DNA from: Corynebacterium caspium DSM 44850
GTDB lineage: Bacteria; Actinomycetota; Actinomycetes; Mycobacteriales; Mycobacteriaceae
Reading direction: 5' to 3'
Length of the DNA stretch: 64,000 nt
Assembly: GCF_030440555.1 (NCBI RefSeq)
Contig: NZ_CP047118.1
Location: 1,426,001 to 1,490,000, forward strand
Of this stretch, positions 1-64,000 are shown piece after piece. Within the stretch, counting starts at the first letter, position 1. Each line of letters begins with the position of its first letter. Under the pieces are notes generated by a model that was not told the DNA's origin, ran no database searches, and saw only the letters and a list, made by a program, of their open reading frames with translations. The translations under genes and the position numbers were made by a program.

Positions 1-266
1 AATGCCAACTGTAATGCTGGCATTGCCGCAGGATCAGGCCCTTTTTCACCCTCAGGAATATCACCGTGTGCACCTGGATTTTTCTGCACAGAGCTAGCGG
101 AAATACCTGTTGGTGAACCATAATTATCCACCGGAATATCTCCGCGCACCACTACATCCCACAACACCCAGGCAGTGATCACAATAAGTACAGGGACGGC
201 AAAGGCGCGCCACCCGTAGGAGCGCGCAAAACGAACGAATATCGATTCGTCTTCTTCAGGAAACAT
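1..266 (-). CDS. DUF3152-type membrane-anchored protein, N-terminal part only
   Basis: The reading frame starts at an ATG (complement of 264-266) and runs off the left window edge, so only about 88 N-terminal residues are present. It begins MFPEEDES, then has a basic stretch and one hydrophobic segment (about residues 21-40, AVPVLIVITAWVLWDVVV), followed by a polar Gly/Pro-rich linker. This is the layout of a type II membrane protein with an extracytoplasmic domain. The DUF3152 assignment (Rv3207c-like) rests mainly on position beside a DUF3107 gene, as in mycobacteria, because the diagnostic C-terminal domain is outside the window. A copy of the TGTGCAGAAAAA repeat lies inside the gene and encodes Val-Gln-Lys. 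Confidence 0.6.
   Translation of the reverse strand, partial: MFPEEDESIFVRFARSYGWRAFAVPVLIVITAWVLWDVVVRGDIPVDNYGSPTGISASSVQKNPGAHGDIPEGEKGPDPAAMPALQLA
79..90 (-). repeat. Isolated copy of the TGTGCAGAAAAA iterated motif
   Basis: The plus strand reads TTTTTCTGCACA. It is an exact long-form copy of the motif concentrated at 33-41 kb, here inside the DUF3152-type gene. Confidence 0.8.
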
Positions 267-280
267 TTAAATAATACTTT

Positions 281-517
281 TTAGGATTCTTTAAAAATGC
301 CGGCGAATCCCACAGTTTCCTTCTTCTCTGCGCCAATTAATACATAAATAACCTCACTGGTGCGCAGCGTGTGAATAGTGCCTTTATTATCAGTTAACGT
401 TAGCAATTTTTGGTTTTCTAAGGCTTCATTTATCTTCGCTTCTACCTCTTCTTGGGTGCCATCGATAGTTAGAGATAATTCACGAGCATTATTTACGAAA
501 CCGATACGAATTTGCAT
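281..517 (-). CDS. DUF3107 family small protein
   Basis: This 78-residue acidic protein begins MQIRIGFVNNARELSL and continues with an alternating beta/alpha pattern (a Glu-rich helix, then the strand GTIHTLRTSEVIYVLIG). That matches the short actinobacterial DUF3107 family (Rv3208A/TB9.4 type), whose function is not established. Length is typical, so the gene appears intact. It lies 14 bases upstream of the DUF3152-type gene on the same strand, so the two are probably cotranscribed, and it is divergent from the DEAD-box helicase gene at 634. The pairing DUF3107-DUF3152-helicase is conserved in mycobacteria, which supports the call. Confidence 0.85.
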   Translation of the reverse strand: MQIRIGFVNNARELSLTIDGTQEEVEAKINEALENQKLLTLTDNKGTIHTLRTSEVIYVLIGAEKKETVGFAGIFKES

Positions 518-633
518 TTACCGGGGCCTTTCAAGGTTGTTTGAAGATTCTCACAGCACATATTAACGCCTTTATTGCAGACAAGCGCTATAACTTTGCC
601 CCATCATAGCTACCATACGGATAGTATCGAGGT

Positions 634-2016
634 GTGTCTGAAGAAAAGCGCGCTCCCACCTTCGCAGAACTTGGTGTGGCAGTAGAGATAACCGAAGCCC
701 TGGCAGCTGTGGGAATTACTTCCACTTTTGCAATTCAAAAATTAACTTTGCCGCTGGCCTTAGATGGCAAAGATATTATTGGCCAGGCGCGCACTGGTAC
801 TGGGAAAACCCTTGGCTTCGGAGTTCCCCTGCTGGATAGGGTTTTTGATTCCGCTGATATTCCAGAACTTGATGGCACCCCGCGAGCCCTAGTTCTAGCT
901 CCGACCCGGGAATTAGCCCAGCAAGTAGGAGAAGACCTCCTTAAAGCTGCTGCTAATCTGCCTTTGCGCTTGCTCAATGTGTATGGAGGAACCCCCTATG
1001 AACCTCAAATTGCGGCCTTAAAAGCAGGGGTAGATATTCTCATTGCCACTCCGGGGCGGTTATTAGATTTATATAAACAAAAAGCTATTGATCTTTCTCA
1101 GATAGCAATCACCGTGCTTGATGAAGCCGATGAAATGCTAGACCTAGGATTTTTGCCAGATATTGAGAAAATCCTAAAGGCCCTGCCGCCAAAAGAAGCA
1201 CGCCAAACGATGTTGTTCTCAGCAACTATGGCCGGCCCAATTCTCACTTTGGCCCGCACCTTCATGAATAAACCAGTGCGGATTCGTGCCGAGCAAACTG
1301 ATAGCGCAGCCACGCACGCTGGCACCCGCCAGATTGTTTTCCAAGCTCACCGCATGGATAAACCCAATACCGTAGCGCGGATTTTACAATCACCAGGGCG
1401 CGGACACACCATTATTTTTACGCGCACGCGTCGTAGTGCGACCTCCGTGGCTGAAGATTTAGCGGAGCGAGGATTCCCAGTAGTAGCGGTACATGGCGAT
1501 ATGAACCAGCAGGCCCGCGAGCGTTCCTTACAGGCTTTCCGCGATGGCACTATCAATATTTTGGTAGCTACCGATGTCGCTGCGCGCGGCATAGATGTAG
1601 ATGATGTAACTCACGTAATCAACTATCAAACACCTGATGATCCAGCCACCTATGTGCACCGCATTGGGCGTACGGGTCGCGCCGGAAATACTGGTATTGC
1701 AGTAACTTTGGTTGGTTATGATGAGCTGGCTAAATGGGCCTTAATCAATGATGAGTTAAAACTTGGGCAACCAAATCCGGAGCCATGGTTTTCCACTTCT
1801 CCAGAATTGCAAGCCGCTTTTGGCTTTGCCGACGATATAAGCAATACCGTGGGTACACCCAAACGGGTATTTGGCGCTTCTTCTCGCGTACCAGTAGCAC
1901 ATACCAGGCAGCGCAGTCGTACTACTGCACGCACCCCTTTGCGCACCCGTGCCACTGGCCTTAAACCCAACCGTAGGGGACGCGGTAACGTGCGCGGACA
2001 GGGAGGGCGCAAATGA
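634..2016 (+). CDS. DEAD-box ATP-dependent RNA helicase (RhlE-like)
   Basis: The 460-residue protein carries the full DEAD-box series: a Q-motif region around residues 30-36, Walker A ARTGTGKT (52-59), PTRELA (90-95), TPGR (139-142), DEAD (163-166), SAT (196-198), then the second RecA domain with VATDVAARGID and HRIGRTGRAG. It would use ATP to unwind or remodel RNA in the cytoplasm. The C-terminal tail from about residue 415 is rich in Arg and Gly (RGRGNVRGQGGRK at the end), typical of an RNA-binding tail. The start is a GTG giving MSEEKRAPTF. The stop overlaps the next gene by four bases (ATGA), so the two are translationally coupled. The subfamily (RhlE versus another) is inferred from context. 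Confidence 0.93.
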   Translation: MSEEKRAPTFAELGVAVEITEALAAVGITSTFAIQKLTLPLALDGKDIIGQARTGTGKTLGFGVPLLDRVFDSADIPELDGTPRALVLAPTRELAQQVGEDLLKAAANLPLRLLNVYGGTPYEPQIAALKAGVDILIATPGRLLDLYKQKAIDLSQIAITVLDEADEMLDLGFLPDIEKILKALPPKEARQTMLFSATMAGPILTLARTFMNKPVRIRAEQTDSAATHAGTRQIVFQAHRMDKPNTVARILQSPGRGHTIIFTRTRRSATSVAEDLAERGFPVVAVHGDMNQQARERSLQAFRDGTINILVATDVAARGIDVDDVTHVINYQTPDDPATYVHRIGRTGRAGNTGIAVTLVGYDELAKWALINDELKLGQPNPEPWFSTSPELQAAFGFADDISNTVGTPKRVFGASSRVPVAHTRQRSRTTARTPLRTRATGLKPNRRGRGNVRGQGGRK

Positions 2017-3278
2017 GGCGCACCCCTAATTGGCAACACAATCTGAAAGATTTCTTCTGGCCGCAACCGCGTCCTATATGGCGTCGCCGCGATAAACTGC
2101 TAACTGCACTAATTGCCATAATATGCCTGGTAGCAGTAGTGGGCGCATGGTTTAATGCCCCGGTGCGCCAAGCCCATTTAGAACGCGCTAGTGCAGAATT
2201 TACCGCAGTTCCAGCCCTAGACGTGCTGCCAGAAAACCTCCAAACGCTTTGGGAAATCCCCGATACCGCCCGCCCCGGAGACCTTAGTGCAGTCACAGTT
2301 TCGGGACTCACCATCACCTCACCCGATGGCTCGACAATAACAGCCCATACTCCCAGCGGAGAGGTTTTGTGGTCATATTCGCGCCCAGACAAACTCTGCA
2401 CCTTAGCTACCGCGTGGAAGTCAGTAGTTGCTACCTATCGCACCGGAGTTGGCTGTGGCGATGTAGTCACGTTTAAGGCTACTACCGGCGAATATGCGGG
2501 TACACGTTCGGCAATAAATAGTAATGAAGTAATGCCCTTGCAATCTAATGACCGCATCGGGACTATTTCGACTAATCGGGCAGAACTTTGGCGCTCTGAT
2601 ATGGTGCGCACCGTCGAATATGGCTATGTGGAAGCCCCGCAGGAACCAGATATGCAACCGCATGCAGACTGTGAACTAACCTCCGGGCTCACCAGAAAAT
2701 CCCTGCTAGCTTTAACTATGCAATGCCCAGATAATCCTAATGAGAATATTTTGGCGCTACTAGATACCACCCCAAAAGATGCTCGCGAACCAAAAACGCA
2801 TAAAGAAATAAATGTGCCCAAAGGCTCCAAATTGGTAGCAATTTCTGAATCTGGTGCGGCTATCTATATTCCACAACCGGTGCCGACACTGCGCAGTTAT
2901 GATAAATCCGGGGCAGAACTAAGCACTGCTGAATTCCCTATTTCTCAGGCTTTGGAATTTTCCGCATTAGTACCAGATACTGCAGATTTGCCACATCATA
3001 TGTCCTGGTTCACCGGTTCAGAGCTAGTTTTATTTGAGCCAAAGAAATTAGCGCTAACACAAGTTTTTCCTAATGCTATTGGCACCCCTGTAGCTATCGC
3101 CGGGCAGCTAATTTTCCCCACCGCCGCAGGCATTGCCATAGCTAATTGGGATACTGGGGAAATCATTAAAGAAATCCCAGTTGAGCGCCAAGGCTATTTG
3201 GGCCCAGTGGGTCTGGCCGTGGCCGGGCCAAACCTGCTAGAAAAGCGGGGAAATACCGTCGTGGCCTTAGGTCGTTAA
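2013..3278 (+). CDS. Membrane-anchored beta-propeller-like protein (Rv3212-type)
   Basis: The 421-residue protein has an N-terminal cytoplasmic basic stretch, one transmembrane helix (about residues 29-46, LLTALIAIICLVAVVGAW) and a large exported domain made of short repeated beta segments, as in PQQ/WD-type propellers (for example GLTITSPDGSTITAHTPSG). No catalytic motif is visible and the function is unknown. In mycobacteria a similar protein (Rv3212) also follows the RhlE-type helicase gene. Translation is coupled to the helicase by an ATGA overlap. The last four bases overlap the convergent gene at 3275. Confidence 0.75.
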   Translation: MRRTPNWQHNLKDFFWPQPRPIWRRRDKLLTALIAIICLVAVVGAWFNAPVRQAHLERASAEFTAVPALDVLPENLQTLWEIPDTARPGDLSAVTVSGLTITSPDGSTITAHTPSGEVLWSYSRPDKLCTLATAWKSVVATYRTGVGCGDVVTFKATTGEYAGTRSAINSNEVMPLQSNDRIGTISTNRAELWRSDMVRTVEYGYVEAPQEPDMQPHADCELTSGLTRKSLLALTMQCPDNPNENILALLDTTPKDAREPKTHKEINVPKGSKLVAISESGAAIYIPQPVPTLRSYDKSGAELSTAEFPISQALEFSALVPDTADLPHHMSWFTGSELVLFEPKKLALTQVFPNAIGTPVAIAGQLIFPTAAGIAIANWDTGEIIKEIPVERQGYLGPVGLAVAGPNLLEKRGNTVVALGR

Positions 3279-3781
3279 CTGCGATAACTTGCCGCAGCCC
3301 AGGCAAAAGCGCGCGGATTTAAAAGACACCCAAGTGCTAATACAGCTGATACCAAAGTTATTGCTCCCAACCACCAAATGCCGCTAAACATTTGGAAGGA
3401 AATTGGGAGCAATAGCATTTGCAACGTAATCACTGGGCCCCGCCCCCATCGCTTAGCAGAACCTCTTAAAACAATAATGGCGCCGGCAGTCACGGTGCCA
3501 AAAATAATGATCATAAAAATGGCTGTGCCAGTTCCCACCCAATGCAAAGTATTAGCTTTCGAAGTGGCAATGGATCCGGCCTCATATCCCAAAATTTGCC
3601 GGCCAATAAGGAAAAAGGCATAGCCTAAACCCACGGCACACTGGATTAGGGCAATTACCGCCCCCATCCGCACAGATTGCGGCACTGGCACCGTGGAAGC
3701 AGGAACAAAATGCGCAGGTTTAGTATTCACGGATGCAAGTCTAGGCGAGGCACTAAGTTGTGGGAGAACCACTCGCAACAC
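3275..3781 (-). CDS. Four-helix integral membrane protein of unknown function
   Basis: This 168-residue hydrophobic protein has about four transmembrane helices (roughly residues 40-64, 83-105, 117-135 and 137-155) after a polar N-terminal stretch with Pro, Ser and Thr. No enzymatic or transport motif is visible. It is convergent with the upstream propeller gene, sharing four bases. The GTG at 3781 is preceded by a G-rich sequence that may serve as a ribosome site. An internal start nearer the first helix is possible. It probably corresponds to the small membrane protein found in this neighbourhood in mycobacteria (Rv3217c), but that link rests on position. Confidence 0.6.
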   Translation of the reverse strand: MLRVVLPQLSASPRLASVNTKPAHFVPASTVPVPQSVRMGAVIALIQCAVGLGYAFFLIGRQILGYEAGSIATSKANTLHWVGTGTAIFMIIIFGTVTAGAIIVLRGSAKRWGRGPVITLQMLLLPISFQMFSGIWWLGAITLVSAVLALGCLLNPRAFAWAAASYRS

Positions 3782-4237
3782 CCCAAATTACGGGGGTAAA
3801 TTTGACTTTAGGACCGCACATATAACTCGGGCAATTCTGGCCTTTATGCAGGGTAAGCGCCTCCAGAAATAACTAAACCTGGCACATTTACGCAACACGA
3901 ACGTTTTTTTAATAGCCAGAGCGGCCATTTTAAAGTGATCTTGCCCACATTATAGGGTCTACCCCTAGCGGTAACCCCGGATTCATGACATCATTCACCA
4001 AGTAGCCAAAACGCCCCTCAAGCATTCTTAAAGACTGCCTTTTTAAGAATCACTTTTGCGGGACGAATTTGCCGCAGCCGCCGTGCGGATTGAAATATAT
4101 TCGTCACACGAGCTTCGCGGCTTATTAACAACCGACTCATTCTGCCTTTACCGGCAGTTATTTTTGCTGCGTGCACACTTAAGGTTCGCAGGCAAATAAA
4201 TAATTGTATTTAATAAATTTTATAAGGAGTTTTATCC
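3782..4237 (+). promoter_or_regulatory. Long noncoding upstream region of whiB1
   Basis: No credible coding frame is present in these 456 bases. The region is AT-rich next to the gene and ends with a good ribosome site (AAGGAG, about 8 bases before the ATG). It holds a perfect 9-bp inverted repeat at 4024-4050 and a single TCACA half-site at 4103-4107. WhiB1 in mycobacteria is controlled by the cAMP receptor protein, which binds TGTGA-N6-TCACA. Only one half-site is seen here, so GlxR/CRP control is not shown. Confidence 0.5.
4024..4050. promoter_or_regulatory. Perfect inverted repeat upstream of whiB1
   Basis: ATTCTTAAA at 4024-4032 and TTTAAGAAT at 4042-4050 are exact reverse complements separated by nine bases. 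With no T-run and no gene end nearby, an operator or a 5'-UTR hairpin is more likely than a terminator. Confidence 0.5.
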
Positions 4238-4495
4238 ATGGATTGGCGCCATCATGCAACGTGCCGCGAAGAAGACCCAGAGCTCTTCTTCCCCGTCGGC
4301 AATTCCGGCCCGGCCCTAGCTCAAACAGCAAAGGCCAAGCTGGTTTGCAACCGTTGCCCGGTAACTAGCCAATGTTTGGCATGGGCTCTAGAGACAGGTC
4401 AGGACGCCGGCGTATGGGGTGGAATGTCTGAAGATGAACGCCGCGCAATCAAACGACTTAATAATCGCAAACGTCGCGCCCGCTCGGTAGCCTAA
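4238..4495 (+). CDS. whiB1: WhiB1-type iron-sulfur transcription factor
   Basis: The 85-residue protein has the WhiB pattern: four Cys ligands for a [4Fe-4S] cluster (Cys9, Cys37, Cys40, Cys46), the GVWGG turn and a basic C-terminus (KRLNNRKRRARSVA) for DNA binding. The N-terminal stretch MDWRHHATCREEDPELFFPV and the central AKLVCNRCPVTSQCLAWAL closely match mycobacterial WhiB1, an essential nitric-oxide-responsive regulator that binds the primary sigma factor. The corynebacterial orthologue beside sigH is probably WhcE. A strong AAGGAG site precedes the ATG. A long noncoding region lies upstream and the ribosomal protein bL37 gene follows 75 bases downstream. Confidence 0.93.
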   Translation: MDWRHHATCREEDPELFFPVGNSGPALAQTAKAKLVCNRCPVTSQCLAWALETGQDAGVWGGMSEDERRAIKRLNNRKRRARSVA

Positions 4496-4570
4496 ATAAT
4501 TCCCGATATTGCCTCTGCACCCGCTAAGGTGGGAGCACGTATGTCTGACAATTCCTAGAAGGAGGCCCAC

Positions 4571-4645
4571 ATGAGCAAGCGTGGTCGTAAACGTAAGGAT
4601 CGCCGCAAGAAGTCCGCTAACCGCGGCAAGCGTCCTAACTCTTAA
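4571..4645 (+). CDS. 50S ribosomal protein bL37 (24 residues)
   Basis: A tiny frame reads MSKRGRKRKDRRKKSANRGK and ends RPNS. It is an extremely basic peptide matching the actinobacterial bL37 family described from mycobacterial ribosome structures (about 24 residues, SKRGRKK...GKRPNS pattern). An almost ideal ribosome site (GAAGGAGG) lies directly upstream and a strong intrinsic terminator directly downstream, both supporting a real, highly expressed gene. It shares its strand with whiB1 and could be read from the same promoter. It falls below the length cut-off of many gene finders. Confidence 0.9.
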   Translation: MSKRGRKRKDRRKKSANRGKRPNS

Positions 4646-4657
4646 AGAGTTAATAAG

Positions 4658-4710
4658 AGGGCTGCTACCTGGCTTGAAGATTTCCTTCAAGGTGAGGTAG
4701 CAGCCCTTTT
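4658..4710 (+). terminator. Strong intrinsic terminator after bL37
   Basis: AGGGCTGCTACCT (4658-4670) pairs perfectly over 13 bp with AGGTAGCAGCCCT (4695-4707) and is followed by a T-run. A nested stem (CTTGAAG/CTTCAAG) fills the loop. It may also stop transcription from the opposite side. Confidence 0.9.
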
Positions 4711-4714
4711 ACTC

Positions 4715-4726
4715 TGTGCAGAAAAA
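4715..4726 (+). repeat. TGTGCAGAAAAA motif copy in noncoding DNA
   Basis: This exact long-form copy sits between the bL37 terminator and the rshA stop codon, so it is under no coding constraint. Confidence 0.8.
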
Positions 4727-4736
4727 TTGGCTCTGC

Positions 4737-5042
4737 TCAGAACTGAGTTTGCACCTTAATTTGGGCAATAATACGGCGGCGCAGCTGCGGAGGCGCAGTT
4801 ACTTCCCCACAACATTTTTTCACCAATTGGCGCACCATTTCTTCGCGCTGCAAGCGCTCAAAACACTCCGGACAAGAATCTATAGCAGCACGTAGCGCAG
4901 CGCATTCGTCGTCAGCTACAGCGATGGCTTCAATAAGCCGTGCATAGAGAATATCGATATTATGCCCGAGGTCAGGACCACACGGTGGATAGCTGTTATT
5001 GCTGTTACGCGGCGAATTTTGCGCTGGCTTGGGGGGCATCAT
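4737..5042 (-). CDS. rshA: Anti-sigma factor RshA
   Basis: The 101-residue protein would hold SigH inactive and release it on disulfide stress. The C-terminal half resembles mycobacterial RshA: a helix ending in Cys57-Pro-Glu-Cys60, then a Cys77-Cys78-Gly-Glu segment and an [13 protein letters not shown] tail. In the usual ZAS motif (His-x3-Cys-x2-Cys) the His should fall at residue 53, but Ala is found there. An upstream His27 occupies about the place where relatives have a Cys. Zinc binding may therefore use a rearranged ligand set, or may be lost. The start overlaps the sigH stop by four bases, the usual coupling of sigma and anti-sigma genes. Confidence 0.82.
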
Positions 5043-5653
5043 TTCTGGGTAACCTGCTGCTCTTCCTGTGTTTTCTTAAGGGCATCGGGATGGTCTAAAC
5101 CGATCCCCTGCTCGTGGGCTACTTCTTTCAACAGCTCGCGCAGCTGTTTTCTTCCACGGTGGAGCCGGCTCATTACAGTCCCCAGTGGAGTCTCCATAAC
5201 TTCAGCAATTTCCTTATAAGCCAATCCCACAACATCGGCATAATAAACCACCATGCGGTAATCCTCGCGCAAGGAGTCCAAAGCTGCCACGATCTCCTGA
5301 TTTGGCATATTACGCAAAGCCTCTACTTCAGCAGATTCAAGCCCCGTAGGATCATGTGAAGAAGTGGTGTAGAGCTGATAGTCAGTCATCTCTTCTGAAG
5401 AAGTAAAATGCGGTTGACGTTGCCTTTTACGATATAAATTAATATAGGTATTGGTCATAATGCGATACAGCCAAGCCTTGAGATTAGTACCGGGCTTAAA
5501 ACTGGCAAAGGCCTGGAAAGCCTTCATATAGGTTTCTTGCACTAAATCTTCAGCATCGGCTGGATTGCGCGTCATTTTCAGCGCGCCTCCGTAAAGCTGA
5601 TCAAGCAGCGGCAAGGCTTCTGCTTCAAAACGTTGCGTTAAATCGTCTGCCAC
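5039..5653 (-). CDS. sigH: ECF sigma factor SigH
   Basis: The 204-residue sigma-70 family protein has region 2 (about residues 10-80, with [17 protein letters not shown] and [15 protein letters not shown]) and region 4 (about 120-180, with [26 protein letters not shown], a helix-turn-helix). Region 3 is absent, as in ECF sigmas. In corynebacteria and mycobacteria SigH directs thioredoxin, protease and chaperone genes under thiol-oxidative and heat stress. The coupled downstream rshA supports the identity. The gene is divergent from aroA, and a GATAC-N3-GTATC palindrome lies between them. No clear SigH-type GGAA/GTT promoter with correct spacing was found upstream. Confidence 0.93.
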
Positions 5654-5703
5654 GGGTGCCTTTCTAAATGCCCTGCTAACTATGAAGGTCTAATCCTAAT
5701 ATC

Positions 5704-5716
5704 GATACCTAGTATC
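5704..5716. promoter_or_regulatory. GATAC-CTA-GTATC palindrome between sigH and aroA
   Basis: A perfect 5-3-5 inverted repeat lies in the 169-base divergent interval. Its position suits an operator controlling one or both genes. The binding protein is unknown. Confidence 0.35.
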
Positions 5717-5734
5717 TGTGTCGAGGTTGGACCC

Positions 5735-5839
5735 ATGCAAGTTCTCCACCCCTGGGCCCACGCGGGCCCACGCGGAGCCCAGCACCGCCCGCCTCCTGGT
5801 GCTTTCGAGTTACTTAGCTACTATGGGCCAGGTGAATGA
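5735..5839 (+). other. Possible 34-codon leader frame overlapping the aroA start
   Basis: An ATG at 5735 opens a frame that begins [11 protein letters not shown], contains Trp and Phe codons, ends [10 protein letters not shown] and stops at 5837-5839. It overlaps the proposed aroA start in another reading frame. The aromatic codons and stop position would suit translational coupling or attenuation of an aromatic-pathway gene, but there is no ribosome site in front of it and no clear attenuator hairpin. It may be chance. Confidence 0.25.
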
Positions 5840-7184
5840 TGTATTTGAGCCTTCGATAAAAAATATTCCGGCCCCTGCAGCGGCTTTAACCCGGTGGCCG
5901 GCACCTTTTGCCACCGGGCCTATTACTGGGCACGTTAATATCCCAGGCTCTAAATCCACCACCAATAGAGCGCTGATTTTAGCCGCAATTGCCGAGACCC
6001 CCAGCACCATTTTAGGGACCTTACGCTCCCGCGATACCGATCTAATGATCGCCGCCCTGCGCGCCTTAGGAACCCAGATCACTGCACTAGATGAGGACCC
6101 GGAAAGCCCTGAGGCGACGTCGTTTAGCATCGTGCCGCATAGTTTTAGCAGTGCAAATGTTGATTGTGGACTAGCTGGGACCATTATGCGTTTTATTCCA
6201 CCTATCGCTGCCCTGGCTACTGGGGTGGTGCGCGTTGATGGGGATCCGCAGGCTCGGCAGCGCCCGATGGCAACTATTTTGGATGCCTTGCGCTTTTTAG
6301 GGGTAGAAATTGCCGGCAATACTTTGCCGTTTACGGTTACCGGTTGTGGCCGCCAAGGGCCGCGCGGTGGGGTGGTAGAAATTGATGCCTCAAGTTCCTC
6401 ACAATTTATTTCCGGATTATTGCTAGCCGGAGCGCGCTACCAAGAAGGGCTAACGGTGCGCCATATTGGCAAGCAGCTGCCTTCCCTGCCCCATATTGAG
6501 ATGACCATCGAAATGATTCGCCAAGCTGGCGGGCAGGTGAAATATAGCCCTGGAATTCATGAATGGCAGGTACTTCCTGGCAAACTACAAGGCCGCGAAT
6601 GGATTATTGAGCCAGATCTTTCAAATGCCACCCCCTTTTTAGCCGCCGCAGCGGTGACCGGGGGAACTGTGAGCATCCCGAATTGGCCAGCCACCACCAC
6701 CCAACCAGGCGCTGCAATAGTTGATATTTTGCAAAATATGGGTTGTGCAGTTTCACTTGCCGCCGGCACGCTCACAGTGACCGGGCCAGCTGCTGGAGAA
6801 CTCACCGGGGTGGAATTAGATATGGGAAATATTGGGGAATTAACCCCCACCGTAGCCGCCTTAGCCACCTTAGCTAGCACCCCCAGTCGCCTCAGTGGTA
6901 TCGCCCATTTACGCGGGCACGAAACTGATAGATTAGCCGCCTTAAGTGCGGAAATTAATGCCATCGGCGGAAACTGCACCGAACTACCTGAAGGACTTTT
7001 AATACAGCCAACAGCCGCATTACACGGCGGAATATGGCATTCCTATGCAGATCACCGCATGGCTACAGCCGGGGCGATCATCGGGCTTAAAGTAAATGGC
7101 ATACAGATTGAAGATGTAGAAACCACGGCTAAAACTTTGCCGGGTTTTGTCAATATGTGGCAGGAGTTGGTGGCCCGTGGCTAA
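5823..7184 (+). CDS. aroA: 3-phosphoshikimate 1-carboxyvinyltransferase (EPSP synthase)
   Basis: AroA joins shikimate-3-phosphate and phosphoenolpyruvate in the sixth step of the shikimate pathway. Family signatures are present: [11 protein letters not shown] near the N-terminus, [46 protein letters not shown] and [11 protein letters not shown] near the C-terminus. The frame is open upstream to a GTG at 5718. The ATG at 5823 gives 453 residues, closer to the roughly 430 of relatives. A GTG at 5832 is an alternative and no start has a convincing ribosome site. The stop overlaps rsgA by eight bases, forming an aroA-rsgA operon, as in other Actinomycetota. Confidence 0.93.
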
Positions 7185-8220
7185 AAGAGGCGGCGGCTAC
7201 AGTTACGATGAATCCTATGTAAAAGTGCGTCCCAATCGCCGAGGAACCAGGCCGCGAACTAAAGATCGCCCAGCGCACGATGATGCCATTTTTGGCATGG
7301 TTACCACCAAAGATCGCGGCCGCTGGGGAGTAGTACTTGACAGGGATGTAGAAATACTAGGGGATAAAGCTCCGGCCATCGTGTGCATGCGGGCTAGAGA
7401 ATTAGGCCGAACTGCCATCGAAGTTGGGGACCGAGTAGGGGTGGTAGGCGATACTACGGCGCGTCCAGGGACCTTAGCGCGCATCGTTAAGCTTGCGAAA
7501 CGCCAATCGGTATTGCGTCGCACCGCCGACGATACAGACCCCTATGAGCGCATCGTGGTAGCTAATGCTGATCGCCTCTTGATTGTTTCTGCGGTGGCAG
7601 ATCCTCCTCCCCGGGCTGGCTTTGTGGAGCGATCTTTAATCGCAGCTTTTGTGGGAAATCTTCAACCAGTTATTGCACTTACCAAATCGGATTTAGCAGA
7701 CCCTTCAGAATTTGCCCAAGAATTTGCCGCTTTAGATGTGCCCGTAGTGCTTTGCGGGGTCGACGATGACCTCGCAGCGGTGCAAAAAGTAGTCCACGGA
7801 CACATAACTGCCCTCATCGGGCACAGCGGGGTGGGGAAATCCACCCTGGTAAACCGGCTAGTTCCTAATGCCGACCGAGCCGTGGGAGTGGTATCTGGGG
7901 TCGGAAAAGGCCGGCACACCTCCACCCAATCAGTGGCCTTAAGACTTCCAAGCACTGATGGCAAACCCGCCGGCTGGATTATCGACACCCCCGGAATCCG
8001 GTCCTTTGGGCTGGCTCATGTAGACGCAGAACAAATCGTCGGACTTTTCGAAGACCTAGCTGCAGCTGCCGAAAAATGTCCCCGCGGCTGCTCCCATTTA
8101 GGCCCGCCCGCTGACCCTGAATGCGCTTTCGATGAACTCACCGGAGCCAGTTGGCGTCGAGCCCAAGCGGTACGCAGCCTCTTAGAAGCACTGCGTTCCA
8201 AACAGGACTGGGAATTCTAA
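7177..8220 (+). CDS. rsgA: Ribosome small-subunit GTPase RsgA
   Basis: RsgA is a late 30S assembly GTPase. The sequence has the circularly permuted order typical of the family: G4 TKSD (about residue 169) before the P-loop GHSGVGKST (about 215) and G3 DTPG (about 270). The C-terminal zinc knuckle [16 protein letters not shown] begins near residue 301. An OB-fold domain with [10 protein letters not shown] lies near the N-terminus. The GTG at 7177 gives [19 protein letters not shown], matching relatives, and has an AGGAG site upstream. It overlaps the aroA stop by eight bases. Length is about 347 residues. Confidence 0.95.
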
Positions 8221-8723
8221 AGCAATTCCACCAGGGCATTTAGCTCAGTGGGGTCATACCAGGCCATAAAATTATCCTGGGCATCACCCACAATTAGATC
8301 CGCATCAGCATCGCCTAAATCAGCGGCATCAATAGCAGCGACAGCCTTGGCCGTAGCAGCTTCTGCCTCTGCTAGATCCACATGGATTGCCGCCACCTGA
8401 GCAAGCTCAAAGCTTGGGGGATCCAGTTTTACTACCGATTCCCCATAATCTGGCTCTGGCTTTGCGGCAGTATCGGCTACATCAATTGAGATAACTACTC
8501 GACGATGCGGAAAACGCTGCTGTTCCCCAGTGGCTAGCAAACGCAAGGAAGCTTCGGCAGCGTGGTCGAAAGCCACTGCTTCGATTTCTTCGGTATCGCC
8601 ACTTTCAAAAAAATCGCGCAAGGCCGGGGTTAGAGCAAAACCCCATCCAGAGCGCACGGCAATTTTTCCATTGGCTGCCAGCTCCGAGAGCATGGTGAAA
8701 GTTGCTGGAATATATACCCGCAT
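8217..8723 (-). CDS. DUF6912-like conserved actinobacterial protein
   Basis: This 168-residue acidic protein begins MRVYIPATFTMLSELAANGK and ends with an acidic segment containing WYDPTEL. The N-terminal phrase is typical of a conserved actinobacterial family placed in DUF6912, with no known function (name given from memory). No catalytic motif, signal peptide or membrane segment is seen. It directly abuts the upstream HAD gene, so the two form an operon. The 3' end overlaps rsgA convergently by four bases. Confidence 0.6.
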   Translation of the reverse strand: MRVYIPATFTMLSELAANGKIAVRSGWGFALTPALRDFFESGDTEEIEAVAFDHAAEASLRLLATGEQQRFPHRRVVISIDVADTAAKPEPDYGESVVKLDPPSFELAQVAAIHVDLAEAEAATAKAVAAIDAADLGDADADLIVGDAQDNFMAWYDPTELNALVELL

Positions 8724-9143
8724 TTAGAACTCGCCTTCGATACCAAAGAGGTTGATGATCTCCACCATGGCGCGATCAAATTGAGAATAAAGCACGCCGA
8801 CGAGCCCAGCTTCAATGGCTGCGCGCACATTGAGGACATTATCGTCGACCATGACGCAATCATTCATGGGCAGCTCTAGAGCAGTAGCAGCGATCTCAAA
8901 AGCACCGGCCGCTGGTTTTTCAACCCCGATCTCTCCAGAGAGCAACACCGCATCCACAGTGCCGCGATATTCCCACTCCCGAATGGGTTCAGCATCGGGA
9001 CCTCCTGGATCATTAGACAAAATGGCAGTACTTACGCCATTTGCTTTAACTGCCGCAAAAAGTGCCCGCCACCGGCGCTTTTCATCCTCAGTACCATCCA
9101 GTACACCTACATAATCAACAATTAGCCCGCGCATAATGCGCAC
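8724..9143 (-). CDS. HAD-superfamily hydrolase
   Basis: The 139-residue protein is a compact HAD phosphatase. Motif I is VDYVGVLDGT, resembling the DFGGVL variant in which the second Asp is replaced. Motif II is ILSNDP, motif III is the Lys in GVEKPAAG, and motif IV is VMVDDN. The cap domain is very small. Expected chemistry is phosphoester hydrolysis on an unidentified small phosphorylated substrate. The missing second Asp of motif I, normally the general acid/base, makes ordinary phosphatase activity uncertain. It is the first gene of a two-gene unit with the DUF6912-like gene. Confidence 0.8.
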   Translation of the reverse strand: MRIMRGLIVDYVGVLDGTEDEKRRWRALFAAVKANGVSTAILSNDPGGPDAEPIREWEYRGTVDAVLLSGEIGVEKPAAGAFEIAATALELPMNDCVMVDDNVLNVRAAIEAGLVGVLYSQFDRAMVEIINLFGIEGEF

Positions 9144-9199
9144 TTCCCTTCCCTTTATTACTTAAATCCTGCACAATACTACTCAGTTTCCCTTTCTGC

Positions 9200-9220
9200 C
9201 CTGACAAACCCTGTCAGGAG
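9200..9220 (+). promoter_or_regulatory. Hairpin overlapping the ribosome site of the DUF6459-like gene
   Basis: CCTGACA (9200-9206) and TGTCAGG (9212-9218) are perfect reverse complements with a five-base loop. The right arm covers the start of the AGGAG ribosome site (9216-9220) for the GTG at 9230. As RNA it could mask the site, and as DNA it could be an operator. Confidence 0.5.
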
Positions 9221-9229
9221 AATAGCCCT

Positions 9230-9685
9230 GTGCTACCCCATTTTCTGCCCGTTTCCGGTCTCAGCATCCTAGAAATGCTGCCACCGGGTCTCGAGGCCAG
9301 CCATAAATCCGCCACCGACCGGCTGCTGCTAGCAGCCCCACCTACCCCAGCCCAAAGGCTAGAAATCCGGACGCGAGTAGTTTTTGCCTTGGAGGTAATG
9401 ACGGGCAACCGGGCGGTATCACAGTTGGAATTGCACCTGTTTAGTACCCCCGTTCGGCGTTATTTGGAGTTTTGGCAGCGCCAATTCAGAAGGAATTCCG
9501 GGGCTACCGCGCGGATTTGCGCCCTACATATTCAGACTTTGCCAAGCCAATCCTTATGTTACGAAGTATTTGGCACCGCGCAGGTAGCAGGGGTGCTGGA
9601 AATCTTCACTGGGCAAATCAATGGCCGAAAGTTGGAATCCTTCCACCGCCGCAAGGCTCACAGTACGGCAATTACGCAACATTGA
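9230..9685 (+). CDS. DUF6459-like (Rv-rich) conserved protein
   Basis: The 151-residue soluble protein has a disordered N-terminal third, then a core TPAQRLEIRTRVVFALEVM and a segment ending in VRRYLEFW, followed by alternating beta strands and a final Gly-Arg-Lys-Leu stretch. The pattern resembles actinobacterial DUF6459 proteins often encoded beside secA, whose function is unknown. The GTG start has a well-placed AGGAG site. The stop codon TGA (9683-9685) lies inside the palindrome proposed to control lutABC, so the end of this gene and the lut operator overlap. The family call is moderate. Confidence 0.55.
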   Translation: MLPHFLPVSGLSILEMLPPGLEASHKSATDRLLLAAPPTPAQRLEIRTRVVFALEVMTGNRAVSQLELHLFSTPVRRYLEFWQRQFRRNSGATARICALHIQTLPSQSLCYEVFGTAQVAGVLEIFTGQINGRKLESFHRRKAHSTAITQH

Positions 9686-9691
9686 TGTTGC
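9676..9691. promoter_or_regulatory. Palindromic operator candidate for lutABC
   Basis: GCAACAT-TG-ATGTTGC is a perfect 16-bp inverted repeat about 93 bases upstream of lutA. Lactate operons are often controlled by GntR-family LldR/LutR repressors that bind such dyads. The regulator is not encoded in this window, so its identity is inferred. Confidence 0.6.
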
Positions 9692-9783
9692 ATTATTCGC
9701 GCAGGTCAAGCGTACTTTTGAAATGGATTAGCAGAAATTTTTCCACTACAGTTAGGGCACGTACCCGAGCTTGAGGAGAGCCC

Positions 9784-10569
9784 ATGCGCATTGCGCTTTT
9801 TTCGACCTGCATCGGTGATGCTTTGTTCCCCGACGCCCATAAAGCCACCGCGCTTATTTTGGCGCGCCTGGGACACGAGGTAGTTTTCCCCGAGAGCCAA
9901 ACCTGCTGCGGCCAGATGCATATAAATACCGGTTATCAAAAAGAAACCGTTCCGATAATTAAAACCTACGTAGATGCTTTCGCTGATCCTTCCATCGACC
10001 TAGTAGTAGCGCCTTCCGGATCCTGCGCCGGGGTAGTTCGCGAACAGCACGGAAGAATTGCCCGACGCTATGGTTCGGCCGCTCTTGCCGACGGCGCAGT
10101 GAAGACCGCTGCAAAAACCTATGACCTCAGCGAATTTCTTTGCGATGTTGAGCAAAAGACTGACCTCGGCGCCTGGTTCCCACACCGAGTCACTTACCAC
10201 TCTTCTTGCCACTCGCTGCGCTTCATCGAACTAGGTGATCGCCCTTATGAGCTACTTCGTAATGTCGAAGGCCTAGAACTAGTGCCGCTTCCTAACTCTG
10301 AAGAATGTTGCGGCTTTGGCGGCACCTTCTCAGTAAAAAATGCGGAAACCTCAGCGGCAATGGTCTCTGACAAAGTTCGCAATATTAAGTCCACCGAAGC
10401 GGAATACGTCACTGCTGGAGATTCCTCCTGCTTGATGAATATCGGCGGTACCCTATCTCGCGGCCGCACCGGCATCCGTGCCCTGCATATCGCTGAGATC
10501 CTGGCTTCCACTAAGGAAAATCCCTGGACCCCCGAAAAGGCTGCTTATAAGCGAGAGGCAATGCTGTGA
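9784..10569 (+). CDS. lutA: L-lactate oxidation Fe-S protein LutA
   Basis: The 261-residue protein has two cysteine-rich CCG domains: CCGQMH (about residues 41-46) and CCGFGG (about 177-182), each with an additional upstream Cys/His set (STCIGDALFP; YHSSCHSLRF). These bind iron-sulfur or heterodisulfide-reductase-like clusters. With LutB and LutC it oxidises L-lactate to pyruvate in the cytoplasm without a flavin dehydrogenase of the LldD type. Length matches the family (about 240-260). The ATG has a GAGGAG site. The stop overlaps the lutB start by four bases. Confidence 0.92.
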   Translation: MRIALFSTCIGDALFPDAHKATALILARLGHEVVFPESQTCCGQMHINTGYQKETVPIIKTYVDAFADPSIDLVVAPSGSCAGVVREQHGRIARRYGSAALADGAVKTAAKTYDLSEFLCDVEQKTDLGAWFPHRVTYHSSCHSLRFIELGDRPYELLRNVEGLELVPLPNSEECCGFGGTFSVKNAETSAAMVSDKVRNIKSTEAEYVTAGDSSCLMNIGGTLSRGRTGIRALHIAEILASTKENPWTPEKAAYKREAML

Positions 10570-12092
10570 AAATTCCACTACAGACTCCCACGATGCCGCC
10601 CCGCGCCCCGCACCACCCCTCAAACCTGCGCGGCGATATGGGCTTCACCGAAGCCGCCCACTTTGGGCTCGATAATGCCACGCAACGTCGTAACCTAAAG
10701 CACGCCACCACCACTATTCGCAATAAGCGTGCCAATGCCGTTAAAGAACTCGACGACTGGCAAGACCTGCGCAATGCTGGCTCCGCTATTAAGCTCGACG
10801 TAGCTTCCCGCATGCCAGAACTGCTCGAACAATTCGAAGCAGCAGTAACCGCTCGTGGCGGCCACGTGCACTGGGCGCGCGACTCCAAGGAAGCTTGTGA
10901 GATCGTCACCCGCCTAGTCAAAGAAACTGGCGAAACCAATGTGGTCAAGATTAAATCCATGGCCACCCAGGAAATCGCCCTAAACGAAACCCTCGAAGAA
11001 GCCGGAATCACCGCTCGTGAAACCGACCTCGCCGAGCTAATCGTACAGCTAGGAAACGATAAGCCCTCCCATATTTTGGTGCCGGCTATTCACCGCAACC
11101 GCGCTGAAATTCGCGATATCTTCGTCAAAGAAATGCCCGATGTTGACGAATCTCTTCCCGCAAACCCCCCGGCACTAGCAGAGGCCTCGCGTAAATTCCT
11201 GCGCGAACAGTTCATGAAAGCCAAAGTCGCCATCTCCGGGGTGAACTTCGGGGTAGCTGAAACTGGCACGGTAACCATCGTGGAATCTGAAGGTAATGGC
11301 CGCATGTGCCTAACCATGCCAGAAACCCTGATTTCGGTAATGGGCATCGAGAAGATCGTGCCTACTTTCCAAGATCTCGAAGTCTTCCTACAACTGCTGC
11401 CACGCTCCTCCACCGCCGAGCGCATGAACCCTTACACCTCTTTATGGTCTGGAGTCACCCCCGGCGATGGGCCGCAGAACTTCCACATCATCTTGCTAGA
11501 TAACGGCCGTACCGCCGCCCTAGCAGACCCAATTGGACGCGAAGCCCTAAAGTGTATTCGCTGTTCTGCCTGCCTCAACGTATGCCCGGTATACGAACGC
11601 GCCGGCGGCCACGCCTACGGCTCCTGCTACCCAGGACCTATCGGTGCCATCATTACCCCACAGCTCACCGGCATGGAATCGAAGAAGGATCCTTCCGCTT
11701 CCCTTCCCTACGCCTGCTCCCTGTGCGGCCGTTGCGATGAAGTCTGCCCGGTAAAAATCCCGCTCACAGACATCCTGCTCGAAATGCGCCACCAAAAGAT
11801 CGAGATCGATCGTCCCAAGGTTGAAGGCGCCATCATGGGCGGCATGAAACTCATGTGGGGCAATCCGAAACTCTGGAATGCCGCAGTACGTGCCTCCTCC
11901 ATGGCTCGTTTCATGGGTGGACATAATAAGATCATCACCAGCCTGCCCTTCTTCATGTCTGGCTGGAGCGACGTACGCGATACCGCCGTACCGCCAAAGC
12001 AATCCTTCCGCGAATGGTGGGAATCCGAAGAAGCCAAGAAGCTGCTAGGCGATGCCCGCGGCAATAGCAACACCGGAAAGGACGAGGCCTAA
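10566..12092 (+). CDS. lutB: L-lactate oxidation Fe-S protein LutB
   Basis: The 508-residue protein combines a LUD (LutB/LldF) domain with two [4Fe-4S] motifs: CIRCSACLNVCPVY (about residues 323-336) and CSLCGRCDEVCPVK further on. The LUD part contains VKIKSMATQEIALNETLE and GVNFGVAETGTV. The C-terminal 90 residues form the usual LutB helical tail. The start is a GTG overlapping the lutA stop (GTGA). The first 20 residues are Pro-rich and may be dispensable, so a later start is possible. It functions with LutA and LutC in lactate oxidation and feeds electrons onward to the respiratory chain. Confidence 0.93.
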   Translation: MKIPLQTPTMPPRAPHHPSNLRGDMGFTEAAHFGLDNATQRRNLKHATTTIRNKRANAVKELDDWQDLRNAGSAIKLDVASRMPELLEQFEAAVTARGGHVHWARDSKEACEIVTRLVKETGETNVVKIKSMATQEIALNETLEEAGITARETDLAELIVQLGNDKPSHILVPAIHRNRAEIRDIFVKEMPDVDESLPANPPALAEASRKFLREQFMKAKVAISGVNFGVAETGTVTIVESEGNGRMCLTMPETLISVMGIEKIVPTFQDLEVFLQLLPRSSTAERMNPYTSLWSGVTPGDGPQNFHIILLDNGRTAALADPIGREALKCIRCSACLNVCPVYERAGGHAYGSCYPGPIGAIITPQLTGMESKKDPSASLPYACSLCGRCDEVCPVKIPLTDILLEMRHQKIEIDRPKVEGAIMGGMKLMWGNPKLWNAAVRASSMARFMGGHNKIITSLPFFMSGWSDVRDTAVPPKQSFREWWESEEAKKLLGDARGNSNTGKDEA

Positions 12093-12730
12093 TGAGCGCT
12101 AAGTCTGTAATCCTCTCGCGTATTCGTTCTGCACAGCAGATCGCCGGAATTGATACCAACGGCGTAGAAATTCCGCGCAAATACCATCGCTCTTCCGATA
12201 TGAAACGCGATGACCTCCGCGAGCTCCTCATCGACCGCCTAGTGGACTATAAAGCCCACGTCATTCGCAGCACCACCGCCGAGCTACCACAAGCAATCGC
12301 CGATATTTTGGCTGATCGCGAAGCCGGCACCATCGTGCGCGCCCCCGGCGTAGCCGCAGAACTCACCGAGAATGCCGCTGCCAATGGGGTAGAAATCCTA
12401 GTAGACGATACGGCTAAGGATCCCCGCTACCTCAATACGGTAGATGGCGTGATCACCTGGTCCACCGTCTCCTGTGCACAAACTGGCACCATTTGCCTAC
12501 AAGCCGGCGAAAGCAACGGACGCCGCGCCTTGACGCTAGTACCAGACCGCCACGTCTGCCTAGTAAATATGGATACCGTCGTACACGGCATTCCAGAAAC
12601 CCTGGAACGCCTAAGCCCGGACTCCCCTGTCACTTGGATCTCTGGCCCTTCGGCCACCTCAGATATTGAGTTGATCCGCGTTGAAGGTGTGCACGGCCCC
12701 CGCGATCTTATCGTCATCGTTATTGACTAA
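12092..12730 (+). CDS. lutC: L-lactate oxidation protein LutC
   Basis: The 212-residue LUD-domain protein completes the lutABC operon. Family signatures are TVSCAQTGTICLQAGE in the centre and SGPSATSDIELIRVEGVHGP near the C-terminus. It lacks Cys clusters, as expected for LutC. The ATG shares one base with the lutB TAA (TAATG), indicating tight coupling. A strong intrinsic terminator follows 13 bases after the stop, so the operon ends here. No lactate permease gene accompanies it in this window. Confidence 0.92.
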   Translation: MSAKSVILSRIRSAQQIAGIDTNGVEIPRKYHRSSDMKRDDLRELLIDRLVDYKAHVIRSTTAELPQAIADILADREAGTIVRAPGVAAELTENAAANGVEILVDDTAKDPRYLNTVDGVITWSTVSCAQTGTICLQAGESNGRRALTLVPDRHVCLVNMDTVVHGIPETLERLSPDSPVTWISGPSATSDIELIRVEGVHGPRDLIVIVID

Positions 12731-12743
12731 AAGGTAGTGCGTT

Positions 12744-12776
12744 AACGCCCCGTCGCTGTAGAGCGCGGGGCGTTTT
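12744..12776 (+). terminator. lutABC intrinsic terminator
   Basis: AACGCCCCG (12744-12752) pairs with CGGGGCGTT (12766-12774), with an inner CGCT/AGCG extension, followed by TTTT. Confidence 0.9.
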
Positions 12777-12832
12777 GCGTTGGTGCGGTGTGCGGGGGCA
12801 GCGCGGGCGGGGCCGGGGCCGCGCATGCGAAA

Positions 12833-12854
12833 GGGCCAGGTGGAAACCTGGCCC
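12833..12854 (-). terminator. Probable secA terminator
   Basis: GGGCCAGGT and ACCTGGCCC form a perfect 9-bp stem with a GGAA loop on the plus strand. On the minus strand it is followed by a short T-stretch, suiting the end of secA. Confidence 0.7.
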
Positions 12855-12875
12855 TCGACCTGCCCCGTACACCGC

Positions 12876-12896
12876 GCGCTGGGCGCTGGGCGCTGG
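12876..12896. repeat. Three tandem copies of GCGCTGG
   Basis: A perfect 7-bp unit is repeated three times in GC-rich noncoding DNA between lutC and secA. It is a candidate slippage locus. Confidence 0.8.
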
Positions 12897-12919
12897 GCGT
12901 ATGGTGCGGGTTTAGGTAA

Positions 12920-15493
12920 TTAAACCTCTACCGGGGCATCCTCGGCGGAGGCTGCGCCTGCATCCGCAGCTGGCGCCGCTGGGAGGAACTGCTTGCGCAG
13001 CAAGAAGAGCTGGCGCACGGTTTCTTCCTTGATGGCGTCGTTCATGGCGCCGAACATGTCGCCGCCTTCTTTTTGGTACTCAACCAAAGGATCGCGCTGG
13101 GCCATGGCCCGCAAACCGATGCCTTCTTTTAGATAATCCATCTCATAGAGGTGTTCGCGCCACTTCTGGTCGATGATAGGCACGATAATCATGGCTTCTA
13201 CCGTGCGCATTTGGGCATCGCCGCCAATGGCTTTGATGGCTTCTTCCAAATGGTCGTACTGGGTGTGGGCATCAGCCAAAATGGCGGAGCGGAGGTCTTC
13301 GGCACTGAGCTCGCCTGGAGCTCCGTACTCGGAGCCGTCGATAAGCTCCTGTGCAGAAATAGTTGGGCCGTAGAGAGACTCCAGGGCGTGCCAGAGCTTT
13401 TCGAGATCCCAATCCTCCACATAGCCATCGGCGGTGGCGGCAGTAACATAGCCGGTGATGGTATCGTCGATCATCTTTTGGATGAATTCGGAGATATCGG
13501 CAGAGCCCAGGATTTCGCGGCGTTCACCGTAGATAACCTTGCGCTGTTCGTTGAGAACTTCGTCGTATTTGAGGACGTTTTTACGCATCTCAAAGTTTTG
13601 GTTCTCAACTTGTGCCTGGGAGCCTTTAATGGCATTGGTGACCATCTTGGCTTCGATTGGCACATCGTCTGGAACATTGAGGCGATTCATCATATTTTCC
13701 ATGGATTGACCCACGAAACGCACCATGAGGTCATCGCGCATGGAAAGGTAGAAACGGGTTTCACCAGGATCGCCCTGGCGACCAGAACGACCCCGCAGCT
13801 GGTTATCGATACGCCGAGATTCATGGCGCTCGGTACCTAGCACGTATAAGCCGCCGGCTTCGCGAACTTTATCGCCCAAACGCTGGGAGCGTTCCTTGAA
13901 TTTAGGAAGTTCTGCTTCCCAGGCTTCCTGGTAATCTTCTTCGTCTTCTACTGGATCTAGGCCGCGTTCGCGCAAAGCGATATCGAGCAAGATATCAGGG
14001 TTACCGCCAAGCACGATGTCGGTACCACGGCCAGCCATATTTGTGGCCACAGTGACTGCCCCTGGTAGACCGGCTTTGGCGACGATCTCAGCTTCTTTTT
14101 CGTGTTGCTTAGCATTAAGAACATTATGTTTAATGCCGCGTCGTTGGAGCAGCTGGGAAAGATATTCGGAGCGCTCAACTGAGGTGGTACCTACTAGAAC
14201 GGGCTGGCCGGCAACTTGACGTTCTGCGATATCGTCGGCAACGGCGGCAAATTTGGCTTCCTGGGTCTTATAAACCCGGTCACTGTGATCCACACGTTGG
14301 TTATCGCGGTTGGTCGGAATTTGCACTACATCGAGCTTATAAATCTGGTGTAGCTCTGCAGCTTCAGTTTCCGCGGTACCGGTCATACCGGAGAGTTTGT
14401 CGTAGAGGCGGAAGTAATTTTGCAGCGTAATGGTAGCTAAGGTTTGGTTCTCATTTTTGATCTCCACGCCTTCTTTAGCTTCGATGGCCTGGTGCATGCC
14501 TTCGTTATAGCGTCGCCCGGCAAGCACGCGTCCGGTGAAACCATCTACGATCAAAACTTCGCCGTGGCGCACAATATAGTCTTTATCGCGCTCGAAAAGC
14601 TCCTTGGCTTTGAGTGCATTATTTAAGTATGAAACTAGGGTGGAGTGCTCTGGGGCATAGAGGTTATCGATACCTAGCTGGTCTTCGACAAATTCAACGC
14701 CTTTTTCTAGGACCCCGACAGTGCGCTTGCGGTGATCAACCTCATAGTGCTCATCGATGCGCATTCGAGGGGCTAGCTGCGCGAAAACATTATAGTATTG
14801 CGAGCTGCCATCTACTGGGCCAGAAATAATTAGGGGAGTACGTGCCTCATCAATAAGGATGGAGTCAACTTCGTCCACGATGGCGTAGTGGTGCCCCCGC
14901 TGCACTAATTCACCAAGGCTGCGCACCATATTATCGCGCAGGTAGTCGAAGCCGAGTTCGTTATTGGTGCCGTAGGTAATGTCGGCATCGTAGGCTTCTT
15001 TGCGCTCATGGGGTTGCATCTCAGAAAGAATTACGCCCACTTTTAGGCCCAAGAAACGGTATACGCGCCCCATCCATTCGGCATCGCGCTTGGCTAGGTA
15101 GTCATTGACAGTAACGACGTGTACGCCTTTACCTGACAGCGCATTGAGGTATGCGGGAAGCACACAGGTGAGGGTTTTACCTTCACCGGTGCGCATTTCG
15201 GCGACGTTGCCAAAATGTAGTGCCGCGCCACCCATGATCTGAACCGGGTAGTGTTTCTGGCCAAGAACGCGCCAAGAAGCCTCACGGGCTACAGCAAAGG
15301 CCTCGAGGAAAATATCGTCCAGGCTTTCGCCGTTAGCAACTCGTTCCTTGAATTCGACAGTTTTGGCCTTGAGCTCATCGTCGGTGAGCTTTTCGAAAAA
15401 GGGCTCTTGGGCGATAACGTCGGAGGCAATTTTATTGAGTCGCTTAACGGTTCGGCCTTCACCGGCCCGCAGAAGCTTGGAGAGTCCAAACAC
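12920..15493 (-). CDS. secA: Preprotein translocase ATPase SecA (SecA1)
   Basis: The 857-residue SecA drives export of unfolded preproteins through SecYEG. Visible are Walker A MRTGEGKT (residues 100-107), the DEVD box with [18 protein letters not shown] near residue 210, [13 protein letters not shown], and [17 protein letters not shown] in the second nucleotide fold. The C-terminal tail is short and Ala-rich and lacks the Cys-rich zinc motif of proteobacterial SecA, which is normal for actinobacterial SecA1. The start [21 protein letters not shown] is canonical. The neighbours hpf, comF and lpqB keep the common actinobacterial order. A copy of the TGTGCAGAAA motif lies inside (13350-13359). 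Confidence 0.97.
13350..13359 (+). repeat. TGTGCAGAAA motif copy inside secA
   Basis: An exact copy on the strand opposite to secA. In the secA frame it encodes Ile-Ser-Ala-Gln. Confidence 0.75.
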
Positions 15494-15577
15494 GTGTTAA
15501 TCCTTTTTAAGTAAAACGCAGTTCTTGGAGGCTATATAGTCTTTGGTCATTGTACGCACTAGCGGCCCTAATGATAA

Positions 15578-15619
15578 CCACTCCCCGCCATGAAACTAAT
15601 TATTCCTGGCAGGGAGTGG
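15578..15619 (-). terminator. Possible hpf terminator hairpin
   Basis: CCACTCCC (15578-15585) and GGGAGTGG (15612-15619) are complementary, and inner GCCA/TGGC can extend the stem across one mismatch. The T-run on the minus strand is weak, so attenuation or an mRNA-stabilising hairpin is also possible. Confidence 0.5.
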
Positions 15620-15671
15620 GTGAAAATATCATTAACGTGCTGGTAATGCGCTAAAAACTGGAAGTTTAATA

Positions 15672-16340
15672 TTAGTTTTCGGCAGCTTCATCACTTAGCG
15701 CAATTAGACCGTAATCATAGGCGTGACGACGATAAACTACTGAAGGCTTACCGGTGGCTTCATCAACAAATAGGTAGAAATCATGACCTACTAGTTCCAT
15801 CTCTGAAAGCGCCTGATCAATGCTAATTGGCTTAGCGCTGTGATCCTTACGACGCACGATCTGACCAGGCAATACATCCTGTACCTGATCTGCATAAGGA
15901 TCAGCGGCAGTGGTTTCAACCGCAGTATTTTGGGTTTCCATATTCAGCTCAGCGGCGATTTCACCGGTGGACTTTGGAACCCGATGCCCCGAGCGCGCAA
16001 TGGTACGACGAGCCTTGACCTTGCGCAAGGAACGCTGCATCTTAGCTAGGGCAGTTTCTAAGGCGGCGTAGAAGCTATCTTCCTTGGCTTCTGCGCGCGC
16101 AATATGGCCCTTGCCAGTAGCGGTGATCTGGATACGATCAGAGGCAGATTCACGGCGCGGATTGCGCTCATGCTGCAATTCCACATGGAAGAAAGTAAGC
16201 GTTGGGTCCAGCTTCTCGATCTTAGCGAGCTTGGATTTCACGCGGTCAGCGAAGTGCTCCGGGATTTCAACATTTCGACCGGTAATTGTTACCTGGGCCT
16301 CAGGGCTCAATACTTCGTTATTCTCAGCAGCGTTAGTCAT
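15672..16340 (-). CDS. hpf: Long-form ribosome hibernation promoting factor
   Basis: The protein of about 222 residues has an N-terminal S30AE domain (VTITGRNVEIPEHFADRVKS, about residues 16-115) and a C-terminal dimerisation domain (about 170-222, with DHSAKPISIDQALSEMELVG and YDYGLIAL), so it can bring two 70S ribosomes together as 100S dimers. The ATG at 16340 is chosen because AGGGAG sits just upstream. A start six codons earlier is open but has no better site. It follows comF on the same strand, an order shared with mycobacteria (Rv3241c-Rv3242c). Confidence 0.93.
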   Translation of the reverse strand: MTNAAENNEVLSPEAQVTITGRNVEIPEHFADRVKSKLAKIEKLDPTLTFFHVELQHERNPRRESASDRIQITATGKGHIARAEAKEDSFYAALETALAKMQRSLRKVKARRTIARSGHRVPKSTGEIAAELNMETQNTAVETTAADPYADQVQDVLPGQIVRRKDHSAKPISIDQALSEMELVGHDFYLFVDEATGKPSVVYRRHAYDYGLIALSDEAAEN

Positions 16341-16427
16341 CTGCTTCTCCCTTTTCACATCGGTGGGACTGGATCCGCTTCTATGTTACCTACCCCACCG
16401 ATCAAAGGCTGAGTTCTCAGCATACTT

Positions 16428-17114
16428 TCAGGCATTGGCCAGGGTAATGGCACCACAAACTGGGAAACCTGCCGCTAGTAGCACTGCAACAGATGTCGAT
16501 AAGGTGATTCCGGTAGTGGCTACATCGTCTATTAGGAGTAACGGATGGTCGTTTTTCTGGTGTTGCCATCCCGGTTTTAAAGCCACTTTGCCGGCTATAT
16601 TTTCCCGCCGTGCCTGGATTCCCAACCGGGCCGAATCTTGCATATTGCCGCGGTTATAAAGCAACTGCGATACCGGGTATCGAGTAGCTTTAGCTATATC
16701 TGTTATATGGTCTCCCCCGCGCAGGCGAGCTGCCCGCATAGTAGTTGGGGCCGGCACCAAAATTAAGGATTCCGGAAGTTCCCCACGAGCTTGTAAATAT
16801 TCAATAGCAGCTGTAAATATTGGTCCTAAGCTGCGCCGAGAAGCAAAATTATTGCATTCTTTCATATTTATTATCAGCGCTCGGCGCTCTGTTGAATAAG
16901 GCCCTAGCGTCCACAGTGGGACCAAAGTATCCACCAAAGTATCGATGCGCTGTGGCGGCTGGCGAAGTTTTAGCCAGCAACTAGCACAGATAGTGCGACC
17001 TGGGGCCTGGCAGCAAGCACATTGGCGCGGAAAGAGGAGCTCCCCAAACCCACTTCCCAGCTCAGCCCCTATTTCACGGCCGGCATCGGCCCACGACCCG
17101 CATCCCTTACTCAC
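16428..17114 (-). CDS. ComF-family phosphoribosyltransferase-like protein
   Basis: The 228-residue protein has an N-terminal Cys cluster (CACC with CASC further on, likely a zinc site) and a PRPP-binding motif LLLIDDVATTGITL near residue 195. ComF proteins are linked to DNA uptake in competent bacteria, but most actinobacterial copies have no proven role. Here it sits in the conserved lpqB-comF-hpf-secA order. The GTG start lies one base after the lpqB stop. Competence genes such as comEA or comEC are not in this window. Confidence 0.85.
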   Translation of the reverse strand: MSKGCGSWADAGREIGAELGSGFGELLFPRQCACCQAPGRTICASCWLKLRQPPQRIDTLVDTLVPLWTLGPYSTERRALIINMKECNNFASRRSLGPIFTAAIEYLQARGELPESLILVPAPTTMRAARLRGGDHITDIAKATRYPVSQLLYNRGNMQDSARLGIQARRENIAGKVALKPGWQHQKNDHPLLLIDDVATTGITLSTSVAVLLAAGFPVCGAITLANA

Positions 17115-17115
17115 C

Positions 17116-18852
17116 TTAATGGGCCACTACTGGAGATACCCGCTGTCCCTGCAGGCCCGGAACTTCGCGCCAGAAGGTGTTATCGGTTTCATCCCCAATA
17201 CTGATTTGACGAATAGCTAAGGCATCAGTGAGATAAATAGTGGTGGTAGTAGCTGCAACGGCGGTAACCGGGGCGGTGATATTACCAGCAGGCAGGGCCA
17301 CCATTCCGGCCCCATCTTGTTCCACTCGCCATACCGGAGTATCCATACTCGAGGTACCCACAATCAAAGATCCATCTGGATGCCAATCTAAAGATCTAGC
17401 TGTGCCATTTAGGGCAGGTGCGATTTCAGAAATATTGACAATGCGTCTTTCCCCAGTACTGGTCTGCTCCACTACTCCCACATACACGCGATCATCGATA
17501 ATCATGGCGACGCGCACCCCGGAGGGAGAAAGACGCAGCACCTTGATATCGCCGGCAATATCGTCTAGAGCTGCAGTTTTAACCCTCGCTCGGGCAAATT
17601 CGCCAGTAGTTGGGGATTTCACCACCCGCAATACTTCATGCCCATCTAGAACTATCCACAAGCCGGTGGAATCAAATTCGAAACTGGGCCGCGATAGCGT
17701 ATCGGCGTCAATAATTTTGCTTAACTCTTGGGATTCTGAGCCAATATAAAGCTCAGCTTTTTCATTATCCTCAGTGGGGCGCACCAAAGCAGCCATTCCG
17801 CCAGCATTAATTCCAGCTACTAAATCGGCGGATTCGAGATTATTTAAACGCCCAATTGCCCCCGAAACCACTTCCAGACCAGAGCTGCCGACGCGCATCA
17901 AATTGCCATTTCGGAGCACATAAAGAGACGAAACTGCGGCAGTACTTAGCGCGGGGTTGAAGCCGGCGAAATCATCGGTGGTTAAGGATTGGAAGCTCTC
18001 CCCTAAGGGTAAACCATCCAGAATTACTGAATAAGGACCAGAAATCCCCGCATCGGCTAGCGTCCAGACCAGTTGGGCCCCAAAAAGAATCCTTTGGGCT
18101 GGAGTGAGATCGCCCATGCCCGCAAATTCATAAACCCCGTTATTAAAGCCCACAAAACTTGCGGTGGACGGCACCATGCTCACTACCCCGCGTTCAAGAT
18201 TATGGGAAGGACCTTGTAAAAGCAGGTTTATCAGCACGGTATCCAGATTGGATTGGCCAGAATAAATCCAACGTCTATCCCCCACCAGAATGCGCCCAGA
18301 GGGTTCAAAAAAGCGCAATTGGTGTGGCTCATAATAGTTGCGCAACTCGGTGCGCTCTAGGACTACCCCGGCGGGAAGTTGCGAAATCCGCCATTGATTC
18401 CCCTGCAGGCGCATCTCAATGGTGCCCTCATATAGGCCATTGCCAGGGACATAAGCACCATCGCTATCTAACCGGCCAATAATCTGCCCGCTTACATCAA
18501 AAGTACGAGTCCCATCGCTTAAACCTGGCTGAGAGTTGATATCGATGCGTTCCACAATCAAGGTGGAATCACTATCGCCAGTCTTCCATTTTTCCGCAGC
18601 AGCATCGGTGAGAAAAGCGCGCGCAGCCTGATAATCCTGGGTGGGACGGGCAGAAGCAATATAGAAATCGCGCAAAAGTAGATCTGGAGCGCGACCATCT
18701 ACTGGCGCTAATGCTGGCTCAGTGGGAATATCTGCCACAAAAGAACGCAAAGCCTGCGGGTCTGAATCCAAAGGCAAAGTGCTACAAGAAGCCAAAACCA
18801 CCCCACTTAATAAGGCGCCGATGCCCACCTGTAAACGACTATATCTAAACAT
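17116..18852 (-). CDS. lpqB: Lipoprotein LpqB
   Basis: The 578-residue exported lipoprotein has a signal peptide and lipobox LASC (Cys23), then a GerMN-like domain and a beta-propeller C-terminal half. LpqB interacts with the sensor kinase MtrB and tunes MtrAB signalling and cell-wall homeostasis. The frame is open far upstream, but the ATG at 18852 gives MFRYSRLQVGIGALLSGVVL, a proper lipoprotein signal. The start overlaps the mtrB stop by eight bases, so translation is coupled. Its ribosome site is weak, which fits coupling. Confidence 0.93.
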   Translation of the reverse strand: MFRYSRLQVGIGALLSGVVLASCSTLPLDSDPQALRSFVADIPTEPALAPVDGRAPDLLLRDFYIASARPTQDYQAARAFLTDAAAEKWKTGDSDSTLIVERIDINSQPGLSDGTRTFDVSGQIIGRLDSDGAYVPGNGLYEGTIEMRLQGNQWRISQLPAGVVLERTELRNYYEPHQLRFFEPSGRILVGDRRWIYSGQSNLDTVLINLLLQGPSHNLERGVVSMVPSTASFVGFNNGVYEFAGMGDLTPAQRILFGAQLVWTLADAGISGPYSVILDGLPLGESFQSLTTDDFAGFNPALSTAAVSSLYVLRNGNLMRVGSSGLEVVSGAIGRLNNLESADLVAGINAGGMAALVRPTEDNEKAELYIGSESQELSKIIDADTLSRPSFEFDSTGLWIVLDGHEVLRVVKSPTTGEFARARVKTAALDDIAGDIKVLRLSPSGVRVAMIIDDRVYVGVVEQTSTGERRIVNISEIAPALNGTARSLDWHPDGSLIVGTSSMDTPVWRVEQDGAGMVALPAGNITAPVTAVAATTTTIYLTDALAIRQISIGDETDNTFWREVPGLQGQRVSPVVAH

Positions 18853-20605
18853 CAGGAGTACGCCTTTCTGGTGCAGCAGTAGCCTCTGGTGGTGCCAAAG
18901 GTGCTGGTGGGGCTGGTGGGGCTGTCTCAGCGAGATTCGCGGGATCCGCAGGGTCTGCGAAGGCCACTGCAGGAGCCGCCAGATCAGCCGCGCCCGCCGC
19001 GCCTGCCGCACTCGCCGTGCCCACTGTGCCCGCGCCACCTGCACTTTCTGGCACTTCCTTGGCTACCGGAGTCACTAAGTCCAAGGGAATAGCTCCTAGT
19101 GGTTTATTGGGTTCTATGGGCAGTGCCAACCGGAATTGGGATCCCACCCCCGCGGTGCCGACAGCTTCAATAACCCCGCCATGTAAGTGGGCATCTTCTT
19201 GGGCAATAGCTAAGCCCAAACCGGTGCCACCAGAGTGGCGAACGCGGGCGGAATCGGCCCGCCAGAAACGGTTAAAGATATGGCGTTCATCGCCTTTGCG
19301 CAGGCCAACCCCACTATCGGTGACAGTGACAGCAATGGTGGTGTCATTACGCGCCCAGTGCACATCTACTGGATTGCCCTCGGAATGATCAATGGCATTG
19401 GCTAAAAGATTGCGCAAAATACGCTCCACCCGGCGCGGTTCCACCGTGGCATCCAGAGCTACTTCAGGATTATGGAAGCGCACTTCTACCCCGAGTTCTT
19501 CGGCTAGTTTGCGTACTTGTCCCCATGCCGAATAGATGCAATCGCGCACATCGACGTGATTTACCGAAAGAGCTGCGGCTTGGGCATCGTGGCGAGAAAT
19601 TTCTAACAAATCTTCTAGCAGTTTTTCGAAGTGATCTAGCTGGCCTTGCAGCAATTCCAAGGATCGGCGGGTAGGTGCGGAAAGGTCTTCATCGTGTTCC
19701 AATACAAAATCTGCGGCCATCCGCATTGTGGTTAAAGGAGTGCGCAGTTCATGGGAAACATCCGAGGTGAACTGCTCTTGTAATTTGCCATATTCCTGTA
19801 ACTGTTCGATTTGTTTAGAAAGTGATTCCGCCATGGAATTAAAACTCATTGCCAGGCGGGCTACCTCATCTTCTCCTTCTACTGACATTCTTTCGCGTAA
19901 ATGCCCATTAGCCAGGCGTTCTGCAATACGAGAGGCTGCGCGCACCGGGGTAATTACCTGCTGGGAGAGCAAGAAAGCAATACCTACTAGCAAGACCACC
20001 ACCACAATTGCGGCCGCAGAAATAATACCGCGCATCAAGGCCACAGTAGATTCATCTGCTTCCATTGAAAGCACCAAATACACTTGTAGACCAGGGATAT
20101 CAGTATTGGCCGGAGTGCCAATTAATAAGGCGTTATAGGTGCTACCGTCAGTGCGACTAACAGCGGAAAACTGATATGAAATCTGATTTTCGTTAACAAA
20201 ATAACGCAAACGCTCTGGCACATGAAAATTTTCCGGAGCCGTAGTCACAGTGTCATCGCGATTACTCACCAAAAGCACCGGCTCATAAGAAGCTGCCGGA
20301 TTCATCTGCGCATTTTGATTAGTTAAGGCCGCGCGCACCGAATTCAAACGAGCCTGGGTAGAAGTACCACTAGCGGTGGCTGCTACTTGTTCCTCAACGG
20401 CGACGCGAGCGCGGTCAATTTCAGAATTAGCCACATCAATCTTGCTATCGACAATGCGTTGGGTGACCACCGAAACCATCAGGAGTCCCAGCACAATCAT
20501 CACCAAGGTGGTGGCCACAAAAATGGAGCCAATCACGCGCACCTGCATCGAGGTGCGCCAAGATTCAGAAAGCCTATCTACCCACCGGGTGAGCGTGGCG
20601 CGCAC
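18845..20605 (-). CDS. mtrB: Sensor histidine kinase MtrB
   Basis: The 586-residue kinase has a first transmembrane helix (about residues 27-48), an extracytoplasmic sensor of about 150 residues, a second helix (about 192-213), a HAMP domain, the H-box FTSDVSHELRTPL and ATPase motifs (NAIDHSEG; DSGVGL; GGTGLGLAI). With MtrA it controls cell-wall metabolism, division and osmotic response. The last 80 residues form a low-complexity Ala/Pro/Gly tail unlike the compact end of many homologues. The DNA of that tail is strongly GC-rich and repetitive. The start is a GTG with GGGGAG upstream. Confidence 0.95.
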   Translation of the reverse strand: MRATLTRWVDRLSESWRTSMQVRVIGSIFVATTLVMIVLGLLMVSVVTQRIVDSKIDVANSEIDRARVAVEEQVAATASGTSTQARLNSVRAALTNQNAQMNPAASYEPVLLVSNRDDTVTTAPENFHVPERLRYFVNENQISYQFSAVSRTDGSTYNALLIGTPANTDIPGLQVYLVLSMEADESTVALMRGIISAAAIVVVVLLVGIAFLLSQQVITPVRAASRIAERLANGHLRERMSVEGEDEVARLAMSFNSMAESLSKQIEQLQEYGKLQEQFTSDVSHELRTPLTTMRMAADFVLEHDEDLSAPTRRSLELLQGQLDHFEKLLEDLLEISRHDAQAAALSVNHVDVRDCIYSAWGQVRKLAEELGVEVRFHNPEVALDATVEPRRVERILRNLLANAIDHSEGNPVDVHWARNDTTIAVTVTDSGVGLRKGDERHIFNRFWRADSARVRHSGGTGLGLAIAQEDAHLHGGVIEAVGTAGVGSQFRLALPIEPNKPLGAIPLDLVTPVAKEVPESAGGAGTVGTASAAGAAGAADLAAPAVAFADPADPANLAETAPPAPPAPLAPPEATAAPERRTPDV

Positions 20606-20611
20606 TCCGCT

Positions 20612-21295
20612 TTACTCCCCGTGGCCAGTCTTATAACCCACTCCGCGCACTGTAAGCACTACCTGGGGATATTCGGGATCTTTTTCAATCTTGGAACGCA
20701 AGCGCTGCACATGCACATTTACCAAACGAGTATCTGAAGCATGACGATAACCCCATACTTTTTCCAACAGAGCTTCTCTAGTAAATACTTGCCCGGGGCG
20801 CCGCGCCATCTCAACTAACAGATCAAATTCCAATGGGGTAAGCGAGATTTCTTCTTCACCGCGGCGCACAGTGTGTTGCGGGACATCAATAGTGATATCT
20901 CCCACTTCAATGATTTCAGTGGCCTCATTTTTCTCAGCTCGACGCAGGCGTGCGCGTACTCGGGCTACTAGTTCTTTGGGTTTAAAAGGCTTAGTAACAT
21001 AATCATCTGCCCCAGATTCCAAGCCAAGCACTATATCTACCGTGTCAGTTTTGGCGGTGAGCATAATGATGGGAACTGCTGATTCCAAGCGAATAGCGCG
21101 ACAAATATCCACCCCGTTCATGCCGGGCAACATCAGATCTAGCAAAATCAAATCTGGTTGTTCGCGTTGGAAAGCCGGCACTGCCTCGGTGCCATCAGTC
21201 ACCGGAATCGGGCTAAAGCCTTCTGCTTCCAAAACGAGTGCCAGCATCTCTGAGATTGCTGGATCATCATCGACAACCAAGATTTTAGGGCCCAC
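20612..21295 (-). CDS. mtrA: Response regulator MtrA
   Basis: The 227-residue OmpR/PhoB-type regulator has an acidic pocket (Asp10, Asp11), phospho-acceptor Asp53 in LLDLMLPGMNGVD, Lys102-region KPFKPKEL, and a C-terminal winged helix (TPLEFDLLVEMARRPGQVFT and VNVHVQRLRSKIE). The GTG start follows GGAAGG. It is transcribed with mtrB and lpqB, and tmk lies upstream on the same strand. MtrA binds promoters of peptidoglycan and osmoprotection genes in corynebacteria. Confidence 0.96.
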   Translation of the reverse strand: MGPKILVVDDDPAISEMLALVLEAEGFSPIPVTDGTEAVPAFQREQPDLILLDLMLPGMNGVDICRAIRLESAVPIIMLTAKTDTVDIVLGLESGADDYVTKPFKPKELVARVRARLRRAEKNEATEIIEVGDITIDVPQHTVRRGEEEISLTPLEFDLLVEMARRPGQVFTREALLEKVWGYRHASDTRLVNVHVQRLRSKIEKDPEYPQVVLTVRGVGYKTGHGE

Positions 21296-21351
21296 TACGC
21301 CTTCCCTTCTTTTGTGCTGCGCCTAGGGCACAAATAGTGCGCTAGTGCAGC

Positions 21352-22011
21352 TTAAGGTGATAAATTGCCGGCTTGGAGTTGCTCCCAGCTGGCAATAATC
21401 TGAGATGCATCTGAGGTTACCAGCCATTTACCAGCCCAGTTGGCCTGGGCTAAATTCTGGTAGGCACTAAAGGTACGATTCTGTAAGGAAAAATCTCGCT
21501 CATAGCTATCGCGGTATCGCGAATTATCTTGGCTTTCACGCTGGGCAGCACGAATGGCTGCGGTATTAGGTGGAGTAGCTAGAAATACCTGTAGCGCAGG
21601 GATAGGAAGCTGGAATTTGGTGAATTCCAAATCGTAAATCCACTGGGAGATTTCCCCGTGGGGAGCATTTTCCTGGCCCACACGTGCCATCGAATAGGCC
21701 GCATTCGAGGCCACATAACGATCCAATAACACTAATTTCTGGGGATCTGCGGCAGCGGCACATAATTGTGCCCGCACCGCTAACCTATCGAGGGCAAAAA
21801 TACTTGCCATGGCATAAGGGGAATTTAAAACCTCTGGATTATCCCCTTTGAGTGCAGCGGCGGCAGCAGCAGCTTGGATAGAAGTTTCGTAGCGCGGAAA
21901 GCTTAAGACCTCTAGAGAGATCTCGCTTACGCTGCTATCAAAATAACTTTTTAGGGCAGTTACCAGGGTGTTCTTGCCGGCGCCGTCGATACCCTCGATA
22001 GAAATAATCAT
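21352..22011 (-). CDS. tmk: Thymidylate kinase
   Basis: The 219-residue dTMP kinase converts dTMP to dTDP. The P-loop is EGIDGAGKNT (about residues 6-15), a variant close to the GVDGAGKRT of mycobacterial enzymes. The central DRY-like segment is DRYVASNAAYSMAR and the LID region holds RAAQRESQDNSRYR. Position directly upstream of mtrA-mtrB is conserved in Actinomycetota. The gene appears complete. The DUF4259-type gene lies seven bases upstream on the same strand. Confidence 0.93.
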   Translation of the reverse strand: MIISIEGIDGAGKNTLVTALKSYFDSSVSEISLEVLSFPRYETSIQAAAAAAALKGDNPEVLNSPYAMASIFALDRLAVRAQLCAAAADPQKLVLLDRYVASNAAYSMARVGQENAPHGEISQWIYDLEFTKFQLPIPALQVFLATPPNTAAIRAAQRESQDNSRYRDSYERDFSLQNRTFSAYQNLAQANWAGKWLVTSDASQIIASWEQLQAGNLSP

Positions 22012-22018
22012 AAAGGGC

Positions 22019-22372
22019 CTAGGCGAGGGCTTCGAGGAAAGTGTCTACATCTTCTTCTGCATCCACACTTTCCAGGATTTCGCTGGCCATCGCACTTAAA
22101 TCTGCAAAGGTTTCCCCAATGAGATCCCGAATATAGGGGTAGCGTTCGATGATTTCCCCTGAATAGTACGGCGCACCAGCCCAAATAGCTGCAATAGTGG
22201 CAGCCGCCAAACCATTAGCTAGCTCTTCTTCTGAGGGGTTGTCTTGGGAAACAACCACCCGACAAGCATCAGTTACAGCCTCCACAATATCTTCTTCATC
22301 CATGGTGTTGAGGTCTTCGAGAAAGTCCTCATTCAAAGCATCGGAAAAAACTTTGCCATCCCAAGCGGTCAT
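22019..22372 (-). CDS. DUF4259-type small acidic protein
   Basis: The 117-residue, very acidic helical protein begins MTAWDGKVFSDALNEDFLED, the usual opening of DUF4259 proteins (a W-x2-x-F-x-(N/D)D pattern). No catalytic residues or membrane segments are visible and no function is known. It lies seven bases upstream of tmk on the same strand and could be cotranscribed. A possible ribosome site (AAGGAG) precedes the ATG. Confidence 0.65.
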   Translation of the reverse strand: MTAWDGKVFSDALNEDFLEDLNTMDEEDIVEAVTDACRVVVSQDNPSEEELANGLAAATIAAIWAGAPYYSGEIIERYPYIRDLIGETFADLSAMASEILESVDAEEDVDTFLEALA

Positions 22373-22502
22373 TGGTTTGACTCCTTATAAGTATTTAGGC
22401 CAGGTTCGGGGCGCGTTTCTGCACCCTGGGCGATTTACCCTGTTATACATCGTTAGCGGAATAAAGTGAAGACGCCGCGGGTGCAACGCCTCCCCGCACT
22501 CT

Positions 22503-23753
22503 TTAAACAGCGGCCCAAAACACTTCCGCGTTACTTCCCGCCCCGCTTGCCGATGCCGCGTCTACCTCATTTTCTACCGCTTGGACCAGTACTTCACCTT
22601 CTGAAGCTGGCAGCCAGGCGGCCTCCCCCGCCCGCAGATAAATAGCCGCTGTGTCGGTAGCTGCAGCTGCTGTGGCAGTGCTGCGAATAACAATACGTCC
22701 CCTGGTGCACAGCAAAATTGCTGGGCCATCAGAGTAAAGGGTGCTATCAGTATCGGTGCTATTAACTGTAAGCCGGGTGATTTTAAAATCTGCTACCGGC
22801 ACTGGGTAGTGGCCAGCTTTAGGATGCACGCGCGGATCCACGGTGGGCTCAAAATTAATGACGCGCAGCAATTCGCCTACATCCACAAATTTTGAAGTTA
22901 AGCCACCGCGCAGCACATTATCGGAATTAGCCATAATTTCTACGCCCAACCCACGAATATAGGCGTGCAAAGTACCCGCATCCATATAGATGGCTTCCCC
23001 TGGTTGCAAGGTGAGGTGATTAAGCAATAAGGCCCCTAAAACTCCAATATCACCGGGATAGCGCTCTTGAAGCTCTAAAACATTAGTCAAAACCTCATTA
23101 ATCCATTCCGGGCCGGCTAAGGGCTTTTTAGCGCATTCAATAAGGTCATTAATTAAGGCTTCACGAATGGCTTTAGGAATGGTTATTAACGTGGTAAATA
23201 AAGCGCGCAGATTGGTAGCTTCATCCGCTCCGGTGAGATCCACAATATTTAGATAACGCGCTAAAGGCTGACAATCTAAAGCTTTGAAAAGCTCTAAAGT
23301 TTGGGCCAAGGGGCGAAAACCGGCCATCGCATGAAATTCATTTAGGGCCACAATTAATTCTGGCTTGTGGTTTGGATCTTTATAGTTGCGATTACTGGCA
23401 TTAAGGCTAATTCCGGCAGCATTTTCGCGCGCATAACCTTCTTCTGCTTGTACCTTAGAAGGATGCGCTTGGAGGGAAAGTGGCTGGTCTGCGGCTAATA
23501 ATTTGATCAAAAATGGCAGATTAGGACCAAAGTCATCCACCACGCGCTTGCCTAATAAAGCGGTGGGATTAGCGGCAATGGCAGCATCAAGAAGCGTGCC
23601 AGAGCTAGCTAAAGTCGAAGGTGAAGCCGGGTGGGCGCCAAACCACAATTCAGCTTCTGGGCGTGCCGAGGGCACTGGTTTTCCGCACAGGGAAGGAATT
23701 AGGGTGCGCGAACCCCAAGGATAAGCGCGAATTGTGCCCTCTAGGTGCTCCAT
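22503..23753 (-). CDS. manA: Mannose-6-phosphate isomerase, class I
   Basis: The 416-residue enzyme interconverts fructose-6-phosphate and mannose-6-phosphate, opening the route to GDP-mannose for lipoglycans. Zinc-binding and active-site signatures are present: QAHPSK (Gln and His ligands), NHKPELIVAL (Glu ligand) and the type I signature GEAIYMDAGTLHAYIRGLG with GLTSKFVDV. The C-terminal part is Ala-rich. It lies downstream of the phosphomannomutase gene on the same strand, but a terminator lies between them, so it probably has its own promoter. Confidence 0.94.
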   Translation of the reverse strand: MEHLEGTIRAYPWGSRTLIPSLCGKPVPSARPEAELWFGAHPASPSTLASSGTLLDAAIAANPTALLGKRVVDDFGPNLPFLIKLLAADQPLSLQAHPSKVQAEEGYARENAAGISLNASNRNYKDPNHKPELIVALNEFHAMAGFRPLAQTLELFKALDCQPLARYLNIVDLTGADEATNLRALFTTLITIPKAIREALINDLIECAKKPLAGPEWINEVLTNVLELQERYPGDIGVLGALLLNHLTLQPGEAIYMDAGTLHAYIRGLGVEIMANSDNVLRGGLTSKFVDVGELLRVINFEPTVDPRVHPKAGHYPVPVADFKITRLTVNSTDTDSTLYSDGPAILLCTRGRIVIRSTATAAAATDTAAIYLRAGEAAWLPASEGEVLVQAVENEVDAASASGAGSNAEVFWAAV

Positions 23754-23781
23754 GACTGGTTAATCTCCTACTAAATAGAAA

Positions 23782-23837
23782 AAGGGTTACCGCAAAGAGG
23801 GAACGCTAAAAGCATTCCCGCTTTAACAGCAACCCTT
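23782..23837 (-). terminator. Phosphomannomutase terminator
   Basis: AAGGGTT (23782-23788) pairs with AACCCTT (23831-23837), enclosing a second stem GGGAACGC/GCATTCCC. On the minus strand the outer stem is followed by TTTTTCTATT. Confidence 0.88.
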
Positions 23838-23866
23838 AAAGCTAGCAGCTGTGGCTCAGAAATATT

Positions 23867-25249
23867 TTAATTGGAGCTGGCAATAACCTTATGAATTTGC
23901 TGCACAATGGCCGCGACTTTCTCAGCCGTTTCTGCTTCTGCATTCAAACGCAGCAAGGGTTCAGTATTTGAAGCTCGTAGATTAAACCAGGCAGCTGAGC
24001 CTTTGAGCTGCACAGTTACCCCATCTAGCTCATCGGTTTCTGCGATTTGCTCCCCAAAGCTTTCCAGCACAGCAGCTATTGCGCCTTGTTGATCCTGCAC
24101 TGTGAAATTAATTTCTCCCGAAGGCACATAGCGCAAATATTTAGCCATTAGCTCTGAGAGCTTTAAGTCTTGTCGACCTAGCTCTGCAAGTACGTGCATA
24201 GCGGCCAAAATTCCGGAATCAGCATTCCAGAATTCTTGGAAATAATAGTGCGCCGAATGTTCGCCACCAAAGACAGCTTGCTCTTTAGCCATAGAATCTT
24301 TAATAAAAGAGTGGCCAACCCGGGTGCGCACTGGACGCCCCCCGTTTTCCAAAATTACCTCTGGCACAGACTTAGAGGTTATGAGATTGTGGATGATGGT
24401 AGCGCCGGGATATTTTTGCAAATAACGTTGGGCCACAAGGGCACAAATTGCCGAAGGGGTCACCGGGGTGCCGTCTTCCGCAATCACAAAACAGCGGTCG
24501 GCATCACCGTCGAAAGCTAAGCCAATATCGGCCTTTTCTGCGACTACAAATTTTTGCAGATCTACCAAATTCTTAGGATCTAGCGGATTGGCCTCATGGT
24601 TGGGGAAAGACCCATCAAGCTCGAAATATAGGGGGCGAATATCCACCGGGAGTCCCGCAAATACTGCCGGAACCGTATGGCCACCCATGCCATTAGCCGC
24701 ATCAACTGCCACAACTAGAGGACGAATCTGGCTGAGATCAACTAGTCCGCGCAAATGTGTCGCATAGTCTGCTAAAACTTCTTGAGAGCTGAGCTCTCCT
24801 GGGGTGCCATCATAAGCTGGAATCCCCTTTACCAGCAGTTCTGTAATCGCAGAAAGGCCGGTATCCCAGCCGACAGGACGCGCGCCAGAGCGACACATTT
24901 TAATGCCGTTATATTGGGCTGGATTATGGCTGGCGGTAAACATTGCCCCGGCACAATTACGCGAACCAGAGGCAAAATAGAGCTCATCGGTAGAAGTTAA
25001 GCCCGAATTAATAGCCGCTAAGCCCTGAGATTGCAGCCCTTTAGCAAAAGCTGCGGCTAATTCTGGTGAAGAAGGACGCATATCGTAGCCCAAAACAACT
25101 TGGGTTTCGCCTTCTTGGCGCAAAAGATAACCAAAAGCAGCGCCCATATCTTGCACTGCGGCGGCATCGATATCAGTACCTACGACTCCCCGCACGTCAT
25201 AGGCCTTAATTACCTGAGCAAGCTGCTCATGGGTGTACGTCCTTGCCAT
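23867..25249 (-). CDS. manB: Phosphomannomutase/phosphoglucomutase
   Basis: The 460-residue alpha-D-phosphohexomutase has the phosphoserine loop TASHNPAQYNGIK (about residue 105), the metal-binding loop AFDGDADRCF, a sugar loop GGEHSAHYYF, and the C-terminal phosphate loop RASNTEPLLRL. It would turn mannose-6-phosphate into mannose-1-phosphate for GDP-mannose synthesis. It lies between a DUF3499 gene and manA, matching the mycobacterial Rv3257c region. Gene complete. The symbol manB follows mutase usage, although in some actinobacteria that name is used for the guanylyltransferase. Confidence 0.94.
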   Translation of the reverse strand: MARTYTHEQLAQVIKAYDVRGVVGTDIDAAAVQDMGAAFGYLLRQEGETQVVLGYDMRPSSPELAAAFAKGLQSQGLAAINSGLTSTDELYFASGSRNCAGAMFTASHNPAQYNGIKMCRSGARPVGWDTGLSAITELLVKGIPAYDGTPGELSSQEVLADYATHLRGLVDLSQIRPLVVAVDAANGMGGHTVPAVFAGLPVDIRPLYFELDGSFPNHEANPLDPKNLVDLQKFVVAEKADIGLAFDGDADRCFVIAEDGTPVTPSAICALVAQRYLQKYPGATIIHNLITSKSVPEVILENGGRPVRTRVGHSFIKDSMAKEQAVFGGEHSAHYYFQEFWNADSGILAAMHVLAELGRQDLKLSELMAKYLRYVPSGEINFTVQDQQGAIAAVLESFGEQIAETDELDGVTVQLKGSAAWFNLRASNTEPLLRLNAEAETAEKVAAIVQQIHKVIASSN

Positions 25250-25258
25250 AAATTTTCC

Positions 25259-25705
25259 TTAATCCATATCTGGAACAACACTCAAATGGGCCCGGCGGGC
25301 TTCTTTATCTGCGGCCACGCGCTTGGCGCGATAAACCGGATGCCGCGAGCTATCCGGGCGTAACGGGGAATCATCGGAATCAGCGGGATCTGCTGGTTCC
25401 ACCAAACCGCTGGGAGGGCGGCCGGCTTCACGCACAGCTTCTGCTAACGCCACGATCTCTTCATCATCATCAATATCAATATTATTGACGCGCAACATTT
25501 CCCACCCCAAAGGGGCAGTTATGCGCTCAGCGTGGTGCGAGCATAAATCCCAACTATGGGGCTCAGAATTAGGTGCTAGTGGCCCCACGACCGCTGTGGA
25601 CTCGGCGTACGCATAGGTCAGGGTTGCTACAGCAGGCCTGCCACAGCCGGGGCGAGAGCATCGACGAAATTGAGTCACAACCTCCACCCTAGACTTCGCC
25701 GGCAA
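25259..25705 (-). CDS. DUF3499 family protein
   Basis: This 148-residue protein has a CSRPGCGRPAVATLTY segment near the N-terminus and CSHHAER near residue 55, a Cys/His pattern consistent with a small zinc site. The C-terminal half is acidic and disordered with a basic end. The family is conserved next to whiB2 and phosphomannomutase genes in Actinomycetota, and its function is unknown. The true start may be an internal GTG just before TQFRRCSRPGCG, because GGAGG lies close to it. The boundary given is the longest frame. Confidence 0.8.
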   Translation of the reverse strand: MPAKSRVEVVTQFRRCSRPGCGRPAVATLTYAYAESTAVVGPLAPNSEPHSWDLCSHHAERITAPLGWEMLRVNNIDIDDDEEIVALAEAVREAGRPPSGLVEPADPADSDDSPLRPDSSRHPVYRAKRVAADKEARRAHLSVVPDMD

Positions 25706-25760
25706 ATTTATCCATCACCGACGGCGAGGCAATACCCTCCAATTCACCCCATGCTTTAGG

Positions 25761-26228
25761 ATGCCGGGCATGCATACCAGGCCGTTTCGCGATCGCCATG
25801 ACCGGGGACTCAGGGGTCCGCTGCTTGCGCAACAAGTACCGCGTTTTCGCAGCCGCGGCCAAAATTTCGACCAAGCTGTGCTCAGTGCCTACATCCCTTT
25901 AGTGCAGCGCTATCCCGAACAATTAGCGGCCTTAGATGTGGCCGTAGACACTATTCCCCGCATGCGCCTAAGTGCGGATATTGCGATCTTCCCCGATGAA
26001 ATTATTTCCGATGGGCCAGTCCCCTTGGGCCGCGTGCTGGCTGCGGGAGTGGATGCACACGGCCAGCCCACCCGCGCCCGCATAGTAATATTCCGCATGC
26101 CCATCGAACAGCGTGTTAATGATGCTGCAGAGCGTGCGGAACTTTTAAAAACAGTGGTGACTTCCCTAGTGGCAAATTACCTAAATATTGATCCCCATAT
26201 TTTAGACCCCAGCTTTGACTGGGAATAA
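25761..26228 (+). CDS. Zincin-like metallopeptidase family protein lacking HExxH
   Basis: The 155-residue protein has an Arg-rich N-terminus (RDRHDRGLRGPLL) followed by a small alpha/beta domain (FDQAVLSAYIPLVQRY; LGRVLAAGVDAHGQPTRARI; ELLKTVVTSLVANYLNID). It resembles the minizincin-like family next to whiB2 in actinobacteria. At the place where zincin relatives carry HExxH, the sequence reads TSLVAN, so zinc hydrolysis is unlikely and the protein is probably a structural or regulatory homologue. It is divergent from the DUF3499 gene. The start is tentative, since the first 10 residues are poorly conserved. Confidence 0.65.
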   Translation: MPGMHTRPFRDRHDRGLRGPLLAQQVPRFRSRGQNFDQAVLSAYIPLVQRYPEQLAALDVAVDTIPRMRLSADIAIFPDEIISDGPVPLGRVLAAGVDAHGQPTRARIVIFRMPIEQRVNDAAERAELLKTVVTSLVANYLNIDPHILDPSFDWE

Positions 26229-26252
26229 TAGCTAAAAGTGCTGGTATGGGCT

Positions 26253-26552
26253 TTAAGCCATATCGCGACGCAAACGCCGGCGGTCCCGCGAGGAGAGCCC
26301 GCCCCAGATCCCAAAACGTTCATCATGTTCGAGGGCATATTCCAAGCATTCATCGCGAACACTACATGCCTGACAAATACGCTTAGCCTCCCGGGTGGAG
26401 CCACCTTTTTCTGGGAAAAAGGCCTCCGGGTCCGTTTGGGCACACAGGGCTTGATCCTGCCACTCTTGCTCGACCGCATTAAAGAGATCTTCGAGCGAGA
26501 GGCGTGCGGCAGTTTCGCCACGAAGGGAGGCGTTATTGGCCATATCTTCCAC
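26253..26552 (-). CDS. whcD: WhiB2-type regulator (WhcD)
   Basis: The protein of about 99 residues carries the WhiB cluster ligands ALCAQTDPEAFFPEKGG, then CQACSVRDEC, and the GIWGG turn followed by a basic tail (SSRDRRRLRRDMA). The order of residues matches WhiB2 (WhmD), needed for septation, and WhcD in Corynebacterium. It would bind a [4Fe-4S] cluster and the primary sigma factor. The GTG at 26552 is preferred because AAGGGA lies six bases upstream. An ATG three codons later is an alternative. A longer frame upstream is open but unlike the family. Confidence 0.9.
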   Translation of the reverse strand: MEDMANNASLRGETAARLSLEDLFNAVEQEWQDQALCAQTDPEAFFPEKGGSTREAKRICQACSVRDECLEYALEHDERFGIWGGLSSRDRRRLRRDMA

Positions 26553-26688
26553 GCCAGGTCCCTTCTTCTCGATCAAATAGTTATCTTTCCGTAATTCACC
26601 ACACCTAGCCGGTGAGGTCAAACAATTGTGGATATTTTTCGCAAGCTATTAACCTTTTCCTTGGCTTATACGCTCAGCCTTATAACTC

Positions 26689-26705
26689 CAGTCACAGCAG
26701 TCACA
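26689..26705 (-). promoter_or_regulatory. TGTGACTG direct repeat upstream of whcD
   Basis: On the minus strand TGTGACTG occurs twice in tandem with one base between. The spacing does not fit a GlxR dyad (TGTGA-N6-TCACA). It is a weak candidate regulatory element in the 250-base interval upstream of whcD, where nothing else is evident. Confidence 0.25.
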
Positions 26706-26805
26706 TACGGCCTACCGTGGGGGGAAATGGCGGGGGTACTACATATTGGGGTGGGCGAACCAAAAAAGCGGATCCGGGTCCAAAATAAGCTATTTTCTCA
26801 AAAAT

Positions 26806-27885
26806 TTAGGCATCTGAAGAGAAGCGAATACCCGCATCGGGAATAACTACGCCGGGATAAACACGCAAGCCCCCTAAGAGCTCACAACGCGCCCCAATTT
26901 GGGCACCTTCCCCGATAACGCAATTTTTTATCCGCGAATTCGCACCAATACTCACCCCGGCCGCAATTATGGAATCTTCAATAATTACCCCAGGCTCAAT
27001 AGTTACGCCTTCAAAGATAACGGTGTCATCGATACGCGAACCAGCACCAATTTCAGTTCCGCGCCCCACGGCACTGCCACCGACCAGGATCACCCCATCG
27101 CGAACACCCGCTGAAGGATCTACCAAACTTTCTCCGGTGCGCCCGGCCAATAGCGGCGAAGGAGCAATTCCGCGCACCAAATCTGAAGAACCGCGCACGA
27201 AATCGCTTGGACTGCCCATATCGCGCCAATAAGAATTATCGACATGGCCATAAACCCGGGCGCCCTGTTTTAATAATTTCGGGAAAGTAGAACGCTCCAC
27301 AGATACCGGACCACAGGCTGGAATTTCAGCAATTATATTGCGCTTAAATACATAACAGCCCGCATTAATCTGATTAGTGGGCGGATCCTCAGTTTTTTCC
27401 AAGAAAGCTTGGACCCGGCCTTCAGCATCAGTGGGCACACAACCAAAAGCACTCGGATCTGCCACTCGCACCAAATGCAAAGTGACATCAGCTTCTTTAG
27501 CCGCATGAGTTTCTAAAAGGGCCCCTAAATCGGCCCCGGAAAGTACATCGCCATTAAAAATCATGGCGGTATCGCCGCGCATTTTATCGAGCACATTACG
27601 GATTCCACCGCCAGTACCCAATGCAGTTTCTTCGACTACATATTCAATTTCTAGACCAAAATTTGTGCCATCGCCAAAATACTGTTCAAAAACTTCCGCC
27701 TTAAAAGACGTACTCAAAATCACATGCTTCATGCCAGCGGCTGCAATACGGGCCAAAAGATGTTGCAAGAACGGAAAATTAGCGGTTGGAAGCATCGGCT
27801 TGGGAGTATTAGTGGTCAAAGGGCGCAAACGAGTGCCTTTGCCGCCAACCAAGATAATGGCATCGGTATTTGCAGAAAGTGACAT
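26806..27885 (-). CDS. Nucleotidyltransferase: probable mannose-1-phosphate guanylyltransferase
   Basis: The 359-residue enzyme has the NTP-binding signature ILVGGKGTRLRPLT (about residues 10-23) with TPKPMLP, an FNGDVLSG metal site, and a C-terminal left-handed beta-helix of hexapeptide repeats (VIFEGVTIEPGVIIEDSII and following). Together with ManA and the mutase it would make GDP-mannose for lipomannan and glycoprotein mannosylation. In C. glutamicum relatives are sometimes named rmlA2. The dTDP-glucose alternative is less likely because of the beta-helix tail and the mannose neighbours. It lies between wbbL and whcD on the same strand. Confidence 0.85.
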   Translation of the reverse strand: MSLSANTDAIILVGGKGTRLRPLTTNTPKPMLPTANFPFLQHLLARIAAAGMKHVILSTSFKAEVFEQYFGDGTNFGLEIEYVVEETALGTGGGIRNVLDKMRGDTAMIFNGDVLSGADLGALLETHAAKEADVTLHLVRVADPSAFGCVPTDAEGRVQAFLEKTEDPPTNQINAGCYVFKRNIIAEIPACGPVSVERSTFPKLLKQGARVYGHVDNSYWRDMGSPSDFVRGSSDLVRGIAPSPLLAGRTGESLVDPSAGVRDGVILVGGSAVGRGTEIGAGSRIDDTVIFEGVTIEPGVIIEDSIIAAGVSIGANSRIKNCVIGEGAQIGARCELLGGLRVYPGVVIPDAGIRFSSDA

Positions 27886-27992
27886 TACTTAAGTCTTTCT
27901 TATCGAACGGTTACCGCCAGTATCGTAGCGTTTAGCGGACTAATCCTTGGCCTGCCGCACGGACAGGTCAAAAGTTTTCTTTAGGCTTGGTG

Positions 27993-28859
27993 CTAGGGCT
28001 TGGTGCGCGCCAGCAGCAGCGCACACCGCAACCGCAAACCCAACCATAAAGACCACCGCAGCGGCGCCTGCCACCAGGCACTGAGACGATCTGCTAGAAA
28101 TCGATAAGCACTTTGGTGATGCGCCGGGAGCGTAATTGCGCTGTATTTATGGGCCACATGGCCTTGATCATGGCTAATAGTGGCTTGCGGGGTATAAATA
28201 TTTTGCCACCCGGCACGAGCTAGCCGATCCCCTAAATCGACATCTTCCATATACATAAAATAACGCTCATCGAAACCACCGAGCTGCTCAAATGCCTCCC
28301 AACGCAAAAGCAGACAAGAGCCAGAAAGCCAGCCAGCCGGACGCTCCCGACTCATATCTGCAGCAGCTTTATACGATGCAGTCCAGGGGTTAGAAGGCCA
28401 AATATGGCTAAATAAAGCGTGACCAATCCCATTGCGCAGCGTCGGGACCGCCCGGGCAGAAGGATAACTACTGCCGTCGATCTCCACGATGCGCGGACCC
28501 ACAGCCCCGGCGCGCGGATATTTTTCTGCACAGGAGATCAGGGCATCGATGGAGCCTGGATGGAAGACCACATCAGGGTTGGCGATCAATAGGTAATCCG
28601 GCGCAATATCTTTGCGACGCTTTAGCATCCGGGCTGCGGCATTAATAGCAGCGCCGTAGCCGATATTGCCACCAGTTGGATAAAACTCCACGTTATTGCG
28701 GGCCACGGCGGCAGCTTCTGGGGCGCCGTCGGTGGAGCCATTATCAGCTAAGACCACGTAGGTGGAATTAGTGGTGGCCGGGGCGATGGAATCTAGAAAG
28801 GAAGCCAGGTGCTTCCCGGGGGAATAGGTCACAGTAATTACTGCCAGCTGGGCGGTCAT
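27993..28859 (-). CDS. wbbL: Rhamnosyltransferase WbbL (GT2)
   Basis: The GT2-family glycosyltransferase of about 288 residues has a Rossmann start (LAVITVTYSPGK), the DNGSTDGAP motif, GGNIGYGAAIN, DXD-like NPDVVFHPG, and the acceptor region GGFDERYFMYMEDVDLGDRL. It matches WbbL, which transfers rhamnose from dTDP-rhamnose onto GlcNAc-diphosphoryl-decaprenol to make the linker joining arabinogalactan to peptidoglycan. The ATG at 28859 is chosen. A GTG two codons earlier is possible. It lies divergent from the ABC-importer operon. Confidence 0.9.
   Translation of the reverse strand: MTAQLAVITVTYSPGKHLASFLDSIAPATTNSTYVVLADNGSTDGAPEAAAVARNNVEFYPTGGNIGYGAAINAAARMLKRRKDIAPDYLLIANPDVVFHPGSIDALISCAEKYPRAGAVGPRIVEIDGSSYPSARAVPTLRNGIGHALFSHIWPSNPWTASYKAAADMSRERPAGWLSGSCLLLRWEAFEQLGGFDERYFMYMEDVDLGDRLARAGWQNIYTPQATISHDQGHVAHKYSAITLPAHHQSAYRFLADRLSAWWQAPLRWSLWLGLRLRCALLLARTKP
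28521..28532 (-). repeat. TGTGCAGAAAAA motif copy inside wbbL
   Basis: The plus strand reads TTTTTCTGCACA. In wbbL sense it encodes Cys-Ala-Glu-Lys. Confidence 0.75.
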
Positions 28860-28897
28860 AGCCACCAGAGTCTAGCGCACAGGTAAGGTTAGGCAGC

Positions 28898-29920
28898 ATG
28901 GCAACAGTGGTATATGACCAGGTTTCAGTCCGTTATCCCGGCGCGGCGCAGCGTTCAGTTGATTCTTTTGACTTAGAGATCGCCGATGGTGAATTTTTGG
29001 TGCTCGTGGGGCCTTCGGGGTGTGGAAAGTCCACTACTTTAAGGGCTTTAGCCGGGTTGGAGCCAGTGGAGCAAGGGCGGATTTTTATTGGGGATAAAGA
29101 TGTAACCGATGCCGAGCCTGCTCAGCGCGATATTGCGATGGTTTTCCAAAATTATGCGCTGTATCCACATATGACAGTGGAAAAAAACATGGCCTTTCCA
29201 CTTGAAATTGCGAAATTGCCGGCCGCAGAAATCGCGTCGAAAGTGCAAGAAGCAGCCCAAATTTTAGGGTTAGAAGAGCTTTTAAAACGTAAGCCGAAAG
29301 ATCTTTCTGGCGGGCAGCGTCAACGCGTGGCCATGGGGCGGGCCATCGTGCGCAATCCACAAGTTTTCCTCATGGATGAGCCGCTAAGTAACTTAGATGC
29401 AAAATTGCGCGTCCAAACCCGCGCAGAAATCGCTGCGCTACAACGGCGTTTAGGGGTGACCACCGTATATGTCACCCATGATCAAGTAGAGGCCATGACT
29501 ATGGGTGATCGCGTCGCTGTGCTTGATAAAGGGATCTTGCAACAAGTTGCCACCCCGCGGGAGCTCTATGAAAATCCGGTCAACCAATTTGTTGCCGGAT
29601 TTATTGGCTCCCCAGCGATGAACCTCTTCCCCCATAACGGAATAACTTTCGGAGTGCGCCCAGAAACCATGCAGGTCCTTTCCAAGGCTGCTGATATTCC
29701 AACGGGTTGGGCACACTATGTAGCAACGGTCGACCTAGTTGAAGCATTGGGTTCTGAGTCTTATATATATGCCTCTGCCCCGGTTTTAGGTGGAGTGCGC
29801 TTGGTAGCGCGGAGTACGGCCGATAAGTTTTTTGCGCGCGGTGAAACTGTGATTATGGCTTTTGATCCGGCGACAGCCTTGCGATTCGACAGTAATGGTG
29901 TGCGAGTGCGCAGCCTGTAA
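28898..29920 (+). CDS. tusK: ABC importer ATPase (UgpC/SugC/TusK type)
   Basis: The 340-residue ATPase has Walker A GPSGCGKST (about residues 38-46), Q-loop FQNYALYPH, the signature LSGGQRQRVAMGRA and Walker B VFLMDEPLSNLDA, followed by a TOBE regulatory domain of the CUT1 sugar family. It would energise the permease genes downstream. The same order of ATPase, lipoprotein and two permeases near wbbL occurs in C. glutamicum as the trehalose importer tusK-E-F-G and in mycobacteria as LpqY-SugABC. Trehalose is the best-supported substrate but maltodextrins cannot be excluded. Confidence 0.85.
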   Translation: MATVVYDQVSVRYPGAAQRSVDSFDLEIADGEFLVLVGPSGCGKSTTLRALAGLEPVEQGRIFIGDKDVTDAEPAQRDIAMVFQNYALYPHMTVEKNMAFPLEIAKLPAAEIASKVQEAAQILGLEELLKRKPKDLSGGQRQRVAMGRAIVRNPQVFLMDEPLSNLDAKLRVQTRAEIAALQRRLGVTTVYVTHDQVEAMTMGDRVAVLDKGILQQVATPRELYENPVNQFVAGFIGSPAMNLFPHNGITFGVRPETMQVLSKAADIPTGWAHYVATVDLVEALGSESYIYASAPVLGGVRLVARSTADKFFARGETVIMAFDPATALRFDSNGVRVRSL

Positions 29921-29921
29921 A

Positions 29922-29952
29922 CCGCCCGCGAGCCGCCCGCGAACTGTTCGCG
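29922..29952. repeat. Repeated CCGCCCGCGA and hairpin between tusK and tusE
   Basis: CCGCCCGCGA occurs at 29922-29931 and 29933-29942. The second copy leads into a perfect dyad CGCGAA-CTG-TTCGCG (29938-29952). Without a T-run it is more likely an mRNA hairpin that sets relative expression within the operon than a terminator. Confidence 0.55.
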
Positions 29953-30128
29953 AGCCACCCGTTTCCCGACTCCACCTTTTGGACGGCAGTGCCCGTTTTG
30001 CCCGTTTTCACCCCAGCAAAGGGGCAGAAAATGGGTCCTTCTGGCTTAATTCAGGGCAAATTCTACTTAGCCGCGTAAAATGGAAAAACGTTATCTCCGT
30101 GTACCTCGCATGAAAGGTTGACCCCGCG

Positions 30129-31415
30129 ATGCGCATTATTAGTTTCCGCCGCAGCGCAGCCCTCCTAGCTACCGCCGCATTGGCGACTGGTCTGGCTGCC
30201 TGTTCCTCCGACTCCTCGACTGGCGCCGCCGCTGGTGGAGACTCCGCAGCATCCACTAGTGAATCTGATCGCGGACCGATCACTTTCGCCATGGGTAAAA
30301 ACGACACCGACAAATTAATTCCAATTATTCAAGCTTGGAATGAACAGCACCCAGACGAAAAAGTAACGCTCAAAGAGCTTGCCGGCGAAGCCGATGCGCA
30401 GCGCGAAACCCTAGTGCAATCACTCCAGGCAGGTAATGCCGACTACGATGTAATGGCACTTGATGTGGTGTGGACAGCCGATTTCGCCGCCAATCAGTGG
30501 CTGGCCCCACTTACCGGTGACCTCGCGATTGATACCAGCGAGCTACTTCCGGCCACAGTTAATTCCGCCACTTATAACGGCACCCTTTATGCACTGCCGC
30601 AAAACACCAACGGGCAGCTACTCTTCCGCAATACTGAAGTCATTCATACCGCACCCCTGGACTGGACACAGCTAGTGAACTCCTGTGAACTGGCCAGCCG
30701 CGCCGATGTTGACTGCCTAACTTTGCAGCTCAAGCAGTATGAAGGCCTAACTGTTAATACCGCCGGATTCATCGAAGGTTGGGGAGGGCACGTCCTTGAT
30801 AGTGCCGGACATCCCGCAGTAGATTCGGCTTCTGCTAAAGCTGGCCTCCAAGCACTAGTTGATGCCTACCAAGCTGGCGTGATCTCCAAGGCCTCCACTG
30901 CTGCCACTGAAGAAGAAACCAACCTGGCCTTCGTCGACGGAACCACCGCATATGCGGTGAACTGGCCATATATGTACACCAATGCCCAAGCTGAAGGCTC
31001 CAAAGTAGCTGGCAAAGTTGAAGTACAGCCCCTAGTTGGCCAAAACGGGATAGGTGTATCCACCCTCGGTGGCTATAACAACGGCATCAATATCAACTCC
31101 AAGCACAAGGCCACCGCCCGGGACTTCATGATGTTTATCATCAACGAAGAAAACCAGACCGCCTTCGCCGATGCTTCCTTCCCACCAGTACTCACCAAGA
31201 TCTACGACGACCCCTCCCTCGTCGCAAAATACCCCTACCTACCAGCACTAAAGATCTCCCTACAAAACGCCGTCCCGCGTCCAGTTAGCCCCTTCTACCC
31301 AGCTATCTCAAAAGCCATCCAAGATAATGCCTATGCCGCACTAACCGCCGGCAAGAGCGTCAACGATGCCACCTCAGATATGAAGGCAGCCATCGCTAAC
31401 GCCGCTAAAGGCTAG
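30129..31415 (+). CDS. tusE: Solute-binding lipoprotein, probable trehalose (TusE/LpqY-like)
   Basis: The 428-residue extracellular solute-binding protein (family 1) has a signal peptide and lipobox LAAC (Cys25). The mature part holds the typical ABC sugar-binding sequences: ITFAMGKNDTDKLIPIIQAW, YDVMALDVVWTADFAANQWL and LPQNTNGQLLF. It would capture the disaccharide outside the membrane and deliver it to the TusFG permease. A 208-base interval separates it from tusK and contains a hairpin. A TAAAAT element at 30076-30081 could be a -10 hexamer. Length fits the LpqY family. Confidence 0.88.
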   Translation: MRIISFRRSAALLATAALATGLAACSSDSSTGAAAGGDSAASTSESDRGPITFAMGKNDTDKLIPIIQAWNEQHPDEKVTLKELAGEADAQRETLVQSLQAGNADYDVMALDVVWTADFAANQWLAPLTGDLAIDTSELLPATVNSATYNGTLYALPQNTNGQLLFRNTEVIHTAPLDWTQLVNSCELASRADVDCLTLQLKQYEGLTVNTAGFIEGWGGHVLDSAGHPAVDSASAKAGLQALVDAYQAGVISKASTAATEEETNLAFVDGTTAYAVNWPYMYTNAQAEGSKVAGKVEVQPLVGQNGIGVSTLGGYNNGININSKHKATARDFMMFIINEENQTAFADASFPPVLTKIYDDPSLVAKYPYLPALKISLQNAVPRPVSPFYPAISKAIQDNAYAALTAGKSVNDATSDMKAAIANAAKG

Positions 31416-31425
31416 ACTCTGAGAC

Positions 31426-32421
31426 GTGCTTTCTCACCGACAAACTCGCGCAGCAGCACTGCTTATCGCCCCGGCGATGGCAGTGCTCGCTGTCGTTATT
31501 GGGTACCCCATCCTGCGGGCCATCTGGCTATCTTTCCAAGAAGACCGCCACCTAGACCCCACCACCGGAGTATTCGTCGAGGGCGGCTTCGCCGGCTTTG
31601 AACACTACCTCTACTGGCTAACCCAAAAATGCTCCGCAGGAATCTGCCCACCAGGAGTTTTAGCCACCGATTTCTGGCCCGCCCTACGCATCACCCTATT
31701 TTTCACCGTAGTAACCGTGCTGCTAGAAACCCTCCTCGGACTAGGCATGGCCCTCATCATGAACCGCGAATTCAAAGGACGAGCCTTAGTACGCGCCGCC
31801 GTCCTCATCCCCTGGGCCATCCCCACCGCCGTCACCGCAAAACTTTGGCAATTCATGTTCGCCCAACACGGCATCGTAAATTCACTACTAGGGCGCACCA
31901 TCGCCTGGACCACCGACCCGTGGGCCGCACGCTTTGCAGTAGTAATCGCCGACGTCTGGAAAACCACCCCCTTCATGGCGCTACTCATCCTAGCCGGCCT
32001 CCAAATGATCCCCAACGATCTCTACGAAGCCGCCCGCATGGACGGCGCCTCACGCTGGCAACAATTCCGGCGCCTCACCCTACCGCTAGTTAAACCCGCA
32101 CTCCTAGTAGCCGTACTCTTTCGCACCCTCGACGCGCTACGCATGTACGACCTCCCCGTAATCATGATTTCGCCCTCCGCAAACTCCCCCACCGCCACCA
32201 TCTCACAGCTGGTAGTAGAAGATATGCGGCAAAATAACTTCAACTCCGCCTCCGCGCTTTCCACCCTAATTTTCCTCCTCATATTTGCGGTGGCTTTCGT
32301 AATGGTCAAAGTGCTAGGTGCAGAGGTTGGCGAAAAAAGGGCGCGGGGAAGACGTCGGAACCCCCTCCCCTCCCCTGTGCAGAAAAATTTGGACGCACCG
32401 GAGCAAGGAGTAAAGGCATGA
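31426..32421 (+). CDS. tusF: ABC sugar importer permease TusF/SugA-like
   Basis: The 331-residue membrane protein has about six transmembrane helices and the EAA permease loop (YEAARMDGASRWQQFRRLTL). It belongs to the binding-protein-dependent sugar permease family (MalF/SugA). The GTG start lies ten bases after tusE. The C-terminal tail is basic and Pro-rich and includes a TGTGCAGAAAAA motif copy at 32376-32387, encoding Val-Gln-Lys. The stop overlaps tusG by four bases. Codon choice is strongly C-ending relative to the tusK gene. Confidence 0.9.
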   Translation: MLSHRQTRAAALLIAPAMAVLAVVIGYPILRAIWLSFQEDRHLDPTTGVFVEGGFAGFEHYLYWLTQKCSAGICPPGVLATDFWPALRITLFFTVVTVLLETLLGLGMALIMNREFKGRALVRAAVLIPWAIPTAVTAKLWQFMFAQHGIVNSLLGRTIAWTTDPWAARFAVVIADVWKTTPFMALLILAGLQMIPNDLYEAARMDGASRWQQFRRLTLPLVKPALLVAVLFRTLDALRMYDLPVIMISPSANSPTATISQLVVEDMRQNNFNSASALSTLIFLLIFAVAFVMVKVLGAEVGEKRARGRRRNPLPSPVQKNLDAPEQGVKA

Positions 32422-33254
32422 GAACCTCTCGGACTGCAGTGCTAGCCCACTATTTGGGGGTCGTGCTAATTCTGCTCTGGGGATTGGCGCCGTTTTATTG
32501 GATGGTGGTAACCGCCCTGCGGGATCGCGCCTTTACTTTCGACACCACCCCCTGGCCCACCCATGTGACCCTCGATAATATTCGCGATGCCCTGGCCACC
32601 GATAAAGGCAATGATTTTCTGCGCGCAATTGGCAACTCTTTGCTAATCAGCCTGGTCACCACCACCCTGGCTGTTGCCGTGGGAGTATTTACGGCCTATG
32701 CGCTAGCCCGCCTTAATTTTCCAGGCAAAGGCTTAGTGACCGGCATCGTGCTAGCAGCTTCGATGTTTCCAGGAATCGCGCTGGTCACCCCGCTATTTCA
32801 ACTATTTGGCAACCTCGGCTGGATCGGCAGCTACCAGGCACTAATCATCCCCAATATCTCCTTTGCACTGCCCTTAACGGTATACACTCTGATCTCGTTT
32901 TTCCGAGGTCTGCCGTGGGAACTCGAAGAAGCCGCCCGCGTCGACGGTGCCAGTAGATCCCAAGCTTTCCGCAAAATTTTGCTCCCCCTTGCCGCACCCG
33001 CGCTATTTACCACCGCGATCTTGGCCTTCATTGCCACCTGGAATGAATTCATGCTGGCCAGACAGCTTTCCACCAATGCCACAGAGCCAGTAACCGTAGC
33101 AATTGCGCGCTTCTCCGGGCCGAGCGCCTTCGAATACCCCTATACCGCCATCATGGCAGCCGGCTCGCTAGTAACCGTGCCCCTAATCATCATGGTTTTA
33201 ATATTCCAACGCCGCATCATCTCCGGACTAACCGCCGGCGGAGTGAAAGCCTAA
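32418..33254 (+). CDS. tusG: ABC sugar importer permease TusG/SugB-like
   Basis: The 278-residue second permease has six transmembrane helices and the EAA loop (LEEAARVDGASRSQAFRKILL). It resembles MalG/SugB. It is translationally coupled to tusF by ATGA. The final four bases overlap the convergent rmlD gene. With tusK, tusE and tusF it completes a CUT1-type importer. In mycolate-bearing bacteria, trehalose released by mycolyltransferases is recovered by this route. Confidence 0.9.
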   Translation: MRTSRTAVLAHYLGVVLILLWGLAPFYWMVVTALRDRAFTFDTTPWPTHVTLDNIRDALATDKGNDFLRAIGNSLLISLVTTTLAVAVGVFTAYALARLNFPGKGLVTGIVLAASMFPGIALVTPLFQLFGNLGWIGSYQALIIPNISFALPLTVYTLISFFRGLPWELEEAARVDGASRSQAFRKILLPLAAPALFTTAILAFIATWNEFMLARQLSTNATEPVTVAIARFSGPSAFEYPYTAIMAAGSLVTVPLIIMVLIFQRRIISGLTAGGVKA

Positions 33255-34063
33255 AGCTTCCCCTCAACAGCACGACGCACCCCCGCACTCCAATGCGGCA
33301 ACTCATAATCACTGGCCAAAACCGACCACTGCGGACGTACCGCCGGAGTCGGATACTGCACAGAGGGGATGGGGAGCACGCGCGCCGGATCTGCGCCCAC
33401 CGCCGCAAACGTAGCCTGAGCTAAACCATGCCAACTAGTATGCCCAGCTCCTACCGCGTGTCTTAAACCAGGGCGCGGATCTGCCGCTTCTGCCCAGAGC
33501 GCTCGCGCTAAATCCACCACATAGGTGGGGCTGCCGATCTGGTCGTCGACAACGCGCACAGGATCTGGCCCGGCGGCCAAGCGCAACATAGTGTGCAGAA
33601 AATCTCGGTGCGGCAAAAGATTGCCAGAATATACCCACGCAGTACGCACCACCGCCCCGCCAGCGGCAAGAACGCGCTGCTCACCGGCTAATTTTGTGCG
33701 CCCGTACACGGTTTGCGGGGCACCCGTTGGATCTTTCGGAGTTAGTGGGCGACGCGGCATATTGGGCCCAAAAACATAATCTGTGGAGACCTGAATCAGA
33801 TGCCCCACGCGCTCTGCCAGCAAACCGGGGGCCGTAGTGTTTAGAAAAGTGGCGGCTTCTGGGTGGGATTCGGCGGCATCGACAGCAGTATAGGCAGCGG
33901 CATTGATAACGATGGTGGTGGCATCGAGAAGTGGAGAAGTTGCGATGCTCTCCAAAGCTAAATCCGCCCTGGTGGCAAAGCATACGGAAGTGGCCCAAGG
34001 GGGTCGAGTGAGGGCAAGTGCGCGTCCGAGCTGGCCGGCGGCGCCAGTAACGACTACCTTCAT
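33251..34063 (-). CDS. rmlD: dTDP-4-dehydrorhamnose reductase
   Basis: The 270-residue protein is an extended SDR with GAAGQLGRAL near the N-terminus, VSTDYVFGP and YGRTKLAGE (the YxxxK catalytic pair), followed by AWVYSG. It reduces dTDP-4-dehydro-L-rhamnose to dTDP-L-rhamnose, the donor for WbbL encoded five kilobases away. The ATG at 34063 gives MKVVVTGAAGQLG, and the open frame upstream of it is unlike the family. No rmlB or rmlC gene is in the window. It contains one exact TGTGCAGAAAA motif (33592-33602). Confidence 0.92.
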   Translation of the reverse strand: MKVVVTGAAGQLGRALALTRPPWATSVCFATRADLALESIATSPLLDATTIVINAAAYTAVDAAESHPEAATFLNTTAPGLLAERVGHLIQVSTDYVFGPNMPRRPLTPKDPTGAPQTVYGRTKLAGEQRVLAAGGAVVRTAWVYSGNLLPHRDFLHTMLRLAAGPDPVRVVDDQIGSPTYVVDLARALWAEAADPRPGLRHAVGAGHTSWHGLAQATFAAVGADPARVLPIPSVQYPTPAVRPQWSVLASDYELPHWSAGVRRAVEGKL

Positions 34064-34122
34064 AAGAGCCCTTTCGTGGGATACTGGGAACAAATTGCTC
34101 AACAAGACAGGTCTTAATTCAG

Positions 34123-35754
34123 GTGAATGATAAGCCCCGTCGCACCGTTCGCGACATTCAACCCGCACCGAATGCACCGACGACGCTGCGTCAAACCGGC
34201 CACCCGGCATGGAAAACCCTGCTCGCCGGGATGTCTGCGACAGTACTGCTAGTCTCCGGGCTCGGCTATTTCTCTGTGGGGAAACTGGGAAACCAAGTAG
34301 CTTCCGCCGGGAATCTAACCCTAGGCGGCGGGGCGGGCATCAAAAATAATCCCGATGGAGCGACCGATATTTTGCTAGTAGGCTCCGATTCCCGAGTAGA
34401 TGCCCAAGGCAACCCCCTCAGTGAAGCCGAACTAGCAGCCATGCGCGCCGGAGTTTCCGAAGGCGAACACAACACCGATACCCTAATGGTGATCCGGGTG
34501 CCCAATGACGGCTCCTCTGCCACCGCTGTTTCCATCCCGCGCGATACCTATATTGCCGACCCAGACTACGGCAATATGAAAATCAACGGCGTTTTTTCTG
34601 CACATGCCAATGCCACCCGCACCCAGCTACTAAGCGAAGGCATCAGCGATGAACGCACCCTCGAACGCAAATCCACCTCCGCTGGACGCGAAGGCCTAAT
34701 CCGGGCAATCAACACCCTAACCGGCGTAGAAGTAGACCACTATGCAGAAGTAGGACTGCTAGGATTCGTGCTGCTCACCGACGCCCTTGGTGGTGTAGAC
34801 GTCTGCCTAAACGAAGCCGTATACGACGAATTCTCCGGCGCTAATTTCGCCGCCGGAAGGCAAACTCTAGACGGCCTCCAAGCGCTTTCCTTCGTGCGGC
34901 AACGCCACGGATTGCCGCGCGGCGACCTAGATCGCGTAGTCCGCCAACAAGCATTCATGGCCTCCATGGTTAATAAAGTGCTCTCCGCCGGCACGCTCAC
35001 CAGCCCCAGCCGACTCTCCGAACTTAGCCAAGCTGCCGAACGCTCCCTCGTCATCGACGAAAACTGGGACATCGTAAGTTTCGCCACCCAGCTTTCCAAC
35101 CTTGCTGCCGGCAATGTGACCTTTTCCACAATCCCGGTGACCTCCGTTGACGGCGTGGGCGATTATGGAGAATCCATCGTCACCGTCGATATCTCCCAAG
35201 TGCACCGCTTTATGGAAGAACTGCTCGGGCCAGAGGATGCTGCGGGAGGCCGCGGTGGTGCTGGTGCGGGTGGTGCTGGTGCGGGTGGTGCTGGTGCGGA
35301 CGCGAACACCCCCGCAGGCACCCCCGTTACCGCTAAGAACTTACACATCCTAAATGCCGGCGGACCCACCGGACTCGCCGCTGCTGTCGGCGGCTACCTT
35401 TCCACCTCCGGACACACCATCGCCGAAGTAGCCAACGCCCAACCAGGCGTGTACAGCCAAGCCCAAATCGTGGCCGCCGACGCCGACGATCCCGAAGCCC
35501 AAGCCCTCGCACTCCTGCTAGGAGGCCTACCAGTAACCAGCAACGCCGGCCTGGACAACCAAACCCTAATTGTGGTCACCGCCACTGACTACCAAGGCCC
35601 AACCGGCGATCCCGCCACAACCATCGGGAATTCCGCAGCAACCGAACTCGACGCCGCCAGCACCATCGGCCAACCCGGCGCAGACTTCGGCACCGCCCCC
35701 CAAGTCAGCCCAGAAATCGACGCTGGCGGCGACGGCCCACGCTGCGTCAACTAA
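34123..35754 (+). CDS. lcpA: LytR-CpsA-Psr (LCP) cell-wall ligase
   Basis: The 543-residue protein has an N-terminal cytoplasmic basic part, one transmembrane helix (about residues 33-50), the LCP domain (ILLVGSDSR; AVSIPRDTYI; DALGGVDVC; SFVRQRHGLPRGDLDRVVRQQ with catalytic Arg residues) and a LytR_C domain after a linker. LCP enzymes join arabinogalactan to peptidoglycan. The linker has three perfect 15-base repeats encoding Gly-Gly-Ala-Gly-Ala. The start GTG lies next to AGGTG. The C-terminal 50 residues are rich in Pro, Gly and Thr. The lcpA name follows C. glutamicum usage, where more than one LCP protein exists. Confidence 0.88.
   Translation: MNDKPRRTVRDIQPAPNAPTTLRQTGHPAWKTLLAGMSATVLLVSGLGYFSVGKLGNQVASAGNLTLGGGAGIKNNPDGATDILLVGSDSRVDAQGNPLSEAELAAMRAGVSEGEHNTDTLMVIRVPNDGSSATAVSIPRDTYIADPDYGNMKINGVFSAHANATRTQLLSEGISDERTLERKSTSAGREGLIRAINTLTGVEVDHYAEVGLLGFVLLTDALGGVDVCLNEAVYDEFSGANFAAGRQTLDGLQALSFVRQRHGLPRGDLDRVVRQQAFMASMVNKVLSAGTLTSPSRLSELSQAAERSLVIDENWDIVSFATQLSNLAAGNVTFSTIPVTSVDGVGDYGESIVTVDISQVHRFMEELLGPEDAAGGRGGAGAGGAGAGGAGADANTPAGTPVTAKNLHILNAGGPTGLAAAVGGYLSTSGHTIAEVANAQPGVYSQAQIVAADADDPEAQALALLLGGLPVTSNAGLDNQTLIVVTATDYQGPTGDPATTIGNSAATELDAASTIGQPGADFGTAPQVSPEIDAGGDGPRCVN
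35254..35298 (+). repeat. Three perfect 15-bp tandem repeats in lcpA
   Basis: Unit GGTGGTGCTGGTGCG is repeated three times exactly and in frame (residues 378-392). Copy number can change without frameshift, so linker length may vary between strains. Confidence 0.9.
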
Positions 35755-35785
35755 ACCCCGCCAAAAAATCGCTACGATCAGCCAC

Positions 35786-36460
35786 ATGGAACTGCTCAGC
35801 CACCTCCTGAAAACCGACCCCGCCGCCCCCAGACTCACCGTCTACGACGAAACCACCGGCGCCCGGCTCGATTTTTCTGCACATACGTTAGACAACTGGG
35901 CAGCCAAAGTCGCCAATATGCTCAACGAGGAATTCGACCTCGGCCCTGGCGCGAAAATCAGCATCCAGCTGCCCGTCGGGTGGCAAGCGGTGGTGATAGC
36001 GCTAGGTGCGATGGCCGCGGAGATAGCCTTCCAAATCAACACCCCCTGTGCAGAAAAAGATGTGACCTTCACAACACTTGAGGCGGCCAGGGCGATTCCT
36101 CCCGGAGAAATCGACTCCGATATCTGTGTGGTCACCAATGACACCTTTGGACGTGGCGTCGTCGAAACCGGCCAAGAACTCCCCGAAAATATCATCGACT
36201 TTGCCCCCACCGTGCGCGTCTACGGCGACCACTACGCCCCCCTCGGACCACGCCTGGCCCACTACCCCACCCGCTACGACGCCACCACCAGACTGCTATC
36301 CACCGGCTGGCACGACACCCCCAGTTTTTCTGCACAGGTACTAGAACCACTCGCCGGGGGCGGATCAGCGGTAATCGTCACCGGCCTGGCAAACAACAAA
36401 GAGCGCCTCACAGAAATTATTACCGCCGAAAAAACCACGCACTGCATCGTAAAGGACTAG
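35786..36460 (+). CDS. TIGR03089 family protein
   Basis: The 224-residue protein has the features of the actinobacterial TIGR03089 family, distantly related to the N-terminal half of AMP-binding acyl-adenylate enzymes: LTVYDETTGARLDFSAHTLDNW near the start and VWATNM-like regions replaced by VIVTGLANNKERL at the end. The AMP-binding STGxTGxPK loop and C-terminal domain are missing, so it is probably not an active ligase. The ATG at 35786 matches family length. Three exact copies of the TTTTTCTGCACA motif occur in 225 codons, encoding FSAH, CAEK and FSAQ. The gene lies between lcpA and purE, its usual place in corynebacteria. Confidence 0.75.
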   Translation: MELLSHLLKTDPAAPRLTVYDETTGARLDFSAHTLDNWAAKVANMLNEEFDLGPGAKISIQLPVGWQAVVIALGAMAAEIAFQINTPCAEKDVTFTTLEAARAIPPGEIDSDICVVTNDTFGRGVVETGQELPENIIDFAPTVRVYGDHYAPLGPRLAHYPTRYDATTRLLSTGWHDTPSFSAQVLEPLAGGGSAVIVTGLANNKERLTEIITAEKTTHCIVKD

Positions 36461-36480
36461 CAAACACGCTGCTCCAGGTG

Positions 36481-36981
36481 CTATTCGCCCATCAAACGAC
36501 GCTTCAGAGCATCGTCGCGCGCCACCACCTCCGCAGCCATTTCATCCTGGAACTCCACTATCCGCTTAAGCAAATTCGTATCCGAAATTGCCAACATACG
36601 AGCCGCCAACAAACCCGCATTTTTCCCGCCATCGATAGAAACCGTAGCCACCGGCACCCCCGCCGGCATCTGCACAATAGATAGCAACGAATCCATCCCA
36701 TCCAAATTCGGCAAAGCACGCGGCACCCCAATCACCGGCAAAGGCGTCGCCGATGCAATCATGCCCGGCAAATGCGCCGCCCCACCAGCACAAGCGATAA
36801 TAACTCTGATACCCCGCAAATGTGCCGTAGCCGCATACTGGAACATACGGTCCGGAGTCCTATGTGCAGAAATAACGCCAACCTCGAAAGGGATCTCCAT
36901 ATCCGTTAAGGCCAAAGCCGCAGGCTCTAGCGTTGGCCAATCCGAATCTGAACCCATAACTAAACCAACCAGCGCGCGCAC
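36481..36981 (-). CDS. purE: N5-carboxyaminoimidazole ribonucleotide mutase
   Basis: The PurE protein of about 166 residues converts N5-CAIR to CAIR in purine synthesis, using the product of PurK. Signatures are [10 protein letters not shown] at the start, [26 protein letters not shown] and [19 protein letters not shown]. The start is set at the GTG 36981 because GGAGG lies five bases before it and the product length fits. The frame remains open to 37053. PurK normally follows directly, but here a DUF222/HNH gene on the other strand separates them. Confidence 0.9.
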
Positions 36982-37063
36982 CAAAACCTCCACAGAATTT
37001 TTCGACAAAGACGCCTCATTGTGCGCATAAATCCGCGCCACCGTCAATGTCACCCCCTCCCCC

Positions 37064-37073
37064 TGTGCAGAAA
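37064..37073 (+). repeat. TGTGCAGAAA motif copy upstream of purE
   Basis: An exact copy in the purE-HNH intergenic interval, if purE starts at 36981. It lies 20 bases from a DnaA-box-like sequence. Confidence 0.7.
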
Positions 37074-37092
37074 CTTCTTAACGAAAGCCAAG

Positions 37093-37101
37093 TTATCCAC
37101 A
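37093..37101 (+). promoter_or_regulatory. Isolated DnaA-box-like TTATCCACA
   Basis: A perfect match to the consensus DnaA box, single and without a cluster, 53 bases upstream of the HNH gene. It could be chance, a DnaA titration site or part of that gene's control. Confidence 0.35.
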
Positions 37102-37153
37102 AGCACTCGACGACGAATCCCAACACACCACCCGAGCTCTTAAATTAACAGCC

Positions 37154-38347
37154 ATGGATCTAGCCCACGTCGCCATAACCGACCTTCTCCGCGCCGCCCG
37201 CAATCGTGGCGCAGAACTTGCCCGACTGGCATATCGTCGTTCCGCGACCCCGAAAGCCCGCCAAGAACTCGCCATAACCTTCGGCATAGAAGAAGCCCGC
37301 GCAGGACAATGGATCGCCGTGGGCAAACACCTCTACGCCACCCACGAAAATCCCACAGAAAACGCCCACCGCCAAGACGCCGCCCACCTAGCCGACACCA
37401 ACGGCTACAGCATCGACGCCCTCACCGTAATAAATACCGCCCTACGCCGCCTCCGCGCAGCCCCCATCGAAGCCACCCGAGCAACCATCTTGCGCGCAGC
37501 TATCGGCAAAAGCGTCACCGAAATCCGCGTCCTCGCCCGCAATATCATCCACGAACTCAACTCCGACGCACCCCTAGGACCCGTCCCAGAACGCCGCTAC
37601 CTCCGTATTTCCGCCGCCCCCGACGCCCACGGCATGCGCTACGCCACAATGTGCCTGCCAGACTCGCAAATGCAGGCACTAATACGCAAACTTGAGCCCG
37701 TGGCGCGCGAACTAATGAAGGAACAACCACAACTGCGCCACCAACAAGCCCTCCTCGACGCCCTGTGCAGAAATATTGGCGGCGGCGTTCACCCAAACCA
37801 ATGGCTGCGCCAAGCCGCCATACTAATCACCATGGATGATCTCGAATCCCGCGGCGACGGCACCTACGCCACCACTGACGGCGCGCTCATCACCCCGGCA
37901 GAATACGCCTCCCAAAAGCTTACCCCACACGGTCTTTGCCTGGTATACGACAAAAATGCCGAACCCGTAGACCTCTTCCGGACCGCCCGGCACGCCAACA
38001 GTAAACAACGCGCCATCCTCAGCCTAGACCAACTCCTGTGCAGCTATTCCTCCTGTTCGCGCAGCGCCGAAAATGGCCAAGCCCACCACATCAAAGCCTG
38101 GCAATACGGTGGCGAAACCAACCTCGCAAACCTCGCCCCAGCCTGCAAACAACACAACTCCTGGAACGACGACAATCCCGACGCCCCACCCCACAACGGT
38201 CGCATCGTCAAGCATCCCATCACCGGCGAAGGCTGCTGGCTGCGCCCCGACGCAACCTCACCACGCCTCAACTATTTTCCCATCAAGAATAAAAGCGGAC
38301 GACGTTGGGCCACTCGCAAAGTAGGACGCGAAATCGTCGACGCCTAA
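37154..38347 (+). CDS. DUF222/HNH endonuclease-like protein (13E12 family)
   Basis: The 397-residue protein has an N-terminal helical DUF222-type domain and a C-terminal HNH region (about residues 296-340): two Cys (CSYSSC), the HHIKAW His pair, NLANLAP and CKQHN. This is a complete His-Asn-His metal site for DNA cleavage. Such genes belong to the multicopy 13E12-REP group in Actinomycetota and their role is unclear (mobile or restriction-like). The gene interrupts the purE-purK pair on the opposite strand. It contains an exact TGTGCAGAAA copy (37764-37773) encoding Leu-Cys-Arg-Asn. Its third positions are strongly C/A-biased. Confidence 0.85.
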   Translation: MDLAHVAITDLLRAARNRGAELARLAYRRSATPKARQELAITFGIEEARAGQWIAVGKHLYATHENPTENAHRQDAAHLADTNGYSIDALTVINTALRRLRAAPIEATRATILRAAIGKSVTEIRVLARNIIHELNSDAPLGPVPERRYLRISAAPDAHGMRYATMCLPDSQMQALIRKLEPVARELMKEQPQLRHQQALLDALCRNIGGGVHPNQWLRQAAILITMDDLESRGDGTYATTDGALITPAEYASQKLTPHGLCLVYDKNAEPVDLFRTARHANSKQRAILSLDQLLCSYSSCSRSAENGQAHHIKAWQYGGETNLANLAPACKQHNSWNDDNPDAPPHNGRIVKHPITGEGCWLRPDATSPRLNYFPIKNKSGRRWATRKVGREIVDA

Positions 38348-38348
38348 A

Positions 38349-39509
38349 TTAGGCAGATGCCCAAGCGCCGTGCACCATATAGTGCGCGGCGGCCTTGGCG
38401 ACCCTACGCGCCTCATCCTCCTGTGCAGAAGTCACATTTACGTGCCCCAGCTTGCGCCCTGGACGATATTCCTTGCCGTACAGGTGGATCTTGGCTTGTG
38501 GAAAGCGTTCCCATACCGCAGACATACGTTCCTTCATTCCCTGTGCAGGAATTTCAGGTCCTCCCAAAATATTCGCCATAACCGTATACCCTCCGCACAT
38601 GTCTGTGCAGCCCAATGGGAGGTCTAGAACAGCCCGCAGATGCTGCTCGAATTGGCTGGTAACAGAACCATTTTGCGTCCAGTGCCCGGTGTTATGCGGG
38701 CGTATGGCTAGCTCGTTTACAAATACCGAACCATCAGCAAGTTGGAAAAGCTCTACAGCCATCACGCCTGTCACGTCGAGTTCTCGTGCTATTTTCGCTC
38801 CCAATTCTTGGAGTTCTTCAGATTTCTGCACAGGGAGGTTTGGGGCGGGAGCTACTGCTTCAACGCAAATTCCGTCGCGCTGGACAGACTCAGTTACTTC
38901 CCAGGCGCGAATTTCGCCACTCCGATTTCGCGCTACTAGAACAGAAAGTTCGCGAATAAAGCCAACTTTGCGCTCAGCGACGAGCGGAACTGCATCGGCA
39001 AGCAGCTTTTCGACGAGTTCGCGTGCTTGCGCTAATGATGCGGGAAACCACACGCCGTGGCCGTCGTACCCGCCACGAGCCGCTTTGAGGCAAACATTTC
39101 CGTCCACACGAGACCAGAAGTCTTCGATGTTGGCAGTATTTTCAATGGCCGCAAATTCCGGAACAGGCACCCCTAGGGCCGCTAGTTTACGACGCTGCGC
39201 CAACTTATCCTGTGCATAAATAAGCGCGTGGGGGCGCGGTTCCACAATGACGCCTTCCCCGAGGAGTACCTCTGCGTGCTCATTGGGAACATGTTCGTGG
39301 TCGAAGGTCATGGCATCAGCGCCGGATACGGCACGTCGAAGGTCGTCCAGGTTGGTATAGTCGCCGAGCACAGTTTTCTGCACAGACTGTGCGGCAGAGG
39401 AGTCGAGGGAACTGCCAAGCACTGTGAGAGAAATGCCCAGTTCGACGGCTGCGGGTTGCATCATGCGGGCCAACTGCCCGTCGCCTATGACGGCTACTAC
39501 GCTATTCAC
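38349..39509 (-). CDS. purK: 5-(carboxyamino)imidazole ribonucleotide synthase
   Basis: The 386-residue ATP-grasp enzyme makes N5-CAIR from AIR, bicarbonate and ATP for PurE. Visible are the N-terminal VAVIGDGQLARMM, DHEHVPNEHAEVLL, ATP-grasp segments (KAARGGYDGHGVWF; ELAIRPHNTGHWT) and the C-terminal sequence INLYGKEYRPGRKLGHVNV-like region. The start overlaps the upstream PH-domain gene stop by eight bases. It is separated from purE by the HNH gene. Several motif copies and variants lie inside this gene. Confidence 0.93.
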   Translation of the reverse strand: MNSVVAVIGDGQLARMMQPAAVELGISLTVLGSSLDSSAAQSVQKTVLGDYTNLDDLRRAVSGADAMTFDHEHVPNEHAEVLLGEGVIVEPRPHALIYAQDKLAQRRKLAALGVPVPEFAAIENTANIEDFWSRVDGNVCLKAARGGYDGHGVWFPASLAQARELVEKLLADAVPLVAERKVGFIRELSVLVARNRSGEIRAWEVTESVQRDGICVEAVAPAPNLPVQKSEELQELGAKIARELDVTGVMAVELFQLADGSVFVNELAIRPHNTGHWTQNGSVTSQFEQHLRAVLDLPLGCTDMCGGYTVMANILGGPEIPAQGMKERMSAVWERFPQAKIHLYGKEYRPGRKLGHVNVTSAQEDEARRVAKAAAHYMVHGAWASA

Positions 39510-39960
39510 GGCCTCTACTATAGGTGGCGATGATCGCGGCGATGCGTTTGGTGCGCGGCAGCGTGTGCAGAATTAGCGGAGGCGCACCATCCCTAGTGTG
39601 CAGAATTATGCGCCGCCGTTTTTTCTGCACATGGAAGATGTTGGCCAGCGGTATGTTAATTCTTGCCTCGCTAAACGATGCCTCCCTGTGCACAAGTCTG
39701 TGCGTGGTAATTAGTAGCCGTTGGCGTCGGGCGCGCGCTACGGGCCAGAGAAGCCGCCAAGCTAGAAGTATCGCCCAAATGCCGACGGCTGCGTTGTGCA
39801 CGTCTATGCCGGCATAAACGCTGGTGTCGAGCCAGCCGATGACGATCCACGAGACTCCGGTGAGCGCGATAGCTTCGAGAAGCGGGAAGGTCAGCGCACT
39901 GAAACGCGTGGTGACGTCTACTAGGAGGCGTTCGCCGCGGGCTGGCTTAAAAGTGGACAT
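39502..39960 (-). CDS. PH-domain membrane protein
   Basis: The 152-residue protein has an N-terminal polar stretch (RGERLLVDVTTRFSAL), two transmembrane helices (about residues 27-45 and 54-72) and a bacterial PH (bPH2-like) domain with LLITTHRLVHREASF and ANIFHVQKKRRRIIL. The same gene lies between birA and purK in many corynebacteria and mycobacteria. Its function is not known. It lies six bases after the birA stop and overlaps purK by eight bases, so birA, this gene and purK appear to be an operon. Confidence 0.8.
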   Translation of the reverse strand: MSTFKPARGERLLVDVTTRFSALTFPLLEAIALTGVSWIVIGWLDTSVYAGIDVHNAAVGIWAILLAWRLLWPVARARRQRLLITTHRLVHREASFSEARINIPLANIFHVQKKRRRIILHTRDGAPPLILHTLPRTKRIAAIIATYSRGRE

Positions 39961-39966
39961 AGGAGG

Positions 39967-40680
39967 TTAGTTTAGGGGGCGCAGGTGGGTGATGTCGCCG
40001 GCGGAATAGCTGTGGGTAGTGCCGTCGTTTCTGCACAGGAGGATTTCGCCGGTGTCGGTGATGTCTTGGGCTACCCCTTCGATGCTGCCGTTCGGGGTAT
40101 CGATGCGCACATGTTGGCCGAGAGTGGCGCAGCGTTCTCTATACGTGTGCAGAAGTGTGGGATCTGCGGCGGCCCACTGGGCGAGGCGTGTTTCTAGGTG
40201 GGTGGCGACGGCGGCCAGGATCTCTTTTTCGCTGCGGGTATCTCCTTGGAGCCTTAACGATGTGGCGTTTTCGACCGGCAGTTCAGCGGCGGTGAGGCTG
40301 ACGTTTAGGCCGATACCGAGGGCGATGCGCGGGTGTTCTGGGTCGCTGAAATCGGCCTCGGCGAGGATGCCGCAAATCTTCTTTTTCTGCACAAGGAGGT
40401 CGTTGGGCCATTTGAGGCTGGAGTTACTGATGACGTCGGTCATCGCGACGCCGGCGGCGAGGGGAAGCAGCCCAAGGTGGGGCAGTTGTGCGGCATCTGG
40501 GGTGACGAGCGTGGACATCGCTAGGCCGGTATTTGGTGGGGCCTCCCAGGTGCGTTCGTGGCGTCCGCGGCCGTGTGTTTGGTGGTGGGCTACTAGGAGG
40601 GTGTGTGGTGGGAAGGCGGGGTTTTGGAGGATGTCTGCGTTCGTGGAGCCGGTGGTGGCGATTTCCTGGATTGTGAGCAT
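39967..40680 (-). CDS. birA: Biotin-[acetyl-CoA-carboxylase] ligase
   Basis: The 237-residue biotin protein ligase has the GRGRHERTWEAPPNTGL motif, TGSTNADIL, LKWPNDLLV and GIGLNVSL. It lacks the N-terminal DNA-binding domain of E. coli BirA, so it acts only as an enzyme. Its substrates AccBC and Pyc are both encoded in this window. The ATG at 40680 is chosen. A GTG eight codons upstream remains open. It is divergent from dtsR1. Confidence 0.92.
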   Translation of the reverse strand: MLTIQEIATTGSTNADILQNPAFPPHTLLVAHHQTHGRGRHERTWEAPPNTGLAMSTLVTPDAAQLPHLGLLPLAAGVAMTDVISNSSLKWPNDLLVQKKKICGILAEADFSDPEHPRIALGIGLNVSLTAAELPVENATSLRLQGDTRSEKEILAAVATHLETRLAQWAAADPTLLHTYRERCATLGQHVRIDTPNGSIEGVAQDITDTGEILLCRNDGTTHSYSAGDITHLRPLN

Positions 40681-40707
40681 GCTTCGTAGCTTAGTGGCCA
40701 GCACGCT

Positions 40708-40727
40708 AACCTACGGGGGCGTAGTTT
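40708..40727. promoter_or_regulatory. Inverted repeat between birA and dtsR1
   Basis: AACCTACG-GGGG-CGTAGTTT is an inverted repeat with one mismatch in the divergent promoter interval. C. glutamicum accD1 is controlled by the fatty-acid regulator FasR at a nearby operator. This dyad is a candidate but the match to FasR sites was not checked. Confidence 0.45.
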
Positions 40728-40809
40728 TTTGCCGCTTTACCTGCATAAAGGGAGGTTACGGTGGGTTTTGCACTAGAAAGCAGTGGGATTTGTGTCTATG
40801 CTTCCTAAC

Positions 40810-42390
40810 ATGACTGATACCTCACCTTCCTTGGCCACTACTGCTGACCGGATTGCAGATCTGCTGCGTCGTCGTGAAGAGGCGGCGGCGCCTATGGGAG
40901 TTTCTGCACAGGAGCGGGTGCGTGCGCAGGGGCGCATGACGGTTCGCGAGCGCCTAGATTACCTCCTTGACGAAGGCTCTTTTGTGGAATTGGATCAGCT
41001 GGTTCGGCATCGGACTACTGCTTTTGGGTTGGATGCGCGGCGTCCGTTAACGGATGGCATTGTCACCGGCTGGGGCACGATTGATGGCCGTGAGGTGTGT
41101 ATTTTTTCGCAGGATGGCACGGTTTTTGGGGGGGCTGTGGGCGAGGTTTATGCGGAGAAGATGGTTAAGGTGATGGAGTTGGCGGTGGCGACGGGGCGTC
41201 CGCTAATTGGTTTATATGAGGGGGCGGGGGCGCGTATTCAAGATGGCGCGGTGTCTTTGGATTGGATTGCGCAAACCTTTTATCACAATGTGCGCGCTTC
41301 GGGGGTGGTGCCGCAGATTTCGGTGATTATGGGTGCTTGTGCTGGTGGTAATGCGTATTCGCCGGCTTTGACGGATTTTGTGGTGATGGTTGATAAGACG
41401 TCGCGCATGTTTGTTACTGGCCCGGATGTTATTAAAACGGTCACTGGGGAGGAAATTACGCAGGAGGAGTTAGGTGGGGCGGCGCAGCATTTGGCGGTGG
41501 CGGGTAATTCCCATTTCACGGCGGCTAATGATGCTGAGGCTTTGGATTGGGTGGGTAATTTGATTAGTTATCTGCCGTCGAATAATCGCCAGTTGCCCCC
41601 TACTGAGTTGCCTGAGCAGCTGGGGGAAGAGGCAGCTGTTGCGCAGGCTTTGGATGCGTTGATTCCAGATTCTGCGATGACTCCTTATGATGTGCGTGAA
41701 ATTATTGAGGCGCTAGCCGATGATGGCGAGTTTTTGGAGATCCAGGAGGGTCGCGCGGATAACGTGGTGATCGCTTTTGGACGTATCGCTGGGGAAACTG
41801 TTGGTTTTGTGGCTAATCAGCCGCTGGTTTTCGCTGGGTGCCTAGATATTGATTCTGCGGAGAAGGCGGCGCGTTTTGTGCGCACCTGCGATGCCTTCAA
41901 TATTCCCATCATCATGCTTGTCGATGTGCCGGGTTTTCTTCCTGGCGCAGAACAAGAACATGACGGAATTTTAAGGCGCGGCGCCAAGCTGCTCTACGCC
42001 TATGCGGAGGCCACGGTCCCAAAGATCACCGTAACTATTCGCAAAGCTTATGGCGGCGCATATTGTGTGATGGGTTCTAAGGGGCTGGGTGCAGATTTAA
42101 ATCTGGCCTGGCCTACCGCCCAAATTGCAGTCATGGGAGCTTCAGGAGCTGTGGGTTTCTTGCGGCGGAAAGAAATTGCGGCCGCAGCTGATCCGGCGGC
42201 AGCTATTGCCCAGTATGAAAAAGATTATGAAGATTACATCCTCAACCCATATTTAGCGGCGGAGCGCGGGCTAATCGATGCGGTGATTTTGCCGTCAGAA
42301 ACTCGCGAAGAATTAATTCGGGCGCTGCATTTGCTCCGCGATAAAACCGAGACTCGTCCGGCACGCAAACACGGAAATATTCCGCTGTAA
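40810..42390 (+). CDS. dtsR1: Acyl-CoA carboxylase carboxyltransferase DtsR1/AccD1
   Basis: The 526-residue beta subunit transfers carboxyl from carboxybiotin on AccBC to acyl-CoA. It closely follows C. glutamicum DtsR1: [64 protein letters not shown] and [20 protein letters not shown], ending [11 protein letters not shown]. The crotonase-like N and C domains and both oxyanion loops are intact. It starts at ATG 40810. Codon choice changes part way: up to about 41,880 codons end mostly in G or T, afterwards more in C or A. A small epsilon-like gene follows. Confidence 0.94.
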
Positions 42391-42431
42391 CGCTTCCTCC
42401 CCATTTCCCGACAAACTATAAGGATATATTG

Positions 42432-42623
42432 ATGGTCCCGATTTTTTCTATAACCAAAGGCACTCCCGACTCGCAGGAATTGGCCGCACTCACCATGCTC
42501 ATGGCCGCCGGCAATTCTGAACAGCTGACTACTTCAAAGCATCCACGTACTGCGTGGGTGCCTACCCCAGAGGTAGGAGGCGGTTTAAAGCGGACTGGGC
42601 TGCCGGGTTTTAACTGGCACTAA
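42432..42623 (+). CDS. Small acyl-CoA carboxylase epsilon-like protein
   Basis: A 63-residue protein follows dtsR1 by 41 bases, with AAGGA eight bases before its ATG. The N-terminal part, PIFSITKGTPDSQELAALTM, resembles the AccE pattern (FxVVRGNPxxxELAAL) and the C-terminal part TAWVPTPEVGG matches the Ser-Ala-Trp ending of many epsilon subunits. It would help assemble and stimulate the carboxylase complex. A second epsilon-like gene (44102-44287) follows dtsR2, so each carboxyltransferase may have its own small partner. Confidence 0.65.
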   Translation: MVPIFSITKGTPDSQELAALTMLMAAGNSEQLTTSKHPRTAWVPTPEVGGGLKRTGLPGFNWH

Positions 42624-42669
42624 ACCCCCGAATGAGGCTTCTTGGCCGGAGCCCCTAGAATTGAGCACT

Positions 42670-44091
42670 ATGTCTGATCTTTCTACTACCGCTGGCAAAC
42701 TTGCCTTCTTGCAGAGTCGTCTCGCAGAGGCGCAACAGCCCCTTGGCACCGCATCGGCCACTCGGGCACTAGTCACGCAGCTGGTGGATGAAGGCTCATT
42801 CATTGAGGTAGACGCCCTGGCTAAACATCGGGTATCCGATATTGACCCCAAACCCGCAACCGATGGCATTATCGCAGGTTACGGCACTATCGACGGCCGT
42901 AAAATCTGCGTATTTGCCCAAGATCCCAGCATCTTTGAAGGCCGCTTAGGGGAAGTCAGCGGAGAAAAAATCCTCAAGATGCAACAGTTGGCGCTCAAAA
43001 CTGGGGTACCCCTAGTAGGCATTTATGCCGGGCTCGGCGCCCGCGCCAGCGAAGGGGTAGGAGCACTAGCTTTCTACACCGCCATCCAAGCCGGATTCGC
43101 CCAAGCCTCCGGGGTAATCCCCCAGCTGGCAATCATCGCCGGCGAACTCGAAGGCCCCAACGCCTTACTCCCCCAGTGTGCAGACTTTTTAATCGGCCCC
43201 AGCAACCACGCCCACCTCCAAGTGGAATCCGCGGCAGCAGGGGTACAAGCCGCTCGCAAACTACTGCACTACCTGCCAGCTAATAACCGCGCAGAAGCCC
43301 CGCGTCCGGTACAAGACCGGCTTGCTGGGGCGGCAGACACTTGGATTCGGGAAGCTGATAAAGCTCTAGATGCAGCGATTCCTGACGATCCCACCTCCGC
43401 TCTCCCTGTGCAGAAAATTTTGGACACCTTGGTCGACGAAAATTCTTGGCTGGAGCTACAGCCAGGAACTGGCGCCGGGATGCTCGCTGGGCTAGCGCGA
43501 ATCGAAGGCCGCGTAGTTGGAGTATTGGCCAATACCGGGCTCTTGACGGCATCGGGAATGCGCAAGGCAGCTCGTCTGGTGCGCACTTGTGATGCTTTTA
43601 GTATTCCGATGTTATCGCTGGTAGATGCGCCAGATTTTGATACCTCTGCGGCTGCGACCGTGCAAGCAGCTGGCCAGTTAGCTTTCGCTATGGCTGAAGC
43701 TAGCGTCGGCAAATTAGCGGTAGTTTTACGCCACGCCATGGGTGCTGGCTACACCGTTATGGGCGCCAAAAATTTAGGCACTGACCTAGTATTTGCCTGG
43801 CCCACCGCCGAAATTGCGGCCATGACTGGTGCCCAAGCGGTACCCAGCATTAATGCTGCACAGTTAGCAAAGGCCGAGCGTCGCGGCAAGGATGTGGCGG
43901 CCTTGCGCACCCAGCTTGAACAAGATTATGACGCCACCCAACTTACTCCTTATGCTGCGGCAGAACGCGGGCTAGTGGATGCCGTAATCATGCCCGCCCA
44001 GACCCGTGGCCAGCTGGTTGAAGGCCTGCGCTTGGTAGACCGTAAAGTGATCTACGGACCAGCCAAGAAGCTCGGCAATATCCAGCTGTAG
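42670..44091 (+). CDS. dtsR2: Acyl-CoA carboxylase carboxyltransferase DtsR2/AccD2
   Basis: The 473-residue second carboxyltransferase has DGIIAGYGTIDGRKICVFAQ, a degenerate middle with GLGARASEGVGALAFYTAIQ, VVLRHAMGAGYTVMGAKNLG, and ends YGPAKKLGNIQL. It is shorter than DtsR1 by about 50 residues, mainly in the middle. In C. glutamicum DtsR2 is one of two extra subunits needed with AccD3 for mycolic-acid-related long-chain acyl-CoA carboxylation. The start ATG 42670 is chosen. A TTG three codons upstream lies closer to the GGAG. Exact motif copy at 43407-43417 encodes Val-Gln-Lys. Confidence 0.92.
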   Translation: MSDLSTTAGKLAFLQSRLAEAQQPLGTASATRALVTQLVDEGSFIEVDALAKHRVSDIDPKPATDGIIAGYGTIDGRKICVFAQDPSIFEGRLGEVSGEKILKMQQLALKTGVPLVGIYAGLGARASEGVGALAFYTAIQAGFAQASGVIPQLAIIAGELEGPNALLPQCADFLIGPSNHAHLQVESAAAGVQAARKLLHYLPANNRAEAPRPVQDRLAGAADTWIREADKALDAAIPDDPTSALPVQKILDTLVDENSWLELQPGTGAGMLAGLARIEGRVVGVLANTGLLTASGMRKAARLVRTCDAFSIPMLSLVDAPDFDTSAAATVQAAGQLAFAMAEASVGKLAVVLRHAMGAGYTVMGAKNLGTDLVFAWPTAEIAAMTGAQAVPSINAAQLAKAERRGKDVAALRTQLEQDYDATQLTPYAAAERGLVDAVIMPAQTRGQLVEGLRLVDRKVIYGPAKKLGNIQL

Positions 44092-44101
44092 GAGTGACGC
44101 T

Positions 44102-44287
44102 GTGGCAGACTATTTATTTCGCGTGGTGCGCGGCAATCCGGATGAAACCGAGATGGCCGCAATTCAGCTGGCTTTGGAGCTAAAACTCAAAGAGGCGACA
44201 GACGCCCAAACCGCCGAACGCAATGCTTATGGAACCCCGCTGGAGCATTTCAACAGCGCCGCTTTCCGCAGCATCACCTATTTTTGA
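44102..44287 (+). CDS. accE: Acyl-CoA carboxylase epsilon subunit AccE
   Basis: The 61-residue protein contains FRVVRGNPDETEMAAIQLAL, the AccE signature, followed by a helical stretch. A clear GGAG precedes the GTG start, ten bases after dtsR2. Epsilon subunits bind between the biotinylated alpha and carboxyltransferase beta subunits and raise activity. It is shorter than mycobacterial AccE and lacks a long disordered N-terminus, as in corynebacteria. maf follows seven bases later on the same strand. Confidence 0.85.
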   Translation: MADYLFRVVRGNPDETEMAAIQLALELKLKEATDAQTAERNAYGTPLEHFNSAAFRSITYF

Positions 44288-44294
44288 GAAGATC

Positions 44295-44888
44295 ATGCAG
44301 CTAATTCTGGCCTCCCAATCCCCCTCTCGCCGAGCCGTGCTACGCGCCGCCGGCGTGGAACCCGTGGTGCGCCCGGCCAATATTGACGAAACCGCCCTCC
44401 TCGCATCCCTAACCACAGCCAGCCCGGCAGATAAAGTGCGCGCCCTGGCTAAAGCCAAAGCTCAGGCAGTGGGCAGCGAACCTGGCAGCATTACCGTCGG
44501 CTGCGATTCCATGTTGCTTATCGATGGCCAGCTCCAAGGCAAACCGCATACCCAGGAAGCAGCCGTAGAACGTTGGCGGGCCCAACGCGGGCGGCAAGCT
44601 ACCTTGCTAACCGGCCATTGGCTGCTGTGGGAGGGCGGCTCATATGGGGAAACTACCAGTACTGAGATATTTTTCGCCCCGGCTACTGATGCAGATATTT
44701 ATGCTTATGCGGAAACTGGCGAACCACTAGAATGCGCTGGCGCCTTTACTTTAGAGGCCCTCGGTGGGTGGTTTGTGGAGCGGATCGAAGGGGATCCATC
44801 GAGTGTAATTGGGATTTCTTTGCCACTTTTAAGACGCGTCTTAAATGAGCATGTGGGGATAAATATCAGCGATTTGTGGCAGCGCTAG
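44295..44888 (+). CDS. maf: Maf-like nucleotide pyrophosphatase
   Basis: The 197-residue Maf/HAM1-related enzyme hydrolyses noncanonical or excess nucleoside triphosphates to monophosphates. The N-terminal signature ILASQSPSRRAVLRAAG, the GCDSMLLIDG segment and GDPSSVIGISLPLL match the family. The usual ADT triad reads CDS here, with the key Asp retained. The ATG at 44295 is chosen. It is cotranscribed with accE, the usual arrangement in Actinomycetota. Confidence 0.9.
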   Translation: MQLILASQSPSRRAVLRAAGVEPVVRPANIDETALLASLTTASPADKVRALAKAKAQAVGSEPGSITVGCDSMLLIDGQLQGKPHTQEAAVERWRAQRGRQATLLTGHWLLWEGGSYGETTSTEIFFAPATDADIYAYAETGEPLECAGAFTLEALGGWFVERIEGDPSSVIGISLPLLRRVLNEHVGINISDLWQR

Positions 44889-44902
44889 CTAAGGTGGGCC
44901 CC

Positions 44903-45313
44903 ATGGATATAAATGATCTCATGGCTCCCCCACCGATTCAGTTGCCTGCTGATCCCGCCGCAGAGCTGGACCCGACCCTGACCTCCACTGCCTTTTTGCA
45001 CCCAGAAAGCCCCCTAGTGTGGGCTACCCGCGCCGAGGCCGCCTTAGCAGCAGCTACTAGCGATGAAACCAAATTGGTAGCTTATGCGGCCGCCCGGACT
45101 GGTTATCACCGCAGTTTGGATCGTCTGCGCGCCAATGGTTGGAAAGGTTGGGGCCCAATTCCGTGGGAGCACCCTGCCAACCAGCCGGTATTGCGCGCCA
45201 TCGCCGCCCTGGCACGTGCTGCGGCATTAATTGGCGAAACGCATGAATATGATCGTTGCCGCCAGATGCTTTCCGATGCAGATCCGGCAAGTGTGGCCCG
45301 CCTGCTGGATTAA
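44903..45313 (+). CDS. DUF3151 family protein
   Basis: The 136-residue helical protein has FLHPESPLVWATRAEAALAA, YAAARTGYHRSLDRLR and a WKGWGPIPWEHPANQ motif typical of DUF3151. The family is conserved in Actinomycetota and of unknown function. AAGGTGG lies six bases before the ATG. It follows maf by 14 bases and may end the carboxylase operon. The frame ends in GC-rich intergenic DNA. Confidence 0.85.
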   Translation: MDINDLMAPPPIQLPADPAAELDPTLTSTAFLHPESPLVWATRAEAALAAATSDETKLVAYAAARTGYHRSLDRLRANGWKGWGPIPWEHPANQPVLRAIAALARAAALIGETHEYDRCRQMLSDADPASVARLLD

Positions 45314-45429
45314 CAGCAGCGCGAGCTCCGCCAGCGCGAGCCGCACCCGCGCCGGCGCCCGGTGCGCAGCACGGCAGCACGGCAGCGCCCGCTCCCGCAC
45401 TACCGGCACCACCGGCACCGTCCGCGAAC
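45314..45429. other. GC-rich low-complexity intergenic segment
   Basis: The 116 bases between convergent genes are strongly GC-rich with CAGCGCGAGC-type and GGCACCACC-type near-repeats (GCACGGCAGCACGGCAGC). No clear terminator with a T-run is seen. Similar stretches occur at 12.8, 29.9 and 49.6 kb. Confidence 0.7.
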
Positions 45430-46476
45430 TTATTTGATACGAGAAATAGCTTCGCGAGCTACCTTTTCTTGGATCCCCATGTCGAGCTCTGAGGTGAAGC
45501 CCACGCAGGAGCAGTTGATTTCACCTAGCACATAGGTATCGCTGCCATCGGGAGCGGTGTCTAGCATGAAATCGGCGGTCCAGATTAGCGGGATGTTATC
45601 GCCACCAAGGTTTTCGGCGATTATCGGACGGGCCTGGTTGAACATTTCAACTAGTTCTGGCCATTCTTCGGGGGTGCCGTATTTGTATTCTGCGCCGGAG
45701 AAAAGCGTGGCGGAGAAGTTATCGCCACCAGCGGCTGGTTTCTTGTGCACAATAAATACTGGGTCCGGGCCTACTAGAAGGATCCGGATTTCACCTTCCA
45801 CGATGCGCGGCATAAAGCGCATGTCTACGAGCATGCCGTTATCGCCAACGATGTACTGCTCGCAGAATTTAAGGAATTCCCCGAGGGTGAATTCTTCAGT
45901 GTGATTATCTACTGCTTCGGTACATTTGAGCACAGTATCTAAGGGCAAGGCGGTGCCAGGTTCTACAGCGGCAGCTAATTCGGGGTCCGCAATCCGGACG
46001 CGCCAAATGCCTTCGCCGGTGGAACCACGGTTTTGTTTGAGGACGCGTTCCCCGTAGCTCAAGGAGGTCGGGAAGGTCTTGTGGAATTCCTCGACCTCGT
46101 AATAAGCGTGGGTATCGCTGGGCACCAAGGAGGTATCCTTTAGTTTTACTAGAGCATCTTTGGCTCCGTATTCCATCATTTCCTCTGGCGTGGCCATGCC
46201 CACTAGGCCGGCATCAGAAAGCTTGGTTAGCAGTTCGAAATAACCTTTTTCGCCGCCAGGGATACTGCCCGGATTTACGCGGGAGATATATCCGTCGAAA
46301 TTCTGGGAGATATAATCAAAAAGTGCCTCTGACCACTCTGGACGGTAGTAGACAACTTCGGATTTCCAGCCTTCGTTGCGGATGGCATTAACGATTGGCA
46401 TGGTGTCTTTGCGGTGGCCGTCGAAATATTTATCGGAGCCCCCTTCGACTTCAAATACGACTATTGCTTTATGCAC
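45430..46476 (-). CDS. Cj0069 family ATP-grasp-like protein
   Basis: The 348-residue protein begins with a VHKAIVVFEVEGGSDKYF segment and has an ATP-grasp-like pattern further on: VLKQNRGSTGEGIWRV (glycine-rich loop), a Lys-rich lid area and EINCSCVGFTSELDMG near the C-terminus. It matches the Cj0069 family named from Campylobacter. The substrate is unknown, likely a ligase using ATP and a carboxylate. The GTG at 46476 has AAGGGA seven bases upstream. It is divergent from sseA. Confidence 0.75.
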   Translation of the reverse strand: MHKAIVVFEVEGGSDKYFDGHRKDTMPIVNAIRNEGWKSEVVYYRPEWSEALFDYISQNFDGYISRVNPGSIPGGEKGYFELLTKLSDAGLVGMATPEEMMEYGAKDALVKLKDTSLVPSDTHAYYEVEEFHKTFPTSLSYGERVLKQNRGSTGEGIWRVRIADPELAAAVEPGTALPLDTVLKCTEAVDNHTEEFTLGEFLKFCEQYIVGDNGMLVDMRFMPRIVEGEIRILLVGPDPVFIVHKKPAAGGDNFSATLFSGAEYKYGTPEEWPELVEMFNQARPIIAENLGGDNIPLIWTADFMLDTAPDGSDTYVLGEINCSCVGFTSELDMGIQEKVAREAISRIK

Positions 46477-46717
46477 CAAGACGTCCCTTCTGTTATGTGG
46501 CGGCCACGGAATCGGGCCCCAAATAAAAACTAAACCACACTGCGCCAGAATGCGCACACCATAGGAGCAGTTGTGATTAAGCTCACATTAAGGGTTCCTG
46601 AGGATTTTTTTCGATTTGGGTGGCTATTGTAGTTATGTTATCAATCCCAGGATTAATGTCTGTGAATCCACGAGCTTTCTTGAGCTTCATTTAGAGTCCT
46701 TAAAGAAAGGCTTAAAT

Positions 46718-47599
46718 ATGCCTGTCCCCTTTGACCCCTACCCGGCGTTTCAGGATTTTTCCCATCCCGAAAAGCTAGTTTCTCCCGACTGGCTTTCTGC
46801 ACACTTAGGCACGCCGGGACTACGGGTGGTGGAATCAGATGAGGATTCTTTGCTCTATGACATCGGACATATCCCCGGTGCAGTGCGTATTGACTGGCAG
46901 CGCGACCTCAACGATCCCATCAAACGCGACTTTATCGACGGCACCGCTTTTGCCAAACTCATGAGTGATAAAGGAATCAGCCGCGATGACACCGTAGTAA
47001 TATATGGAGACCAAAATAACTGGTGGGCGATGTACACCATGTGGGTATTCACCCTCTTTGGGCATCCCGATGTCCGGATCCTAAACGGCGGTCGCTCCGG
47101 CTGGATGGCCGAGGAACGCGATACCTCTTTCGTAGTCCCCAATTACCCCCCGACCGATTATCCCGTAGTAGAGCGCGACGACCTCACGCACCGGGTTTTC
47201 GTACCGGAGGTTGCCGCGGCATCGCGCTCTCAATCAGCCACCATTTACGATGTGCGCCCCTTCACATATTTCAGCGGTGAGCAGCGCCTCACTGGTACCT
47301 TTTCAGAAAAGGTTGCCACTCGCCACGGGCATATCCCCAATGCCATCAACGATGACTGGTCTAAATCGGTGCGCGTCAATGGCACCTTGCGCACGCGTAA
47401 AGAAATGGAAACCATCACCTATCGGCTAGATCACGACACCCCTGTGATCACCTACTGTGAATTAGGGCAACGCGCTGCCGGAGCTTGGTTCGTTTTGACC
47501 TATATGCTGGGCTTTGAAAATGTGCGACTCTACGATGGTTCCTGGGCAGAATGGGGCACCGCCGTGGGCATGCCTATCGAGGTCGGATCGGATATCTAA
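46718..47599 (+). CDS. sseA: Thiosulfate sulfurtransferase SseA
   Basis: The 293-residue protein has two rhodanese domains. The N-terminal, inactive-type domain is followed by the C-terminal domain with the active-site loop YCELGQRAAGAWF, giving Cys in a CxLGxR loop like mycobacterial SseA. It would transfer sulfane sulfur to thiols or cyanide in the cytoplasm. The ATG at 46718 has AGAAAGG upstream. An earlier in-frame start gives extra residues unlike the family. A TTTCTGCACA copy lies at 46794-46803. It precedes accBC, the order seen in corynebacteria. Confidence 0.9.
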   Translation: MPVPFDPYPAFQDFSHPEKLVSPDWLSAHLGTPGLRVVESDEDSLLYDIGHIPGAVRIDWQRDLNDPIKRDFIDGTAFAKLMSDKGISRDDTVVIYGDQNNWWAMYTMWVFTLFGHPDVRILNGGRSGWMAEERDTSFVVPNYPPTDYPVVERDDLTHRVFVPEVAAASRSQSATIYDVRPFTYFSGEQRLTGTFSEKVATRHGHIPNAINDDWSKSVRVNGTLRTRKEMETITYRLDHDTPVITYCELGQRAAGAWFVLTYMLGFENVRLYDGSWAEWGTAVGMPIEVGSDI

Positions 47600-47807
47600 A
47601 ACGACGCTTGCAAGACGTTATTATGGTGGTTTAACCCTTCGTCGATAATTTTGTACATGGCTCTTACCAGCAGTTTTGTAACTAAACTAATAATAGGGCT
47701 CTAAATGTCGATATACAGCGTGTACCATATGACCCAGATAAGTTACGGAACCGTCAGTTAGGCTTTTCCGGAGCCCGTTTTAACGATTCGAGCAGGAGAT
47801 TATTCCA

Positions 47808-49595
47808 GTGATAGGACAAGCCCGAAAGATCACGAAAGTCCTGGTGGCTAATCGCGGTGAAATCGCAGTGCGAATTATTCGCGCCACCAAAGACGCTGGT
47901 ATTGCGTCCGTAGCAGTTTATGCCGAACCGGATGCCGAAGCTCCCTATGTGACCATGGCTGATGAAGCCTTCTCACTCGGCGGTTCCACAGCTGGCGAAA
48001 CATACCTTAATATCCCCAAAATATTGGATGCGGCCGCCAAATCCGGGGCCGACGCCATCCACCCTGGCTATGGATTCCTAGCAGAGAACGCAGAATTCGC
48101 CCAAGCTGTTATCGACGCCGGCATTATTTGGATCGGCCCCCCACCTAAAGCCATTGCAGAACTAGGCGATAAAGTAATAGCGCGCCACATCGCAGAGCGC
48201 GCCGAAGCCCCCATGGTGCCCGGCACCAAAGAGCCAGTGCCCAGCCCCGCAGAAGCTATTGCCTTTGCTAAAGAATACGGCCTCCCTATTGCTATTAAGG
48301 CAGCTTATGGCGGCGGTGGACGCGGCATGAAAGTGGCCTATAAGCTCGAAGAAGTAGCCGAATTATTTGAATCTGCCACCCGCGAAGCTCTGGCAGCTTT
48401 CGGTCGCGGCGAATGCTTCGTGGAACGCTACCTCGATAAGGCCCGCCACGTTGAAGCACAAGTATTAGCTGACCAACACGGCAATGTCATCGTTGCTGGG
48501 ACCCGCGATTGCTCTGTGCAGAGACGCTTCCAAAAACTAGTAGAAGAAGCTCCGGCACCTTTCTTAACTGCTGAGCAGCGCGAAATTATCCATACCTCAG
48601 CCAAGCGGATTTGCCGTGAAGCCGGCTACTACGGGGCTGGTACCGTCGAATATTTAGTTTCCCATGATGGCCTAATCTCCTTCCTGGAAGTTAATACCCG
48701 CCTCCAAGTGGAGCATCCGGTCACTGAAATCACCACCGGCTTGGACTTGGTGCGCGAACAATTCCGGATTGCAGAGGGCGAAAAACTGCGATTTAGCACC
48801 GATCCCACTCCTCGCGGACACGCTTTTGAATTCCGCATTAACGGCGAAGATGCAGCACTGAACTTCATGCCCAGCCCTGGCGCTATTAGCACCTATCACG
48901 AGCCATCTGGCCCCGGAGTTCGCGTGGATTCTGGGGTGCGCGAAGGTTCAGTAATAGGCGGCCAATTCGATTCCATGCTCTGCAAACTCATCGTGCTTGG
49001 CGAAGACCGCAACGAAGCGCTAGCACGCGCCCGCCGCGCCTTAGATGAATACGTTATCGAAGGCCTGCCCACCGTGCTACCTTTCCACCGCCACATCGTC
49101 AGCAACCCAGCTTTTGTGGGCACCGATACCGGCTTTGACATGTACACCACCTGGATCGAAAACGAGTGGGATAACCCCCTCGAACCCTTCCAAGACGAAT
49201 CCGAAGCTCCCGAAGCCCCCGAAAGCTCGCATAAGGTAGTAGTTGAAGTCAACGGACGACGCGTCGAAATCGCGCTCCCGCAACACCTCTCCTTTGGTGC
49301 CCTTGGTTCCCTTGGAGCTGCCGCGACCACCCGCCGTAAATTCCGCAAGCGCCGCAAAGGCGGAGGTGCTGCAGCCACTAGCGGCGATGCCGTGCTCTCC
49401 CCCATGCAAGGCACCGTAATCAAAGTAAATATTGCCGAAGGTGCCGAAGTAGCCGAGGGCGATGTTTTGCTAATCCTGGAAGCCATGAAGATGGAAAATC
49501 CCGTAAAGGCCCATAAGTCCGGCACAGTTACAGGGCTTTCGCTAGCAGCTGGGGCCGCGGTATCTAAAGGCGACGTCCTCCTAGAGATCAAATAG
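47808..49595 (+). CDS. accBC: Biotinylated acyl-CoA carboxylase alpha subunit AccBC
   Basis: The 595-residue fusion has an N-terminal biotin carboxylase ([26 protein letters not shown] loop; [16 protein letters not shown]) and a C-terminal biotin carboxyl carrier domain with EAMKM, biotinylated Lys561. A linker rich in Arg and Gly separates the two. It works with DtsR1, DtsR2 and the epsilon subunits. A GTG start has CAGGAG upstream. It is 208 bases downstream of sseA, and the interval contains an imperfect dyad AAGTTACGG/CCGTCAGTT near 47745. Confidence 0.95.
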
Positions 49596-49612
49596 CGCAG
49601 GTTTTCCCTGCC

Positions 49613-49663
49613 AGGTGCGGCGTGCGGCGTAAAACATGCGGCGTGCGGCGGTGTGCCGCACCT
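49613..49663 (+). terminator. accBC terminator-like hairpin with tandem TGCGGCG
   Basis: AGGTGCGGC (49613-49621) pairs with GCCGCACCT (49655-49663). The loop contains TGCGGCG twice (49616-49629), TAAAACA, then TGCGGCG twice again (49637-49650). There is no T-run, so termination is plausible but not certain. Confidence 0.55.
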
Positions 49664-49697
49664 CAGCCCGCACCCGCGCCGCGCCCGCGTCCGCGCG

Positions 49698-50060
49698 CTA
49701 CCCGCGCGCGGCCTGCTTAAAAACGGGGAGGGTATCTGCGGAGTACGCGGCGCGCATTAAAAGCAGCAACCCGCCCAGCACCAGCACCCCTACCGCTAGC
49801 TGGACAGTAGCCCCCAGGAAAAGAACCTTAAAGCCTGCCAATAAAATTCCTGTACAGAGGAAGATTAGGCTGGTGGCAATATTTAAGCACTGCTTATCTT
49901 TGTAGCCTCGATACAGGAAAAAACCTGCTATCGCTCCGGCTGCTATAAAAGATGGCTCGAAAAATGGGGAGACCACTGCAAAGGAGGCGAGCACGCACCA
50001 GAGCAGGTGCACTGTGCAGGTGAGCAGTAGCGGTCCTCGCGGCATTTCGCCTCGTGGCAC
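49698..50060 (-). CDS. Small membrane protein of unknown function
   Basis: The 120-residue protein has about four transmembrane helices (roughly residues 12-32, 33-52, 61-80 and 83-108) and a short cytoplasmic loop with RGYKDKQ. No functional motif is visible. The GTG at 50060 has a strong GGAGG site four bases upstream; a frame extending to 50141 would overlap idnD and is unlikely. It lies directly downstream of the idn operon and could be cotranscribed with it. Confidence 0.6.
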   Translation of the reverse strand: MPRGEMPRGPLLLTCTVHLLWCVLASFAVVSPFFEPSFIAAGAIAGFFLYRGYKDKQCLNIATSLIFLCTGILLAGFKVLFLGATVQLAVGVLVLGGLLLLMRAAYSADTLPVFKQAARG

Positions 50061-50130
50061 GTTGCCTCCTTTGCAAATACTTTTAGGTAATAATTTTTTA
50101 TACCATACGTATTTTAGGTAGGTCGATAGG

Positions 50131-51147
50131 CTAGTCCGCAAACCACATATTTAGCGCAACTTTTCCAGAGACTCGGGAATCTCGGGCGGTGGCAAAAGCC
50201 GCGGCGGCATCATCGGCGGCGGTTACGTGGGTGAGTACTGTTTCTAGTTCAGGATGGGCGTTTAGCAGCTCTACGGCGGCGTCCACTTCATCGCGGAAGC
50301 GAAATACCCCTATTAGCGCGGCCTCTTTGGCTATTAGCGGCGCAATATTTAGGGCTCCGTCGCCTCCGGGAACCATGCCGACTTGGATAATTTCTCCACG
50401 CCGCCGCACAGCGCGTATCGCCGCAGAGATAGCGGAAAATACGCCGGCACATTCAAAGACGACATCAAATGATTCATCGGGAATATTTTCGGTGCTGAGG
50501 TCGATGGTGCCGGTGATGCCTAAAGCGGTGGCGCGTTTAAGCGGCCCGGCGGCGATATCGGCGGCCCAAATTTCTGCAGCCCCCGCATATTTAAGCACGC
50601 CTGCTGTTAATAAGCCGATGGGTCCGGCCCCATTTACCAGCACTTTCTTACCTGCTACCCCGGAGGATCGAGAAACTGCGTGCATCGCAACTGCAGTTGG
50701 TTCGGCAAGGACGGCCCGTTCTAAGGAAAGCGTTTCCGGAAGAACGCGGACTTGGTCGTGCCTTAGTAGGAGGTATTCGCTCATGCCACCTTGGGTATGT
50801 GGCCAGGTCGAAGCTGAGCCCAGGTAGGCGCCACCGGGCCACAGGTGGGGGGAGTTTTCCAGGCCAGGTACGGGCTTACCAAAGGTTGCTGGGTGCGGGG
50901 TTACTGGGGTGCCGGGTGCAAAAGTACCGGAGGGGTCTGCTGCTACTATTCCGCTGATTTCATGGCCGGGGATAAGGGGTTCGCGCACTAGGAAGTCGCC
51001 GTTTCGGCCTTCGTAGTAGTAGTGCAGATCCGAGCCGCAAATCCCGGCATAAGCTACTCGGATGAGTACTTCACCGCTGCCGGGGCTGGGGGTAGGTACT
51101 TCTTGGATCCGGAGATCCTCCTTGCCGTGTATTAAAACAGCACGCAT
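50131..51147 (-). CDS. idnD: L-idonate 5-dehydrogenase-like MDR enzyme
   Basis: The 338-residue medium-chain dehydrogenase has the catalytic zinc Cys/His set (AGICGSDLHYYYE; PGHEISG) and the NAD(P) loop NGAGPIGLLTAG. It would oxidise L-idonate to 5-keto-D-gluconate. The structural zinc Cys cluster found in E. coli IdnD is absent: the region reads TPHPATFGKPVPGLENSPHL. The ATG at 51147 is chosen. It lies 11 bases downstream of idnO on the same strand. Confidence 0.82.
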   Translation of the reverse strand: MRAVLIHGKEDLRIQEVPTPSPGSGEVLIRVAYAGICGSDLHYYYEGRNGDFLVREPLIPGHEISGIVAADPSGTFAPGTPVTPHPATFGKPVPGLENSPHLWPGGAYLGSASTWPHTQGGMSEYLLLRHDQVRVLPETLSLERAVLAEPTAVAMHAVSRSSGVAGKKVLVNGAGPIGLLTAGVLKYAGAAEIWAADIAAGPLKRATALGITGTIDLSTENIPDESFDVVFECAGVFSAISAAIRAVRRRGEIIQVGMVPGGDGALNIAPLIAKEAALIGVFRFRDEVDAAVELLNAHPELETVLTHVTAADDAAAAFATARDSRVSGKVALNMWFAD

Positions 51148-51158
51148 TTTGAATTTCC

Positions 51159-51938
51159 TTAAACTACGGCAGTCATGCCGCCATCGACAAAAATATTTTG
51201 ACCAGTCACAAAGGATGACGCAGGAGAGGCCAAGTAGAGCAGGGTGCCAATAAGCTCTTCGGGATTTCCCCATCTGCCTGCCGGGGTGCGGTTGCGCAGC
51301 CAGGCATCAAATTCTGGGTCCTCTACCAAAGCAGTATTCATTTCCGTGGCAAAATAGCCAGGTGATAGCTGATTAACTTGGATATTAAAGCGGGCTAAAT
51401 CCGCTGTCATTCCTTGTGTTAGCAGCGCTAATCCACCTTTGGAAGCACAATATGGGGCGATGGTTTGCCGTGCTAACCGGGACTGCACAGAGCCGATCAT
51501 GATGATCTTGCCGCCGGCGCCGCGCTCCACCATCGCTGCGGCCACCGGTTTGGTTACGTAGAAAGCTGAGGAGAGGTTGGTAGAAATTACCTCATCCCAT
51601 TCGGCTGTCGGAAATTCTGTGATGGGGTGCCGTCTTTGGATGCCGGCATTATTTACCAAAATATCAGGCGTGCCGTGAGTGGCTACTAATTCTGCGATGG
51701 CGCAGTTAGCCGCCGCAGCATCAGTTATATCAAATACGCATTGGTGCACTTTAACTTCGCGCCCAGCAGGAGAAGCTGCGAGTTTAGCAGCGGCGGCAGC
51801 TATTTTTTCGGGATTGCGTCCTTGCAAAACTACGTTGGCGCCAGCGGCGGCTAGGCCTTCGGCCAATATGTAGCCCAGTCCGCGGTTGGCTCCAGTTACC
51901 AGTGCTAATTTGCCGGTGATATCAAATAGGTGGTGCAC
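51159..51938 (-). CDS. idnO: 5-keto-D-gluconate reductase (SDR) IdnO
   Basis: The 259-residue classical SDR has the cofactor motif VTGANRGLGYILAEGL, NNAGIQRRHPI and the catalytic Ser-Tyr-Lys with YCASKGG. It would reduce 5-ketogluconate to gluconate, linking idonate use to the pentose-phosphate pathway. It lies ten bases after the gntP-type gene and before idnD. The three genes form an operon. No gluconokinase gene lies in the window. Confidence 0.88.
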   Translation of the reverse strand: MHHLFDITGKLALVTGANRGLGYILAEGLAAAGANVVLQGRNPEKIAAAAAKLAASPAGREVKVHQCVFDITDAAAANCAIAELVATHGTPDILVNNAGIQRRHPITEFPTAEWDEVISTNLSSAFYVTKPVAAAMVERGAGGKIIMIGSVQSRLARQTIAPYCASKGGLALLTQGMTADLARFNIQVNQLSPGYFATEMNTALVEDPEFDAWLRNRTPAGRWGNPEELIGTLLYLASPASSFVTGQNIFVDGGMTAVV

Positions 51939-51947
51939 TGTGTACTC

Positions 51948-53375
51948 CTAAGCAAAAAGGTAAATCACATAAACTAGTAGGAAGGCCAGGATTGATTCAA
52001 AGGCCTGTTGGGTGGTCCATACTTTCAAGGTGGTCTTTACATCCATGCCCATTAAGCGCCCTACCAGCCAGAAGCCGGAATCGTTGACATGGGAGGCAAA
52101 TACGGAACCTGCTGATGCTGCCAGCACAATACAGGCCACGCCCAGCGCGCTGAGGTCTCCAGTAGCTACTGCAGCTTCTACCCCAGGGGCCACAAGTCCT
52201 GCGGCGGTAAGTAGTGCCACGGTGGCTGAACCTTGGGCTAATCGCAGGGCCAAAGCAATGAGATAAGCCGCTATTACTAAGGGAATGCCCAGGTCAGACA
52301 TTAGCCCGGACATGGCATCGCCAATGCCAGAAGCGCGAAGTATTCCACCGAACATGCCCCCGGCACCGGTGATTAGCACGATGGAGCAGATCGGGCCAAG
52401 GGCTGAGTCGATGGTTTTTTCTAGCGCGACTTTATCTTCGGCTACTTTCTTGCCGAGCACAATTAGGGCTACCAGGACAGAAATCAGCAAGGCGATAGGG
52501 GTATTGCCAAGCATGATCAAAAATTGGATGAAAGCAGATTCGCTATCGAGGGATCCAGCTTTGATGGCCATGGTGAGACCAGTGTTGAAGAAAATCAAAA
52601 TCACCGGCAGTACCATTAACCCAATTACTGTGCCTACGCTGGGCGGGTTTTTGGCAAGTTTTTCGTCTGGAATTGAACCAAAGAAATTAGGCATTTCCAC
52701 CGCAACTTTGGCAGAAATATATTTGCCCCAAATAATACCGGTGACGTAGAAAGTAGGCACTGCCACAATTATTCCCAGCAACATCACCAAGCCCATATTC
52801 GCACCTAATAAGGCTGAAGCCCCAACGGGCCCAGGGTGCGGGGGCAAGAAGACGTGCATTACTGAAAATGCGGCGGCAGCTGGGATTCCGTAGGCGATTA
52901 CGCTACCGCGCAAACGGTGTGCCACGGCAAAAACTATCGGCAGCATTACCACTAGGCCGGCATCGAAAAAGATGGGGAAGCCCATTATTAAGGAGGCCAC
53001 TCCAAGGGCTAAAGGCGCCCGATTTTCCCCGAAACGGTTAATCATGGCATCGGCTAGCACTTTGGCCCCGCCAGATGCTTCCACGAGTTTGCCAAGCATG
53101 GCACCTAAGCCCACTAGCAGAGCTACTGAACCTAAAGTGGCCCCAAAGCCAGTGGTCATTTCCTTAACCAACGTATCAAAGGGGATGCCAGTGGCAATGG
53201 CGGTGAGCAAGCTGACCAAAATTAAGGTGATGAAAGCGTGCAACCTGAAGCCGATTATGGCAATGAGAATCAGGGCTACGGCAGCTACGGCTATACCTAG
53301 CAGCGGTCCAGCACCTAAAGTTGGTTCCCATTCGGGGGAGCTAGCCAGAGTTAATGGTTTTAAACTCAGGAGCAT
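51948..53375 (-). CDS. gntP: GntP-family gluconate/idonate permease
   Basis: The 475-residue permease has about 12-14 transmembrane helices and GntP-family sequences such as GFGATLGSVALLVGLGAMLGK and GFPIFFDAGLVVMLPIVFA, with LPPHPGPVGASALLGANMG. It would import gluconate or idonate by proton symport. It is the first gene of the idn operon. The start lies after a short TTATTTTTATCTACG stretch. A repressor site was looked for upstream but none is clear. Confidence 0.9.
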   Translation of the reverse strand: MLLSLKPLTLASSPEWEPTLGAGPLLGIAVAAVALILIAIIGFRLHAFITLILVSLLTAIATGIPFDTLVKEMTTGFGATLGSVALLVGLGAMLGKLVEASGGAKVLADAMINRFGENRAPLALGVASLIMGFPIFFDAGLVVMLPIVFAVAHRLRGSVIAYGIPAAAAFSVMHVFLPPHPGPVGASALLGANMGLVMLLGIIVAVPTFYVTGIIWGKYISAKVAVEMPNFFGSIPDEKLAKNPPSVGTVIGLMVLPVILIFFNTGLTMAIKAGSLDSESAFIQFLIMLGNTPIALLISVLVALIVLGKKVAEDKVALEKTIDSALGPICSIVLITGAGGMFGGILRASGIGDAMSGLMSDLGIPLVIAAYLIALALRLAQGSATVALLTAAGLVAPGVEAAVATGDLSALGVACIVLAASAGSVFASHVNDSGFWLVGRLMGMDVKTTLKVWTTQQAFESILAFLLVYVIYLFA

Positions 53376-53476
53376 ATTTACCTCCTACTTATTTTTATCT
53401 ACGAATGATGTAAAAAAATTCCCACCAGAAGCTATAGAGTGCAGCCCCCAGTGGGAAGTTCATGAGCATAAAACGG

Positions 53477-56400
53477 CTAGCTGATCTCTACGATCAGATC
53501 CCCGCCTTCCACCTTGGTGGGCTGCTTGAGGACAACCCGAGAAACAGTTCCATCTATAGAAGCAGAAATGGTGGCTTCCATCTTCATGGCCTCGATCACG
53601 GCAACGGGATCGCCCGCCTTGACTTTGTCGCCCTCGGTAACCTGTGCAGTAACTACCCCGGCAAAAGGTGCAGCCACGTGACCAGGTACAGCAGGGTTGG
53701 CCTTTTCGGCGCTGGCTACTACCGATTCCACTGATTCATCTCGAACCTGCATCGGCCGGACTTGACCGTTGACATTGACTACCACATTGCGCAGGCCCTT
53801 ATTATCTGGCTTGCCCACGGCATCAAGGCGCACGTTCATAGTCCGCGAGGTACCTGGAACAGTTACGCTGAGTTCTTCGCCTTCTTCTAGACCATAGAAG
53901 AAGTCCAAGTCATTGAGCCTATCCACGCGGCCAAAGCGGCGACGATGCTCGGCAAAATCAGCTGCTGGCTTGGGGAATAGCAAACCATCCAAAGTGCTGC
54001 GACGCACCTTGAAGTCTGCTGACTGCAAAGCTTCTTCAGCTTCCTTGGAGATCGGTGCGGTTGGGTCAGCGCCCTGCTTGCGACCAGCTAAGGCTTTATC
54101 GCGAAGTTCGGTGGGCCAACCGCCAGGAGGTGTGCCTAAATCGCCGCGGAGGAAGGAAATTACGGAATCTGGAATGTCGTATTTTTGTGGATCCGCCGCA
54201 AACTCCTGTGCAGTAACTCCGGCCCCTACCAGGTAGAGGGCGAGGTCTCCTACTACCTTCGAAGATGGGGTGACCTTGGTGGGACGACCCAGCATGGCAT
54301 TAACATCTGCATAGGTGTCTTCTACCAGTTCGAAGCGGTCTGCCAGGCCCAAGGCTTGGGCTTGGGCGCGCAAGTTGGAAAGCTGGCCGCCAGGAATTTC
54401 GTGATGATAAACCCGTCCGGTGGGTCCGGGGATCCCAGATTCGAAAGGTGCGTACACATTGCGTACGGCTTCCCAGTAGGGCTCGAGGTGCCCAATGGCA
54501 TCTAGATCTAGGCCGGTATCGCGGTAAGTATTGGCAAAGGCTGCCACTAGTGCAGAAAGCGAAGGCTGCGAGGTTGTCCCAGACATGGGGGCTGAGGCGC
54601 CATCTACTGCATCTGCGCCAGCTTCTGCTGCGGCCAAATAGGTAGCCAACTGGCCACCGGCGGTGTCGTGGGTGTGCACGTGGATGGGCAGGTCGAAATT
54701 CTTGCGCAAAGCAGTTACTAGCTTGCGAGCTGCTGCTGGGCGCAGTAGGCCGGCCATATCTTTAATCGCCAAGATGTGGGCGCCAGATTCTACGATCTCT
54801 TCTGCAAGCTTTAAGTAGTAATCCAGGGTGTAGAGGTCTTCTTTGGGATCGCACAGGTTGCCCGAATAAGCCATGGCTACTTCAGCAATAGTGGTATTGG
54901 TTTCCAATACTGCTTCGATGGCGGGACGCATCTGCGAGACGTCGTTTAGGGCGTCAAAGATACGGAAAATATCAATGCCAGAGCGGGCTGCTTCCTGCAC
55001 AAAGGCTTTGCATACCGTATTGGGATAAGGCGTATAGCCAACAGTATTACGACCGCGCAGCAACATCTGGATATTGATATTGGGCATGGCCTGGCGTAAC
55101 TGATCTAGGCGCTCCCAGGGATCCTCGTGGAGGAACCGCATGGCAACGTCATAGGTGGCTCCACCCCAGGCTTCTACGGAGAGCAAGTTGGGGGTGAAGT
55201 GCGCTACGGCCTCTGCTGCAGGGATAAGGGCAGAGGTACGTACTCGGGTGGCCAGGAGGGACTGGTGGGCGTCGCGGAAGGTGGTATCGGTAACAGCTAG
55301 CGCTTCTTGCTTGCGAAGCTTCTCTGCGAATTTGACGGGCCCCATATCAAGCAGGGCATCGCGAGATCCGCGCCTTAGGGCAGCTTTTTTATCGAAATCT
55401 GGCAGCTTGGAAGTTGGGAGCAAATTGGTGGGACGTTCCCCATTGGGTTTATTGACCGTAACATTTGCCAAATATTCCAAAATGCGGGCGGCTTCGTCAT
55501 CAGCTGGCGGAGCCTGTAGGAGCCACGGGTGGTCTTCAATAAAGCTGGTGGAGATGCGCTTATGTTGGAAATCTGGTTCGCGCAGCATGGCGCGCAGGAA
55601 ACCAATATTGGTAGCTACGCCATTGATTATGAATTCATTTAGAGCCCGCTGGGCGCGAGTTATGGCGGTTTGGAAATCCACGCCGCGACAAGTCATTTTT
55701 ACCAGCATGGAGTCGAAATTCGGGGTGATTTCTCCACCCAGAGTGGCCGCGCCATCAAGGCGAACTCCGGCACCGCCGGGGCTACGATAAGCGGTAACTA
55801 CCCCGGAATCGGGACGGAAACCGTTATTGGGATCTTCGGTGGTAATACGAGTCTGTAGTGCTACCCCGCGAAGCTTGATGCTGTCTTGTGTGAGCCCTAG
55901 TTCTTTAAGGGTAGCTCCCGCGGCTAATTGCAGCTGGGATTTCACCAAATCCACCTGGGTTACTTCTTCGGTGATGGTGTGTTCTACCTGGATACGCGGG
56001 TTCATCTCGATGAAAACGTGGTTGCCCTGGTTATCCACCAGGAATTCCACGGTACCGGCACACTGGTAACCAATATGGCGGCAGAATTTTACGGCATCAG
56101 CACAGATACGATCCCGTATTTCTGGATCCAGGTGCTGAGCTGGGGCAATCTCTACTACTTTTTGGTGACGACGCTGCATGGAGCAATCGCGTTCATAAAG
56201 GTGGATGACATCGCCGGTGTGGTCAGCCAAGATCTGCACTTCAATATGTTGCGGATCCATTACGGCTGTTTCGAGATAAACTTTGGGGTCACCAAAAGCT
56301 GCAGCGGCCTCTCGGGAGGCTTCGGCAGCTAGCTTGGGGAGGTCTTTAGCTGTGGGCACAAAACGCATTCCGCGGCCACCGCCACCGGCTACTGCCTTGA

Positions 56401-56890
56401 CGAAAACTGGGAAGGTGAAATCCTTCGCCGCAGCTACTAGAACCTCAATATCAGCGCTTGGTTCAGAGTCTTGCAATACTGGAAGGCCAGCTTCACGAGC
56501 GGCGTTAACCGCGGCGGACTTATCACCGGTGAGGTCTAAAACCTCTGCAGGTGGCCCTACGAAAGTGATGCCATTTTCCTTACATGCCCGGGCTAAGCGG
56601 GGGTTTTCTGAGAGAAAACCATAGCCTGGATAAACCGCATCGGCACCGCTATCGCGCGCGGCACGAATTATTTCATTGATATTTAAGTACGCCCCTACTG
56701 GGGTGTCTTCCTTACCAATTAGCACGGCTTCATTCGCAAACGAACGGTGGAAAGCATTGCGGTCCTCGCGCGGATATACCGCCACAGTTTCCGCTCCTAC
56801 TTCATAGGACGCACGGAAAGCACGTACAGCAATCTCGCCACGGTTGGCAACCAAAATCTTTTTAAAATTATTGAAGCCCTGCTGGCTCAT
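53477..56890 (-). CDS. pyc: Pyruvate carboxylase
   Basis: The 1137-residue enzyme makes oxaloacetate from pyruvate. Domains in order: biotin carboxylase ([25 protein letters not shown]), carboxyltransferase (TTFRDAHQSLLATRVR; HVHTHDTAGGQLATYLAAAE), a PC tetramerisation domain, and a C-terminal biotin domain with EAMKM, biotinylated Lys1103. The ATG at 56890 has GGAGG upstream. Two VTAQ-encoding CCTGTGCAGTAACT stretches lie at 53643 and 54207. It is a major anaplerotic enzyme in C. glutamicum. Confidence 0.97.
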   Translation of the reverse strand: MSQQGFNNFKKILVANRGEIAVRAFRASYEVGAETVAVYPREDRNAFHRSFANEAVLIGKEDTPVGAYLNINEIIRAARDSGADAVYPGYGFLSENPRLARACKENGITFVGPPAEVLDLTGDKSAAVNAAREAGLPVLQDSEPSADIEVLVAAAKDFTFPVFVKAVAGGGGRGMRFVPTAKDLPKLAAEASREAAAAFGDPKVYLETAVMDPQHIEVQILADHTGDVIHLYERDCSMQRRHQKVVEIAPAQHLDPEIRDRICADAVKFCRHIGYQCAGTVEFLVDNQGNHVFIEMNPRIQVEHTITEEVTQVDLVKSQLQLAAGATLKELGLTQDSIKLRGVALQTRITTEDPNNGFRPDSGVVTAYRSPGGAGVRLDGAATLGGEITPNFDSMLVKMTCRGVDFQTAITRAQRALNEFIINGVATNIGFLRAMLREPDFQHKRISTSFIEDHPWLLQAPPADDEAARILEYLANVTVNKPNGERPTNLLPTSKLPDFDKKAALRRGSRDALLDMGPVKFAEKLRKQEALAVTDTTFRDAHQSLLATRVRTSALIPAAEAVAHFTPNLLSVEAWGGATYDVAMRFLHEDPWERLDQLRQAMPNINIQMLLRGRNTVGYTPYPNTVCKAFVQEAARSGIDIFRIFDALNDVSQMRPAIEAVLETNTTIAEVAMAYSGNLCDPKEDLYTLDYYLKLAEEIVESGAHILAIKDMAGLLRPAAARKLVTALRKNFDLPIHVHTHDTAGGQLATYLAAAEAGADAVDGASAPMSGTTSQPSLSALVAAFANTYRDTGLDLDAIGHLEPYWEAVRNVYAPFESGIPGPTGRVYHHEIPGGQLSNLRAQAQALGLADRFELVEDTYADVNAMLGRPTKVTPSSKVVGDLALYLVGAGVTAQEFAADPQKYDIPDSVISFLRGDLGTPPGGWPTELRDKALAGRKQGADPTAPISKEAEEALQSADFKVRRSTLDGLLFPKPAADFAEHRRRFGRVDRLNDLDFFYGLEEGEELSVTVPGTSRTMNVRLDAVGKPDNKGLRNVVVNVNGQVRPMQVRDESVESVVASAEKANPAVPGHVAAPFAGVVTAQVTEGDKVKAGDPVAVIEAMKMEATISASIDGTVSRVVLKQPTKVEGGDLIVEIS

Positions 56891-57237
56891 GAGGCGGCCT
56901 CCTTTCACAGTTTTAGGTATGGGCTCAGACTCGTTCCCATTGGAAAGAAGTGTACCGGTGCGCACCCGACACCCCACGGCGCGGGTACCCCTATCAACAT
57001 GTCAAGCGTACTGCTCAGAGCCCTAAAATGGCTTAGCCGTGCACAGAGAGCGGTATCTGAGAGCTTTAAGGCAGAAAGTGAATCCCACACCACTTACTAT
57101 TTAAAGCACCCTTTCGGGGGTGGGTATACAGGGGAATCGAAAGAGTGTTTTGGGTGTTGGCAGGGGGTTTGGGCACAAAAAATGCGGGCCTGTGCAGAAT
57201 TGCCACACACCCGCATTTATTTAAATCAGCCCTAAAA
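56891..57237. other. Noncoding interval between pyc and ddh
   Basis: The 347 bases contain a terminator at the ddh end (57180-57218) and the pyc promoter region. On the minus strand a TTGACA hexamer occurs near 57000 but no matching -10 was found at the correct spacing. A plus-strand reading frame here has atypical composition and no family resemblance. Confidence 0.6.
57180..57218 (-). terminator. ddh intrinsic terminator with motif in the loop
   Basis: AAATGCGGG (57180-57188) pairs with CCCGCATTT (57210-57218). On the minus strand it is followed by a T-run. The loop contains TGTGCAGAATT at 57191-57201, a near copy of the iterated motif. Confidence 0.85.
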
Positions 57238-58203
57238 CTAGACGTTTTCGCGTACTAATTCTTCCAAACTACCCGGTGCTAGCAGAGCCGGGGCTACTTC
57301 TAGCACGGTGAAAGCGCCTTTTTCGCCACGGGCAGCCATGCGGGCTGCGGCGCGTCCATAAGCAACCTGTACGGCAGCGGTGAAATCAGGATTACGATCC
57401 AACTTCAAGCTGTATTCCACTACGTGATTACTAATGCCAGCTTTACCAGTGGTAATTACATGCCCACCGTGGGGCATCCCGGAGTGATCCCGATCAAAGG
57501 TTTCTTGATCGATGAAATTCACTTCTACTTCATAGCCCACAAAATAATCAGGCATGGTGCGAATTTCTTCTTCGATGCGAGCCTGCTCTGATTCTGGAGC
57601 AACAACCCAGCACTGGCGAACGTGGCTGTGCTTGGAATCAATATCTGCAGCTTCTCCGCGACGGGCCTTTTCCAGGGCCTCTGGATTTGGCAGGGTGTAC
57701 TGCACAGCAGCTACTACCCCATCGAGGCGGCGCAAAGCATCAGAGTGACCCTGCGAAAGACCTGGACCCCAGAAGGTGTTGGTCTCATGCTCGGGCAGCG
57801 CAGCCTTGGCATATACCCGGTTTAGGGAGAACATGCCTGGATCCCAACCGGTGGCCACAATAGCGACGGTGCCAGCTTCTTTGGCTACTTCATCCATGCG
57901 CGTCCGGTGATCCCAGATATCGCGGTGGTTGTCGTAGGTATCAACGGTAGGAGCAACAGCGGCAAAGCGGGTAGCTTGGGCCGGAATATCAGTGGCACTT
58001 CCCAAGCACAGGAAGATGACATCCAACTTATCGCCATACTGCTCTACTTCATCTACCGGAATTACCGGAGCAGTGGTATCCAGGGTGGCACGGCGGGAAA
58101 AAACTCCCACCAATTCCATATCGGGTTGCACGGAAACTACGTTTTCCACAGACTTGCCAAGGTTTCCATAACCTACAATGCCAACTCGGATTTTATTATT
58201 CAT
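57238..58203 (-). CDS. ddh: meso-Diaminopimelate D-dehydrogenase
   Basis: The 321-residue enzyme reductively aminates tetrahydrodipicolinate to meso-DAP in a single step using NADPH and ammonia. The NADP motif VGYGNLGKS, GVFSRRATLDT, TVDTYDNHRDI, and GWDPGMFSLNRVYA closely match C. glutamicum Ddh. It provides meso-DAP for peptidoglycan and lysine. Here it lies next to lpdA and pyc on the same strand. Length is typical. Confidence 0.95.
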   Translation of the reverse strand: MNNKIRVGIVGYGNLGKSVENVVSVQPDMELVGVFSRRATLDTTAPVIPVDEVEQYGDKLDVIFLCLGSATDIPAQATRFAAVAPTVDTYDNHRDIWDHRTRMDEVAKEAGTVAIVATGWDPGMFSLNRVYAKAALPEHETNTFWGPGLSQGHSDALRRLDGVVAAVQYTLPNPEALEKARRGEAADIDSKHSHVRQCWVVAPESEQARIEEEIRTMPDYFVGYEVEVNFIDQETFDRDHSGMPHGGHVITTGKAGISNHVVEYSLKLDRNPDFTAAVQVAYGRAAARMAARGEKGAFTVLEVAPALLAPGSLEELVRENV

Positions 58204-58285
58204 AAGTTATTCTTTCTGCTTGGGATCAAGTATTGCCCCAGTTTATATCCTGGCAACTTGGAAATAGATGTGTAAAAGATAATTT

Positions 58286-59692
58286 TTAATCAAGATCATC
58301 ATGTTTGACGAGACGACGGGCTGCTTCAGTAATTGATCCTGATAATGAAGGATAAACTGAAAAGGAATCAGCGAGTGCTTTAACAGTTAAGCCACTACTT
58401 ACTGCTAAAGCTATGGGAAAGATCAACTCTGAGGCCTGCGGGGCCACTATTACCCCGCCAATTACTACCCCGGAATTTTTGCGGCAAAAGATTTTTACAA
58501 AGCCGCGTTGCAGGGAGCGCATCTTAGCGCGCGGATTAGTAGCTAAAGGCAACATGATGGTGCGCGCAGAAACTTCTCCACTTACTATCTGCTGCTGGGT
58601 AACCCCAACAGCTGCTATTTCTGGGCGCGTAAATACGGCGGTGGCCACAGTTTTTAAACGTAGTGGCGCAACACCTTCGCCAAGGGCGTGATACATCGCG
58701 ATGCGACCTTGCATGGCTGCTACTGAGGCTAAGGGGAAAACATCAGTACAGTCACCAGCTGCATAAATCCCCGAAATATTGGTGCGCGATACTCGATCCA
58801 CTCGAATATGGCCAGAGGGCGTGGTTTCTACCCCTACTTCTGCTAACCCAAGATTGGCGGTAGCTGGAGTAGAACCCACTGTCATTAATGCATGTGAACC
58901 GGTAATTTCGCGCCCATCAGCGGTGGTAACCACCACTCCAGTAGCACTAGCTACTACCTTTTCCACGCGGGCATCTTTGAGCAGGGAAACTCCACGATCC
59001 TCTAGCACATCTTCGAGAACATCGGCGGCATCTGCGTCATCATGAGGCAAAATCCGATCTCGGGAGGCCACCATGGTTACTCGTACTCCCAGCTCAGTGA
59101 AAGCTGAGACGAATTCAGCACCGGTAACTCCAGAGCCCACCACGATTAGGTGTTCGGGTAATTCGGTGAGGTTATAGACTTGCTGCCAGGTTAAAATGCG
59201 GGTGCCATCAGGAATTGCCCCTGGTAGAACCCGCGGTACGGCTCCTGTGGCAAGCAAAACTAGATCGCATTCGATGGTTTCTTGCACACCATTATCACCG
59301 GTTACTTCCACATAGTGAATGGACTGCTTGGTTTTATAGTCAGCTAACCGACCGCGACCGCGCACTACACGTACCCCGGCTGCAGCTACCTGCGCTCTAA
59401 TATCCTCAGACTGTACCTGCGCTAGTTTTTGCACCCGACTATTTAGGGTATCCAGGTGTAATTGCACCTTCCCAATGCCTTCATCTAGGCCCATCTCATC
59501 AGCGCGGCGCAAATCCGTGCGAATATTTGTACCCGCAATAAAAGCTTTCGACGGCACGCAATCATGTAGTACCGCCGAACCCCCGAGTCCGTCATTTTCA
59601 ATCAGGGTGATCTCTGCGCCATAGTTAGCACCAGTTAAGGCTGCTTCATAGCCGGCAGGTCCCCCACCAATAATGACGATTCTTCTGGGCAT
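58286..59692 (-). CDS. lpdA: NAD(P)H-quinone reductase-type flavoprotein LpdA
   Basis: The 468-residue flavoprotein disulfide-reductase-family protein has the FAD motif IIGGGPAGYEAA (about residues 7-18), the second NAD motif VVGSGVTGAEFV, and YAAGDCTD. The redox-active Cys pair is incomplete: the segment reads GGSAVLHDCVPSKAF, with a single Cys. This is the pattern of mycobacterial LpdA (Rv3303c), a quinone reductase, rather than dihydrolipoamide dehydrogenase. The ATG at 59692 is chosen because earlier residues are not family-like. ddh follows 82 bases downstream. Confidence 0.88.
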   Translation of the reverse strand: MPRRIVIIGGGPAGYEAALTGANYGAEITLIENDGLGGSAVLHDCVPSKAFIAGTNIRTDLRRADEMGLDEGIGKVQLHLDTLNSRVQKLAQVQSEDIRAQVAAAGVRVVRGRGRLADYKTKQSIHYVEVTGDNGVQETIECDLVLLATGAVPRVLPGAIPDGTRILTWQQVYNLTELPEHLIVVGSGVTGAEFVSAFTELGVRVTMVASRDRILPHDDADAADVLEDVLEDRGVSLLKDARVEKVVASATGVVVTTADGREITGSHALMTVGSTPATANLGLAEVGVETTPSGHIRVDRVSRTNISGIYAAGDCTDVFPLASVAAMQGRIAMYHALGEGVAPLRLKTVATAVFTRPEIAAVGVTQQQIVSGEVSARTIMLPLATNPRAKMRSLQRGFVKIFCRKNSGVVIGGVIVAPQASELIFPIALAVSSGLTVKALADSFSVYPSLSGSITEAARRLVKHDDLD

Positions 59693-59802
59693 AATTTTCT
59701 TAAGGCTCCTCAAGGGGGTACTTGCCTCAGCACAGGATTAGCGCCGATGATCCCCTTAACCATAACCCAGTACGGCCATACTTTTAAGCCGGGTGTCCAG
59801 TT

Positions 59803-60990
59803 TTACCCCAGCTCAGCCGACTGTTGTAGGCGTTGATGAAACTTCTCTACGACACTGCCAAAAAGCCTTAAGCCCGCATCGATTGCACGCTCGTCCAAAA
59901 CTAAATCGCCCATATGCAGATCTTGTTTAGCACCAATGCCCGACCATGCCCCCAAACGCGCCATTGATCCAGGAACATGCTCTAAATACCAGGAAAAATC
60001 TTCGCCGCCGGCAGATTGCGGTGCTTCAACTACAGCGTGGGACCCCAAATAGGTACCTGCCTCTGCCAGTAATGCGGTGGCTACATCATCATTGACTACT
60101 GGAGGTACTCCCCTGGTATAAAAAACTTCTACTGCGCATCCGGTGGGGGCCACGATGCTAGAAATTAGTTCTGGCAGCAGGGTTTCTAGTCGGCGCCATA
60201 CAGATATATCGGCGGTGCGCACGGTTCCTAAAATTTCGCCGTGTTGGGGAATTGCATTAGGGGCATCGCCGGCAGAAATATGCCCAAAAACAGCCACCGT
60301 GCCACTGCGCGGATCTACCCGGCGCGAAAGCAAACCAGGCAGCTGGGTTACTACACTGCTTAAAGCAAAAACTACATCGTGGGTGAGATGTGGTCGGGAA
60401 GAATGCCCACCTTCGCCATTGACCACCACTTTTACTAGGTCTGCGGCAGAAGTTATGGCCCCGGTGCGCACCCCAATCCGGCCTATTTTTAATTTCGGTT
60501 CCACGTGAATGGCATAGAGTACGGCTACTTTCTCTAGCACTCCCTGCGCAATTAGGTCCACTGCCCCACCGGTCAGAATTTCTTCGGCAGGCTGGAAAAT
60601 AATGCGCACCCCCGTTTTTAGCGGTGCTTCCGATAGCGCACAAGCTAAGGATAAAGCAATGGTGGTGTGGATATCGTGCCCGCAAGAGTGACTTAGCCCT
60701 GGAATTTTCGAACTAAAATCTAGCCCGGTGGCTTCGGGGATTCGCAGGGCATCAATATCGGCACGAAATGCCAATAATTCATCAGTTTTAGGGCCAATAT
60801 CAACGATCAGCCCGGTATTAGCTAAGAGCTGCGGTTTTAACCCATGTTCGCGTAAAATCTGGGCGATAAAAGCAGTAGTGGCAAATTCTTCATCTGCGGT
60901 TTCGGGGTGGGCATGGATGTGTCGGCGCCACGCAACCGCTTCTTCTCGGTTACTCCGCAGCCACGCTTCCACATGCTCAATAATTGCCAC
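59803..60990 (-). CDS. M20D-family amidohydrolase
   Basis: The 395-residue metal-dependent amidohydrolase carries HIHAHPE near residue 25, CGHD (103-106), the QPAEE Glu pair (about 137-141), and a dimerisation domain in the middle. It resembles AmiA/HipO-type enzymes that remove acyl groups from amino acids or indole conjugates. The substrate is unknown. An XRE regulator gene lies 121 bases upstream on the same strand. Gene complete. Confidence 0.88.
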   Translation of the reverse strand: MAIIEHVEAWLRSNREEAVAWRRHIHAHPETADEEFATTAFIAQILREHGLKPQLLANTGLIVDIGPKTDELLAFRADIDALRIPEATGLDFSSKIPGLSHSCGHDIHTTIALSLACALSEAPLKTGVRIIFQPAEEILTGGAVDLIAQGVLEKVAVLYAIHVEPKLKIGRIGVRTGAITSAADLVKVVVNGEGGHSSRPHLTHDVVFALSSVVTQLPGLLSRRVDPRSGTVAVFGHISAGDAPNAIPQHGEILGTVRTADISVWRRLETLLPELISSIVAPTGCAVEVFYTRGVPPVVNDDVATALLAEAGTYLGSHAVVEAPQSAGGEDFSWYLEHVPGSMARLGAWSGIGAKQDLHMGDLVLDERAIDAGLRLFGSVVEKFHQRLQQSAELG

Positions 60991-61111
60991 AATGCCTCAA
61001 ATTTTTTTAAGTTTACGACGGTCATCTCAAACTTTTATTTATTCTAGTGGGCAGCTTACGCTCCCTGGCATCTGGCCTGGCATGGGGTGTTAATACAGCG
61101 AATATTTTAAG

Positions 61112-61726
61112 TTAACGAGAGCTACTTGTACTGGGGTCTTTGGTGCTAGTTTCAGCATCGGCAACTAATTGCTTAGTGTCGGAAATATCAGTGTGGTAGG
61201 TCTGGATGAAATCTCGCAAGGATCGTGCGGTAAAAGATTGCACATCGCTTGGGGTAGTCGGATCTGGCCACATAATCAACAGTGGCTTTAAATCTTTAGG
61301 CATCTGGAAGGTCATTTCCGGAATAGCCTGGTAAAAGTCGGTATTTAAGGGGTTGATAACCTTGCTTAGTTCTTCTTCTACTGGACTAAGCGGGGCAGCT
61401 ACTCCTGGAATTCGCCCACCTTCGGGCAGGAAAACTACCGGTGGCACCGCTAGTGCATGGGATAATTTATAGATTGTCAATAATGACGGATTTGTCGGTG
61501 CCGCATGAGTGCTTTCATTACGTTCCATCATTGAAATAGCATTGCGACTCAAACCAGCAAGTTCCCCTAATTCTTCCTGTGTGAGTTGACGCATTTCTCG
61601 TAATGCCCTTAGTTGGGCGGCAAAAATTAATCCATAGCCAGCCCATTGCTGTTCTATTTGGGCACGTCCACCTAAAGCTTGCGATTCACTATGCGCCGCC
61701 TCGAAATTCTTGGAAACCTCACTCAC
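61112..61726 (-). CDS. XRE-family transcriptional regulator
   Basis: The 204-residue regulator has a helix-turn-helix domain (about residues 36-95; AAQLRALREMRQLTQEELGE and LAGLSRNAISMMERNES) followed by a C-terminal domain of unknown fold with LKPLLIMWPDPTTPSDV. The C-terminus is disordered. It precedes the M20D gene. A GCCAA-N6-TTGGC dyad (61762-61777) and a 10-bp inverted repeat (61815-61851) lie upstream of its start and could be autoregulatory sites. Confidence 0.8.
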   Translation of the reverse strand: MSEVSKNFEAAHSESQALGGRAQIEQQWAGYGLIFAAQLRALREMRQLTQEELGELAGLSRNAISMMERNESTHAAPTNPSLLTIYKLSHALAVPPVVFLPEGGRIPGVAAPLSPVEEELSKVINPLNTDFYQAIPEMTFQMPKDLKPLLIMWPDPTTPSDVQSFTARSLRDFIQTYHTDISDTKQLVADAETSTKDPSTSSSR

Positions 61727-61761
61727 TTTGCCAACCGTGCAGCACTAAACTCTTAAGCTCC

Positions 61762-61777
61762 GCCAAATATAGTTGGC
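61762..61777. promoter_or_regulatory. GCCAA-N6-TTGGC dyad upstream of the XRE gene
   Basis: A 5-6-5 inverted repeat about 36 bases before the XRE start. It is a candidate autoregulatory operator. Confidence 0.4.
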
Positions 61778-61814
61778 ATAGCCATGGAGTGAGAAAATTC
61801 CATTTAGAGGCCTA

Positions 61815-61851
61815 TTTTGAGAAGTTGCTCCTCGAAGCGGTCTTCTCAAAA
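61815..61851. promoter_or_regulatory. Perfect 10-bp inverted repeat between XRE gene and upp
   Basis: TTTTGAGAAG (61815-61824) and CTTCTCAAAA (61842-61851) are perfect reverse complements with a 17-base loop. There is no coding sequence nearby. Operator or hairpin function is possible. Confidence 0.5.
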
Positions 61852-61906
61852 ACCAAGTCTACTTGCACTTTTAGGCAAATATTGCTTATGAAATGCCATA
61901 AAAATG

Positions 61907-61932
61907 GGCCAGGATTTACCCGGCCCTGTTTT
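61907..61932 (-). terminator. upp terminator
   Basis: GGGCC (61907-61911) and GGCCC (61923-61927) with an inner GG/CC form a stem. On the minus strand it is followed by ATTTTTATGG, suiting the end of upp. Confidence 0.7.
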
Positions 61933-62021
61933 ATATCTCAAGGATTATCTGCTGGCAAGGTCCTTGCTGTTCAGCTCGCTAATTAAGCACTAGATTAACT
62001 AGCTGCCAAGCCTATAAGGCT

Positions 62022-62669
62022 TTAGTTTTCGGAGCTGAGATCGATATTGCGCGGCCCGTACAGGCGATCCCCAGCATCACCTAAACCGGGGATAATATAA
62101 GCATTTTCGTCTAGACGAGGATCAATTACGGTAGTTACCAAACGCACTGGCAGGCCTGATTCACGCAGGGCGGCAACCCCTTCTTCGGCAGAAATAATAC
62201 ATACACACGTAATATCTGAAGCGCCGCGTTCTACCAATAAATTCAATGCATGCAGCAGCGAACCTCCGGTAGCTAGCATGGGATCAACTAGGAATACTGG
62301 CTGGTTACTGAGGTCTTCGGGAAGAGCTTCTAGATAAGGCACTGGCTCATGGGTTTCTTCATCGCGAGCTAGTCCGATAAAACCTACCTGAGCGTCAGGA
62401 ATCATCGAAAGTGCTGGATCAATCATGCCCAGACCTGCCCGAATAATGGGCACGATGATTGGAGGTTGCTTTAAACGTGTGCCCTGGGCCTTCGCGACAG
62501 GAGTATTAATATTGAAGTTTTCGATTTCCAGCTCGCGGGAGGCTTCATAGATGAGCATGGCTCCTAGATCTGCCAATGCGGCGCGGAAACCAGAATTATC
62601 GGTGCGTTCATCACGCATGATAGTTAGGCGAGAAAGTGCGAGGGGATGATTGATCACGGTGATTTCCAT
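62022..62669 (-). CDS. upp: Uracil phosphoribosyltransferase
   Basis: The 215-residue enzyme makes UMP from uracil and PRPP in pyrimidine salvage. It has [20 protein letters not shown] at the start, PIIRAGLGM, the PRPP motif [15 protein letters not shown] and [16 protein letters not shown]. The ATG at 62669 gives [11 protein letters not shown], like relatives. Two codons for Met upstream remain possible. It is divergent from the ESX-like gene, as in C. glutamicum. Confidence 0.93.
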
Positions 62670-62724
62670 GCCCTTCATCCTAGGCGGAGGGAACCACGGA
62701 GGGGCTTTCACAGTCCAATTAAGT

Positions 62725-63033
62725 ATGGAACTTCACTGTGATCTGGAATATGCCTATACCTGTGTGCAGCAGTTAGCGGCAGAATTGCCTTCTGCACCAC
62801 CACCAGAAATACCGCTCCTACCAGGCAATATAGCCAGCCTTAGCGAAGGGAGTTTTCTAAAAGCTGCCGAATTGGCCCAGCGGGCACTAAATCAGCATTT
62901 AAGCCAAATACATACTGATTTAACTGCACTTATTGAAGCATCTCGAGTTCACCTGCACGCTATTAGCAGTCACGATAATGCCACCGGAGAGTTACTAGGA
63001 CGCAGTTTTTCGGCGTCTGGAGGTGTTTTTTAA
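62725..63033 (+). CDS. Small helical protein, ESX/WXG100-like
   Basis: The 102-residue protein is predicted mostly helical with a Pro-rich break ([16 protein letters not shown]) between two helices, ending in SFSASGGVF. The size and placement before an NlpC/P60 gene with a helical N-terminus resemble WXG100/ESX-type partner proteins, but no WXG motif is present. The downstream gene starts one base after the stop, so the two are expressed together. No Sec signal is seen. The function is inferred and uncertain. Confidence 0.5.
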
Positions 63034-64000
63034 ATGCTAGATATCTCCCAAATCTTGAACCGAATTTCCACCTTGATTCCGGCACTTCCTATTCCTCCGG
63101 GCCTTTTTCCAGCACCGCCGGACTTAACTGCGTTAGCCCCGCTTGCCAAAGAGTTACAAACTAACCCCACGGCTTTAATAAATGCAGCAAATATCTTAGT
63201 TAAGCATCAACATGAAGTTAGAGAACTCCTGGATTTTGGTCATAGGTTAATTACAAATTCTCACTATCAACTGCTCGGTTTAGCACAAAAAACTGCAGCG
63301 CAGGCTACCCCGTTATTAATAACTGCTTTCTCACCAGATCCATTGGGGGCAAATATGGCGCGAGCTAAATTATTTTGTTTGGCAATTTCGTCACTGCGCG
63401 AAGCTCAAGAAAAACTTGAACAACTAGGGATAGCGCTAGCAAAACCTGCGGCAAGATTAACGGAAATCGGGGAAAATACCCTGAAGTCGGCAATCCAGCC
63501 CGGAGGCGAAAGTCCAGGTCTTGCAAGTGCCATATCTGTCGGTGCTGGTGGCGGCAGTGGCGGCGGTAGTGCGGTCGATGGTTGCGGTGCTGGTGCAGGT
63601 GATGCAGGTGCTGCTGATGGTATAGCTGGTGCTGCTGGTCCAGGTGGAGAAACTGGCATGAACAAACCTGGTAGCACTGCTGTGGCTGCAGCCCGTAGTG
63701 CTATGGGAGTTCCTTATATCTGGGGTGGTACTGGTTCAAATGGTTTTGATTGCAGTGGGCTAACTCAATGGGCGTGGCGGCAGGCTGGGGTGGAATTGCC
63801 GCGTACAGCAGAGAATCAAGCTGTTGGACAAGCTGTTACTGCAGTTGATTTACAAGAAGGGGATCTAGTGGTCTGGGATGGCCATGTGGCAATGTATGCC
63901 GGAAATGGCGAAATAATTGAGGCTGGAGACCCTGTTCAAGTTAATCCGTTGCGCACATCGAATATGGGAATGGCATTTAAAGGCTTTTATCGGCCGGTGG
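63034..64000 (+). CDS. NlpC/P60 peptidoglycan hydrolase, right end cut
   Basis: The frame is open to the window end, so the C-terminus is missing by at least the stop codon. An N-terminal helical domain of about 160 residues (LSPLIPALPIPPGLF-like start; AKELQTNPTALINAANIL) is followed by a Gly/Ala/Ser-rich linker (about 170-210) and a catalytic NlpC/P60 domain: VPYIWGGTGSNGFDCSGLT with Cys240, and GHVAMYAG with His284. It would cleave peptide stems in peptidoglycan. No Sec signal peptide or lipobox is visible, in contrast with most secreted NlpC/P60 enzymes. Confidence 0.85.
   Translation, partial: MLDISQILNRISTLIPALPIPPGLFPAPPDLTALAPLAKELQTNPTALINAANILVKHQHEVRELLDFGHRLITNSHYQLLGLAQKTAAQATPLLITAFSPDPLGANMARAKLFCLAISSLREAQEKLEQLGIALAKPAARLTEIGENTLKSAIQPGGESPGLASAISVGAGGGSGGGSAVDGCGAGAGDAGAADGIAGAAGPGGETGMNKPGSTAVAAARSAMGVPYIWGGTGSNGFDCSGLTQWAWRQAGVELPRTAENQAVGQAVTAVDLQEGDLVVWDGHVAMYAGNGEIIEAGDPVQVNPLRTSNMGMAFKGFYRPV

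Follow-up and report, generated by a model that had tools for sequence, protein, structure and literature searches.

What is the 10-nt word TGTGCAGAAA, and why does it crowd around one gene? The window, by which we mean the whole 64-kb stretch of DNA analysed here, contains 21 exact copies on both strands together, in agreement with the minimum of 21 claimed by a sequence-only reading of this DNA, and 14 of them lie at 33,592-40,910, as that reading had also counted. In 100 dinucleotide shuffles of the window the mean number was 0.12 and the maximum 1; for a 20-kb piece around the cluster, an order-3 Markov model expects 0.07 copies and 18 were observed. Near-variants are not enriched, each of the 30 one-mismatch variants occurring at most three times in the window. 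The copies occur both inside and outside coding sequences, in every frame and in sense as well as antisense orientation. This occurrence, likewise claimed before, supports the earlier proposal of selection on the DNA word itself, as selection or as drive.

The HNH gene at the centre of the cluster

The word cluster, a peak of G+C content and a flip of strand skew are all centred on the HNH nuclease gene P0001, which is inserted between purE and purK; these two genes are adjacent, with no HNH gene, in all six relatives examined. The features of the window are as follows.

37154..38347, + strand: HNH nuclease gene P0001, 397 aa, between purE and purK
37256..37336, + strand: predicted helix-turn-helix, residues 35-61, of a ParB/Noc-like N-terminal domain (AlphaFold model, VIA-align, alignment)
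38039..38173, + strand: HNH catalytic/zinc motif (C296, C301, H311-H312, G319-G320, C331, H334, N338-D340)
4000..56000, no strand: zone of raised four-fold-site G+C (automatic ORF choice)
30000..42400, no strand: strand-skew flip, origin-like
Copies of the word (all exact matches; those placed in purE, purK, birA and the carboxyl transferase gene by comparison with relatives):
81..90, - strand: word
4715..4724, + strand: word
13350..13359, + strand: word
28523..28532, - strand: word
32376..32385, + strand: word
33592..33601, + strand: word
34595..34604, - strand: word
35874..35883, - strand: word
36047..36056, + strand: word
36327..36336, - strand: word
36863..36872, + strand: word, in purE
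37064..37073, + strand: word, 90 bp upstream of the HNH start
37764..37773, + strand: word, within the HNH gene
38823..38832, - strand: word, in purK
39375..39384, - strand: word, in purK
39622..39631, - strand: word
40028..40037, - strand: word, in birA
40384..40393, - strand: word, in birA
40901..40910, - strand: word, in a carboxyl transferase gene (earlier called dtsR2)
43407..43416, + strand: word
46794..46803, - strand: word

The whole genome (1.863 Mb) holds 50 copies of the word and one of its reversed control. Thirty-four of the 50 lie no farther than 160 kb from the HNH gene (window position 37,154), and the other 16 compare with a genome-wide expectation of 5-10 from models of order 3 and order 5, for which 15 sampled stretches served as training set; outside the cluster the number is near background, and the word is not abundant across the genome as a whole. 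The cluster, at about 1,464 kb, is mid-replichore (dnaA is at contig position 802 and the skew switch at about 915 kb), a position that argues against a role at oriC, at the terminus or as KOPS.

Four-fold-site G+C is 0.52-0.67 per 4-kb bin in the raised zone, with a peak of 0.74 in the HNH gene, and 0.39-0.52 outside it, except for two bins of 0.55 and 0.56. The top strand is C/A-rich to the left of the HNH gene and G/T-rich to the right, independently of gene strand. A skew flip was found at 24 of 28 HNH locations versus 13 of 25 controls (P 2e-4), and it appears at four-fold sites in genes of either strand at several loci.

The protein is predicted to be a ParB/Noc-like helix-turn-helix domain fused to an intact HNH nuclease motif. 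Its putative recognition helix comprises residues 47-61 (AlphaFold model and alignment), and of the chains compared with VIA-align, the DNA-binding domains of Noc and ParB come nearest to the N-terminal fold of the model; Foldseek alone gave no PDB match at E<=0.001. The HNH motif residues are invariant in 25 of 25 aligned homologues, and in an alignment of distant homologues certain residues of the recognition helix vary together with the core of the word. Pfam DUF222 (E<=0.01) matches three of 25 members, P0001 not among them. PADLOC returned no match, and the 20 proteins scanned around the HNH gene included no transposase match.

Sister HNH loci and their private words

An HNH homologue at E<=1e-42 is present, patchily, in at least 25 of 242 genomes, a lower bound because no more than seven candidates per genome were scored; one gene found later in genome G190 is not among the matches listed, and that of L095 (E 1.9e-42) is just over the cut. 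After the genome-wide CGTCGNNAAGC-type word was set aside, private words (log10 P <= -8, order-3 Markov; L119 at the limit) were recognized at 18 of 40 HNH loci versus none of 18 control loci. These 18 loci represent 10 chromosomal locations and about nine words. The count of 40 excludes L102 and L103 (more distant HNH genes of G016), L089 (a weak third homologue in G000) and L091 (an HNH gene near purE in G009). CGTCGNNAAGC and its look-alikes are a separate, unrelated word type; they are the only words to reach the threshold in five of the 18 controls (L096, L105, L107, L139 and L144), and they also reach it in HNH loci L100, L122, L123, L124 and L137, the word of L107, L122, L123 and L137 being only a look-alike, assigned by likeness.

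Sister HNH genes within one genome have different words in a word-by-locus matrix: three words at three HNH loci in G007, three words in G190 when the gene found later is counted, and two each in G182, G086, G043, G068 and G082. Two words are less clear-cut in this matrix, namely CATGGGGA, with 38 further occurrences over 39 other HNH loci (at most three each), and CGTGCGGAA, with six at its home locus and three for the reversed control. The word tracks the HNH clade across locations with fewer than four flank genes in common (the tree includes two wrongly chosen ORFs, L093 and L127, as long branches and has no row for L109, L119, L133 and L135). The word goes with the HNH lineage, not with the genome or the location. 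CCGTGGGGAA is commonest in exactly five of the 242 genomes, the carriers of its HNH types, and from the CTCCTAACTT cluster in G190 an HNH gene was predicted, which was then found, with 70-72% identity. An HNH homologue was looked for in the AAGGGGTGCC region and not found there.

By the refuting condition that the sequence-only reading had set, the near-background number outside the cluster and the lack of TGTGCAGAAA in the relatives count against that reading. The sister words, however, are strongly conserved between species, position by position, so that it is the proposed genome-wide roles that have to be given up and not the phenomenon itself. In comparisons between species, six of seven pairs show word conservation above background; the pairs overlap in that L115 and L093 are each used in two. 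One example is 18 of 20 versus a background of 0.254 (P 2e-9), and over 60 kb 32 of 38 words are conserved; conservation is weaker in L094/L125 (10 of 13 versus 0.444, P 0.018) and not significant in L093/L116 (6 of 7 versus 0.531, P 0.085).

Where a word of the window lies in a coding sequence, it mostly substitutes in place for the orthologous codons. Fourteen coding words of the 21 copies were compared, and each aligns gap-free in the word with at least one relative, for which reason the idea that the word was inserted as a small element was rejected. At 36047, 36327, 40028 and 40901, a gap at or within the word is seen in some other relative.

A proposed private address and its alternatives

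We consider that TGTGCAGAAA is the recognition word of the helix-turn-helix-HNH protein at the cluster centre, and that gene and words form one cis-acting genetic element, kept and spread by nicking-driven recombination (probability about 0.6). That the word is the binding site of the HNH protein is well supported by inference; the drive by nicking-driven recombination is conjecture. The HNH gene sits between host genes, and the words would have been written into flanking host genes over tens of kb, arising mostly by base substitution and thereafter being kept, with sister elements and other words occupying other loci and other species. The protein would bind its own word and nick DNA near its own gene, and the nick may start recombination-coupled synthesis running outward, which would in turn explain why the strand skew is origin-like and why G+C peaks there. 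In recombination between word-bearing and word-free alleles, the word-bearing, HNH-bearing allele would be favoured, and gene and words would therefore spread and persist together.

These results point to HNH genes with private words as a genetic element of a kind not yet described, one that would inscribe its own address in the host genes around it; no report of such genes was found in searches of open-access literature. A bolder formulation, to which we give slightly less than even odds, is that these single-gene elements form a new class: a helix-turn-helix-HNH nuclease would stamp a private word across tens of kb of the host chromosome around itself by recombination-biased substitution, would prevail over the host's protein sequence where sites are variable, and would serve as a secondary site for the initiation of DNA synthesis. 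If true, this would be a new way for one gene to shape the surrounding chromosome, recurring in many lineages with different words. It would provide a natural set of protein/DNA-word pairs whose partners and sites can be found from sequence alone (the G190 prediction being one success), a test of short-word origin under drive versus host selection, and a possible role for the HNH proteins of a large family that is uncharacterised.

The site of a chromosome-organising protein was one earlier candidate. A site of a DNA-binding protein remains the best class, while the organiser role itself survives as a rival that we regard as unlikely: the protein would be a chromosome-organising or segregation factor that the host has domesticated, with the words as host-selected parS/NBS-like sites and another role for the HNH part. 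The Noc/ParB-like fold, the strong conservation of word positions, the arrangement of some words as inverted pairs and an HNH location kept across several species are all consistent with this, but the invariant HNH residues speak against it, as does the one canonical ParB that a search with the HTH_ParB profile found in each of 12 genomes, in G000 beside parS at oriC. Several words per genome, the patchy distribution and the occurrence of one HNH lineage at unrelated locations also count against it, because a host function should be more uniform.

Uptake words also occur in coding DNA and as inverted pairs. Dialects of them among related species are described in one study (PMC3630211). A local uptake or transfer sequence, through which cells would preferentially exchange and recombine fragments that carry words and the HNH gene, would also fit same-word HNH lineages at different locations. 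We hold it improbable, since TGTGCAGAAA is not genome-wide, genomes contain several words and no transfer machinery was found among the 20 proteins scanned. More improbable still is a purely autoregulatory or decoy function of the words, in which the protein represses its own gene and is titrated by the extra sites; in 14 of 19 loci a word does precede the HNH start by no more than 300 bp, but many sites are as far as 80 kb away or farther, lie in unrelated coding genes and are conserved between species, and the skew flip is left unexplained. Import of a segment from a donor rich in the word, with the cluster as a relic, accords with the raised G+C around the cluster centre but is scarcely credible given at most 17 copies in any other of 151 sampled genomes of the genus, six relatives having the same core genes without the word, and the recurrence of the pattern elsewhere with different words.

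A model in which a double-strand break at the gene is resected and the word is Chi-like was rejected: words private to each locus rule out one genome-wide Chi, and the sign of the skew, by reasoning, corresponds to outward replication, not exposed 3' ends. A universal inward polarity of words was also rejected (window gene, 12 of 17 within 10 kb, P 0.14; G182, 22 of 49; L119, 10 of 12 outward; overall 77 to 53, P 0.04).

Comparison with known systems

The earlier suggestions of an uptake sequence, a Chi-like sequence and KOPS lose their support because the cluster is local around one mid-replichore HNH gene and sister HNH genes in one genome have different words. DNA uptake sequences (DUS/USS) resemble the present word in being short and exact, within genes and on both strands, with dialects in related species and inverted pairs, but they number thousands genome-wide with one dialect per species, whereas TGTGCAGAAA is local around one gene and a single genome can have several private words. 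Chi is genome-wide, with one word per recombination enzyme, and KOPS are genome-wide with polarity toward dif and the terminus, whereas the left replichore here has five TGTGCAGAAA copies per strand. In REP/RAYT systems, as here, a single gene lineage is paired with its own sequence family. However, the RAYT transposase is of the Y1 type, and REPs are extragenic palindromes of greater length, whereas the central gene here is HNH and the word is 10 nt, mostly inside genes.

The REP13E12/DUF222 HNH proteins of mycobacteria, named among repetitive categories in the DIVE paper (PMC10589994), are probably related HNH-bearing proteins, but most of the 25 proteins here have no match to the DUF222 model, and no private word or function for REP13E12/DUF222 was found in searches of open-access literature. 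ParB-parS and Noc-NBS share a helix-turn-helix of similar predicted fold and multiple sites clustered around a region. They differ in that ParB_N (CTPase) is not among the families matched by the 25 HNH members, whereas the genome's own canonical ParB has it, and in that an HNH nuclease is attached here and several private words occur per genome.

Free-standing or intron-borne HNH homing endonucleases share the intact motif, insertion at a site that is empty in relatives and several unrelated loci per genus, and recombination-linked spread is plausible here too. Known homing endonucleases have one long recognition site at the insertion point, which the insertion destroys; the words described here are 9-12 bp long and have many conserved copies flanking the gene on the occupied chromosome.

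The HNH gene at the centre of the word cluster

Counting confirms the 21 exact copies of the 10-mer TGTGCAGAAA (the word) in the window, 14 of them at 33,592–40,910, that the sequence-only reading had described. The window spans C1:1,426,001–1,490,000 of the complete genome (G000; one contig, 1.863 Mb), which contains 50 copies in total, against one for the reversed control (the letters of the word in reverse order). Two features in the middle of the cluster are as follows.

37,154–38,347, plus strand: HNH gene (397 aa; predicted ParB/Noc-like helix-turn-helix plus HNH motif), flanked by purE and purK
37093: TTATCCACA, which resembles a DnaA box and lies ahead of the HNH start, after the upstream word; perhaps due to chance, because it is a single copy

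The density of TGTGCAGAAA is 22 per 10 kb at <2.5 kb from the HNH gene and 8, 3, 0, 2, 0.75 and around 0.1 per 10 kb in successive bins farther out. Thirty-four of the 50 copies lie <160 kb from the gene, and the 16 outside compare with an expectation of 5–10 for the whole genome. Among the 151 genomes of the genus sampled, no other contains >17 copies. Since dnaA is at position 802 of the contig, two parS sites are close to the contig end and the GC skew of the sampled stretches changes sign near 915 kb, the cluster, at around 1,464 kb, lies at neither the origin nor the terminus.

In all six relatives examined, purE and purK are directly adjacent, without the HNH gene. G+C at four-fold sites peaks at this gene (0.74 inside it), is 0.61–0.67 across 32–44 kb of the window (three bins of 4 kb), and is 0.39–0.52 beyond the zone from 4 to 56 kb, except in two bins (0.55 and 0.56). 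A strand-skew flip is also centred here: whichever strand the genes occupy, the top strand is C/A-rich on the left and G/T-rich on the right (G+T at four-fold sites, 0.31 and 0.31 versus 0.56 and 0.58). Its sign is that of a replication origin of this chromosome, whose leading strand is G/T-rich where sampled. Keto (G+T) skew increases from left to right at 24 of 28 HNH locations, compared with 13 of 25 control positions (Mann–Whitney P = 2e-4, 4-kb arms). The flip is strong in the window and at loci L088, L108, L110 and L113; among the 28 locations, it is absent from that of G043 and G068 and from that of L115, L117, L118 and L126. The strongest flip measured (keto +0.40) is at L088, the second HNH gene of the same genome (G000:C1:1,236,715–1,237,824), where the candidate word TTCTCGTA is weak (6 copies).

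Private words at sister HNH loci

With the window protein as query against 242 genomes of the genus, at least 25 genomes match at E ≤ 1e-42. We surveyed 40 loci, each a 20-kb stretch around an HNH gene of this family (E 1.9e-42 or better, window included), and 18 control loci. Strong enrichment of a word (log10 P ≤ –8) marks 18 of the 40 HNH loci and none of the 18 controls; not counted is one unrelated word type, which passed this threshold in both groups. Judged by flank genes in common, these 18 loci represent 10 chromosomal locations.

Strongly enriched words and the HNH loci that bear them
TGTGCAGAAA: window
CCGTGGGGAAA: L110, L112, L113, L114
CTCTCCTAG: L115, L117, L118
CCTCCTAGAG: L126
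CCTTCAGGAA: L093, L116, L120
CTCCTAACTT: L094, L125
ATATATCTAG: L095, L134
CCCTTGAAGA: L128
CATGGGGA: L119 (at threshold)

When ten words were counted in the 40 HNH and 25 control loci, the matrix was nearly diagonal; CTCCTAACTT, for example, has 12 and 17 copies at its home loci and is missing from every other HNH locus (38) and from all 25 controls. The matrix is less clean for CATGGGGA, which is short, and CGTGCGGAA, which is weak, and TGTGCAGAAA has 9 copies in the 25 controls. Ten of these control loci were taken from its own genome, several of them for containing a copy. At L094 and L095 several words are arranged as inverted pairs: CTAGATATATATCTAG, and CTCCTAACTT, in which a short loop separates the two copies. 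Uptake words also form inverted pairs at terminators.

Other words were observed in the genus. A further word, CGTCGNNAAGC, is dispersed and is found at L096, L105, L139, L144 and others, in many genomes; since control regions contain it too, it is not specific to HNH loci. G007, G009 and G019 each have dozens of copies per 60–100 kb, on both strands (reversed control, 0–1), and its NN is species-preferred (AC/AA, AT and AG, respectively); in G000 it is rare, the five commonest forms totalling 14 in 504 kb. AAGGGGTGCC forms inverted pairs with a 35-bp spacer at L155–L161 (G207 C3:118–241 kb), in G064 (C2:444–615 kb) and on G128 C22, clustered in G207 and in G064 in a single region of 120–170 kb; no HNH homologue was found in the G207 region. 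AAAGACGTGT, noticed only as the reversed control of the genus-wide TGTGCAGAAA count, is in excess in G004 (19 copies) and G012 (16).

Lineage, conservation and the putative recognition helix

Sequence comparison ties the word to the lineage of the HNH gene. CCGTGGGGAA is common to HNH genes at three locations (L112 = L114, L113 and L110) that have at most three flank genes in common. Single genomes harbor several HNH loci with different words: three words in G007 and, including a gene found later, in G190, and two each in G182, G086, G043, G068 and G082. In the tree, the window protein clusters with those of L108 and L110 (support 98/98), whose words, CGTGCGGAA and CGTGGGGAAA, are similar to TGTGCAGAAA, L108 being under the enrichment threshold. 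Among the 242 genomes, CCGTGGGGAA is most frequent in G222 (84 copies), G068 (83), G043 (70), G182 (58) and G111 (27), the next having 23; these five are the carriers of the CCGTGGGGAA-type HNH genes. The gene copy of G222 (L148/L150, G222:C1 around 209.6 kb) is split by a frameshift, yet its words persist; the flanks are around 92% identical to G068, and the frameshift is probably too recent for word decay to show. CTCCTAACTT has 31 and 27 copies in the two known carriers, 25 in G190 and ≤4 in all other genomes. Its cluster in G190 thus pointed to an HNH gene around 1.76 Mb, unlisted by the first search, and the gene is present there, with 70–72% identity to its sister proteins.

G043 and G068, with 85% identity, agree fully at 18 of 20 word sites (background probability 0.254, P = 2e-9), and at 32 of 38 across 60 kb. 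Further pairs gave 10/12 (background 0.291), 11/11 (0.501), 10/13 (0.444), 5/9 (0.139) and 5/7 (0.188), and one pair showed no significant conservation (6/7 versus 0.531). These figures concern sister words and not the copies in the window, because no close relative carrying its HNH type was found. Between L115 and L126 (one location, proteins 69% identical), some sites retain the CTCCTAG core, others having been gained or lost. Orthologues were compared for 14 of the window's 21 words, all 14 in coding genes. Each aligns in place, gap-free, in at least one relative; for four of them a different relative is gapped there. For the most part these words coincide with variable residues (six read VQK) or match a conserved peptide such as SAH.

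Some residues of the putative recognition helix appear to go with the word core: G-R-[YW] with CGTGG (two clades, overall identity 34–35%; L108 also CGTGCGG), W-[LV]-G-S-[VI] with CTCCTA (two locations, 40–42%) and R-[IA]-G-Q-I with CCCTT (35%), the window protein having A-G-Q-W and TGTGCAG. This match was noticed post hoc in about ten lineages. There are exceptions: identity over the 12 helix residues does not track word sharing (L110/L112, 25%, same word; window/L116, 42%, different words), and L119 lacks G-R-[YW] though its word is similar.

Proposed mechanism and known systems

Genome comparison establishes the relations between gene, word and location. From these, the HNH protein very probably binds its word (about 0.85, slightly lowered from 0.9 because of the helix exceptions), the binding site of a chromosome-organising protein being among the roles first proposed for the 10-mer. 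More tentatively, the nuclease may act close to its own gene, DNA synthesis would proceed outward from there, and recombination would favor word-bearing alleles, so that words are placed and kept within recombination-tract distance; this combination is possible, with the odds somewhat against it, and its least certain step is how words gain over word-free sequence. The main rival, in which host selection keeps the words for a ParB/Noc-like role, would suit the predicted helix-turn-helix, and we consider it unlikely.

Among the open-access papers listed by our literature search, PMC10589994 and PMC3630211 included, we found no description of private word clusters of this kind, or of a function for these HNH proteins. 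ParB–parS and RAYT–REP each share a part of the features of the HNH-word system and fail on a tested defining feature. Uptake words, also among the roles first proposed, likewise share a part and fail on a tested defining feature. Homing endonucleases have part of their features in common with the HNH-word system.
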